A stretch of 39,260 bases of DNA from Chthoniobacterales bacterium (GTDB lineage: Bacteria; Verrucomicrobiota; Verrucomicrobiia; Chthoniobacterales; Terrimicrobiaceae). The DNA lies in assembly GCA_014879575.1 (NCBI GenBank), contig JACSRU010000162.1, positions 1-39,260 of the forward strand. The letters are read 5' to 3'. Under the pieces are notes generated by a model, which worked only from the letters and a program-made list of their open reading frames with translations, was not told where the DNA came from and ran no database searches. This document shows, piece by piece, positions 1-39,260 of the stretch. Position 1 is the first letter of the stretch. Each line of letters begins with the position of its first letter. A program made the translations under genes and the position numbers.

Positions 1-51
1 ATCTTTAGCTATTTAGCATTGCATATTTAGCATCCGCGATTTTCCGATTTT

Positions 52-1581
52 ATGATGCCGGGGAGTATAACAGAGCTTCTTGCAAAGCTTGCCGAGCGCG
101 ACGAGAGGATCGCCGCGCTGGCAAAAGAGAACTTTTTGTTGCGTCAGAAGGTGGACGCGCTGGTGAGGAAGATCTTCGGGAGCAGCAGCGAGCCATTCAA
201 CCCGAACCAGCTTGAGCTGTTCGGAGTGACCCCTGCGGCGGAGGCCGAAAAAGCGGAAAAAGGCTGCGCCTCCTTTTCGGGGGAGGCTTCGCGAGAAAAG
301 GGTGAGCGGCGCGACCGCGCGGCCCGCATCCCGGAGAACCTTCCCGTGGAGGAAATTGTGATCGACCCCCTGGAAGTTCAGGCCGAGCCGGAAGCCTACA
401 AATACATCGGGGCGGAGGTGAGCGAGCAACTCGACTACACGCCCGGCACGTTCCGCAAAGTGCGCACGGTGCGGCGCAAATTCGTGGCCAAGGAGGTCGA
501 GGACGCCAAGCCCGTGATCGCGCCGCTGCCTCCCAAGCTCCAGGACGGCTGCATGGCCGCACCGGGGCTGCTGGCCAATATCGCGGTGAGCCGCTTCGTG
601 GATCACCTGCCCTTTTACCGCCAGGAACAGATCTTTAAAACCCGCCACGGAGTCCACATCCCGCGCCAAAACATGGTTCGCTGGATGGAGATGGTCGCCG
701 ACCGGCTGGAGCCGATTTACAAAACGATCAGCGCTCAAGTGCTCGGGGGCGATTACATCCAGATGGACGAAACTCCGATCCGCTACCTGGACCCCGGAAA
801 CGGGAAAACCCAGATTGGCTACCTTTGGGTCACCGGAAAACCCGGAGGCGACACCGTCTTTCGATGGAAAACCAGTCGCGCCGCGCAGTGCGTGAAGGAG
901 ATCCTGCCGCCCGAGTTCAAGGGGATATTGCAGACCGATGCCTACGCGGCCTACGGGAGCTTCGCTCGGGAACGCACGGAGGTCACGCTGGCCGGCTGCC
1001 TGGCCCATGTCCGCCGCAAGTTTTACCAGGCCCGCGAGCAAAAGCCGGGAGTCGCCCACTTCATTCTCAGCCACTTCGCCGCCCTCTACTGTGTCGAATC
1101 CTCCCTGCGCAAACGCAAGGCCGGCCCTGTGTTGAGGGAGGCCGACCGCGCCTCCGCCTCCCGCCCGATCTTGGAGCGGCTGGGCCGTGCCATCAAAATG
1201 CTCCAGCCCCACTTCCTGCCGCAGAGCAACATGGGCAAGGCCATCGCGCACGCCCTCTCCGTCTGGCCGTCCCTGCAAGTTTACCTCACGGCCGGACGAG
1301 TGGAGATCGACAATAACCTGGTCGAAAATGCGATCCGGCCCTCCGCCATCGGCAAAAAGAACTGGCTCTTCATCGGGGCAGCGGAAGCCGGGAAAAAGAC
1401 GGCCATCCTCTACACCATCGTCGAATCCTGCCGCCGTCGAGGCATCGATCCCCTGGCTTACCTCCACGACGTGCTCACCCGCCTCCCGCGATCCACCAAT
1501 CACACCGTCCACGAACTCACCCCCGAGAACTGGGCCAAGGCTCGCTCCGCTTCCAAGAAACAATACGCCGCCGCAGCGTAG
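52..1581 (+). CDS. tnpC: IS66-family transposase (TnpC)
   Basis: This is a 509-residue DDE transposase that catalyses cut-and-paste movement of the IS66 element. Residues 8-40 form a leucine-zipper-like coiled coil. A Zn-binding/HTH region follows, then the catalytic core with D239 (in IQMDET), D296 (in LQTDAY) and E425 (in NNLVENAIRP, the IS66 signature). The C-terminal GKKNWLF segment and the short basic tail are also typical. Length is normal for the family (about 500-540), so the gene looks intact. The ATG at 52 is the first in frame. Long open frames on the opposite strand are composition shadows. Without tnpA/tnpB in view, the activity of the element cannot be judged. Confidence 0.97.
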   Translation: MMPGSITELLAKLAERDERIAALAKENFLLRQKVDALVRKIFGSSSEPFNPNQLELFGVTPAAEAEKAEKGCASFSGEASREKGERRDRAARIPENLPVEEIVIDPLEVQAEPEAYKYIGAEVSEQLDYTPGTFRKVRTVRRKFVAKEVEDAKPVIAPLPPKLQDGCMAAPGLLANIAVSRFVDHLPFYRQEQIFKTRHGVHIPRQNMVRWMEMVADRLEPIYKTISAQVLGGDYIQMDETPIRYLDPGNGKTQIGYLWVTGKPGGDTVFRWKTSRAAQCVKEILPPEFKGILQTDAYAAYGSFARERTEVTLAGCLAHVRRKFYQAREQKPGVAHFILSHFAALYCVESSLRKRKAGPVLREADRASASRPILERLGRAIKMLQPHFLPQSNMGKAIAHALSVWPSLQVYLTAGRVEIDNNLVENAIRPSAIGKKNWLFIGAAEAGKKTAILYTIVESCRRRGIDPLAYLHDVLTRLPRSTNHTVHELTPENWAKARSASKKQYAAAA

Positions 1582-1592
1582 GTGTTGGAAGT

Positions 1593-1619
1593 GTCAGAAC
1601 TCCGCGTTCTGACGGTTAC
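1593..1619. repeat. IS66 right-end inverted repeat with internal hairpin
   Basis: GTCAGAAC (1593-1600) and GTTCTGAC (1606-1613) form a perfect 8-bp hairpin just inside the terminus GGTTAC ending at 1619. This is the subterminal dyad expected at a transposase-bound end. The mate at the left end is outside the window. Confidence 0.7.
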
Positions 1620-1692
1620 GCAAAATATCCGGCGGTTCTACCCACCTGTGCTATAAAGCCCGCTTACGTTCATCACCCTTACTCTCGCAGGC

Positions 1693-3387
1693 TTGGTTGT
1701 CGTCAGTTCTGCATGGGTCTTTCCTAATTTTGAAACAGCCCAGATCCGATGGGCTGACGGTTCGACCGAGATCGACCAGTGGCCTTGGATTACAGGAGGG
1801 GATGCACAACGTGGGAGATTCTTCCTCAAGACGAGTGTCAATCTATCGTTTCTCCATCCTCGAAAGTTTTTGATCGTTGCTGATGACGAACTCCGGGAAG
1901 TCGAGGTCAATGGCCAAACTGTCGGCAATGCAGGGATGCCCATCAAGTTTGACCAGTTCCACCCGGCACTCCTCGACCTTGGAAGCGGCCTGCGGCTGGG
2001 AGCCAACGAGATCAACTTCGAGATGGCGAATCTCGACGGCCCCGCCGGTCTGCGGATCCACGTTCATCCGCTTGACCCGCTCTGCTTGGCATGGACGGTT
2101 GCGCTCATTTCACTTGCCGGATCGGGCACTCTCCTCCTGAGCCGAGCCCATCCGGGGACTCTTGGCGGCTGGTGCGGCGGAGTTCTGTTCACGGGGATCG
2201 CACTCCGTATCCTTTATTGGGTCGCCACGCCGTATTACCTCCGCGCCTACGATTGGGGAGGGCATCTTCAATTCCTCCGTTACGTGGCGGAGCATCTGGC
2301 CCTGCCGCCGGCTGATCATGGTTGGGAAACGCATCAGCCTCCTCTTTACTACATGCTCGGTGGGCTGTGGATGCGGCTGACCGGTCAGACAACATGCTCC
2401 TGGCTCTATGGTCAGTGGTCGGCTTTTGCCCTAGTTCTTTCAGTCTCGTCCCTTGTCGTTGGGACTCTGATCGGTCAAAAGCTATTCCCGAACCGCATGG
2501 AACCCCGCGTGAGTTTCCTCGCAATCCTCGCATGCTTCCCGGCACTGGTCTTTTATTCTGCGCGAATCAGCAATGACACGCTTTTTGCCTTTCTGAGCCT
2601 CCTTTGGCTGTGGCTTTTGCTGAAATGGTGGGAGTCCCCTTCCTGGCGCACATGGTTTCTGGTTGTCGGGTGTGTGGGCGTAGCCTTTCTGGTGAAAAAC
2701 GGTGCCTTGGTGCTTGCTGGTGCGACCGTGCTGTGCGCGGCAATCCGCTTGCGGTCCATTATACCTACGGTCAAGGCGGTTTCAATTCTCGCTTCGGCAG
2801 TTGTGCTGTTCTCCGGATGGTATCAGATTCCTCGCGCTCTTTCTGCCTCCGATCCATCTTCGTTCGTCATCGGAAAGTATCACCTGCTGGAGGAGGAATT
2901 GCGCGTTGGCGGGAGTCTCCCGAACATGCTCATATTCAATCCGATTGCTGTGTTACAGATTCCGTTCAACCATCCTTGGATTGACGACTACAGGAGGCAG
3001 TTCTTCCCTGAATACTTTTTTAAGTCGGCCCTCTTCGGGGAATGGGCCTGGGGCCGACACCTTCTTTTTCCGGCTCGGCTTCTCGTGCTGGCCGCCTTTA
3101 TTCTGATGATCGTAGCTGTTCTTGGCTTGCTGACCGCAATTCGAGATCGCTATTGGGCCTCTTGGCCACTTGTCATTGCGTCCGCGAGCATGGTCGCTGC
3201 ACAGGCGGCTTACGTCATGAAGGAGCCCTTTTCCTGCAATCAGGACTTCCGTTTTTTCGTCGCACTCACCATCCCTCTCGCTGCCTTTGCCGCGCTGGGT
3301 GCCTCACGCCTGCCGGGGGGAAATCTTGTCATCGCGCTCTTCTGTGCCGCCTCGGCGAGCTTCCTCATTCCACTTCTTTATGCGTGA
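1693..3387 (+). CDS. polytopic glycosyltransferase-39-like membrane protein, N-terminus cut by IS66
   Basis: This membrane protein of at least 564 residues resembles the PMT/ArnT (GT39) class, which transfers sugars from polyprenyl-phosphate donors outside the membrane. A periplasmic beta-rich domain (about residues 10-130) precedes about ten hydrophobic segments. An acidic first-loop stretch, RAYDWGGHLQF, followed by HQPPLYYML, matches the usual DEAxY...HPPL pattern of this fold. The TTG at 1693 lies in the middle of a hydrophobic segment. The frame is open back to 1657 (stop at 1654-1656) and codes for more of that helix, but offers no ATG/GTG/TTG. The real start was therefore probably removed by the IS66 insertion ending 38 bases earlier. 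The exact sugar and acceptor are unknown. Confidence 0.75.
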   Translation: MVVVSSAWVFPNFETAQIRWADGSTEIDQWPWITGGDAQRGRFFLKTSVNLSFLHPRKFLIVADDELREVEVNGQTVGNAGMPIKFDQFHPALLDLGSGLRLGANEINFEMANLDGPAGLRIHVHPLDPLCLAWTVALISLAGSGTLLLSRAHPGTLGGWCGGVLFTGIALRILYWVATPYYLRAYDWGGHLQFLRYVAEHLALPPADHGWETHQPPLYYMLGGLWMRLTGQTTCSWLYGQWSAFALVLSVSSLVVGTLIGQKLFPNRMEPRVSFLAILACFPALVFYSARISNDTLFAFLSLLWLWLLLKWWESPSWRTWFLVVGCVGVAFLVKNGALVLAGATVLCAAIRLRSIIPTVKAVSILASAVVLFSGWYQIPRALSASDPSSFVIGKYHLLEEELRVGGSLPNMLIFNPIAVLQIPFNHPWIDDYRRQFFPEYFFKSALFGEWAWGRHLLFPARLLVLAAFILMIVAVLGLLTAIRDRYWASWPLVIASASMVAAQAAYVMKEPFSCNQDFRFFVALTIPLAAFAALGASRLPGGNLVIALFCAASASFLIPLLYA

Positions 3388-3394
3388 GAATACA

Positions 3395-3537
3395 GAACCA
3401 CGGATTGCACCGATGACACGGATAAAAAGAAGAGCGACACGCAAGAGACCGGAGGGACTTTTTCCTCAAGCCTACGGTCCATTCCATCCTCCCGCTTCCC
3501 ATCCGTGTAATCGGTTAAATCCATGGTCGAATTTGCT
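3395..3537. repeat. interspersed dyad repeat, copy 1 (ACCACGGAT...ACACGGAT type)
   Basis: The left arm at 3396-3424 reads ACCACGGATT, then GACACGGAT. The right arm at about 3502-3533 reads ATCCGTGTAATC...CCATGGT, its reverse complement with a few changes. About 75 bases separate the arms. The same arms recur near 4.1, 9.8 and 10.2 kb. From 3538 to 3786 I see no gene and no clear promoter. Confidence 0.75.
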
Positions 3538-3786
3538 CCAGATTTTTCGCTCCCCTTGATTTTCAAATGTTACAATTTTGTCGCAATTCGAAGCGCGCAC
3601 TTTTGAATGCGCTGGAAGTACGTGCAGCAGAGTCCATTGCGCAGATAATTGAGGATTGAAAGCGCTCGATAAAAAATTGCTCTATTGGGGTTGACGGATC
3701 ACCAGCTCGCGGGCAATCTCCACGCGTTCAGAATCACGTTTTTAAGAAAGTCAAACGAAAATCGTACAAGCGAAAGCCACAAAACC

Positions 3787-3957
3787 ATGAATAATCGCAC
3801 GACATTGATTGGACTCGGAGCCTTTGCAGCCTGCCTCTGGCTGGTAGCCGTCACCACCTACGCCTCGCAGGTTAAACGCGAGGGCGACGGAATCAAGCCG
3901 ATCCAAATGCAGAACGTTTCTTGTTCATCCAGTTCTTCCAGCGGAGGAGGAGAGTAG
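3787..3957 (+). CDS. small secreted peptide with Ser/Gly-rich tail
   Basis: This gene is 56 codons long. A signal peptide or membrane anchor spans residues 5-26 (TLIGLGAFAACLWLVAVTTYAS). A short polar stretch follows, then the tail NVSCSSSSSSGGGE with a single Cys before six Ser and three Gly. The ATG at 3787 was chosen because it gives a sensible signal peptide; the frame is open back to 3685 but without hydrophobic sequence. No Shine-Dalgarno site is obvious. I do not recognise the family. Its small size, export signal and low-complexity tail, close to an ABC exporter, DUF1573, rhodanese and MauE genes, make a secreted and possibly modified peptide plausible. That is inference only. Confidence 0.55.
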   Translation: MNNRTTLIGLGAFAACLWLVAVTTYASQVKREGDGIKPIQMQNVSCSSSSSSGGGE

Positions 3958-4033
3958 GGCGTCGTTTTTAGATCGAGAACGCCAGCCGAGGCACCCCCCA
4001 CCGGAAGCTGGCAAACAAAAAACTGACTTCGAA

Positions 4034-4136
4034 TGAACACAGGGGGACACAGTTTGATGAATAGAAGCGGGAGGCATTTGCGCTTCCAGCCTTCTTTTCC
4101 CCCATCTGTGTCATCCATGCCATCTGCGGTTAGATG
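4034..4136. repeat. interspersed dyad repeat, copy 2
   Basis: The left part, GAACACAGGGGGACACAG, lies at 4034-4051. The right part at 4104-4136 (ATCTGTGTCATCC, then GCCATCTGCGGTTAGATG) is the inverted arm. The start codon (4117) of the following secreted protein lies inside the right arm. Confidence 0.6.
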
Positions 4137-5448
4137 CCTTCTCCTTGGCTCCATCTTTCTCCCCTCCGTGGTTTTCGGCTGTGGGATTGGGTGGACGGAG
4201 CCCAAGAGCCACTTCGAAGGAGTGGATTACCAAGGCCACGTCATGCACGTTGAGAAACTGGGTGATCTTCACGCAGGTAAGGGGCTCTCCCTGCCCATCT
4301 TCGCTGTCTTTACATCCCACAGCGGGAATGATTCGCCCTACGCCGGACACGGATGGACCGTGCCGCTTCTTGAATCCCGGATGCTGCAAGTGGACGAGAA
4401 CGGATTCAAGCTGGACCAGCCGGACGGATGGTTCCGCATGTTCGGGCGAGATAAGAACAACCCGAACATCCTTAACGGCCAAGGCGGCTGGAAGGCGGAA
4501 ATCCGGGGCGACACCATTACCGCCTGGGCCGATTGCGGCAGCAAGCTGGTTTTCAACAAAGGTCGGCTCGTCTCCATGCAGTTGAAGGACCGCAAGTTTG
4601 ATTTTCTTTACGAAGGGAACCGGGTTTCTGAAATCCGGGAGGGAGCGATGCCAGTCCTCCGGGTGGAGAAAGAAGCCATCAGCGGAGAAGTGACCGGGCT
4701 CCGGCTTGCCGACAACCGGCAGATTGGGCTGGAACGCAGCGAGCGTCCACGAGTGCAGGTCATCAACAATCAGAATCTCGTCGGAGGGATGGGCCAGAGT
4801 CTGAGCAAAATAACCCGGGCAGACGGCACTGTCCGCACTATCGATTACGCTGTGGACGACAAGCTCAACCCGACGATGAAGCTCGGTGACCGCCTCATCG
4901 TATGGAACCCGGCCAGCAAGAAGATCGTCAAAGACGGCGACTGGACCTACGACATTAAGGCTGGAGCTGGCCCCTTCGACAACGCGGCCATCGGCAGGAA
5001 GAACGCCCAAAACCAAAGCGAGTTTTGGCACCGCGACGGGGTCAAGGGTGAGGAGATAGTTCAGGAGATTGATGGGGTTAAGAAAAGGGTTTCTTGGTTC
5101 ACAAGTGGGAAGTTGGCTGGGAAGTTGCGCTCAAGGACAATCTTCGAGAGTTCAAATCGTGTTGATCAAACGAGTTACTCGTACGATGAGAAAGGACGAG
5201 CTTTGAGGGAAGTATTCCCCACTGGCGACTCTGCTGAGTATATATATCTGAATGATTCATCAACAAATTACATTAAGATATGGCGAATGAGTAATGGACT
5301 TGCTTTTGCATATCTGTATATCGACGGTCTCCTAGCTGAGCAAACTCTTCATGATGGAACCTTTGTAAATCACTTGAAGACCGAATTCTCGAAGCAGAAA
5401 TCCACTGATCTCAAACTACTAATGACACAACACAATATACAACTCTAA
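4117..5448 (+). CDS. secreted RHS/YD-repeat-like protein
   Basis: About 443 residues. From the ATG at 4117 the protein begins with a clean signal sequence (CLLLGSIFLPSVVFG) followed directly by Cys, which may be a lipobox (VFGC). The body resembles a family of secreted proteins with RHS-core-like beta sheets. Visible features are GHGW followed by ESR, PDGW, LNGQGGW, ITAWADCG, VGGMGQSLSKITRADG and a YD-like segment, SYSYDEKGRALRE. The frame is open to 4033, but that upstream part is translated dyad repeat and unlikely to be protein. No toxin domain is visible at the C-terminus. The last 130 residues are encoded by clearly more AT-rich DNA than the first 300. The stop overlaps the next start (TAATG). 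The role is unknown, probably at the cell surface. Confidence 0.7.
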   Translation: MPSAVRCLLLGSIFLPSVVFGCGIGWTEPKSHFEGVDYQGHVMHVEKLGDLHAGKGLSLPIFAVFTSHSGNDSPYAGHGWTVPLLESRMLQVDENGFKLDQPDGWFRMFGRDKNNPNILNGQGGWKAEIRGDTITAWADCGSKLVFNKGRLVSMQLKDRKFDFLYEGNRVSEIREGAMPVLRVEKEAISGEVTGLRLADNRQIGLERSERPRVQVINNQNLVGGMGQSLSKITRADGTVRTIDYAVDDKLNPTMKLGDRLIVWNPASKKIVKDGDWTYDIKAGAGPFDNAAIGRKNAQNQSEFWHRDGVKGEEIVQEIDGVKKRVSWFTSGKLAGKLRSRTIFESSNRVDQTSYSYDEKGRALREVFPTGDSAEYIYLNDSSTNYIKIWRMSNGLAFAYLYIDGLLAEQTLHDGTFVNHLKTEFSKQKSTDLKLLMTQHNIQL

Positions 5449-6185
5449 TGAAAGCCCTAATTGCCTCACACCAAATGAAAATAATAATTGCGAGTTCAAT
5501 GCTCTTCATTGGGCTCACTCAAATGAACGCTGAAGACTGTTGCGGAGGTCAACCGTTGCCTGCCAACAAGGAGTGCTGCGGGGATCAACAGTACGACCCC
5601 AACCCTCGAGATCCTGAGCAGGCCTCATTTAACCTGAGCGCGATAGTGAACGTAGTTAAGGGGGCTGTGGATTCAACAGGAAAATGTTCAGTAAACCTTC
5701 CAGGAGACAATCTAACGCTTTCTCTGACGAAGGAGAAAGTCGATTTGTGTTGTGAAGAAGAAATTACCACGAGGTACAAATACACAGGAAGCATAAGCGC
5801 GGATGCGCTGGGTGCAACATGTGATTTTCCGCTAGTCGGAGTTCCCTACCTTGCTGAAGCGGGTGCAACTATAGAGATTAACTCAGGGATTAGCGCGAAC
5901 GTTGCTTCAACTCCAGACTGCGAGGATGGCGAAATTTGCTTTTCAGTATCTTGTCCGCTCTCCGTAGATGGGGGAATTTACGGACAGGTGGTCGACAGCA
6001 ATGTTCTAAGAATATCCGGCACGGTCGGAGCTAGCGCAGATGCCGGATTGGAGTATTGTTTGGAGTCTGGACTCAAGGAAGACTCCGCTTACTACTGCGT
6101 CACTCCGAACGCAACTGTCAGTTTCACATTTTTGAGTTTTGCGACTGGGTCTTGGAGTTGGACTGGCAGCACCTATTGCTCGTAA
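5448..6185 (+). CDS. secreted cysteine-rich hypothetical protein
   Basis: 245 residues; the start overlaps the upstream stop by one base. A second ATG at 5475 gives a tighter signal peptide (KIIIASSMLFIGLTQMNA) and may be the real start. The mature part opens with CCGG and CCGD motifs, and a further CC pair occurs near residue 100, with about 15 cysteines in all. This suggests a disulfide-stabilised exported beta-rich protein; Ser/Gly/Thr-rich stretches fit that. I recognise no family. The thiol-related genes further down (rhodanese, MauE) could relate to its oxidation, but this is speculative. The gene lies in the AT-rich part of the region. Confidence 0.6.
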   Translation: MKALIASHQMKIIIASSMLFIGLTQMNAEDCCGGQPLPANKECCGDQQYDPNPRDPEQASFNLSAIVNVVKGAVDSTGKCSVNLPGDNLTLSLTKEKVDLCCEEEITTRYKYTGSISADALGATCDFPLVGVPYLAEAGATIEINSGISANVASTPDCEDGEICFSVSCPLSVDGGIYGQVVDSNVLRISGTVGASADAGLEYCLESGLKEDSAYYCVTPNATVSFTFLSFATGSWSWTGSTYCS

Positions 6186-6189
6186 CACG

Positions 6190-6843
6190 ATGAAATCAAT
6201 CATTTTCTGCGTATTAGTTGGGTTAGGATTGTGTTCTGGGAGTGCGAAGTCAGAACAGCCCGATCTTGACCTTTATAGAGTACTTCTTGATGCCTCTGAT
6301 AAGGATTTCACAAAAGACCCCGAAAGTCTTCAAGACGGGAAATACGTGTACATCATCGAAGCCCATCGTTATCCCCAAGGAACGGCGATAGGCCGAAAAT
6401 CAACGGCACCTTCTGAGGTTTTGAAAGAGCGCGGAGCAGAGACAGTGGAGGATCTAGTTTCGGCATTTCTTAATTTCGGAAAGTCACCCGCGGATGCGGA
6501 GTCTCTTGTGAAGAATCTATATTCGGAGGATTCATTCGAGGCGATCATGGGGGTTTTGTCTAACCCTGAATCAGGACGTCGCTTCCTTGATGGGATTATG
6601 TCCATAGAGGCTACTTCGTTGATAATCCTGTACCGTTTATCGGATCAGGATTTCGTATTAATTACATCAACTCAGAAGGCTGACTCCCTGGGTGGGGACT
6701 CGATTCTGCCGTTCAGACTGCGCCGTGAAGCAAATAAATATGTATTCGTCGCTGGTGACTTGTCGCCAACTACTCGATACAAAAATCTGTTAACTGCTTT
6801 CATAAAAATGGGGAATGGTGTCCCAATGGACAAAATTGAGTGA
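6190..6843 (+). CDS. secreted hypothetical protein
   Basis: 217 residues from the ATG at 6190, four bases after the previous stop. It begins with a signal peptide (residues 2-21, SIIFCVLVGLGLCSGSAKS). The mature part is acidic and mostly helical by appearance, with no cysteine motif and no recognisable catalytic signature. An upstream in-frame extension to 6139 overlaps the preceding gene and lacks signal character, so I rejected it. Same strand and tight spacing suggest one transcript from 4117 to 7976. Function unknown. Confidence 0.55.
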   Translation: MKSIIFCVLVGLGLCSGSAKSEQPDLDLYRVLLDASDKDFTKDPESLQDGKYVYIIEAHRYPQGTAIGRKSTAPSEVLKERGAETVEDLVSAFLNFGKSPADAESLVKNLYSEDSFEAIMGVLSNPESGRRFLDGIMSIEATSLIILYRLSDQDFVLITSTQKADSLGGDSILPFRLRREANKYVFVAGDLSPTTRYKNLLTAFIKMGNGVPMDKIE

Positions 6844-6861
6844 AGGTTACAGGATTAACCC

Positions 6862-7530
6862 ATGTTTTCGAAAAGAAGTGTTCTTCAAATCTCCATAGCT
6901 GCAATCTTCTTTACCTTAAGTGTGGCGTATGCTAACGAGGTATTTTTAAAGTCCAACTCCCTTGTTCTTGATGAGCTTGCAAAGGGAGATGAAGTTGCGC
7001 GATCTTTGACTGTTGTAAACTCTGGAAAAACACCAGTCTTCATCAGGAAAGTGATTGCGTCATGTGGATGCACGGCCGTCCTGGACGGTGATCGTGAGGT
7101 TCCTGCACATTCAGAGCTTGTAGTTTCCTTGCTAACGAAGGGGCCTAAACAGGCTGGTTCAACGATTCATGTTTTCGTGATTTTTGATCAGCCAGATGAG
7201 CTGAAACTGCATGCAAAACTCGAGTTTATTTCAAAGGAAGCGGAAGAACTCAGGGAGATAGTTGTAAATTCCGACGACATCCTGCCGACTAGCGTGCTTC
7301 AGTGGTCGCGCCCATTCGACGACGGTTGGAAAGTTGTCAAAGTGAAGTCTTCATTGCTGAAAAATGGAAACGATCATAGTTTTATTCTCGGGGACTTCAG
7401 CTTCACAGTAATCGATGTCTCCAGCCTTTATTCAACTCTGATTGTCAAACCGGATCGTGTTTTGGACGATCAGTCGGTCACACTTACAACGGCTGAAATT
7501 CGCAAGTTGCTAGATCGTTTTCCCAAATGA
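6862..7530 (+). CDS. DUF1573-domain exported protein
   Basis: 222 residues with an N-terminal signal peptide (residues 7-24) and an Ig-like DUF1573 domain at about 30-130. The family signature is clear: VVNSGKTPVFIRKV, then ASCGCT, with the two cysteines of SCGC conserved. DUF1573 proteins are periplasmic or surface beta-sandwich proteins of uncertain role, common in Bacteroidetes and PVC bacteria. The C-terminal 90 residues look like a second small beta domain. The last codons overlap the next gene by ATGA, so translation is probably coupled. Confidence 0.8.
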   Translation: MFSKRSVLQISIAAIFFTLSVAYANEVFLKSNSLVLDELAKGDEVARSLTVVNSGKTPVFIRKVIASCGCTAVLDGDREVPAHSELVVSLLTKGPKQAGSTIHVFVIFDQPDELKLHAKLEFISKEAEELREIVVNSDDILPTSVLQWSRPFDDGWKVVKVKSSLLKNGNDHSFILGDFSFTVIDVSSLYSTLIVKPDRVLDDQSVTLTTAEIRKLLDRFPK

Positions 7531-7976
7531 GCAACGATCAACTTATTGGAAGGCTTTCTCTTGCAGTCACCGCAATGTTATTTGCAGTAAGCCTCAGGCA
7601 AGTCTGGAAGTTTATTCATTACTCAACTTTTCAAACTGTAATCGGAACTATCACTTCAAACTCAGTCGAGGCGTCTGTTGGTGCTGGCGGCGTAACAGGT
7701 TATGTTCTTAAGGTCCAGTACGAATACGCTGTTGATGGGGAAGTCTTTTTTGGTGTTCGATTGCATAGCCTTGGCACCTTATCTTTTCGAAATCCAGATG
7801 CAATCAAGGCATTGCAGCGGAATACAAATCTTGAAAATGGAGTTAGTGTAAAAGTTTTTTTTGATCCTAATAAACCGAACACTAGCTATCTAATCAATGG
7901 CCCAGGCTTAATGATCATTATTCCGCTTATCGGCAGTTTCTTCTTTTTGGGAATGGGGCTGTTTCTCGCTTGGTAA
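7527..7976 (+). CDS. DUF3592-like membrane protein
   Basis: 149 residues. One N-terminal hydrophobic segment (about residues 9-28) and one C-terminal segment (about 128-147) flank a small beta domain. The pattern of TVIGTIT, then YEYAVDGEVFFG, then VKVFFDPNKPNTSYL is the DUF3592 layout (Y.Y.v.G..y.g followed by V.VyYdP.nP..s.L). Function is not established for the family; it is usually a small membrane protein in envelope clusters. It overlaps the DUF1573 gene by four bases. Confidence 0.75.
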   Translation: MSNDQLIGRLSLAVTAMLFAVSLRQVWKFIHYSTFQTVIGTITSNSVEASVGAGGVTGYVLKVQYEYAVDGEVFFGVRLHSLGTLSFRNPDAIKALQRNTNLENGVSVKVFFDPNKPNTSYLINGPGLMIIIPLIGSFFFLGMGLFLAW

Positions 7977-8102
7977 GCATGTGTATTCTATGAAGCGGTG
8001 AGTTGGATGGGTGAACTAAGGCTCAAGCGTGTATTGCGATGCGAATAGCTTTTTTCTGTTTCGACCAAATTCAATACTATTAAACGAAACCCCTGTTAAA
8101 AT

Positions 8103-9797
8103 GTGAGCGCTCTGGAATACGGCAATCAGCCGCAAAGCATTTGTGCTAATGCATTATCTATCAGAAAAAATGCGAGCGCAGAATTTATCATTCACAATGC
8201 TTCCTTTAGTGCATTCACATCGGGATTTACGTGCATTGTTGGCCCATCTGGCTGCGGCAAAAGCACACTTCTGAGAGCCCTGTCAGCTCGAGGACGATTC
8301 AGTGCTGGTTCCGTCCTTCTCGGGGGCCACTCCGTGTTAATGCTTCACCTGAATCTTCCGCTCGCCATCGGCTACCTGCCCCAGTTTGGTGCTTTTCACG
8401 CTGACTTGACCGTCCGCGAGGTTCTTGACATCGCCGCCCGGCTTCGCCTCCCCCGCTCGGTTTCTCCATGCCAGCGCAAAGAATGGCTGGATCATATCAT
8501 CGATCTTTCCCGGCTTCGGTCCCAGTTGGATCAGTCCTACCGAACCCTTTCCGGTGGTCAGATGCGACGGGTGGCCCTGGCAGAGGAACTGATCGGTGAT
8601 CCGCCGTTTCTCTTTCTTGATGAGTTGACCAGCGGGCTGGATGAGTTTTCCGACCGGGAGATGATGCTTTGGCTGCGCGACCTCGCGCACGTTCATGGGA
8701 AGACGGTCGTGCTGGTCACCCACGCAACCTATCACCTTGATCTGTGTGACTCGGTCCTGTTCCTGCACAAGGGGCGGCAGGTGTTTTTCGGTCCCTATCC
8801 TGACCTGCTTGCTACTCATGGGGTCCATTCTGTAGCCGACCTTTTCGAGATTTATCAGACGCAAGACCCGGAGATCCCCGACCCGCCAGCGTTGGAAGGG
8901 CCGCCTCCTGAACCGCAGCCGCTCAAGACCGCCCGCCCGCCGGGTGGGTTTATTCAGTTCCCAATCCTGCTGACCCGGCAGGCCAGGCTGTTTCTGCGGG
9001 ATCGAGGACAGCTTTGGCTCCATCTGATTCTGGCGATCACGTTCCCCGCTCTGGTGGCGGTTTTTGCTTACCAGGGATTGCCCCAAGTTCGGCAACTGAC
9101 TCTGGCGTTGGAGTCCAACATCGTCAAAACGCTGGCCGAGCAGCTTCTCTACCTTAAAGAGTCTTTCAACGCGGCCTCGCTGGTCTCGGGACTGGCGATG
9201 TTCCAAGTCATTTTGCTCACCCTGATCGGCGCGAATAATGGGGCGCGAGAGATTGCCAAAGAACATGATGTGCTCGTCAAGGAGCTTCGGGTGGGGCTCT
9301 CCCCGGCGGCGTATGTGACGACCAAGTTCCTGCAAGTGGCCTTTCTTTGCCTGCTTCAGGCCTTCTGGATGACTTGGTTCGTGAAAACCGTCTGCGGGTT
9401 TCCGGGTTCCCTCTGTGCGCAGTTCGGGATTCTCTTCGCAACGATTCTGGCCATGAGCACAACCTGTCTGGCAATCTCTGCGGCCTGCAAAACTCCGGAG
9501 CGGGCCAGCCTTTTGGCCATCTACTTGGTGGGCTTTCAACTCCCGCTCTCCGGCGCGGCACTCGCTCTTCCTGATTGGCTCTCGCTGGCCTGTCGTCCAT
9601 TCATCGCCGCGTATTGGGGATGGAGCGGTTATCTAAAGACATTCGAGGACACCCGGCACTACGATATCGTCAAGCAGTCCACGGCAACGTTCATCGCGCC
9701 ATACGGAGCCAGCATGGCCGTGCTAGGCCTCCATGTGCTCATCGCGCTCTTTCTGGCATGGATCTTCGTCGGCAAACAAAGGAACAACGGATTTTGA
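8103..9797 (+). CDS. ABC transporter, ATPase fused to ABC-2/ABCG-type permease
   Basis: 564 residues. The ATPase occupies residues 1-230: Walker A GPSGCGKST (47-55), Q-loop around YLPQ (91-94), signature LSGGQ (149-153), Walker B FLFLDE (169-174) and H-loop His207. After a Pro-rich linker, the C-terminal half (about 280-560) carries six hydrophobic segments of the ABC-2 (ABCG/White-like) permease. Such half-transporters dimerise and export lipids, glycans or peptides. Start: GTG at 8103, giving a domain-complete ATPase; no better ATG exists. Codon use is GC-richer than the genes just upstream. Within this cluster it could export the small peptide or a glycolipid; the substrate cannot be told from sequence. 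Confidence 0.9.
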   Translation: MSALEYGNQPQSICANALSIRKNASAEFIIHNASFSAFTSGFTCIVGPSGCGKSTLLRALSARGRFSAGSVLLGGHSVLMLHLNLPLAIGYLPQFGAFHADLTVREVLDIAARLRLPRSVSPCQRKEWLDHIIDLSRLRSQLDQSYRTLSGGQMRRVALAEELIGDPPFLFLDELTSGLDEFSDREMMLWLRDLAHVHGKTVVLVTHATYHLDLCDSVLFLHKGRQVFFGPYPDLLATHGVHSVADLFEIYQTQDPEIPDPPALEGPPPEPQPLKTARPPGGFIQFPILLTRQARLFLRDRGQLWLHLILAITFPALVAVFAYQGLPQVRQLTLALESNIVKTLAEQLLYLKESFNAASLVSGLAMFQVILLTLIGANNGAREIAKEHDVLVKELRVGLSPAAYVTTKFLQVAFLCLLQAFWMTWFVKTVCGFPGSLCAQFGILFATILAMSTTCLAISAACKTPERASLLAIYLVGFQLPLSGAALALPDWLSLACRPFIAAYWGWSGYLKTFEDTRHYDIVKQSTATFIAPYGASMAVLGLHVLIALFLAWIFVGKQRNNGF

Positions 9798-9825
9798 CCA
9801 CAGATTGCACAGATAACACGGATAA
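9794..9825. repeat. interspersed dyad repeat, copy 3 (left arm only)
   Basis: ACCACAGATTGCACAGAT at 9797-9814 is followed by AACACGGATAAG. No right arm follows; instead the GxxExxY gene begins within 20 bases. The arm overlaps the stop codon of the ABC transporter. Confidence 0.7.
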
Positions 9826-9832
9826 GGGGGAG

Positions 9833-10195
9833 TTGGTTCATGGGGAACTGACGCGGAAGATCCTTGGCTGTGCGATGACGGTACTCAATGGACTGAAGCC
9901 TGGTCTGGATGAGAAGTTGTATGAGCGGGCGCTGGTCATTGAACTTACTGGGGAGGGAATTCAGGTGGAGCAGCAGCCGGTGTTTGATGTCGAGTATCGG
10001 GGGCAGAGCATTGGGAAGTTGATTCCCGATTTGATTGTCGGCGGTTCAGTGGTCGTTGATGCCAAAGTCGTCTCGGCCTTCAATGAGACCCACCTTGCCC
10101 AAATGACCGGCTACTTGGCACTCACCGGGCTCAAGGCCGGACTTCTGATCAATTTCAAGAATGCCAAACTCGAATGGAAGCGGGTGGTCCGATGA
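9833..10195 (+). CDS. GxxExxY family protein (PD-(D/E)XK-like fold)
   Basis: 120 residues from TTG at 9833. The family motif is intact: GLDEKLY (G..E..Y), preceded by LTRKILGCAMTVLNGL and followed by YERAL. Downstream, IPDLIV, then VVDAK, then QMTGYL match the PD...D.K core of a PD-(D/E)XK nuclease-like fold; C-terminal LLINFKNAKLEWKRV is also typical. The function of the family is not known. The frame continues upstream through the repeat, with another TTG at 9794, so the start is uncertain; translation of the repeat into the N-terminus is common in this family. The gene is bracketed by repeat copies 3 and 4 and overlaps the hydrolase gene by ATGA. Confidence 0.85.
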   Translation: MVHGELTRKILGCAMTVLNGLKPGLDEKLYERALVIELTGEGIQVEQQPVFDVEYRGQSIGKLIPDLIVGGSVVVDAKVVSAFNETHLAQMTGYLALTGLKAGLLINFKNAKLEWKRVVR

Positions 10196-11178
10196 AGAAT
10201 TTGACCACGGATCGCATAGATAACACGGATAGGGAAGGGGTCAAAACTAACACTTCTTGGACCGTCCATCGCCCCGATCAATGCCCGTTACAGGAGTCAT
10301 CTGTTCCCTCCATTTTTTCAGGAATTCATCCGTGTAATCAGTGTAATCCGTGGTTCTACCTCTTCCTGTTTATTTTTTCCGTGGTTTGTCCTCTGGGGGC
10401 ACAGGAGATCGAGAAGATTTCACTGCGGCCTGCCAAGGACATGACGCGGGCGGATATTTATGTCTGGTCACCGGTTCCGCGTCCGGAGGCGGTACTGGTG
10501 CTGACTCCCGGAACCAATGGGAATGGAGAAGGATTGATTCGTCAGAGGGAGTGGCAGGAATTTGCCCGTGAGCAGAAGCTCGCGTTGGTTGGGGTGTCCT
10601 TCGCTTCGCCAGATGCCATTTTGCACGAAAACCGGGGGTATTACTACGCCGCACAAGGCTCGGGTGAATTGTTATTGGAAGGCATCCGCAAAGCGTTTCG
10701 CCGTGATCTGCCAATAGTCCTGTTCGGGTTTTCCGCCGGGGCGCATTTTTCCTCCCGGTTTGTGGAGTGGAAGCCGGAACGGGTGATCACTTGGTGCGCG
10801 TATTCCGCCGGATGGTGGGATGAGCCAACGGAAGCGAAGGTGACTCCACCGGGAATCGTGGCCTGCGGCGAGGAGGATGGGCGACTCGGAGCCTCGCTGG
10901 TCCATTTCAAACAGGGACGGGCTCTGGGGCGGCCATGGTTGTGGGTGGAATTGCCGAAGACCGGGCATTCGTGTCCACCGGCGATGACACAGTTTGCGCG
11001 TGACTACTTTGGCGCGATTTTGCGCGGGAAGGGTCAGCTTGATCCTCAAAAGGATGGGCAGTGGGTGGACGTGGATCGCCTTGAGCAGGTTCCCAATGGC
11101 AGTGAGCATCCGTCAGTGATGGCTTGGCTCCCGGACGCCAAGCTCTATGATGAGTGGCGGAGACTCAGCACACCATGA
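10192..11178 (+). CDS. secreted alpha/beta-hydrolase-like protein
   Basis: 328 codons from ATG 10192 (ATGA overlap with the GxxExxY stop). The first 50 residues are translated repeat and probably not part of the mature protein. A hydrophobic export segment (FYLFLFIFSVVCPLGAQ) follows at about residues 55-71. The mature domain has the nucleophile elbow GFSAGA, an acid in CGEEDGR and a histidine in KTGHSC, the order of an alpha/beta-hydrolase triad (esterase or depolymerase-like). The true start may be a non-ATG codon near the end of the repeat. It overlaps the next gene by ATGA. The substrate is unknown; secretion and neighbours point to surface polysaccharide or ester cleavage. Confidence 0.75.
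   Translation: MKNLTTDRIDNTDREGVKTNTSWTVHRPDQCPLQESSVPSIFSGIHPCNQCNPWFYLFLFIFSVVCPLGAQEIEKISLRPAKDMTRADIYVWSPVPRPEAVLVLTPGTNGNGEGLIRQREWQEFAREQKLALVGVSFASPDAILHENRGYYYAAQGSGELLLEGIRKAFRRDLPIVLFGFSAGAHFSSRFVEWKPERVITWCAYSAGWWDEPTEAKVTPPGIVACGEEDGRLGASLVHFKQGRALGRPWLWVELPKTGHSCPPAMTQFARDYFGAILRGKGQLDPQKDGQWVDVDRLEQVPNGSEHPSVMAWLPDAKLYDEWRRLSTP
10200..10365. repeat. interspersed dyad repeat, copy 4 (complete)
   Basis: The left arm at 10203-10231 is ACCACGGATCGCATAGAT, then AACACGGAT. The right arm at 10327-10356 is ATCCGTGTAATC, then GTGTAATCCGTGGT. About 95 bases lie between. The whole repeat is read through by the following hydrolase frame, and its right arm runs directly into that protein's signal peptide. 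Confidence 0.8.
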
Positions 11179-12683
11179 AAGCTTATTTGATACTTTTTGC
11201 CAGCTTGATTGGATCGGCAGCGTCTTCGCTCGCCGCCGGGGAATTCTTTGAAATCCAAAAGATCGACCACCTTACCAAGGCACCACGGAAGGGTCCGGCT
11301 GTCTACCGGGAAATTCCCGTGCTCGACAAAGAGGGCAAACCGACAAAGGAACAACAGACTGTATTCGTTCCTTGCCTTGCTGTGCGAGTCGCATGTGAAG
11401 ACCAAATCAAATCTTCGAATACTATGGCGAAGGTCTATTTTTACGACCGAGACCGGAAACTGATCGACAAAGTAGATAAACCCTCACCCTCTGGGGAACT
11501 TGGAGCAGGGCATTTGCATGCCACCCCCGTATTTTTTCCCAAAGAGAAGCCGGAGACGATTTTCTTTGCCCTGCCGGACAAGGTGCTGACACACAAGGGA
11601 GAATGGTCAGCCGTGGTTATCTTTGGAGACAAACAGGGCGTTCAAGCCGAGGTTTTTCCCCGACAAGGGATGGTAACGAGTTACGATTTTCCAGAGAAGA
11701 ATCTCTACGAGAACAGGCGACAGGCTGGGCCACGAAAGGTCTTCATGGACCCGCTGGTTGAACATATTGTGAAGACCCGCGTAGAGGAGCAGCCACAGAT
11801 TACTCTCTTTCTTCGGCCCCCTATTGGCATGACGGACGCGTCGGAAGCAAAAGGAGTTTTGGCCATGTGCTTGATTGCGGGAAGCGTTGATGAGATTCGG
11901 CGCAAATTGCGCGGGATCGAACCGGGAGACGAAATGGGGGGGCTGCTGAAGTTCGCAGAGAAGAACAAGCTGGTGATCCTCTGCTGGGGTTCGCGCCGGG
12001 TGCGACAGCCCGGGAGCACTTGGGACGAAATTGACCGCAAGACCAATGCCCAAATGGAAAAGACTTTCGATGAGATCGCCGAAAAGTGGGATCGGGGAAT
12101 TGACGATCTGGTGAAAAAATATGGGCTTCCGGAAGACAACTTCCTGCTGTGGGGCTTATCTGACGCTGGCCAATACGTTGGACGCATGGTCATCCGGAAA
12201 CCGGAGCGGTTCCTGGCAGTCCATTCGCATGTTCCCAATGGATTTGATGCGCCGCGCCCTGAGGGTAACCGGGTTCTTTGGCTGCTAACCACCGGAGAGA
12301 AAGATTACTGTTACGAGCGATCCCTCCGGTTCCTGTCTGCCGCCCGAGAGCTTGGGTATCCCATTACCTACAAGGCTATCATCGGCTTGGGACACTCCGG
12401 CCATCCGACGGCGGACGCACTTGGCCTGAAGTTCTTCGAATGGGCGTTGACGATGAAGGAGGCCCGGAAGACCTACGATGAAACTTTGAACGACCCGTTC
12501 GGCGGCTTGCGCTCGGCTCAGCCGTCGAATATCCCCTGGCCGGAAGAATACAAGAACCCGCCATTTGTCGGGGATGTGGTCAATCAGGAAATGTTCCCCG
12601 GCGACAAGGCGGAGATGGTGCCTGCAGGCTTCCGTGTTGCTCTGCCCACCAAGGAAATTGCGGAAATCTGGAGCCGAAAGTAG
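11175..12683 (+). CDS. large secreted hydrolase-like protein
   Basis: 502 residues from ATG 11175, giving a proper signal peptide (residues 4-22, ending SLAAG). The N-terminal third is a beta-rich domain. The C-terminal half looks like an alpha/beta hydrolase: WGLSDAGQYV is a G.S.AG-type elbow, TTGEKDYCYE holds a likely acid, and IGLGHSGHP a likely histidine. It resembles the gene just before it in the catalytic part and may be an extended paralogue. The upstream ATG at 11154 lies in the previous gene and adds no signal. Substrate unknown. The next gene follows after six bases. Confidence 0.7.
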   Translation: MKAYLILFASLIGSAASSLAAGEFFEIQKIDHLTKAPRKGPAVYREIPVLDKEGKPTKEQQTVFVPCLAVRVACEDQIKSSNTMAKVYFYDRDRKLIDKVDKPSPSGELGAGHLHATPVFFPKEKPETIFFALPDKVLTHKGEWSAVVIFGDKQGVQAEVFPRQGMVTSYDFPEKNLYENRRQAGPRKVFMDPLVEHIVKTRVEEQPQITLFLRPPIGMTDASEAKGVLAMCLIAGSVDEIRRKLRGIEPGDEMGGLLKFAEKNKLVILCWGSRRVRQPGSTWDEIDRKTNAQMEKTFDEIAEKWDRGIDDLVKKYGLPEDNFLLWGLSDAGQYVGRMVIRKPERFLAVHSHVPNGFDAPRPEGNRVLWLLTTGEKDYCYERSLRFLSAARELGYPITYKAIIGLGHSGHPTADALGLKFFEWALTMKEARKTYDETLNDPFGGLRSAQPSNIPWPEEYKNPPFVGDVVNQEMFPGDKAEMVPAGFRVALPTKEIAEIWSRK

Positions 12684-12689
12684 GCGGGC

Positions 12690-14015
12690 ATGGGGGATAT
12701 CTTTTTCAACGGGGTTTGGCGGATGGATTGGGGGCTTGGCAACCCCAACAAAACCGCCGCATTGATCGCCATGCTGATGGTGGCGGTTTGGGGCCTGGCC
12801 TTCATCCGTCGATGGGGGTTCTGGGTCGCGCTATCTGCCTTCACCGTGCTCGGGGGTTGTCTTGTTCATACATTCTCGCGTGGCGGGCTGGTGGCTGCCT
12901 GCTTTGGTTTGGTTCCGCTGCTGATCTTTGTGCCCCGGCCATGGCCCATGCGTCGTCTGGTGGCCCTCGGCGTGGCTGTGTGGGCGATGATCGGGTTTTC
13001 CTTCTATCTGAACGCACACGAACGCTACGGGCAGGGCGTCGTGAAGCAGGATCGCTCAATAACCAACAGGCTTCATTTATGGAAGCATGGGCCGCTCATG
13101 ATCGTCGATTCGCCCGGCGGCTGGGGCCTCGGCAATGCCGCCAAGTCCTACATGCGATGGTATCAGCCGATAGATGACAACGAGTCATTCAGAACTTTCG
13201 TTAACAGCCATTTGGAGTGGCTGGTCGAATTCAATTGGCCCTTGCGATTCCTCTACCTCTTTGCGTGGGCGGCGGTCCTGCTCGTCTGCATGCCTAGTCG
13301 GGGAAACTCATGGCTGGCAGTGCCTCTGGGTGTCTGGATTGCCTTCGGAGTCGCCTCGATCTTTAGTTCTGTCGCGGAATCTCCTTGGCTCTGGATTCTG
13401 CCGGGCATTGTCTTGGTGTCTGCTTTGGGCTGGCGGATTGTGAAACAGCAATGGCCCCGGCCCTTGAGTTGGGCCTTTCCCGTCGGAGCTGCCACTGTGG
13501 GGTGTGTCGCACTGCTCATCGCTGGCGGGAGTGGAACGCAAGTCGAGGGATCGGCGGCGAGAGTCGTTCTGGGAGATGGAAAGCCGACATTCTGGCTAGT
13601 CGCCGATGAACAGGTATTGGGAGGGGATCGTTTCGCGAAGACATTGCGGGCGGCATGGAGCGAACACGAAAAACCGCCAACAATCGGGGTCGTCTGGTCC
13701 GTGCGGCAATTGCCAACGGATCTTTCTGGAGCAGTGGTTATTTGGTCGGGCGCAACCTCCGCCGAGGCAACCACAGACTCCAAGCGCGTTTTGGGAACAG
13801 CCGAGCGCACAATTCTTCTCGTTCCAAGGTGCTATCCTCAGGAATCAGGGCTCGATGAGGATAAACAATCTGTCGTAGCGCTCTTCGGTGAGTTCTCGCA
13901 GTCGCCATTCCTGTCCGCGTGGGAGGAAACGGGATCCGTTCAGCGGATTGCGGGCACGGGTGATTTTCTTCCAAACTGGCCGCAGCTTATCTTTTCAGAG
14001 AATTTGATCCGATGA
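12690..14015 (+). CDS. O-antigen-ligase-like polytopic membrane protein, apparently short at the N-terminus
   Basis: 441 residues. The Wzy/WaaL-type hallmarks are present: GNPNKTAALIA, TFSRGGLVA, a periplasmic loop with RLHLWKHGPLMIVDSPGGWGLG, and VNSHLEWLVEFNW. These enzymes join or polymerise polyprenyl-linked glycans in the periplasm. Family members normally have four to six more transmembrane helices before the GNPN motif; here the ATG at 12690 begins only 17 residues before it, and the secreted hydrolase lies directly upstream. The gene may be a natural short form or a remnant of a fusion. The last 150 residues are soluble and of unknown fold. Overlaps the next gene by ATGA. Confidence 0.7.
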   Translation: MGDIFFNGVWRMDWGLGNPNKTAALIAMLMVAVWGLAFIRRWGFWVALSAFTVLGGCLVHTFSRGGLVAACFGLVPLLIFVPRPWPMRRLVALGVAVWAMIGFSFYLNAHERYGQGVVKQDRSITNRLHLWKHGPLMIVDSPGGWGLGNAAKSYMRWYQPIDDNESFRTFVNSHLEWLVEFNWPLRFLYLFAWAAVLLVCMPSRGNSWLAVPLGVWIAFGVASIFSSVAESPWLWILPGIVLVSALGWRIVKQQWPRPLSWAFPVGAATVGCVALLIAGGSGTQVEGSAARVVLGDGKPTFWLVADEQVLGGDRFAKTLRAAWSEHEKPPTIGVVWSVRQLPTDLSGAVVIWSGATSAEATTDSKRVLGTAERTILLVPRCYPQESGLDEDKQSVVALFGEFSQSPFLSAWEETGSVQRIAGTGDFLPNWPQLIFSENLIR

Positions 14016-14551
14016 ATTTTTCGAGAAAACTCTTACAGGCAGACTTTTTGGCGGTTTGGGTCATCGCAACCACATCGCTTTGTGTCGGCCTCTTAATCAA
14101 CCAATTTCGGGACAAACCTTTGCCGCTGGTTTACCAATCCAAAGAACAGCGGGTGATGGTGGCGGTCGAACAAATTGCCTCCACACCGCAGGTCGCCGAA
14201 ACATCGGACGTGCCTGAATACATGGGGCTGGAAGAATTTCGGGGCCTTGTGGAGTCGAAGGGTGCTGTGGTCTTGGATGCACGCCCCGAGATTTTTCACA
14301 GGCTCGGGCATGTGCCGGGTGCTCTGAGTCTGCCTCGCGAAGATTTCGAGGCTTCCTTCGCCCTCCATCGGAACCGTCTTGAGGCGGACAAGGGCGTATT
14401 GATCGTGATCTACTGTTCGGGAAGCTCCTGCGAGGACAGCGATTTGGTTCGCAAAGCCCTGCACCGTCTCGGTTTCACGCGGGTTTCGGTTTTTAAAGGA
14501 GGGTGGTCGGCATGGACCTCTGCTGGACTTCCGGAGGGACGCACACCATGA
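14012..14551 (+). CDS. membrane-anchored rhodanese-like protein
   Basis: 179 residues. A single N-terminal membrane helix (about residues 12-33) is followed by a periplasmic rhodanese domain (about 70-175). The active-site loop reads YCSGSSCEDS; the first Cys is at the usual catalytic position and the second is an extra thiol. VLDARPEIFHRLGHVPGALSLP and FKGGWSAWTSAGLP are family hallmarks. It probably handles sulfane sulfur or disulfides together with MauE, encoded next with ATGA overlap. Rhodanese-MauE pairs are known redox modules. Confidence 0.88.
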   Translation: MNFSRKLLQADFLAVWVIATTSLCVGLLINQFRDKPLPLVYQSKEQRVMVAVEQIASTPQVAETSDVPEYMGLEEFRGLVESKGAVVLDARPEIFHRLGHVPGALSLPREDFEASFALHRNRLEADKGVLIVIYCSGSSCEDSDLVRKALHRLGFTRVSVFKGGWSAWTSAGLPEGRTP

Positions 14552-15012
14552 AGGTCCTCCTGCAATCCCGTTGGTTTTTACTCGTGCTTCGCGTGGTCGT
14601 TGCCTTGCTCTTCCTCTATGCCGGGATCACCAAGATCGGCGATCCGCAGAGTTTTGCTGACAGCATCGCCACCTTTCAGATGTTGCCTCCTGAAGTGATC
14701 AACCTCGTGGCACTCGGAATTCCACCCTTCGAGGTAATTCTCGCGTTGATGCTCCTGACCGGCTGGAAACTGCGCCCGGCAGCATTCGGCATTCTTGGTC
14801 TGACGATCGTTTTTGCCGTTGCGCTCACTCAAGCCCTCATACGTGGACTTGAAGTGGATTGCGGATGCTTTGGGAGTGGCGAGCCATCGATATTGAAAAC
14901 ATGGGCATCCCTCGGGCGCGACCTCCTTCTCATGGCGGCAATCGCATGGGTTTATTGGCGTGCCCTCCGGGACACAAAGACGAGAGCTATTTCGGATGTT
15001 GACCGTCCATGA
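14548..15012 (+). CDS. MauE/DoxX-family redox-associated membrane protein
   Basis: 154 residues, four hydrophobic helices (about 10-30, 52-72, 78-98, 120-140). The first helix has the LFLYAGITKIGDP motif of the DoxX/MauE group. LEVDCGCFGSGEPS between helices 3 and 4 is the CGCFG signature of MauE proteins, linked to thiol oxidation or disulfide formation in the periplasm. A good ribosome site (GGAGGG) lies before the ATG at 14548. Probably works with the adjacent rhodanese. Confidence 0.9.
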   Translation: MKVLLQSRWFLLVLRVVVALLFLYAGITKIGDPQSFADSIATFQMLPPEVINLVALGIPPFEVILALMLLTGWKLRPAAFGILGLTIVFAVALTQALIRGLEVDCGCFGSGEPSILKTWASLGRDLLLMAAIAWVYWRALRDTKTRAISDVDRP

Positions 15013-16339
15013 GCCTCCGGCGGGGAGAAATGATTTGCCGCGGCCGACGACGCGGAAGGATTTTCCGCCGCTGCCATCGTTTGCGCGGCAGCCAGGCGAT
15101 CAGATCAGTGCTCAGGTATTGGCTACATCGGGAGTATTCGGCTTTTTGGCATCATGCTGGCTGGCCAACCGACTGGGAGTTTCCTCCGAAGCTGGCATCG
15201 TCGCGCTTTGTTTGTCGGGAACGGCTTTTCCGCTTGTCGTTCTGAGCCTGCTAATTCTCAAGGTTCATCTGCGATCCACAACGGGAATCCGAACGACGAA
15301 ACAACGTCCACTGGATTGGCTGCGCGTTGGAACGAAACTGCTCGGACTTTGTGCGACGTTTGTTCCCTTGGGTGTTTGCTACTGGCTGATCCCGGAGTAT
15401 TCCCGCCCGTTCTACGCCCCGGTCTGGGAGATGCTGACTTGGGTGGCCTGCCCGGCGGGTGTTTTGGCAGTTGCCTACTTTGCCTGGATGGATCGCCGAA
15501 TGGCGGAACCACACGACATGTATTGGAAGTTGGGCGGGTGGTGCCTTGGTCGTCAGCCCTCCATCGAACCCACTGGATTCCGGCAATTCGTCCTAGGCTG
15601 GGTCGTCAAAGGGTTCTTTCTGCCCCTCATGCTGGCCGGGGCTGCTGAAAATCTGCCCGTCCTTGTCCGCGACGGCTTTGGGTTCGCGAGTTTTGCGCTC
15701 CTCTACACCTCGGCTGTTGTGCTCATTTATTCGCTCGACGTGACCTACGGCGCACTTGGCTACCTGTTCACGTTTCGCGTGCTGGACGCACATATTCGCT
15801 CGGTCGAACCGACGGGGGTGGGCTGGATGAGTGCCATCATTTGTTACGTGCCATTCTCGACCTTTGTCTGGGGAACCTTCTTGAAATACAAAGGGGCCAT
15901 TGAGTGGAACGAGTGGCTGGCGGAGATGCCAATCCTCTATGTCACCTGGGGGTGCGCCATCCTCTTCCTGCTCGTGATCTACGTGTGGGCCACGGTGTCT
16001 TTTGGTTGCCGCTTTTCTAACCTGACAAATCGCGGGATCATTACCGACGGCCCCTACCGGCTGGTCCGACATCCGGCTTATCTTGCAAAGAATATCGCCT
16101 GGTGGCTGATGTATGTGCCATTCGCGGCGCACCTCGACTGGCAGTCCGCCATCAAGGGCTGCATCTGTCTCGCGCTAACAAACCTGATCTACGTCATTCG
16201 CTCCAAAACGGAGGAACGTCACTTGATGGCCGATCCGGCTTATCGGGCATACTGCGAGTGGATCGAGAGGAACGGCGCGGTGGCCCAGTTCCGCAGCCTT
16301 TTCCGGCCCAAGCAGAGAGGAGGCACCGTTGAAAGCTGA
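14996..16339 (+). CDS. isoprenylcysteine-carboxyl-methyltransferase-like membrane protein
   Basis: 447 residues with about ten hydrophobic segments. The C-terminal 130 residues carry the ICMT/phospholipid-methyltransferase signature: TDGPYRLVRHPAYLAKN, later RSKTEERHLMADPAYRAYCE. These methylate lipids or prenylated thiols using S-adenosylmethionine. The N-terminal 300 residues add extra helices of unknown role. I chose ATG 14996, which overlaps MauE by 17 bases; an upstream GTG at 14960 is possible. It overlaps the next start by 11 bases. Its place in the operon suggests methylation of an envelope lipid or product of the cluster, an inference. Confidence 0.75.
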   Translation: MLTVHEPPAGRNDLPRPTTRKDFPPLPSFARQPGDQISAQVLATSGVFGFLASCWLANRLGVSSEAGIVALCLSGTAFPLVVLSLLILKVHLRSTTGIRTTKQRPLDWLRVGTKLLGLCATFVPLGVCYWLIPEYSRPFYAPVWEMLTWVACPAGVLAVAYFAWMDRRMAEPHDMYWKLGGWCLGRQPSIEPTGFRQFVLGWVVKGFFLPLMLAGAAENLPVLVRDGFGFASFALLYTSAVVLIYSLDVTYGALGYLFTFRVLDAHIRSVEPTGVGWMSAIICYVPFSTFVWGTFLKYKGAIEWNEWLAEMPILYVTWGCAILFLLVIYVWATVSFGCRFSNLTNRGIITDGPYRLVRHPAYLAKNIAWWLMYVPFAAHLDWQSAIKGCICLALTNLIYVIRSKTEERHLMADPAYRAYCEWIERNGAVAQFRSLFRPKQRGGTVES

Positions 16340-17765
16340 CCGGACCAGTCGATGGAACCTGTTGCTGGCGTGGCTGATCGCCCTGGGATCGTTGGCCCGC
16401 GCTGTCGTCGCCGTCGTAGATTCGCCGTCGAAGCATCTGTTTTCGGATCCTGCCCGCCACTGGGACAATGCCGTTAACTTTTTCACGCCCGGACTCATGG
16501 GGGGCTGTGATCCCATCGGATATCAGCTATACGTCTTCGCAGTCCGCTGGATCACGTTTGAAAGCCCGGTCGCGATTGGTGTAATCACGGGGTTGCTTTC
16601 GATCTTGATGCCATGGACGTTCTACCGGGCCGCCCGCTCGTTCGGGATGCCCAGGGCGTTCAGCATGGCTTTCTGGGCGGCTATGTGCTGGTTACCCTCC
16701 TTCTTTGCCATCTATCGATATTTCATGATGGAAACGCTCCTCCTGCCTCTCATCGGCTTGGGGCTTTGGATGACGGGAAGGGCGATCCGTAAAAAATCCA
16801 TCGGATCGCTGCTTTGGATGACCATCTTTTGGTCACTCGCGGTGATGACCAAAGCCCAAGCCATTCCCCTTGCGGTGATATGCTTTTGCTACGCGGTGCA
16901 GGCTGCGGATCGCCGGTGGGTCGCAATCACGGTTTCCGCCCTGGTAGTGTGCATCTTAATGATTCCAAACTCATGGCGAACGAACACGATTCTCGGCTAT
17001 CCAGCCCCATTGGGGAGCGGCTACATCGCCCAAATTATGCACGCATCAGGCAAAACTCACACCCGGTTTGTTCTACCTTCCGGCTCGTGGATTTACAGTT
17101 CGCCAAGCTGCTACATTGCACCGCTGGAGCCGCTGAATGATTGGCGGATTGAACGCGGGATGATCGAAACCATGCATTTGGTCAAGGCTGACTCTGACAA
17201 TGGACGCAAGGATTGGGACAGGGCGCTAAAGGAGGTGGGACGCTCTAGCGAAACCGCGATTTCTCACCTCTGGGAAAACTTCATCTTGTTTCTCTTCGCG
17301 CCTTCATGGCCCGATTCGGGAAAGGACTACTTTCTTGGGCTGATGAACCACTGGCTGCGGTGGATTTGGGCTCCCCTCCTATTTCATCTCTTCATCGGAA
17401 ACGCCCTGATCTTCCGCCGCCTTCGCTTCCCTCTTATCCCGGTTGCGACAAGCGTAATGGTGCTGATGCTCATGTTCCAAAATGCAGTCACTATGGAAGG
17501 GCGCTACCGGAAGCCTGTCGAACCGCTGGTGCTGCTCAACGTCCTCTGGCTATGGACGCCCGTCGCCCGCCGAATTGCCTCTGGAGCGAGAGAGGCTCAC
17601 GATTCAGTAAAGCCGTCCATCGAGGCGGGAGCACACATCACCGCCGAGTCGAGTCGTTTCCGAAGTGCGAAGTATTCCACGAATGTTCGGGCAATGACCG
17701 ACAGTCTGGCTCCGGTCGGCGTTCCGAATGTCCTTGGGAAATGTCGGACAGGCACTTGCACATAG
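16329..17765 (+). CDS. GT39-like polytopic glycosyltransferase
   Basis: 478 residues with about ten transmembrane segments. SDPARHWDNAVNFF in the first loop supplies the acidic residues and DPIGYQLYVFAVRW the following motif of PMT/ArnT-like enzymes. MTKAQAIPL and the periplasmic C-terminal portion fit. The TTG start at 16329 is supported by an excellent ribosome site, GAGAGGAGG, seven bases before. The last 56 codons overlap the convergent GT2 gene (17597-17765); the tail (SRFRSAKYSTNVRAM and on) has no membrane character, so the stop of an ancestral version may have been earlier. Confidence 0.8.
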   Translation: MKADRTSRWNLLLAWLIALGSLARAVVAVVDSPSKHLFSDPARHWDNAVNFFTPGLMGGCDPIGYQLYVFAVRWITFESPVAIGVITGLLSILMPWTFYRAARSFGMPRAFSMAFWAAMCWLPSFFAIYRYFMMETLLLPLIGLGLWMTGRAIRKKSIGSLLWMTIFWSLAVMTKAQAIPLAVICFCYAVQAADRRWVAITVSALVVCILMIPNSWRTNTILGYPAPLGSGYIAQIMHASGKTHTRFVLPSGSWIYSSPSCYIAPLEPLNDWRIERGMIETMHLVKADSDNGRKDWDRALKEVGRSSETAISHLWENFILFLFAPSWPDSGKDYFLGLMNHWLRWIWAPLLFHLFIGNALIFRRLRFPLIPVATSVMVLMLMFQNAVTMEGRYRKPVEPLVLLNVLWLWTPVARRIASGAREAHDSVKPSIEAGAHITAESSRFRSAKYSTNVRAMTDSLAPVGVPNVLGKCRTGTCT

Positions 17766-18382
17766 CTCCAACCGAGGCGATTCGCGATGGCAAGTAACTC
17801 GGTGTTGATCAAGGCGCCATCTGATGCAAGCGAAAGCCTCTTGATGAGACTCGTCCTGAAGAGTTTGTAGGCACAGTTGATGTCGCGCACCCGAACACCT
17901 AAAACCGCTCGCGCTAGAAAATTTCCGATCTGAGAATTCAGTTTTCGATGCCAGCGATCACGGCGGTCGGTGCGCTCACCCAGAACCATATCGTTATCCC
18001 GAAGGCAGTTAACGAACTGTGGAAGTTCCTCAAAGGAGAACTGACCATCGGAATCCGTAAAAAACAATAAAGACTTGGATGCAGCCTGAAATCCAGATCG
18101 CAATGCAGCTCCATAGCCCAGATTCACCGGATGGCGGACGATTTTTATTCGTTCGGGGTGGGTTGCCTGAACAGTTTGGGCCACAGAGAACGTAGCATCG
18201 CAACTCCCATCATCTACAACGATCACTTCCCAATCGAACAACATCTTGCCGAGAATCTCCGTTGCTTCCTTTACCACTCGGTTCAAATTCTCAGCTTCGT
18301 TGAAAGCAGGGAGAACAATGCTTATCGAACCGGTGTGCGCTTCATCCATACACGAAAGCCTGAATGAAGACCCCTCCGCCAT
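17597..18382 (-). CDS. family 2 glycosyltransferase, dolichol/polyprenyl-phosphate sugar synthase type
   Basis: 261 residues. The GT-A signature is complete: SIVLPAFNEAENL, VVDDGSCDAT, NLGYGAALRSGF and the metal-binding TDSDGQF. It transfers a sugar from a nucleotide donor to a polyprenyl phosphate on the cytoplasmic face, making the donor that GT39-type enzymes use outside. That fits the two GT39-like neighbours. There are no C-terminal membrane helices, so it is the soluble DPM1-like form. Start at ATG 18382, or ATG 18349. Convergent with the previous gene. Confidence 0.88.
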   Translation of the reverse strand: MAEGSSFRLSCMDEAHTGSISIVLPAFNEAENLNRVVKEATEILGKMLFDWEVIVVDDGSCDATFSVAQTVQATHPERIKIVRHPVNLGYGAALRSGFQAASKSLLFFTDSDGQFSFEELPQFVNCLRDNDMVLGERTDRRDRWHRKLNSQIGNFLARAVLGVRVRDINCAYKLFRTSLIKRLSLASDGALINTELLAIANRLGWSYVQVPVRHFPRTFGTPTGARLSVIARTFVEYFALRKRLDSAVMCAPASMDGFTES

Positions 18383-18506
18383 GCAACCACGAAGCTCAAC
18401 AATTCAAAAATGATCGTCTGAAATCATTGGGCTTCGGCAATTCCGACAATCACAACGCGCAGTTTGCCCGCTTTCGATTCTGAGGAAATCAACGGATTCT
18501 GGTCAC

Positions 18507-18956
18507 TTATCCAGAAATAGGAACTGTCAGGTACGGTTCGATCTTCCGGGTAAAGATGGGAGCGAACTGGCTGCGGATATTTGCTTCAAGCTCCGAGGAA
18601 ATGTCGTCCCTCTGGTCGAACTCGGTGCGTGCCTTTTGGATCAAGTCCAGAAGTTCCGGTGGGAGGGAGAACTCGATTCCGAACTCCGCTTTACGGGCTT
18701 TCTCGGGCGATGGCTCGTCCGCTGCGATCTCGTCAAGGAGGATCATCCGGCCATTTTTCCCCGCGTGGCAAAGATGAAAACGAACAGTCTCGTCGAAGAG
18801 GATCGACTCACCATTCAGGAATGTTTCGATGATGAACTCCCGGCTTCCGAGTCGGTAAGTCCAAACGAAAAGCAGATGTTCAGACGGCGGCATTCGAAGG
18901 ATGTGTACGGATTTCCAAGCCCTGTCGCAAGATTTTGTGACGCTATCTGCGGGCAT
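18507..18956 (-). CDS. hypothetical protein, last gene of the mobilisation run
   Basis: 149 residues. The ATG at 18956 lies four bases after the stop of the AAA+ gene (a TTG at 18968 would overlap it). The sequence has a beta-rich first half and a helical, charged second half (PSPEKARKAEF, then LIQKARTEFDQRDDISSELEANIRSQF). I recognise no family. Its coupling to the ClpA-like ATPase gene suggests a partner or adaptor role. Between here and the GT2 gene (18383-18506) there is only a weak 6-bp dyad; this marks the boundary between the envelope region and the mobile element. Confidence 0.6.
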   Translation of the reverse strand: MPADSVTKSCDRAWKSVHILRMPPSEHLLFVWTYRLGSREFIIETFLNGESILFDETVRFHLCHAGKNGRMILLDEIAADEPSPEKARKAEFGIEFSLPPELLDLIQKARTEFDQRDDISSELEANIRSQFAPIFTRKIEPYLTVPISG

Positions 18957-18960
18957 GTCG

Positions 18961-19854
18961 TCATCCAATCGTCAAGGCATCAAAGTCTGACGAAACGGAG
19001 AGGGTTCCTCTTGGGTCATTCCCTGATTTCAGTGCCTGACGAATGGCGTCTCCAATGAATTTTTGCACGGTCCTCTTCATGGGACGGGCACCCAGGGCCT
19101 TGTGGATTCCGCGTCGTACGAGAAATTCAAAGGCAGGTTCGGCAATGGCGAGATGGAACCCCTGCTGCTGGAAGCGTGCCAGTTCCTCGGAGACGACAAG
19201 ACGGCCGATTTCGCGTTGGGTGTCCGGGGAAAGCGGTCTGAATACGATTTTTTCGTCGAACCGCCCGATGAGTTCGGGACGAAAGACCCGGTGAAGCTCG
19301 CTCAGAACAGCGCGTTCAAGGGTGGCAAACGGGAGGCGGGTCGGTCGCAAAAGCTGCCGGGAGCCGATGTTGCTGGTGCAGACGATATAGAACCCTGAAA
19401 GATCGTAAGTGCGGTGGTCGGCCAGAGTGACGCGGGCGGCATCCAGCATCTGGAGGAACAAATCCCATATCAGGCGATGGGCTTTTTCGATTTCGTCGAA
19501 GAGCAGGACGCCAGTTTGATGGCCGGCTAGAACGCGACCAAGCCGACCCACAGCGCCGGATTCTTCTCCTAGCAGCAATTTTACGGAATCCTGATGCTGG
19601 AATTCGGACATGTCGAAGCGAAAAACCGCATCGCCTCCGAAGAGGTATCGAGAGAATTCGAGCGTCAATTCGGTTTTACCTACTCCTGTCGGCCCGAGGA
19701 ACAGGAGCGATCCCAGCGGCTTGCCGGGCGGCTGCAAACCAAGCAGACCGCGTTCCAACACGGAACAAACGCGGGGAATGACATGGCTCTGGCCTTTAAT
19801 CCTCGAATCAAGATGAGGTTCAAGGTCGTTGAGTTTTTCGATGAGGGAATTCAT
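18961..19854 (-). CDS. single-module Clp/ClpB-type AAA+ ATPase
   Basis: 297 residues, one AAA+ module of the second-domain ClpA/ClpB type. It shows Walker A GPTGVGKT (54-61), FDMSEFQ, Walker B LLFDEIEKAH (117-126), sensor 1 near TSNIG (160-164), the FRPELIGRFD arginine-finger region, and a C-terminal small domain with GARPMKR (sensor 2). It lacks the N-domain and first ATPase module of true ClpA/B and any ClpX zinc domain. ATG 19854 overlaps the coupling-protein gene by 35 bases, so the two are co-translated. Such an unfoldase in a mobilisation operon may remodel the relaxosome; this is inference. Confidence 0.85.
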   Translation of the reverse strand: MNSLIEKLNDLEPHLDSRIKGQSHVIPRVCSVLERGLLGLQPPGKPLGSLLFLGPTGVGKTELTLEFSRYLFGGDAVFRFDMSEFQHQDSVKLLLGEESGAVGRLGRVLAGHQTGVLLFDEIEKAHRLIWDLFLQMLDAARVTLADHRTYDLSGFYIVCTSNIGSRQLLRPTRLPFATLERAVLSELHRVFRPELIGRFDEKIVFRPLSPDTQREIGRLVVSEELARFQQQGFHLAIAEPAFEFLVRRGIHKALGARPMKRTVQKFIGDAIRQALKSGNDPRGTLSVSSDFDALTIG

Positions 19855-21382
19855 GGGTGGTTGCTGATTGAGTTTTTCTGGCCTTGAGCAATTGAAGTAG
19901 CGCGTAATCGGGACGAGCGCGGGTGAACCAAGGGGGAAATGATCCATCAGGGTTGATGGGGGGAATGAACCGCTTGCGGAATGGCTTTTCGCAATGGCGG
20001 ATGATGGCCGTGAACTTCGGCAGCTTTCGCAATTGATACGGCTCGAAGAACGGTTTGATTTTTCGCTGGTAGTTGTATGACCGTTTTCCTCCCGCCCAGC
20101 CCCACGATTTTTCCACGACTTCCCGCTCACCAATGTTCTTGGAGGCGATGACGGCGGAATCGTGATTGGCGACGGTGAAAATCAGTTCATTGCTCAGATT
20201 GAGCATGAGAACGTCCGCGTAGCGTTTATCGAGCGAACCGTGAATGGAGGTGTAGGCTTGGCTGGCGAGCACAATGGTTGCCCGCGCCTCGCGAATCACT
20301 CCCGCCGCCCGATGGTCGGCAAAGGCCGATTCCGCACCCGTAATGATTTCCTGTCCTTCGTCCGCAAACAGGATGATGAGATTGTCCTTTTCCCGTGCCT
20401 CGGCCGATTTGTCGAACCGGCTCAAGGCGTGGAAGTAGTAGGACAGTTTCAGGATGGTATTGATATAGAGACGCTCGCTCTGGAATTTCTGCGGCATGGC
20501 GAGACAGACGATTTTCCCAGCATCGATTCCGGAAACGGAAAATGTCGGCTCGTTGGCGCAGAAGACCTCGGAGATTTCCGGATTTAGGAAAAATTCAAGA
20601 TACGTGCTCAAAGTTCCCTGCACTCCGCCAAGCTGCTCGGGTGGCTGGTCGAGGTAACTGCGAAACGCTGTGATGAGTTCATGGGAACGCTGATCGCCGC
20701 GATTCATGAGGGTTTCAATCGCGGCGTTGGAATCTTCAGCACTGAGCAAGAGCCGATGAATATTCGGAATGGTGACGTAGGCCTCCATGTGTCGGAGAAT
20801 TTCGAACCCGGTCTGGATGGCGAGTTGCGCCTTGGTCGGAAAAAAGGGATTCCCGCCGCGTCCGCCCGTCAATGACACTGCCGTATCCACGATGACTTTC
20901 GCGTAGGTCGAAGCGGGAACATCGGGATTTCCGGTGATATTGATGGTGTGAGGAGGCCGCCAAAGCGCGTTTTCGCCCAGTGGCCGGGTTTGCAGCAAAA
21001 TGAGATCCGCTTCTCGTCCGAAGTGAGCGGCCATTTTGACAAGGATTTCCCAATAGAGGCCCTTTTGATCGAGACAGATGCCGCCCCAGTTCGGCACGTT
21101 CTGAAAAATCTGGAACGTGATGGCATTTATGGCGCATTGCGTTTTTCCTGAGCCGGTGCGCCCGGTGATGAGCCAGCCGCGCACAAAATCTTCCATCGTC
21201 CAGGTGATGCCTCCAAGGTGGAGAACGTTCTTCCCGGAATTATCCGATGCCAATAGACTCCATGCGCCGAATGAAGCGCAAAGACAAATGACAATGAGCG
21301 AGAGAGGCGGGGTGAGCAGGAAATATCCGGCTAGCGCACCAAAGACGCACATCAGGAAAAGAATGGTGTCAGCGATTTTCAT
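19820..21382 (-). CDS. type IV coupling protein (VirD4/TraD-like DNA-transfer ATPase)
   Basis: 520 residues. Two N-terminal membrane helices (about 5-45) are followed by a P-loop domain: Walker A GRTGSGKT (about 74-81) and a Walker B region LIILFADEGQE. C-terminal FEPYQLRKLPKFTAIIRHCEKPF is typical of the type IV secretion system coupling domain. It would bring the relaxase-DNA complex to a mating pore; no pore genes are in the window, so the element is probably mobilised by a helper or is a fragment. Start ATG 21382. The reading frame overlaps the upstream small gene by 14 bases and the downstream ATPase by 35. Confidence 0.88.
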   Translation of the reverse strand: MKIADTILFLMCVFGALAGYFLLTPPLSLIVICLCASFGAWSLLASDNSGKNVLHLGGITWTMEDFVRGWLITGRTGSGKTQCAINAITFQIFQNVPNWGGICLDQKGLYWEILVKMAAHFGREADLILLQTRPLGENALWRPPHTINITGNPDVPASTYAKVIVDTAVSLTGGRGGNPFFPTKAQLAIQTGFEILRHMEAYVTIPNIHRLLLSAEDSNAAIETLMNRGDQRSHELITAFRSYLDQPPEQLGGVQGTLSTYLEFFLNPEISEVFCANEPTFSVSGIDAGKIVCLAMPQKFQSERLYINTILKLSYYFHALSRFDKSAEAREKDNLIILFADEGQEIITGAESAFADHRAAGVIREARATIVLASQAYTSIHGSLDKRYADVLMLNLSNELIFTVANHDSAVIASKNIGEREVVEKSWGWAGGKRSYNYQRKIKPFFEPYQLRKLPKFTAIIRHCEKPFRKRFIPPINPDGSFPPWFTRARPDYALLQLLKARKTQSATTHEFPHRKTQRP

Positions 21383-21620
21383 CAACGGGTTTCGGATTGA
21401 ATGTCGAAGTCAAAAAATCGAAGAGCCTGCGTTCCGGGTCGGGAATGCTTTGCGTGTAGGATTTGAAGTTCACCGTCGTGACGGCAGAGCCGTCCTCGTA
21501 TGACTGGTGAGAAAATCCATCCACGTTGGCCGGTCGGAAGACGAAATTCTGACAGAGAACGAAATCAGAGTTGGTGACTCTGGTGCCGATGGCTGTGTGT
21601 GTGGGCGCTTCGATTGGCAT
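21369..21620 (-). CDS. small hypothetical protein between relaxase and coupling protein
   Basis: 83 residues from ATG 21620, overlapping the relaxase 3' end by 56 bases and the coupling-protein start by 14. The sequence (NSDFVLCQNFVFRPANVDGF, later TTVNFKSYTQSIPDPERRLFDFL) looks like normal protein rather than a frame shadow and ends tightly against the next gene. No family recognised. Position suggests a relaxosome or coupling accessory. Confidence 0.5.
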   Translation of the reverse strand: MPIEAPTHTAIGTRVTNSDFVLCQNFVFRPANVDGFSHQSYEDGSAVTTVNFKSYTQSIPDPERRLFDFLTSTFNPKPVDENR

Positions 21621-22692
21621 AGGAATGGAATCCGTGTTGTTGGGAGTAGCGTTTGTGGGCAGCGCGATACTCGCGCTTGATTTTGAAAAGCAGGTTCTGC
21701 ATTTCCCGGAGCGAACGACGGTCCACGGCAGAGGCGAGTTTTTCCGCCGTCCGGACGAGTTTTGGTTTGGGCCGTCCCCACAACCGAGAGAAAAGATTCG
21801 CGTTGCGCTGCACGGCGATAAACTGCCGCTTTGCGGCGACGGCCGTTTCGAGATTGCGGATGGCTTGGTAGGACTGTTGCAAGCGGATCGCCTCCGCCGT
21901 TTGTGCATTTCGCAAGGCTTCCATGTGGGCCTTGGTGAGGCGCGGTGCGAAGATAATTTTGTCGGAATCCAAGCGTTTGGATAGCTGCTCTTCCAACTCC
22001 TGCGGAGAACTCAGGGCATTTGTCCACCGCTTGTTTTCTTGTTCAAAGCAGGACCGCAAATACGCCATCTGGTTTTTGTGCCCACCGGTCGTAGAACGCG
22101 ACATGCTGCATCCGACGTATGCTCCTTTTTTCGAACGCGGACAGAGCGCAACATGGACATGCAAGTTGTCCGTATCGTGATGAATCCCGAAGGCGTAGCC
22201 GATGGAGTCTGTCGAATGAAAGTGTTCCGCGAATCTCTCCATCACCTTCTTTGTGGTGGAGTGCAAAACGCGGTCGGGATTGACTCCCGCCGCAACCAGT
22301 CTGTCGTGCATTTCGCGAGACATCGAGAAAACGAGCCGGTGCTGAATCACGGGATTCTCCGATGAAGTCGGGAACTTCCGAATGTGTTTGAACCACGCAT
22401 TGGCAATTCGGCGTTTGCGTTCCGTATTCGTCATCTGGGACGGAGCGGTTCGCGTGCCGTCGGAATTTTCAACGATCAGGTGATGAAGAAACCCGCCAGC
22501 GTGAACCTGGCCGAATGTTTCTTTGGAGGCGTAATCGCCAAACTGTTTGAGTTTCTGCCCCAAGCTGGATTTTTTCGTCGCGTCGGTTCGTTCGCGCTGG
22601 GAGATTTTTCGCTGAGACGTTTCGTCGAGATATTCGAGATCGAGCCGCGAGCGCCAGGTGGTTTTTCGTGCGAAGATGATTCCGTTTTTCAT
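21565..22692 (-). CDS. HUH relaxase / mobilisation protein
   Basis: 375 residues. The metal-binding three-histidine motif is in HHDTDNLHVHVAL (His172 or His171, His178, His180). An N-terminal conserved block, HHLIVENSDGTR, and a long basic, helical C-terminus with SRLWGRPKPK fit conjugative relaxases, which nick at oriT and stay bound to the 5' end. An N-terminal tyrosine candidate is Y21 or Y54; which one acts cannot be told. ATG 22692 overlaps the preceding mobC-like gene by ATGA. The cognate oriT is expected close upstream, inside or next to the structured region. Confidence 0.85.
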   Translation of the reverse strand: MKNGIIFARKTTWRSRLDLEYLDETSQRKISQRERTDATKKSSLGQKLKQFGDYASKETFGQVHAGGFLHHLIVENSDGTRTAPSQMTNTERKRRIANAWFKHIRKFPTSSENPVIQHRLVFSMSREMHDRLVAAGVNPDRVLHSTTKKVMERFAEHFHSTDSIGYAFGIHHDTDNLHVHVALCPRSKKGAYVGCSMSRSTTGGHKNQMAYLRSCFEQENKRWTNALSSPQELEEQLSKRLDSDKIIFAPRLTKAHMEALRNAQTAEAIRLQQSYQAIRNLETAVAAKRQFIAVQRNANLFSRLWGRPKPKLVRTAEKLASAVDRRSLREMQNLLFKIKREYRAAHKRYSQQHGFHSYANRSAHTHSHRHQSHQL

Positions 22693-22919
22693 AGCGAGTC
22701 GTTGAGACGTTCGAGAACGCGGTCGAGTTTGGAATCCATGCCGGTGAGGATTTGCGGATCGATTTTGTCCTTGATCGAAACCGCAAAAAGGATTGCTTCG
22801 AAGGTCGCCGCCCTGCTGGGCAGAGCGAACGCCTGGTGGAGGGCTTGAAAGCGCGAATGCGCTTCGGTGGTGCAGTCCACATGGAACTGCTTGATGCCGG
22901 GTTTCTTTTGATACGCCAT
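22689..22919 (-). CDS. MobC-like relaxosome accessory protein
   Basis: 76 residues from ATG 22919. Basic N-terminus (MAYQKKPGIKQFHVDCTTEAHSRFQALHQ is written in part only: KKPGIKQF, then EAHSRFQAL), then RAATFEAILFA and a C-terminal heptad-like DPQILTGMDSKLDRVLERL, consistent with a ribbon-helix-helix protein with a dimerising tail. Its ATGA overlap with the relaxase gene supports a relaxosome role. An upstream extension to 23051 has no protein character. Confidence 0.7.
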   Translation of the reverse strand: MAYQKKPGIKQFHVDCTTEAHSRFQALHQAFALPSRAATFEAILFAVSIKDKIDPQILTGMDSKLDRVLERLNDSL

Positions 22920-23271
22920 TTTAGTTAATGAGGTTAAGTATTTATTTCGACGGATGGAGTTTGGTGAGCGGCAGCGAGTCTTTCCGAAGGGCGCCTGACG
23001 CCCGAAGGAACCAAGGAAAAACTGAGTTTTTTCCGACCCCGTGATTTCCAACGGAAATCGCTATCCTGTATGACATGTGACCTACGAAGCAGGTTGATGA
23101 GGTCAGGACTGGCAGGGTGCCGGAAAGCGTTCATCGGGTTGAACGCTGGGGGTGAAAGGGCTGTCGTTCTTCGTGTTTTACGTTCCGTGGCATCCGTCGT
23201 ATGGGACGGCAAAGCAAGCCAAGTCTTGAGATCACTTTCGTCTCGTCGCGGAGATGGGCAAGCGAGGAATC

Positions 23272-23595
23272 CCGATGGTGCGGGAGGTAGATTGCGTCCA
23301 TCGGACTGGATAAATCCGCCGATTCGTTGCGCCCGGAGTCGTGCCGACAGGCCGAACGAGGACGCAACGAATGGGCGGACCATTCCCGAGAATTCGGCAA
23401 AGCTGTGGCGAGTTGCGGCGTCTGCGATGGACGAAGGGCAGCAGAGCGCCTGGAGGCCTGAGCAGTGGCCGCAACCTGCCGCGACCAGCACACAATTGGG
23501 CAGAAATGCCAGAATATGAGCAGGTCGGTTTCCGGTGGAGTCGCCGATTGAAGAGAGGTTGGGAGCGAAGCGGACGGCCTTCTTCAATGGGAGAC
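23272..23595 (+). repeat. structured unit 1 of tandem duplication
   Basis: Diverged copy paired with 23720-24047. The best base-level match is 23523-23550 against 23973-24000 (GGTCG.TT.CCGGT..G then TCGCCGATTG). Elsewhere pairing is kept better than sequence. The central stem arms are offset by 450 and 457 bases, so its inner loop differs in length. Confidence 0.7.
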
Positions 23596-23719
23596 CGTGG
23601 CGAAGATCGCCTTCCGAGGTGGGCTGATTTGCAGGGTTGACGGTGGCGGCCACGGCGAGAGGTCGAAGACGTGGCCAGACATCGGCGATCCTGCAAATGA
23701 GCGAAAGGCTTGCCGGGAC

Positions 23720-24047
23720 TGGCATCGGTAAGCTCGCAAATGGAGATGGTCGAAAGGTGACAGCGCCGAACCGTTCCGCCCGCAGCCGGGTATCGGGGCG
23801 AAGGGGCGAGGACGGAATGACTGGGCGCGCGAAGCCAAGGAGGTCGGGAGAGTTGTGCTGATGAGCGGACTGAGTGAAGAAGAGCAGGGCAAGAGGTCGC
23901 CAGCCCTGCCTCCCGGAGCAGAGGCCGCTCATGAGCACATTCATCGCCGGGATGCGGGATTGAGTATCTGCTGGTCGTTTCCCGGTAAGATCGCCGATTG
24001 CAAAATGGCATGGAGCGAAGCGGGGGCCTTTTTGCAATGGGCGATTC
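23720..24047 (+). repeat. structured unit 2 of tandem duplication
   Basis: Counterpart of unit 1. Its terminal hairpin (23989-24047) is the longest: GATCGCC, a G-G mismatch, ATTGCAAAA/TTTTGCAAT, then GGC/GCC. A related but shorter hairpin at 23126-23133/23140-23147 (AGCGTTCA/TGAACGCT) before unit 1 could be the end of a third, mostly lost unit. Confidence 0.7.
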
Positions 24048-24192
24048 GGGCGCAAGTCGTCATCAAAAGTAAGCTGATGGGACGGAGACGGTAGGCACGT
24101 GGGGCAAGCCTGCGCCGCCCCCGGTGCCGTCAGCGGCTCCGGCCCATGAGCGGGAAACAACCGCGGATGCGCCATACTTGAGCGGCAACTCG

Positions 24193-25191
24193 TCATAACC
24201 CGATGCCCTGCTTGCGAGGTTTTGCATCCGCCCGGTGGCCGGGAGTGAAAGCGGGGATCCGGGCTCTCACGACTGCCTTGTTTACCACGCCGACCGGCAT
24301 CTCTTCAGGGGAAGTCAGGCTTTCGGCCAGGGACTCTTTTTGCTCGATACCGAGAACGAAATCCGCGCTCTTCTGGGCTTGCGACGCAGCGGACACGATC
24401 ATCCGGGGGTCGTTTTCGAGCTTTTCAATCCATGACGCAAGGTAGGCAGCCGAGTTATCGAACTGGACTTGATTGAGAATCCCGGCCTCGTTCGAGAGGA
24501 ATGCCGCGCCGAGTTCCGCAATCAGTTCCTCCTTAGAATACCGCTCCGAACCGAACTTGACCGGCTGGGTGATCCCCTCGCGGTCCAATCGAGATAGATG
24601 CCCGGTGGCATGGGTCATTTCGTGAAAAAGTGTATGAAAATAATCCTCTTGGCTGCGGAAGGTGCTCGGTGCGGGAAGGCGAATCACGTCGTCCTTCGGC
24701 GAATAAATGGCTGCGAACCCGGCATGATGGACCGGGCAGAGCTTGGCGTTTTCTACGATGGCAGCCGCCTTCTCGAAGGGCTGCCCGGCGTTCTGCGTGG
24801 TTGCAATCTCGGGAGGTTCAATGCCCTCGGTCTGATCGAGATTGAAGACGTTCGCCCAGCGAATAAAGGGAATCCGGTCCGGACGTCCATCCTCGCGCAC
24901 CACCGGGCGACCAGCAGCGTCCTGTTTTTCGAGAAGTTTGTAGTAGATGACCGGCAGGGATTTTTCGCCCTTCTTCACATGTCCCCCAAGGTCCAAGGCC
25001 TGTTTGAAGGTCAGCCAGAACGGGGATGTGCGATCTGTCATCCCCAGCGTGAACGCATTGATTCCGCGATACGGTTTCCGGGAAACGATATTCTGAACGC
25101 AGCTCGTCCACGGTTGTTGCCAAGGGACGGAGCCTTTCTTCAACTGCTCCAGAAACCGTTCCGTGATGGACTGGTAGATGTCGCGGTTCAT
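24193..25191 (-). CDS. ardC: ArdC-like antirestriction protein
   Basis: 332 residues. The N-terminal ssDNA-binding domain (about 1-125) shows PWQQPW, SRKPYRGINAFTL, PFWLTFKQA, GGHVKKGEKS and VFNLDQTEG. The C-terminal zinc-metallopeptidase-like domain has HEMTHATGH (H190, E191, H194) and the third ligand region EELIAELGAAFL (E226). ArdC proteins protect incoming plasmid DNA from restriction. That suits a mobilisation module. Start ATG 25191 overlaps the preceding small gene by ATGA. The C-terminal 60 residues are a low-homology tail. Confidence 0.93.
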   Translation of the reverse strand: MNRDIYQSITERFLEQLKKGSVPWQQPWTSCVQNIVSRKPYRGINAFTLGMTDRTSPFWLTFKQALDLGGHVKKGEKSLPVIYYKLLEKQDAAGRPVVREDGRPDRIPFIRWANVFNLDQTEGIEPPEIATTQNAGQPFEKAAAIVENAKLCPVHHAGFAAIYSPKDDVIRLPAPSTFRSQEDYFHTLFHEMTHATGHLSRLDREGITQPVKFGSERYSKEELIAELGAAFLSNEAGILNQVQFDNSAAYLASWIEKLENDPRMIVSAASQAQKSADFVLGIEQKESLAESLTSPEEMPVGVVNKAVVRARIPAFTPGHRADAKPRKQGIGL

Positions 25192-25400
25192 AGCCAGACC
25201 TCCTGTCGGGCGTATTCCACAGCGGCTTTTGCTTCGGATTCAGTGCACTGAAATCTCGATGCGATGACTTCGTGGAGGGGGCGTCCGTCGTCGAGCAGCG
25301 TGAAAAGTGGAGTCTCATCTGCTCCGATGCCCCGGTCGATGGGGTGGAAAAAATAGTCTTCAAGGATGGATGTGTGAGTGTCTGCGACAGGGTGTGGCAT
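25188..25400 (-). CDS. small hypothetical protein coupled to ardC
   Basis: 70 residues from ATG 25400, ending in an ATGA overlap with ardC. Acidic first half; the second half (LHEVIASRFQCTESEAKAAVEYARQEVW) looks like two helices. No known family. Reading frame, codon use and overlap argue that it is real. Likely an accessory of the mobile element. Confidence 0.6.
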   Translation of the reverse strand: MPHPVADTHTSILEDYFFHPIDRGIGADETPLFTLLDDGRPLHEVIASRFQCTESEAKAAVEYARQEVWL

Positions 25401-25418
25401 GGTGGAGTAGGGTTGGTG

Positions 25419-25682
25419 TCACAACCGCTGGCCGTGACAGATCGTGTTGATGATTTTGCCGAGGTCCTCCTTCCGAACGGGAATCGGCGAAACATTGAGG
25501 CCGGGGTCAATGCGTCCATGGGCGTCACAAACCCAGCAGTCTGCAACAAAGGCATCACGGGGAATGTCCCTTGATGCGGGGGTGTAGCAGTTGAACCGCG
25601 CGGCGGTCGCCGAAGCGTCTTTTAGCCCCGACTTCGTGCGATAAATCGCACCGAAAATGAAGTTCGGGAGTTTGTCAGACAT
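25419..25682 (-). CDS. small hypothetical protein
   Basis: 87 residues from ATG 25682, which overlaps the 3' end of the primase-like gene by eight bases. The body reads PNFIFGAIYRTKSGLKDASATAARF, then FVADCWVCDAHGRI and PVRKEDLGKIINTI, with a C..C pair but no complete zinc motif. No family recognised. An extension to 25739 overlaps the primase gene more and was not chosen. Confidence 0.5.
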   Translation of the reverse strand: MSDKLPNFIFGAIYRTKSGLKDASATAARFNCYTPASRDIPRDAFVADCWVCDAHGRIDPGLNVSPIPVRKEDLGKIINTICHGQRL

Positions 25683-26655
25683 GAGAGAGGAGTTCTCTTC
25701 GATTTTTAACGGCAGGTTGGTCGGCAAGGAGATCCGCATTCCAGTCCTTGCGCTTCGGGCAGTCGGAGGAAATCTTGAAGCCCGCCCAATCTGCGGTTTG
25801 GTCCCATGCAGCCCTCCAGCCCGTTTCCCCGGCGCTGTCGTTATCGAGTGCGACCATCAGGGACTGGCGACGGGTATAGACCTGATTGAGAAGTTCGTCT
25901 GGAATGTGGCACCCGGCGCAACTGACGATGGCAATCTGGTTGGATGGCTTGAGCTGGTAGTAGCTCACCGCGTCGATTGGGGACTCGACCGCCACAATTT
26001 GGGTCGCATTGAGCGGATCTCCCACAGAAAACCATGCGCTTGTTTTGTTTCCCAGACATGGGCGGAACGTCGATTCGTGGCGGGTATCGCGGAGCGTCGC
26101 CCCTTCGACTTTCCCCTCTATCGTGCGGTGAATGAAGACAAGGCTCGGGTTCGGACGGTGGTTGTTGGCATAGATCAATCCACGGTCATGCAATGGATCG
26201 ATCAAATCCGGATCAAGACCCCGCGCATTCACAAGGTAATCGCGGGCGATCGACCAATTGCCTTCATTTGCCAAGGCATACTGAGAGGCCAGTTCCTCGA
26301 ACGAGCGCCGAATCGGGAAGGATTTGCGAACCCGACTGTCCGGGAATGCCAAGCCGCCAACTTCTGGCCGAAACTGCTCGGCCAGAACCCTGCATGTCGC
26401 TCGAAAGTCACCGCCACAGAGGTGCATCTGAAGATCAATCGCTCCTGCGCCGCCGACACCGGCCCGGTTATCGAACCACTTCTCACCATTGATGACGATG
26501 TTGTAGCGATCATCCTTCGCGCGAAAGCTGACACCCTCGCGCTTCAGCTTGAATCCGTGCCACGTGAGTAAGTCGCCCAAGGGAATCGACCGCACCCGGT
26601 CGGAAATGCGATCTGCACTGCTGGCACCTGCCAGCCTGAATTCCTCCGCGTTCAT
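25675..26655 (-). CDS. DUF3991/TOPRIM primase-like protein
   Basis: 326 residues. The N-terminal part resembles the DnaG-type/DUF3991 layout (IPLGDLLTWHGF, then YNIVINGEKWFDN, then GAGAIDLQMHL), without the CHC2 zinc cysteines. The TOPRIM core has the glutamate in VAVESPIDAVSYY (E224) and the acidic DxD-like LMVALDNDSAGETGW (D271, D273). Such proteins prime or process DNA during replication of plasmids and mobile elements. TAATG overlap with the upstream HTH gene. Confidence 0.85.
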   Translation of the reverse strand: MNAEEFRLAGASSADRISDRVRSIPLGDLLTWHGFKLKREGVSFRAKDDRYNIVINGEKWFDNRAGVGGAGAIDLQMHLCGGDFRATCRVLAEQFRPEVGGLAFPDSRVRKSFPIRRSFEELASQYALANEGNWSIARDYLVNARGLDPDLIDPLHDRGLIYANNHRPNPSLVFIHRTIEGKVEGATLRDTRHESTFRPCLGNKTSAWFSVGDPLNATQIVAVESPIDAVSYYQLKPSNQIAIVSCAGCHIPDELLNQVYTRRQSLMVALDNDSAGETGWRAAWDQTADWAGFKISSDCPKRKDWNADLLADQPAVKNRRELLSHV

Positions 26656-26674
26656 TACCAGCCGATGGTGTGGC
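26651..26674. repeat. 24-base direct repeat, left copy
   Basis: 23 of 24 bases match 32345-32368 in the same orientation (core CAGCCGATGGTGTGGC). Here it covers the end of the small HTH-like gene and the primase start codon. Confidence 0.7.
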
Positions 26675-26972
26675 AGAAATCCGACACAAGCTCGTCAACC
26701 ACGGCTTGTGGCATTCTAACCGTCGCGCCGAGTTGTTCCAAAGTGTCCGCGCCCAGCAAGTCCGCTCGCACACAATAAAGGACCACAGAAGCACGAAGCC
26801 CCTTTTGCTCAACCGTGTCGGCTTCGGCCACCCAGCCGAACGTCCGACTCAGAACCTCACAAATCCGATCAAGTCGCTCCTGCTCGGGAGTTGGCTCGGG
26901 TTCGAGGAAATCAACCGGATGGCGGCGGTCGGCGTGGCGAATGTCATTTTCAGGGAGTGTTTGCGTTTTCAT
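26655..26972 (-). CDS. small helical, possibly DNA-binding protein
   Basis: 105 residues from ATG 26972. The second half (LRASVVLYCVRADLLGADTL, then LGATVRMPQAVVDELVSDF) has the spacing of a helix-turn-helix. The start was chosen because the sequence before it is low in protein character. It is the first gene of the minus-strand mobilisation run, so a regulator is plausible but unproven. The last codons lie in a 24-base sequence repeated at 32345-32368. Confidence 0.5.
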   Translation of the reverse strand: MKTQTLPENDIRHADRRHPVDFLEPEPTPEQERLDRICEVLSRTFGWVAEADTVEQKGLRASVVLYCVRADLLGADTLEQLGATVRMPQAVVDELVSDFCHTIGW

Positions 26973-27148
26973 CCCCGCCACTCTGGCGGATGAAAGCGGC
27001 CCACCTGCTCCCATTTGGGAGCAATTTGAGTGGGAGTTTATCCTGCTGGTTCGCGGCAACGATGTATGGTGAACTGCGCCCTCGCCCGGCTCAGAGCAAC
27101 GATTTGTCCCGCCAGCCTCGGGGCATCCAAGACAACAGCGATGTTTTG

Positions 27149-27229
27149 TAACGAGAGTTACACGCCTGTCGCGTGGTGCTTGACATATCGCATACGATTC
27201 GGTAATGTTTTCTTACATCGCGTAAGATT
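27149..27229 (+). promoter_or_regulatory. promoter and operator region of the modification operon
   Basis: A -35 box TTGACA (27180-27185) and, 17 bases on, TAATGT (27203-27208) form a fair sigma-70 promoter. Two near-identical 15-mers, starting at 27185 and 27215, share ATCGC.TA.GATT and are exactly 30 bases apart (about three helical turns). The second contains the palindrome CTTAC-ATCGC-GTAAG. A further palindrome, GTAAC-GAGA-GTTAC, lies at 27149-27162. These are good candidates for binding of the XRE regulator encoded downstream. Confidence 0.55.
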
Positions 27230-27231
27230 CT

Positions 27232-27519
27232 ATGAAAAATACACGCCAATCGATTGAGCGAACTCTGGAGGAATCACTCCGGGAGCTCGCGGGTGAAAAC
27301 GCTCCCATCGAAATCGTGCCAGAAATGGTGGTACTGGAATCGTGGGCTATCGACTCCCTTCATGGTGTGGAGCTGGCCTGTGATTTGAGTTCCCGGCTCC
27401 GAATCAACATACCACTGGAGGACAATCCGTTGGTTGTAGAAGACTCGATCACCGGGAAACGCCGTTCGCGAACATTCGTGGAAGTTGTCGATTATCTTTT
27501 TAGTCTGGGGAGCAAGTAG
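27232..27519 (+). CDS. acyl-carrier-protein-like protein
   Basis: 95 residues. The four-helix ACP pattern is visible, with the phosphopantetheine attachment site DSL at residues 41-43 (ESWAIDSLHGVELACDL) and the following LRINIPLEDNPLV. It would carry an acyl or aminoacyl group as a thioester on Ser42. First gene of the operon that holds two thymidylate-synthase-like proteins and a 5-hmdU-kinase-type protein. No acyltransferase or adenylation enzyme is seen nearby, so its partner is unknown. Slightly longer than housekeeping ACPs (about 78). Confidence 0.7.
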   Translation: MKNTRQSIERTLEESLRELAGENAPIEIVPEMVVLESWAIDSLHGVELACDLSSRLRINIPLEDNPLVVEDSITGKRRSRTFVEVVDYLFSLGSK

Positions 27520-27528
27520 ATCAATACC

Positions 27529-27852
27529 ATGGACGAATCATCCACCACATTAGAGAACCGCTTGCGATTGGCGCGAGAGCAGTCGGGGCTGTCACAAGGC
27601 CAAGCGGCAAAGCTCATGAATCTTCACCGTCCTACGATTTCGGAAATCGAAGCCGGGCGACGAAAGGTTAGCACCGAGGAAATTTCCGCATTTGCGCGGC
27701 ACTATGGAGTGACGGTTTCATGGTTGTTAAGCGAGGTCGAAGAGAACGATCCGGTAGTAGAGCTTGCGGCGCGGGAACTCTCAAAACTGAAAAAGGAGGA
27801 CCTGAACAAGTTCTTGCGCATTCTCCGCTCGATGAAGGCGAGAAAGGGCTGA
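27529..27852 (+). CDS. XRE-family helix-turn-helix regulator
   Basis: 107 residues. The HTH_3 domain (about 10-65) reads RLRLAREQSGLSQGQAAKL, then HRPTISEIEAGRRKVS and YGVTVSWLL, a textbook Cro/C1-type fold. The C-terminal helix is basic. It is followed after eight bases by an ImmA/IrrE-type protease gene; such pairs work as repressor and inducing protease. Likely target: the palindromes at 27149-27229. Confidence 0.93.
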   Translation: MDESSTTLENRLRLAREQSGLSQGQAAKLMNLHRPTISEIEAGRRKVSTEEISAFARHYGVTVSWLLSEVEENDPVVELAARELSKLKKEDLNKFLRILRSMKARKG

Positions 27853-27860
27853 GCGATATC

Positions 27861-28718
27861 ATGACACTGCGTGAGAAACTTGCCCGAATCGGCCTTCGCT
27901 CAGCGTTGGATACCCGGCAGGAAGCCAATACATCCTGGTCTGATCCCATTTGCATCTACGATTTTGTTGAGCGGATGGGCACGGAAGTGTGGTTTGTCGG
28001 CGGCGCAAGTTTCGCCGGCATGTATGCAAAAGGATATGGTCGGCTGTTCGTCCCCGCGGAGCGCCCGGTCGGACGGAAGGCGTTTACCTGCGCCCATGAG
28101 CTGGCGCACCTGCGATTTGACCACGGTTCGAGAGTAGAAGAACTCGAATTCGATCGATCGGACAATGAGGTTCCCGATGAGATGCTAGCCAACATTTATG
28201 CAGCCCATCTTCTGATGCCCCGTCAAGCGGTGGAAACCGCATTCTCCCGCCGCAATAGTCCTCCCGAAAAAGCCGGTCCAATCGACTTCTACTGTGTGGC
28301 GAACCAGCTTGGAGTGGGCTACGAAACGCTTCTCAAACACATGCATTGGTCTCTCAGAATGATCGAATATGCGAAGTTGCAGGAGTTGCTGGCCGTGTCA
28401 CCAAAAGACATCCGAAAAATACTTCTGGGAAGGGATGGAAGTCCTCATCTGATTTTTGCTACGGAGCATTGGCACAAGGTCGCCATTGATCTGGAAATTG
28501 GTGATTATGCCATCATTCCCCGAAACGCCCAACTAAATGGGCCATCGGCGAAGTTGGTCGGCATTTGCTCGTATGGGCAAGTTGTCGAAGGCGTGAAAAC
28601 AGGAATTTCGCAGGCCATGATCTGCGAGGGTGATTGGGCGGCGATGATTCGGGTAAGCCGACGGCAGTTCGCCGGGCGTTGTATTTACCGCCACATGGAG
28701 GACTCAGATGAAGACTAA
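27861..28718 (+). CDS. ImmA/IrrE-family metalloprotease
   Basis: 285 residues. Zinc motif HELAHLRFDHG (79-89) with HExxH at 79-83 and a third ligand likely in NIYAAHLLMP. By analogy with ImmA of ICEBs1 and IrrE/DdrO, it would cleave the adjacent XRE repressor on a signal such as DNA damage. The C-terminal 130 residues (from LQELLAVSP) form an extra domain that could be the sensor. Start ATG 27861 rather than the upstream in-frame codon, which lies inside the regulator gene. Overlaps the next gene by 11 bases. Confidence 0.88.
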   Translation: MTLREKLARIGLRSALDTRQEANTSWSDPICIYDFVERMGTEVWFVGGASFAGMYAKGYGRLFVPAERPVGRKAFTCAHELAHLRFDHGSRVEELEFDRSDNEVPDEMLANIYAAHLLMPRQAVETAFSRRNSPPEKAGPIDFYCVANQLGVGYETLLKHMHWSLRMIEYAKLQELLAVSPKDIRKILLGRDGSPHLIFATEHWHKVAIDLEIGDYAIIPRNAQLNGPSAKLVGICSYGQVVEGVKTGISQAMICEGDWAAMIRVSRRQFAGRCIYRHMEDSDED

Positions 28719-29547
28719 TATTCCAAAAACAATTTCCGAATCGAATCTCTCACTTGCCTGGGCCGAAGCATTTCTTCACGTCCTGAACGGCGGCGAGTCC
28801 GATTGTCTTGTAGTTGCGTTGCGAGATTTCCCGGATGCCCTGCCACCCCAAGACAATCTGATCGCGAGTGCTGTTGATGAAGCACTGGGAAAAGCCGAAA
28901 TTCCTTTAATCAAACAAACTGCATTTACGATCGTTCCATACGAACGCTGGCTGCGAACCGGGAAACCGGACATAGTGACGCTCAGCGATTGGTATTTGAC
29001 GGCACTCCTGCCCCGCCTGAAGGCTCGTTGCACCAAAAATCGCTATGGCACTTATTTTGAAAGACTCGTTGGGTATTCAGGTTTGAGGACGGTATCGGGA
29101 CGCGAGGAGGTCCGAACGATCAACCAACTGGAATTCGTTATTTCCCTTTGGAAAAAGGGCGAGGAAAAAGGCCGCCGTCCCCGGCGCTCCGCGCTCCAAC
29201 TCGCATGTTTCGATCCTGCAAAGGATGATACGGGATCTGCCCTTGCAGGATTTCCTTGCTTACAGCAAATCAGCCTTACCTATCATGAGTCTGGCACTTT
29301 AGAGCTGAACGCATTCTATCCGACACAGTATGTCTTTGATCGCGCCTATGGGAACTATCTCGGGCTGTGCCAGCTTGGTCATTTTTTGGCCGATCAACTT
29401 GGTTTGAAATTTACGGCATTTACATGCTTCGTCGCTCATCCCGAACTCGGTCACGGGAATCAATCCAGCCATGCAAAAATGGCTGCCTTCCTTCGAGAAC
29501 GGATCGCGACGTTTCGTGCTTCGGAGACTGCGGAAGTCTCGAAGTAA
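28708..29547 (+). CDS. divergent thymidylate-synthase-fold protein
   Basis: 279 residues. No standard family is obvious, but the C-terminal half follows the thymidylate-synthase layout: FPCLQQISLTYH at the place of the PCH catalytic loop (C184), then LNAFYPTQYVFDRAYGNYLGL at the place of the Y.RS.D...G.P.N block, then LGHFLADQLGL, FTCFVAHPEL. The usual RS and the substrate-binding Asn context are altered, so activity on dUMP is doubtful. It may use another nucleotide or be structural. Start ATG 28708. Call by pattern only; a structure prediction would be decisive. Confidence 0.55.
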   Translation: MKTNIPKTISESNLSLAWAEAFLHVLNGGESDCLVVALRDFPDALPPQDNLIASAVDEALGKAEIPLIKQTAFTIVPYERWLRTGKPDIVTLSDWYLTALLPRLKARCTKNRYGTYFERLVGYSGLRTVSGREEVRTINQLEFVISLWKKGEEKGRRPRRSALQLACFDPAKDDTGSALAGFPCLQQISLTYHESGTLELNAFYPTQYVFDRAYGNYLGLCQLGHFLADQLGLKFTAFTCFVAHPELGHGNQSSHAKMAAFLRERIATFRASETAEVSK

Positions 29548-29593
29548 CTCTCAGCGTAAAGTCTGCGAAGTCATCATTAGCTGTAACGTGATT

Positions 29594-30202
29594 ATGGAGA
29601 AAACCGGCAAATTGATTGTATTTGAAGGCGCGGACGGCGTTGGGAAGTCCGCAATTTGTTCAGCCTTCGTCAAAGCGCTGCAAGATCGAGGAACTAATGT
29701 GGAACACCTGTCATTTCCAGGAAAAGACGCGGGAACTTTGGGGAAACTGGTATATCGGATGCACCACGATTCCGCGGAATGTGGAGTAACCAGCCTGACT
29801 CCTGCGAGCTTGCAGGCGCTGCACATTGCAGCGCATTTGGACGCGATTGAACGCGTCATACTTCCGGCCCTCAAAAGCGGAGTGTGGGTCGTTCTGGATC
29901 GATTCTGGTGGTCCACCTGGGTATATGGGGTAATCGACAATATTCGGCATGATGTCTTATCTGCTCTGGTGGAAGTTGAACTCTGCATCTGGGGTAGCTG
30001 CAAACCGAGCGCGCTGTTTTACATCACTCGTGATCAACCTTTGCGGGAAGAGCCGTTGGAGCGGTGGAAAGGATTAAAATCAGCCTACGAAGAACTGATA
30101 CATCGGGAGGGAGGAAAGTATCCGATCCATCCAATTCTGAACGAATCTACGGTGGGTAGCGCCGTTGAACGGGCCGGAAGTATGATTGGCCTTGCTCGAT
30201 GA
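29594..30202 (+). CDS. dTMP-kinase-like P-loop nucleotide kinase
   Basis: 202 residues. Walker A GADGVGKS (12-19), FPGKDAGTLGKL in place of the FPRY-type segment, DR motif VVLDRFWWSTWVYG (102-103) as in thymidylate kinases, and a lid region with EEPLERWKGLKSAYEEL. In phage hypermodification systems a similar P-loop kinase phosphorylates 5-hydroxymethyl-deoxyuridine. Here it may act on the modified nucleotide or on DNA. ATG 29594 chosen; the upstream frame overlaps the previous gene. ATGA overlap with the next gene supports a common complex. Confidence 0.85.
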   Translation: MEKTGKLIVFEGADGVGKSAICSAFVKALQDRGTNVEHLSFPGKDAGTLGKLVYRMHHDSAECGVTSLTPASLQALHIAAHLDAIERVILPALKSGVWVVLDRFWWSTWVYGVIDNIRHDVLSALVEVELCIWGSCKPSALFYITRDQPLREEPLERWKGLKSAYEELIHREGGKYPIHPILNESTVGSAVERAGSMIGLAR

Positions 30203-31293
30203 AATTCGTGCGACGTCATTCCTGTGCTGCTCGCGACGAGCAACCCGAGCTCGGAAATTTTAATACGCAGGTGCCACGTATGGTATTGGAATCAACATTT
30301 CGATTTCTGCGTCCGTTAAAACCTACGGTCGTCTTTGCAACCTACTGGAAGTTTGCGGTTGAACGGCAGGAGGTATTCTTCCGAAGAATATTGGGAGACG
30401 AGCCGCCTTGGTCATCCGATCCGGTGCTGCGGCAGTATAAATTTACAAATGCGTATCGGGCAGCGGATCGTGTGAGTCAATTTTTGATTCGCCACGTCAT
30501 TTACGAAGGGGACGCCGATCCGCGCGAAACTCTTTTCAGAATTATTTTGTTCAAATTTTTCAATCGGATCGAGACATGGGAGCTTCTCACGAGGAACTTT
30601 GGAGAAGTAGCACTCTCCTCTTATTCCTTCGAGGTTTACAACAAGGTCATGACAGAGGCGTTGTCTGCGGGTCAAAAACTATACTCGGCCGCCTACATCA
30701 TGCCGTCTGGCGGTCCTAAGTCTCCATACGCAAGAAAACACCAAATGCATCTTCGGTTGTTGGAACAGATGACTCAGGACGAACTTGCCATGAGGATAGT
30801 AGAGTGCTCATCAATGTCGAAAGCATTTGCGCTCCTTCGTTCCTACCCCTCGATTGGCGACTTTCTTGCCTATCAATATGTTACCGACTTGAACTACAGC
30901 AATTTGACCAATTTCAAAGAAATGGAATTTGTTGTTCCAGGGCCGGGAGCCTTGGATGGGATCAGAAAGTGTTTTACTGATTTGGGCGGACTGTCTGAAG
31001 CAGAAGTAATAAAGTTCATTGCCGAACGGCAGGATGAATGCCTGGCTGCGTTGGGGCTTCGCTTTCCTACTTTGTGGGGAAGACGTCTTCAACTGATCGA
31101 TTGCCAAAACCTTTTTTGTGAAGTGGACAAGTATGCACGAATTGTTCATCCCGAGTTTTCGGGACGCTCTGGGCGAACCCGAATCAAACAAAAGCTGCAA
31201 CCATCACCAAAAAAGTTGGAACTCTGGTTTCCGCCGAAGTGGGGCATCAATGAGTTCCTTCACAAACCACCAGAATATGTTCCACATAGTTGA
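30199..31293 (+). CDS. 5-hmdU DNA kinase helical-domain / thymine pyrophosphorylase-like protein
   Basis: 364 residues. The signature of this DNA-hypermodification family is strong: YWKFAVERQEVFFRR (about 49-63), PPWSSDPVL, YKFTNAYRAADRVSQ, FKFFNRIETWELL, LYSAAYIMPSGG, LRSYPSIGDFLAYQYVTDLNY and FVVPGPGALDGIRKCF. Family knowledge: these proteins (earlier grouped with alpha-glutamyl/putrescinyl thymine pyrophosphorylases) act after a dUMP hydroxymethylase and with a P-loop kinase to activate 5-hydroxymethyl-uracil in DNA for further substitution. Both partners are the adjacent genes here. The first 27 residues are not conserved-looking; M28 is an alternative start. Confidence 0.85.
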   Translation: MKFVRRHSCAARDEQPELGNFNTQVPRMVLESTFRFLRPLKPTVVFATYWKFAVERQEVFFRRILGDEPPWSSDPVLRQYKFTNAYRAADRVSQFLIRHVIYEGDADPRETLFRIILFKFFNRIETWELLTRNFGEVALSSYSFEVYNKVMTEALSAGQKLYSAAYIMPSGGPKSPYARKHQMHLRLLEQMTQDELAMRIVECSSMSKAFALLRSYPSIGDFLAYQYVTDLNYSNLTNFKEMEFVVPGPGALDGIRKCFTDLGGLSEAEVIKFIAERQDECLAALGLRFPTLWGRRLQLIDCQNLFCEVDKYARIVHPEFSGRSGRTRIKQKLQPSPKKLELWFPPKWGINEFLHKPPEYVPHS

Positions 31294-32293
31294 AGCAGAA
31301 ACAGCAGACGAACTTTGGCGGGAAGCCGCTCAATGGTTTGCGGACGAGGGTGCCTCCAAACAGGAGGGGCGTGGGGGCCCTACTGCAGAGATTCTTCGTG
31401 CCGGCCTGTCGTTGCGTAATCCTCGCCAAAGATGGGTGGCATCACGCGTGCCCGCAATAAATCCTGCATTCGCAATCGCGGAGGTCGTGTGGATCGTAGC
31501 CGGGCGTCGAGATTCGGAGTTTCTTAATTTTTTCAACCCAAGTTTACCAAAGTATCAGGGCGTTGGCCCAATTTACGGTCGTTCCTATGGTTACAGACTC
31601 CGAGAGCATTTCGGCCTCGATCAACTACATCGAGCTTGCACGGTTTTGCGGACGAATACTGATTCCCGGCAGGTTGTCTTGCAAATTTGGGATTCGGCCT
31701 CGGATTTGCCATTGGAGGACGGCTCTCCTCAAGGTCCAGATATTCCCTGCAATATCGTCTCATTGTTAAAAATAAGAAATGGCAGGCTTGAGTGGACACA
31801 AATCATGCGGAGCAATGATTTATTCCGGGGCCTACCTCACAATATTGTACAGTTCACTTGTCTCCAAGAAGTAATGGCTGGATGGCTAGGTGTCGATCTT
31901 GGGAGCTACAACCATTTCAGCGACAGTCTTCACCTTTATCATAATGATGGCACTGTGTCTGAACGGCTAGAACCTTTCGCGCTGGCGAAAAATCCGGATG
32001 ACCTTGCACTCCCAAAAAATGAATCGGACAGAGCGTTTATTCAGCTAGGGGAGTTCGCGAATTTGCTTGTTTCAACCGACAGAAAATCGGCTGATATAGA
32101 CTATGCATTCGGAAAGTTAGAACTCCCTGCGGCCTATCTCAATTTGGCGGCTGTACTGGCTGCCGAAGCGTTGCGCAGAAGGGAAGATAATGCCGAATCA
32201 CAAAGAATGATCGAGAACTGCACCAATTCCTGCTTAATTCAACTATTCAATCGTTGGAACGCAAGAGTGTCTGCTCGCCGTCTGACGGTGTAA
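31250..32293 (+). CDS. thymidylate synthase / dUMP hydroxymethylase family protein
   Basis: 347 residues. Clear ThyA-fold motifs: IYGRSYGYRL (108-117), catalytic Cys167 in PDIPCNIVSLLK, MRSNDLFRGLPHNIVQFTCL (186-205; RS.D..G.P.N), NHFSDSLHLY. The usual PCH is PCN, and the substrate-specific region differs from housekeeping ThyA, as in dUMP hydroxymethylases. I therefore expect 5-hydroxymethyl-dUMP rather than dTMP as product, but sequence alone cannot prove it. Start ATG 31250 (a GTGGGG ribosome site precedes) overlaps the previous gene by 44 bases; ATG 31277 is possible. 32294-32479 after it has no gene, only the right copy of the 24-base repeat. Confidence 0.85.
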   Translation: MSSFTNHQNMFHIVEAETADELWREAAQWFADEGASKQEGRGGPTAEILRAGLSLRNPRQRWVASRVPAINPAFAIAEVVWIVAGRRDSEFLNFFNPSLPKYQGVGPIYGRSYGYRLREHFGLDQLHRACTVLRTNTDSRQVVLQIWDSASDLPLEDGSPQGPDIPCNIVSLLKIRNGRLEWTQIMRSNDLFRGLPHNIVQFTCLQEVMAGWLGVDLGSYNHFSDSLHLYHNDGTVSERLEPFALAKNPDDLALPKNESDRAFIQLGEFANLLVSTDRKSADIDYAFGKLELPAAYLNLAAVLAAEALRRREDNAESQRMIENCTNSCLIQLFNRWNARVSARRLTV

Positions 32294-32344
32294 CAGCAAG
32301 ATGGCAATGCTCCACCATCGTTCTCCATTTTCTGAGCTGGCGAT

Positions 32345-32368
32345 TTCATTGCCAGCCGATGGTGTGGC
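32345..32368. repeat. 24-base direct repeat, right copy
   Basis: Matches 26651-26674 at 23 of 24 positions in the same orientation. Here it lies in non-coding DNA just after the modification operon. Confidence 0.7.
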
Positions 32369-32479
32369 CGCCACAAGATTTTTAACGGTTGGCTGGGGAA
32401 ATCCGGCCACGTCAATAGAACGGACGCTTTGAGGCGACAGTTTGACGGTTGAATGAGCGCAACCATTGTGGGATTGAGA

Positions 32480-32888
32480 TCAGACTTCGTATGCTCTTTC
32501 AAGAACTGTCAGCCTTTCTTGCTCGGTGAAAAACGGAGGTTGAATGAACGGCATTGAGGAACGCAAACGTTGGGCTTCGTCTCCCTCGGCCACCAGAAGG
32601 TCGGCAATCTCATGTGGACTGTGACGTTGGATCAATTCCGCCCATTCCAAGCGAGCTTGGGCACAGAAGTCTCCGGTACCGTTTTCCGACCGTCGCTGAA
32701 TGTGTTTGCAGGTCGATCTTGACGATTTCGGGGATTTCCCGAATGCGTTGAGCCTCCAGCTTCGACAATTGGAATCGAATCCAGTCTCGGCGTTGATGTG
32801 TGGACGGGTGAATCTCATCACGATTCTGCGGGGAGTCTACGTCGAAGAATCTACCCTGCTGGACTCTGGAGGGAAAGTTCATCCGCAT
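32480..32888 (-). pseudogene. small gene broken by a frameshift
   Basis: Two overlapping minus-strand frames join into one sensible protein. The N-terminal part (from ATG 32888: MRMNFPSRVQQGRFFDVD, later REIPEIVKIDLQT) continues, after a one-base shift near 32700-32710, into HIQRRSENGTGDFCAQAR, then IADLLVAEGDEAQRL and FTEQERLTVLERAYEV. Either a real loss-of-function or a sequence error. No family recognised. Confidence 0.5.
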
Positions 32889-32978
32889 TCTTGAGAAAAA
32901 TCAGTCCATGTTGAGTGACAGTGAGTGACAAACTTTTGAGCATTTACGAACATTTTTGGACTTCCTGATATGGACAAG

Positions 32979-33017
32979 AAAAAACCCGCAGAGCTTGCAT
33001 TTATCGGCTTCTGCGGG
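32979..33017 (-). terminator. rho-independent terminator of tRNA-Val
   Basis: CCCGCAGA (32985-32992) pairs with TCTGCGGG (33010-33017); on the minus strand a run of six T follows (32984-32979). It lies 22 bases after the tRNA 3' end. Confidence 0.85.
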
Positions 33018-33038
33018 CGAAAATGGGGTCTCAAAAAA

Positions 33039-33113
33039 TGGTGCGCGATACAGGGTTCGAACCTGCGACTTCCTGCGTGTGAAGCAGGCGCTCTACCACT
33101 GAGCTAATCGCGC
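33039..33113 (-). tRNA. tRNA-Val(CAC)
   Basis: The minus strand gives a complete cloverleaf: acceptor GCGCGAT/ATCGCGC, D-arm TTAGCTCAGTGGTAGAGC, anticodon stem CCTGC/GCAGG with loop TTCACAC (anticodon CAC, reads GUG), T-arm with GGTTCGAACC, discriminator A and an encoded CCA (33041-33039). It is followed by a terminator. Its 5' half and leader are duplicated at the end of the window. Confidence 0.96.
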
Positions 33114-33125
33114 CAAAGCGAGAAG
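33090..33125. repeat. 36-base direct repeat, left copy (tRNA 5' half plus leader)
   Basis: Identical to 39225-39260. Covers the tRNA D-arm, the 5' acceptor strand and twelve bases upstream of the gene (CAAAGCGAGAAG). The right copy runs to the window end, so the repeat may be longer. Directly beyond this copy, AACCCGCA-GA-TGCGGGTT (33127-33144) forms a perfect hairpin. Confidence 0.9.
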
Positions 33126-33135
33126 GAACCCGCAG

Positions 33136-33477
33136 ATGCGGGTTCGGTCGCCACGGGAGGGATTATACAAAGCGGGGAGGGGAGAGCAAGGCAAACAGAT
33201 TGGGGGGATGCGCGATGCAGGGTGGGGGAGGATTCACGTGCGGAGAGCTGATGCCCAGGCGGCACGGTATCTGGCCAAGTATCTGAGCAAGAACCGTGAA
33301 CCGTGTTTCAAGCGGTGGAGACTCTGGGCAGGATTCGGAGACATTCTTGGAATCAAAGGGGGAACGCTTGCAAAACAATGGTTTGTCGATTCAAGTAGAA
33401 AAGAGATCTTTCAAAATGCCATCAGTGATTTCAAAACCAACGCAGAGGAGCATATCCGTTTCTTTCGGGAAAACTGA
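33136..33477 (+). pseudogene. 3' fragment of a rolling-circle replication initiator-like gene
   Basis: From about 33220 the frame reads GWGRIHVRRADA, ARYLAKYLSKNREPCFKRW and RLWAGFGD, the C-terminal part of single-strand/rolling-circle Rep proteins (the ARYLAKYLSK helix is typical). The catalytic HUH and tyrosine motifs that should precede are missing, and the frame runs into non-coding DNA beside the tRNA repeat. So it is a remnant cut at the junction, or a pattern-based misjudgement; confidence is moderate. Confidence 0.5.
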
Positions 33478-33619
33478 TGCCGGGCTCCCGTTTGTGGAGA
33501 TCCCGCAGAAGGAAGATTCTTTCCCGACTGCCGAGTGCAAACGTATTTTGCGCAAAAACGGGTTCCAGCCCCTGACGACGGCCATGCGGAAAAAATACGG
33601 CAAGTTCCTGCGGGATTGA
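33416..33619 (+). CDS. small hypothetical protein after the Rep fragment
   Basis: 67 residues from ATG 33416, overlapping the Rep fragment end. Sequence (SVSFGKTDAGLPFVEIP, then PTAECKRILRKNGF and TTAMRKKYGKFL) is ordinary protein-like and basic at the end. Perhaps the accessory gene that goes with such Rep genes; no family known. Confidence 0.4.
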   Translation: MPSVISKPTQRSISVSFGKTDAGLPFVEIPQKEDSFPTAECKRILRKNGFQPLTTAMRKKYGKFLRD

Positions 33620-33658
33620 TTCGCTGCACGTTCGGGATGCCAAGCCCAACGGCTATCC

Positions 33659-34086
33659 GGAAGACTCGACCAGGGCGATTTCCTCGGGCGTCAGGCCATA
33701 GAGGCGGGGGCATTACTTTCAGCCAAGCGCGGACGCAAGAAAGGCGGCAGCCGAAATCTGACTCCCGTCCAAGAGAAAGACATTCAGAAGATGATCGTGG
33801 ACAAGACAGCCGACCAACTCAAGATGCCTTTCGCGCTGTGGACGCGACGGGCGGTCTGCGATTTGGTCAAAACGCGTTTCGGACTGAGGCTTCCCGAACG
33901 CACCTGTAGTGTAGCGAATATTTGAATTGTGACTTGAAAGCTTCTCTGGGCAAGAAGCCCTCACCGCGCACACAGACCGATTTGGAAAACAATCTCAAGG
34001 GGCATATGCGAATGCTCAGCAAATCCCCGGACCGCGCTGCCTCATATTTCGAAGCCGAGCCTATCCGCTATGCCTCTGCGGCATAA
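33659..34086 (+). pseudogene. IS630-family transposase with a large internal deletion
   Basis: The frame at 33659-33925 encodes the N-terminal HTH part: AKRGRKKGGSRNLTP, VQEKDIQKMIVDKT, ADQLKMPFALWTRRAV, TRFGLRLPERT. In another frame, 33925-34086 encodes the C-terminal end: CDLKASLGKKPSPRTQTD, NLKGHMRMLSKSP, ASYFEAEPIRYA. The whole DDE catalytic core (about 200 residues) is absent, and the junction is near 33910-33925. It cannot make an active transposase. Confidence 0.8.
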
Positions 34087-34348
34087 TAAATGTCACTATA
34101 TTTTATAGCCGGATTAATATCGCACCGTTTCGGATGATAACACCCTGAAGCCTCCTCATAAGGACAATTTCTCCACGCGAAAATCTGGCTGTCGGAAATG
34201 CGGCTTGCCTTCATCTGTTTTCCCTGCGACAAGCGCGTGAATGAGCAGTGACTTCCCTCCGACACTCAAACCATTCTGGTGTTATCCACCCTCGGCGGGT
34301 GAATAACCGAAAGGGTATAATCACTTGTTCGCCAGAATCGCGTCCCAC
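34087..34348. other. non-coding stretch before the cassette array
   Basis: No gene seen. GTTATCCACCC / GGGTGAATAAC (34278-34304) is a near-perfect hairpin, and TATAAT (34316-34321) could serve as a -10 box for the next gene, but no -35 is recognisable. No canonical attI or attC core (GTTRRRY) and no integron integrase found here. Confidence 0.5.
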
Positions 34349-35176
34349 ATGAGCGTAGTCGAAACACACAGGAGAGAGCTTGAAGAACACGGCGAGTATG
34401 TGATTCGCGCCAACGCTTCCACAGGTTGGTTTGCAGTATTTCCAAAGAAACTCGAAGAGTGCCGATCGAAAGCCCGCGCACATGAGCGAAGCGAATTTCA
34501 TCTTGTCGTGTATCGGACAAGATCGAGCGGACAACGTGATCACTGGGCGATTCCCTTTTCTGCGGTGACGCAGGAGTTTACCGCCGACTCCCTTACGCAT
34601 TCGGAAGTGAACGGCTCGGACAGGTGGAACTGCTCGTTCCGAGATGGGATTCTCCACGTCACACATACAGGTCGTGATGTCGACTGCTCGCGATTCCATG
34701 GAGTCCCGTTGATCGTCGAGTCTAGCCGGAACGATGCTAAGCTGCCTGAAGAGATACCTGACGATGAAGCCTTTGCAGAAGGCAACATAACGCGTATTTC
34801 CGTCAATCGATATGAGCGAGATGCAGATGCCCGGAGTCGCTGCATCGGTTTGCATGGTTCGCAATGCGCTGTTTGCGGGTTTGACTTCGGCGAAGTGTAT
34901 GGGCCAGCGATGCGCGGATTTATTCACGTTCACCATGTGACGCCCCTACACAAGATTCGTAGCAGCTACTTTGTGAATCCTCAGACCGATCTTATCCCCG
35001 TCTGTCCGAATTGCCACGCAGTAATCCACTCAAAACGAGAACCGCTTTCGATTGAAGAGATGCGTCAGCTTCTCAAGAAGGGCGAACAAGGCAGTGGACT
35101 CAACGACCACCCGCCGTCACGCCCCGTGCTTGGTCGCTTCGCTCCCGGCACGGATCGCGCCGTCGGGCAGTCGTGA
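34349..35176 (+). CDS. HNH endonuclease with N-terminal sensor-like domain (cassette 1)
   Basis: 275 residues. The N-terminal part (about 1-150) is of unknown fold with alternating beta strands. The C-terminal HNH domain has VNRYERD, CAVCGFDF, FIHVHHVTPLHKI and PVCPNCHAVIH: two CxxC zinc knuckles around the HH catalytic centre, as in McrA-like modification-dependent enzymes. The HNH part closely resembles that of the gene at 35724. ATG 34349 chosen over TTG 34325. The last 30 residues are encoded by the attC-like site, as often in cassettes. Confidence 0.85.
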   Translation: MSVVETHRRELEEHGEYVIRANASTGWFAVFPKKLEECRSKARAHERSEFHLVVYRTRSSGQRDHWAIPFSAVTQEFTADSLTHSEVNGSDRWNCSFRDGILHVTHTGRDVDCSRFHGVPLIVESSRNDAKLPEEIPDDEAFAEGNITRISVNRYERDADARSRCIGLHGSQCAVCGFDFGEVYGPAMRGFIHVHHVTPLHKIRSSYFVNPQTDLIPVCPNCHAVIHSKREPLSIEEMRQLLKKGEQGSGLNDHPPSRPVLGRFAPGTDRAVGQS

Positions 35177-35195
35177 GTCACTTTTGACGTTGGGC
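35081..35195 (+). other. attC-like recombination site A
   Basis: Imperfect hairpin ending in a perfect core GTTGGGC (35189-35195). The L'' arm AGTG-g-ACTCA-a-CGAC pairs with GTCG-TGAGT-CACT leaving two unpaired bases, the extrahelical pattern of integron attC sites. The R'' box (GGCGAAC, 35081-35087) deviates from RYYYAAC. Confidence 0.75.
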
Positions 35196-35203
35196 GGAAA
35201 AAT

Positions 35204-35614
35204 ATGCGCACTAGCCAAATTATCGGAATCTTCTGGCTCTTCCTTCCTTTGATAGTAGGAACGATTTTCCTCCTCCGAAGAAAGCGGGTTTCTTTTTGGA
35301 TGCCGTTTCTTATCTCATCGTTGATAGGATATGGGCTTATTCTGGCCTTCGCAAAGGTCAGTGATCGCGAACTGAAAGCCAGTTTATATGAGCTTGATAC
35401 GAACGGTGACGGCGTATTTACCGGTGACGAGATTACCCCAGAAGTAAACCGGCGATTGATGGCGGTCGCCAGTGATACTGGCAGAACATTTGCTCCGTTC
35501 ACGGGATTTCCTCTCAGTGCGATCTGGACCACGATCAATCTCGGGGTTCTTGCTCTCGGCTTTTACATCTTTCTACAAATCAAAAAAAAATGCCCAACCA
35601 AGCGATCGACGTAA
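35204..35614 (+). CDS. small membrane protein with an EF-hand (cassette 2)
   Basis: 136 residues. Two N-terminal hydrophobic segments (about 5-22 and 32-50), a soluble middle with a canonical calcium-binding EF-hand loop (DTNGDGVFTGDE), and a C-terminal helix (about 108-128). The ATG is eight bases after the attC A core. Function unknown; membrane-bound with a possible Ca sensor. Its last codons enter attC-like site B. Confidence 0.65.
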   Translation: MRTSQIIGIFWLFLPLIVGTIFLLRRKRVSFWMPFLISSLIGYGLILAFAKVSDRELKASLYELDTNGDGVFTGDEITPEVNRRLMAVASDTGRTFAPFTGFPLSAIWTTINLGVLALGFYIFLQIKKKCPTKRST

Positions 35615-35697
35615 CCCTCCACCGCTGTCACTTTGGGTGCTGGGCTTCGCCGCACCCGACGTGCCACCGGTTCCGGGTGCGTCATCGCGGACGGCGC
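35592..35697 (+). other. attC-like site B (imperfect)
   Basis: Starts with a perfect R'' box GCCCAAC (35592-35598). GCGAT-c-GACG (35602-35611) pairs with CGTCATCGC (35680-35688) with one extra base. The right core expected after 35688 (GGACGGCGCC) is not GTTRRRY, so this site is decayed or misread. Confidence 0.5.
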
Positions 35698-35723
35698 CGC
35701 ATTCATAGCCTTCTATCATTGTC

Positions 35724-36593
35724 ATGCCCTCCTACCTTTTCCTCTGGAACCCGACCAAGGACACCCATTCGTTTCGGGACTATGACCGAGTTCAGGCGAT
35801 GGCCAAGGCCGGCAAGCCCTATGACACCGGCTGGATTTGTCCCTCACGGCAGCCGCGTCCCGGCGATGTCGCCTTCTTGCAGCGCACAGGTCCAAAGAGC
35901 AACGGAGTTTTCGCAAGAGGGGTCGTCACTCGTGGGGCTTACGAAAGCGAGGACGGCGTCAGGATAGTGCGCCTGCGCCTTGAGGCGTTCCTCCCCATTG
36001 GGCGGGAAGTCCCTCGCTCCAGCATAATCGCGCACGCCAAGTGGCGATCACCGTGGATGCCCATGTCTTCGGGCAACGTCATTCCGGACCCAATCGTCCG
36101 GTCTATCGAAGCACTTTGGGCGGTTGCGATCCGTGGTGATGGGGAGTCGGTCCTACACCCCGATGAGGTTGCTACGCCTTCGCAGTTCCTTGAGGGTGCG
36201 ACTCGTCAAGTATCCGTGAACCGCTACGAACGCAATCCATACGCACGTCAGCAGTGCATTGAGCATTACGGCTGCGGATGTTCCGTTTGTGGCTTCGATT
36301 TCGAGGCAGTGTATGGCGAGCTTGGCAGCGGGTTCATTCACGTTCACCATCTGAAGGCGCTGGCCGAGATCGGGCGAGAGTATGAGATCGATCCGGTTTC
36401 TGATTTGCGGCCGATCTGCCCGAATTGTCACGCGATGATTCACCGGCGGGAGGAGATGATGACGATTGAGGAGTTGAGAGAGTTGATTCAGACCCGAGTG
36501 AAAACGCCGAACAAGGGTGCTGCACCGAATGGCGGCCCCGCTACGCAGTTTGGCAATTCGAGCGTCACGGAGGGGCCGCCATCGGTGAGCTGA
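35724..36593 (+). CDS. EVE/PUA-like reader fused to HNH endonuclease (cassette 3)
   Basis: 289 residues. The N-terminal 130 residues look like an EVE/PUA-type domain (YLFLWNP, TGWICPS, RPGDVAFLQRTG, GVFARGVV), a fold that reads modified bases. The C-terminal HNH domain (about 160-255): VNRYERN, CSVCGFDF (186-193), FIHVHHLKAL (204-213), ICPNCHAMIH (231-240). The combination suggests a modification-dependent (type IV) restriction enzyme. The tail from about residue 262 is encoded by attC-like site C. Confidence 0.85.
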   Translation: MPSYLFLWNPTKDTHSFRDYDRVQAMAKAGKPYDTGWICPSRQPRPGDVAFLQRTGPKSNGVFARGVVTRGAYESEDGVRIVRLRLEAFLPIGREVPRSSIIAHAKWRSPWMPMSSGNVIPDPIVRSIEALWAVAIRGDGESVLHPDEVATPSQFLEGATRQVSVNRYERNPYARQQCIEHYGCGCSVCGFDFEAVYGELGSGFIHVHHLKALAEIGREYEIDPVSDLRPICPNCHAMIHRREEMMTIEELRELIQTRVKTPNKGAAPNGGPATQFGNSSVTEGPPSVS

Positions 36594-36604
36594 ATCGCAA
36601 AAAA
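36506..36604 (+). other. attC-like site C
   Basis: GCT-g-CACCGA-a-TGGCGGCC (36519-36537) pairs with GGCCGCCA-TCGGTG-AGC (36574-36590) leaving exactly two extra bases on one arm. Left box GCCGAAC (36506-36512). The right core after 36590 is degenerate (no GTTRRRY). Confidence 0.65.
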
Positions 36605-36642
36605 TACCAGACAACACTTCGATGATCGGTTAATCTCCCACC

Positions 36643-36834
36643 ATGACGACCAAATTCACCTACTGGCAGGAAGATGACGGAAAGTTTCTTGGTTATCTGA
36701 ACGACTTTCCTGAGCACTGGACACAGGGGGAATCCCTGCAGGATCTCAAGGATCACCTTCGGGACCTCTACGAAACCTTTTCCGAAGGACACCTTCCGGG
36801 GATCAAGAAAGTAGAAGAATTAGAATTGGCGTGA
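36643..36834 (+). CDS. hicB: HicB-family antitoxin
   Basis: 63 residues. KFTYWQEDDGKFLGYLNDFP and TQGESLQDLKDHL, then DLYE are the short HicB pattern (a degraded RNase H-like fold without a DNA-binding tail). The GTG of hicA overlaps its stop. HicB binds and blocks HicA. Gene order here is antitoxin first. Confidence 0.9.
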   Translation: MTTKFTYWQEDDGKFLGYLNDFPEHWTQGESLQDLKDHLRDLYETFSEGHLPGIKKVEELELA

Positions 36835-37010
36835 AGAGGCGCGAGTTGATTTCTAAGCTCGAATCTGCAGGTGCTGTTCTCCTTCGTCATGGAGGGAAAC
36901 ACGACATTTACCACAACCCCAAGACCGGAATCACGCAGCCGATTCCTCGGCATAAGGAGATAAACGAGCTTCTTGCACGCAAAATTCTCCGAGACCTCAC
37001 AAAAGAATAA
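36831..37010 (+). CDS. hicA: HicA-family mRNA interferase toxin
   Basis: 59 residues from GTG 36831 (overlaps the hicB stop by four bases). RRELISKLESAGAVLLRHGG, then KHDIYHNP and IPRHKEINELLARKILRDL match the HicA double-stranded-RNA-binding fold; the catalytic His is in GGKHDIY. It cleaves mRNA when free of HicB. Intact by length. The stop TAA is two bases before attC-like site D. Confidence 0.92.
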   Translation: MKRRELISKLESAGAVLLRHGGKHDIYHNPKTGITQPIPRHKEINELLARKILRDLTKE

Positions 37011-37012
37011 AA

Positions 37013-37124
37013 CGCGAACCAGCCAGTCCACCGAATCCCGTGCCTTCGGCACTTCTGGCATTTCGGCTGCGGAGCAGCCTCGGATGCTAGAAGCAAGCGG
37101 TATCGGTGACTGGGAGCGTTGGGC
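37013..37124 (+). other. attC site D
   Basis: 112 bases. Right core GTTGGGC (37118-37124). CCAGT-c-CACCGA-a-TcCCG (37023-37040) pairs with CGGTATCGGTGACTGG (37098-37113) leaving unpaired bases on one arm. The 91 bases between arms match site E at 88 positions. Confidence 0.85.
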
Positions 37125-37180
37125 AAAAATACACCACCATCCGTGATTGACCCCGCCGCCTAGTGTGTCACCATTCCCCC

Positions 37181-38143
37181 ATGAAGCAATTGACCGCAGT
37201 CGAACTTTGCGCCGGGGCCGGAGGCCAAGCCCTTGGACTTGAACAGGCGGGCTTCCACCATGCGGCATTAGTTGAGATCGACCCGAATTGCTGCAACACA
37301 CTCAGAAAGAACAGAAAAGAATGGAATGTCATCGAACAGGATTTGAGGAAATTCGATGGGACGCCATACAAAGGCGCAGATTTGCTTGCGGGCGGGCTAC
37401 CCTGCCCACCCTTTTCCGTGGCGGGCAAGCAACTTGGCGATGCAGACGAAAGGAATTTATTTCCAGAGGGGATTCGACTCGTGAAGGAGATTCGCCCCCG
37501 TGCTGTGATGATCGAAAACGTCCGGGGGATTTTGGATGCCGTTTTTGAAGATTATAGGCGATATATTTCAGGTGAGATTGCTTCCCTTGGCTATCGCACC
37601 GATTGGCGATTGATGAGTGCTTCTGACTACGGTGTTCCCCAGCTTCGCCCCCGTGTAGTTTTTATCGCTTTACGTGAAGATATTAAGGGTGGGTTTCCGT
37701 GGCCCGCACCATCCCTCTTGCCTCCTCCCACAGTCGGCGAGACTCTTCATGACTTGATCGCTGCCAATGGATGGGGAATGGCTGCTGATTGGCGCATTCG
37801 CGCCAATCAAGTGGCCCCCACGATTGTTGGCGGCTCCAAGAAGCATGGCGGCCCAGATCTAGGCCCTACTCGCGCCAAGCGCGCTTGGGCATCGCTCGGA
37901 GTTGACGGCATGGGGATTGCCAATGATGCGCCGGATACAGATTTTGTCGGGATGCCCCGTTTGACTGTCCGCATGGTGGCACGGCTTCAGGGTTTTCCTG
38001 ACGATTGGCAGTTTTCGGGCAGTAAAACCGCTGCTTATCGTCAAGTGGGGAACGCATTTCCGCCGCCGGTGGCGGCGGCTGTTGCCTCCGGCATTTTTAC
38101 TCGGTTGCGCGAATCGGCTTATCCGAAGTTGGCTGTTGCTTGA
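37181..38143 (+). CDS. DNA (cytosine-5) methyltransferase
   Basis: 320 residues. C5-methylase motifs in order: I ELCAGAGGQALGLEQAG, IV GGLPCPPFSVAGK (catalytic Cys in PC), VI MIENVRG, VIII PRVVFIA, X YRQVGNAFPPPVA. ATG 37181 begins the protein just before motif I; the upstream frame to 37163 is short. Its stop overlaps the region of the HNH nuclease start, so the pair is probably a type II restriction-modification system in one cassette. The recognition sequence cannot be predicted. Confidence 0.95.
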   Translation: MKQLTAVELCAGAGGQALGLEQAGFHHAALVEIDPNCCNTLRKNRKEWNVIEQDLRKFDGTPYKGADLLAGGLPCPPFSVAGKQLGDADERNLFPEGIRLVKEIRPRAVMIENVRGILDAVFEDYRRYISGEIASLGYRTDWRLMSASDYGVPQLRPRVVFIALREDIKGGFPWPAPSLLPPPTVGETLHDLIAANGWGMAADWRIRANQVAPTIVGGSKKHGGPDLGPTRAKRAWASLGVDGMGIANDAPDTDFVGMPRLTVRMVARLQGFPDDWQFSGSKTAAYRQVGNAFPPPVAAAVASGIFTRLRESAYPKLAVA

Positions 38144-38148
38144 TCTTT

Positions 38149-38736
38149 ATGGGAGCGCGAGACAATCTCAGGGCGCATTTTCTCAAGCATGTTGGAAAGG
38201 TGATGGATTCCAATGAACTCCGAAAGATTGCCGGAGGCATCACTGAATGGGCACGCCGAGTGCGCGAGTTAAGGACGGAAGAAGGGTATCAGATTCTCAC
38301 CCATAATGACCGGGATGATTTGAAGCCCGGTCAGTATCTTCTGCTTGACCCAGCCCCGAAACCCGCGTTCGAACGCACGATTTCCAAGGAGACGAGAGCG
38401 TTTGTTTTGGACCGGAATGGCTTTACATGCCAAATGTGCGGAGCAGTAGCAGGCGAACCACACCCAGAAGACCCAAGCAGAAGAACCCGCCTACATATCG
38501 GGCATATTATTGACAAGTCTGTTGGCGGCACTGACGACCCAAATAATCTTCGGGCGATTTGCTCGGTTTGCAACGAGGGCGCATCGAATATCACCTTGCA
38601 ACGCCCCAAGGCTGACAAGCTGTTGATTCAGATTCGCCGTGCCCCCAGCTCAGATCAGCTTGAAGTGCTGAAGTGGCTTATCACGAAATTTCCCAAGCAA
38701 GCGACTGAACAAATTGGTCGCCATGACAAAAAATAA
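38149..38736 (+). CDS. HNH restriction endonuclease paired with the C5-methylase
   Basis: 195 residues. An N-terminal helical part is followed by a winged-helix-like segment (GYQILTHNDRDDLKPGQYLL) and the HNH nuclease: FTCQMCGA, LHIGHIIDKSVGGTDDPNNL, AICSVCNEG (zinc CxxC pairs around the GH catalytic motif). Such enzymes are partners of m5C methylases in type II systems. ATG 38149 (TTG 38140 overlaps the methylase stop). Downstream lies attC site E. Confidence 0.88.
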   Translation: MGARDNLRAHFLKHVGKVMDSNELRKIAGGITEWARRVRELRTEEGYQILTHNDRDDLKPGQYLLLDPAPKPAFERTISKETRAFVLDRNGFTCQMCGAVAGEPHPEDPSRRTRLHIGHIIDKSVGGTDDPNNLRAICSVCNEGASNITLQRPKADKLLIQIRRAPSSDQLEVLKWLITKFPKQATEQIGRHDKK

Positions 38737-38740
38737 AAAT

Positions 38741-38852
38741 GCCCAACTAACCAGTCCACCGAATCCCGTGCCTCCGGCACTTCTGGCATTTCGGCTGCGG
38801 AGCAGCCTCGGATGCCAGAAGCAAGCGGGATCGGTGACTGGGGGCGTTCAAA
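38741..38852 (+). other. attC site E
   Basis: Left box GCCCAAC (38741-38747) is consensus. CCAGT-c-CACCGA-a-TCCCG (38751-38768) pairs with CGGGATCGGTGACTGG (38826-38841). The right end is G-TTCAAA (38846-38852), off the GTTRRRY consensus, as expected for the last site of an array whose neighbour was lost. Confidence 0.8.
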
Positions 38853-39195
38853 CCAAAGCTGGGGCCGAAGGCTCCGAGCTCATTAATTGGAATCTGTTCC
38901 CATACCTCCGCAACAAAGTCTGAAGTCTCTGGCGGATCGGAAGGGAGTCAGGGCCGAGGCCGTCAGAGTCTTCGGAGGGGCAAGACGGATTTCTCCTTGC
39001 GATAAGAGAGTCCGGTTAGGATCGCGGCGAGTTGGATTGTGACTTGTCCGATGAGTGACCCCCTGCGGAGCATTCCGAGCCAGAATCAATCAGGGGCATA
39101 AAGAACAGAAATTGCAGGGTTACAAAAGCAGGGTGACAATACGATAAGAAATTCCTGCGTATTCGTAAAAATGGACTGCCAACCCGCATGGTTGC
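38853..39195. other. non-coding stretch after the last cassette
   Basis: About 340 bases without a convincing gene. Short open frames exist on both strands, but none has recognisable protein character. No terminator or promoter stands out. Confidence 0.5.
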
Positions 39196-39248
39196 TTGCT
39201 CTCCCACCTGCCTGAACGGCAGGTGCTCTACCACTGAGCTAATCGCGC
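39196..39248 (-). pseudogene. tRNA-Val 5'-half duplicate joined to a foreign hairpin
   Basis: On the minus strand, from 39248, the sequence copies the acceptor 5' strand and D-arm of tRNA-Val and then departs into ACCTGCC-gttca-GGCAGGT, a perfect hairpin with a five-base loop. No T-arm, no acceptor 3' strand and no CCA follow, so it cannot be a tRNA. Confidence 0.75.
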
Positions 39249-39260
39249 CAAAGCGAGAAG
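39225..39260. repeat. 36-base direct repeat, right copy
   Basis: Identical to 33090-33125, same orientation, and cut off by the end of the window. With the left copy it brackets about 6.1 kb containing the Rep and IS630 remnants and the cassette array. Confidence 0.9.

Follow-up and report, generated by a model that had tools for sequence, protein, structure and literature searches.

Tandem two-hairpin modules beside a predicted origin of transfer in Verrucomicrobiota, a candidate single-stranded DNA element

What is the strongly structured, tandemly repeated DNA that lies among the mobilisation genes of a Verrucomicrobiota bacterium, and does its structure serve an RNA or the DNA itself? The stretch analysed here (the window) is a contig of 39,260 bases from the 3.6-Mb genome of a Terrimicrobiaceae host (Verrucomicrobiota). 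The original prediction had placed at positions 23106-24047 a large structured RNA, or single-stranded DNA, made of two diverged units of about 450 nt. The second of these alternatives bears on a little-described stage of conjugation, since the fate of the transferred single strand on entry is understood for few elements, namely F, ICEBs1 and rolling-circle plasmids.

In the order of minus-strand transcription, the surrounding genes encode a Toprim/DUF3991 primase-like protein and ArdC, followed, beyond the array, by a 76-amino-acid ORF, a relaxase, a TraD/TrwB-like coupling protein and an AAA protein. The main ones are:

25675 to 26655, minus strand: DUF3991/Toprim_2 primase-like protein of the leading region
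24193 to 25191, minus strand: ArdC anti-restriction protein, first gene of the leading region
22689 to 22919, minus strand: 76-amino-acid ORF in the position of mobC, with no Pfam match
21565 to 22692, minus strand: relaxase, MobA/VirD2-like (MOBP-type), with an invariant HHDT..LHxH motif
19820 to 21385, minus strand: coupling protein, TrwB/TraD-like

PF03432 (MobA/VirD2-like) was matched by 10 of 11 relaxase members, with a best E of 8e-7; the relaxase of the window itself stays below the Pfam cut-off. The same contig carries a DNA-hypermodification-like cassette (28708-32293 and 35724-38736), with thymidylate-kinase-like, 5-hmdU DNA kinase helical domain (364.7 bits) and thymidylate-synthase-like genes, then an HNH protein and a C5-cytosine methylase. 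At another locus (L144, G051:C111:26000-38000, about 1832-5207) ardC is split by an insertion, the matches to residues 1-194 and 194-290 lying about 3.4 kb apart.

Between the 76-amino-acid ORF and the array, the plus strand at 23043-23068 reads GATTTCC-aac-GGAAATC-GC-TATCCTG/T, where the slash marks the predicted nick:

23043 to 23059, plus strand: inverted repeat GATTTCC-aac-GGAAATC of the relaxase-binding type, directly 5' of nic, recognised in the sequence and equally placed in the homologues
23062 to 23068, plus strand: nic core TATCCTG, predicted from the MOBP consensus to be nicked after 23068

The MOBP nic consensus of RP4 and the VirD2 family is (C/T)ATCCTG(C/T), with an inverted repeat 5' of nic (PMC3772185). 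A nic core, an inverted repeat just 5' of it and an adjacent MOBP relaxase are thus all present in the window, and the 5'-proximal repeat and the core before a MobA/VirD2-like relaxase are shared with RP4 and VirD2; the difference is that in half of the loci found here the core at this place is of a second kind, TTTGCYC. A nic-like core occupies a fixed position before the relaxase in all 20 loci, as TATCCYG in 10 and TTTGCYC in 10, and on the relaxase tree it switches between these two flavours no more than twice, a number as low being reached in none of 500 shuffles. This is the behaviour expected of a real oriT that evolves with its enzyme. Described MOBP oriTs are not known to include a long array of modules on their leading side. 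The array begins about 100-250 nt 3' of nic across the loci. In one locus (L154) the distance from nic (977) to the module (1431) is 454 nt, which suggests an inserted gene, and a similar-looking stretch follows nic in L351 and L352. Since the relaxase remains attached to the cleaved 5' end (PMC3772185), nicking at 23068/23069, as predicted from the sequence, would make the plus strand the transferred strand (T-strand) and bring the array first into the recipient; this assignment of the array depends on the predicted nic.

The tandem repeat described by the original prediction is real, and its unit is smaller. It is a module of about 225 nt, made of a short hairpin, an invariant linker of 36 nt and a long hairpin, each hairpin typically with a G.G mismatch, and the window has four of them with a period of 224-226; the two units of about 450 nt correspond to modules 1+2 and 3+4. 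The array starts after the oriT and runs to about 24151, beyond the predicted end. Its parts are as follows, z being the folding energy relative to dinucleotide shuffles:

23315 to 23379, plus strand: module 1 short hairpin, G.G 23321/23373, z -5.8
23374 to 23409, plus strand: module 1 linker, 36 nt
23402 to 23490, plus strand: module 1 long hairpin, diverged or degenerate, lacking the G.G (23410/23482), weak, z -1.2
23541 to 23594, plus strand: module 2 short hairpin, G.G 23546/23589, loop GCGAAGC at 23565-23571, weaker, z -2.3
23623 to 23702, plus strand: module 2 long hairpin, G.G 23626/23699, z -6.7
23764 to 23832, plus strand: module 3 short hairpin, degenerate (about 23770/23823), weak, z +1.2
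23854 to 23939, plus strand: module 3 long hairpin, G.G 23860/23933, z -4.4
23990 to 24045, plus strand: module 4 short hairpin, G.G 23996/24039, loop GCGAAGC at 24015-24021, z -5.2
24073 to 24151, plus strand: module 4 long hairpin (D3), G.G 24076/24148, source of the covariance model R1 (10 loci), z -4.2

Five of the eight hairpins fold far better than their shuffles (z -4.2 to -6.7) and three are weaker. The compensatory swaps reported between the repeats were recovered on re-reading the sequence: C-G at 23316/23378 for G-C at 23763/23828, G-C at 23329/23365 for C-G at 23776/23815, A-T at 23551/23584 for C-G at 24001/24034, and G-C at 23553/23582 for A-T at 24003/24032. The terminal loop said to be conserved, GGAGCGAAGCGG, occurs exactly twice, at 23562 and 24012.

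A DNA search yielded further copies in the same genome (contig C142), several in genome G012, one in G003 and one in G051. The model R1, built on the 3'-most hairpin, added a more diverged group from another family of the order at 41-49 bits; these loci, picked without regard to context, mostly have the same neighbours, with ArdC 66-72% and relaxase 54-58% identical. One more locus was found by the module pattern (G057:C10) and one by the relaxase search (G012:C39). The same arrangement is thereby present in three families of one Verrucomicrobiota order, from which all loci come, several of them from the single MAG G012 and some ending at contig edges. A sample of the phylum (388 genomes) gave no match outside the order, and three matches outside it in a sample of the class, obtained with the module pattern, were rejected, complementary arms being absent by eye. 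The D3 pattern gave three matches, possibly by chance, in records labelled Pseudomonas, Proteobacteria and Burkholderiaceae, which are not Verrucomicrobia. Among the matches listed for the short loop and linker patterns in viral contigs, all were treated as chance; the longer D3 pattern gave none there, and the relaxase search gave no viral relatives. Against 72,556 plasmid records, the array had no similarity (blastn, E ≤ 1) and the relaxase no match (tblastn). Relaxase relatives in other families (L335, L345, L336 and L337) keep the nic-like site and lack the module, which is therefore not essential to this type of relaxase. About 200 nt 3' of nic, one of these distant relatives (L337, G706:C204) has a different structured leading region, in which a hairpin, CGCAAT[G]ACCGTCAGCG/CGCTGATGGT[G]ATTGCG, likewise contains a G.G mismatch in this single sequence.

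The geometry of the modules is strict at some points and loose at others. Hairpins with a G.G mismatch between paired arms number 42 on the plus strand versus 3 on the minus strand in 17 arrays, with the consensus GCC[G]ATT..AAT[G]GGC for the short hairpin and GCT[G]ATT..AAT[G]AGC for the long one. When the step between hairpins was scanned from 25 to 49 nt, 23 modules appeared at step 37, no other step gave more than 5, and the minus strand gave none; modules beyond this set were placed by eye from the step of 37 and the conserved motifs. The linker is 36 nt long in 32 of 32 modules, with a mean identity of 54% (43% over its middle 25 nt). The spans between the mismatched bases vary (37-52 nt in the short hairpin, 62-80 nt in the long one), as do the distances between modules (57-108 nt) and the number of modules, which is four in the window, L145 and L152, two in L139-L142 and one in the remaining loci. 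The plus strand folds better than the minus strand in all 17 loci, an advantage that fits single-stranded DNA and RNA alike. Loops of the form GCGNAGC were counted 14 times on the plus strand and twice on the minus strand of the non-redundant set (shuffles: mean 4.6, maximum 11 in 300), and their N can be A, C, G or T. As DNA, GCGAAGC forms a mini-hairpin with a GNA loop whose stability and resistance to nucleases are extraordinary (PMC4686876).

What is conserved in the hairpin modules is shape rather than sequence. In the homologues of the 3'-most hairpin 95% of the cells are paired, a value that falls to 34-47% in slid controls, and 7 pairs are altered on both sides versus 2.2 in shuffles (none of 500 reaching 7). 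The short-hairpin stem has both sides altered in 9 of its 10 pairs, with 54 cells versus 17 in shuffles (0/500), and the long-hairpin stem has 27 cells versus 6.6 (0/500); the outer arms of the long hairpin hardly vary and hence add no support. The shuffles ignore relatedness, but the slid controls preserve it and also fall far short. The claim that base pairing is kept, and with it that of a structured, tandemly duplicated plus-strand element within a mobilisation module, is supported by these data.

Comparison with described systems gave partial likenesses. The Rfam scan found no match at E ≤ 1 in the array, as expected from the statement that it belongs to no known family, and only a tRNA (33042-33113) in the whole window. 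With the large ornate RNAs GOLLD, ROOL and OLE the array shares its size, GC-richness, covariation and association with mobile elements; it differs by being modular, variable in copy number, sited at an oriT and without Rfam match. A parallel in position is sso1 of ICEBs1, which lies 3' of oriT, has three stem-loops in about 200 bp, resembles the sso's of rolling-circle plasmids and owes this location, it was argued, to an adaptation of integrating elements (PMC4595007). Both are structured, strand-specific, intergenic sequences with several stem-loops that follow oriT on its 3' side, on the strand that an integrative element transfers, and the array has its stem-loops on the strand that would become single-stranded if nic is as predicted. 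However, it repeats a two-hairpin module in tandem, with G.G mismatches and a linker fixed at 36 nt, its function would be deduced by analogy, and none of the 72,556 plasmid records, which should include the known plasmid sso's, resembles it. Frpo of F-like plasmids lies upstream of the gene that it drives and carries -35, -10 and UP boxes, leading-region genes using the T-strand as template (PMC11541004); single-stranded ssi sites are attributed there to Masai and Arai 1997. T-strand secondary structure in the leading region is common to Frpo, ssi and the array, and ardC and the primase-like gene would use a T-strand template. In contrast to Frpo, the array comes after the 3' end of ardC as transcribed, not upstream of a leading gene, and a sigma-70 scan found no -35/-10 boxes at it. 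No sequence resembling known sso, ssi or Frpo was identified, and on the tests made the array would fall outside the known sso or Frpo classes. Readings as attC, REP or group II intron were dropped, the conserved sequences of these elements not being apparent.

The minus strand of the array is crossed by an open frame, which also spans nic:

22934 to 24196, minus strand: 'bridge' ORF, 420 codons, antisense to the array

Its ATG overlaps the ardC stop by 4 nt (ATGA, 24196-24193), and its TAA (22936-22934) stands 14 nt ahead of the next start codon, before the mob genes. The frame is open in every homologue, which neither the original prediction nor our follow-up had anticipated: it has 0 stops in 17 arrays, versus 39 and 56 in the other two minus frames (0 versus 24 and 29 in the non-redundant set, about 5e-10 if stops were evenly distributed). 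An ATG or GTG start overlapping the upstream TGA, [AG]TGA, is present in 14 of the 16 loci scored, whether the upstream gene is ArdC or a different protein. In L139-L142, where another protein replaces ArdC, the same ...GIGL* end and [AG]TGA overlap are found, so that the junction stays the same when the leading gene is exchanged. Four module-less relaxase relatives (L351, L352, L355 and L356) also have a minus-strand frame open across the nic region, which suggests that the bridge frame predates the array or is the more general feature.

An ordinary minus-strand gene for a 420-residue protein, with the hairpins as by-product, would explain the open frame and its conserved start overlap. The original prediction had named a codon pattern of protein selection on this frame as a refutation, and no amino-acid selection was found. 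Substitutions are spread evenly over the codon positions (29/26/24 for L163-L165 and 31/30/30 for L160-L169), unlike those in the relaxase of the same pairs (39/14/125 and 96/72/168); several pairs contain internal indels of 1-2 nt that throw the phase off until it is restored further on; the product has no Pfam or NCBIfam match; and the hairpin stems covary on both sides. We regard a protein gene as very improbable and dropped it on the codon data. Since the frame is kept open with no codon-position bias, selection appears to act on translation across the array and not on the amino-acid product. The simplest reading is that ribosomes would have to follow RNA polymerase through the array, avoiding polarity on the mob genes.

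The structure on the plus strand might instead belong to a large modular non-coding RNA that works in trans or regulates the ardC-mob operon as an antisense transcript. An RNA gene would be expected to show covariation and plus-strand G-T wobbles, and an invariant linker with conserved mismatches would suit a tertiary fold. For the array itself, the single-stranded DNA offered as an alternative by the original prediction seems the better choice, and we consider it probable that the array acts in cis as single-stranded DNA, on the T-strand of an element that is conjugative or mobilisable. We prefer it because the array lies directly 3' of nic on the transferred strand in all loci, because the module number varies from one to four as in a cis-acting site, because many apical loops obey the GNA rule of DNA mini-hairpins, because neither a -10/-35-like pair (sigma-70 consensus scan) nor an intrinsic terminator (simple scan) was found on the plus strand at the array, and because the opposite strand belongs to a translated operon, any plus-strand RNA being antisense to a frame kept open for translation. 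The RNA half of the original prediction is thereby rendered unlikely, although GNA triloops can form in RNA and a plus-strand RNA would give the same G-T bias. A double-stranded or cruciform site for loading the relaxosome or coupling protein, at which the hairpin pairs would extrude or bind accessory proteins in the donor before transfer, is more doubtful still: adjacency to nic and the inverted repeat, an iteron-like variation in module count and an exact spacing suited to a protein complex speak for it, but neither the strand asymmetry (G.G on the plus strand, mirrored by C.C on the minus strand, and better plus-strand folding throughout) nor stems that covary instead of keeping their sequence would be expected of double-stranded DNA.

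As a single-stranded DNA element, the array could work as follows. The relaxase would nick at 23068/23069 and stay on the 5' end, and the plus strand would lead into the recipient with the array among the first DNA to enter. There the array would fold into one to four two-hairpin modules, with G.G hairpins, a rigid 36-nt linker and hyperstable GNA tips, and a protein working on the incoming strand would dock at each module. This protein would most likely start complementary-strand synthesis, as at single-strand origins or ssi/Frpo sites, and might be the host RNA polymerase, the host primase or the Toprim primase-like protein of the element. A primer laid at the array would, against this role, be copied toward the 5' end and be useful only after recircularisation. 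Alternatively, the array might protect the 5' end, load a protein that is transferred, or serve the relaxosome in the donor. On the opposite strand, where the array is part of the ardC-to-mob operon, the open frame would let ribosomes trail RNA polymerase and thereby secure expression of the mob genes.

Tentatively, and with less confidence than we place in the T-strand reading itself, the array may represent an undescribed class of single-stranded DNA element, in which tandem G.G two-hairpin modules with a 36-nt linker occupy the leading end of the T-strand and are crossed by a drifting frame that only ferries ribosomes over the oriT. The bridge ORF would be an example of a reading frame conserved as a frame and not as a protein, and the locus is a warning that large covarying structures at an oriT can pass for RNA genes. 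For the Verrucomicrobiota, the array provides a defined and testable candidate, in which the mismatch, the linker length and the module number can be varied individually.
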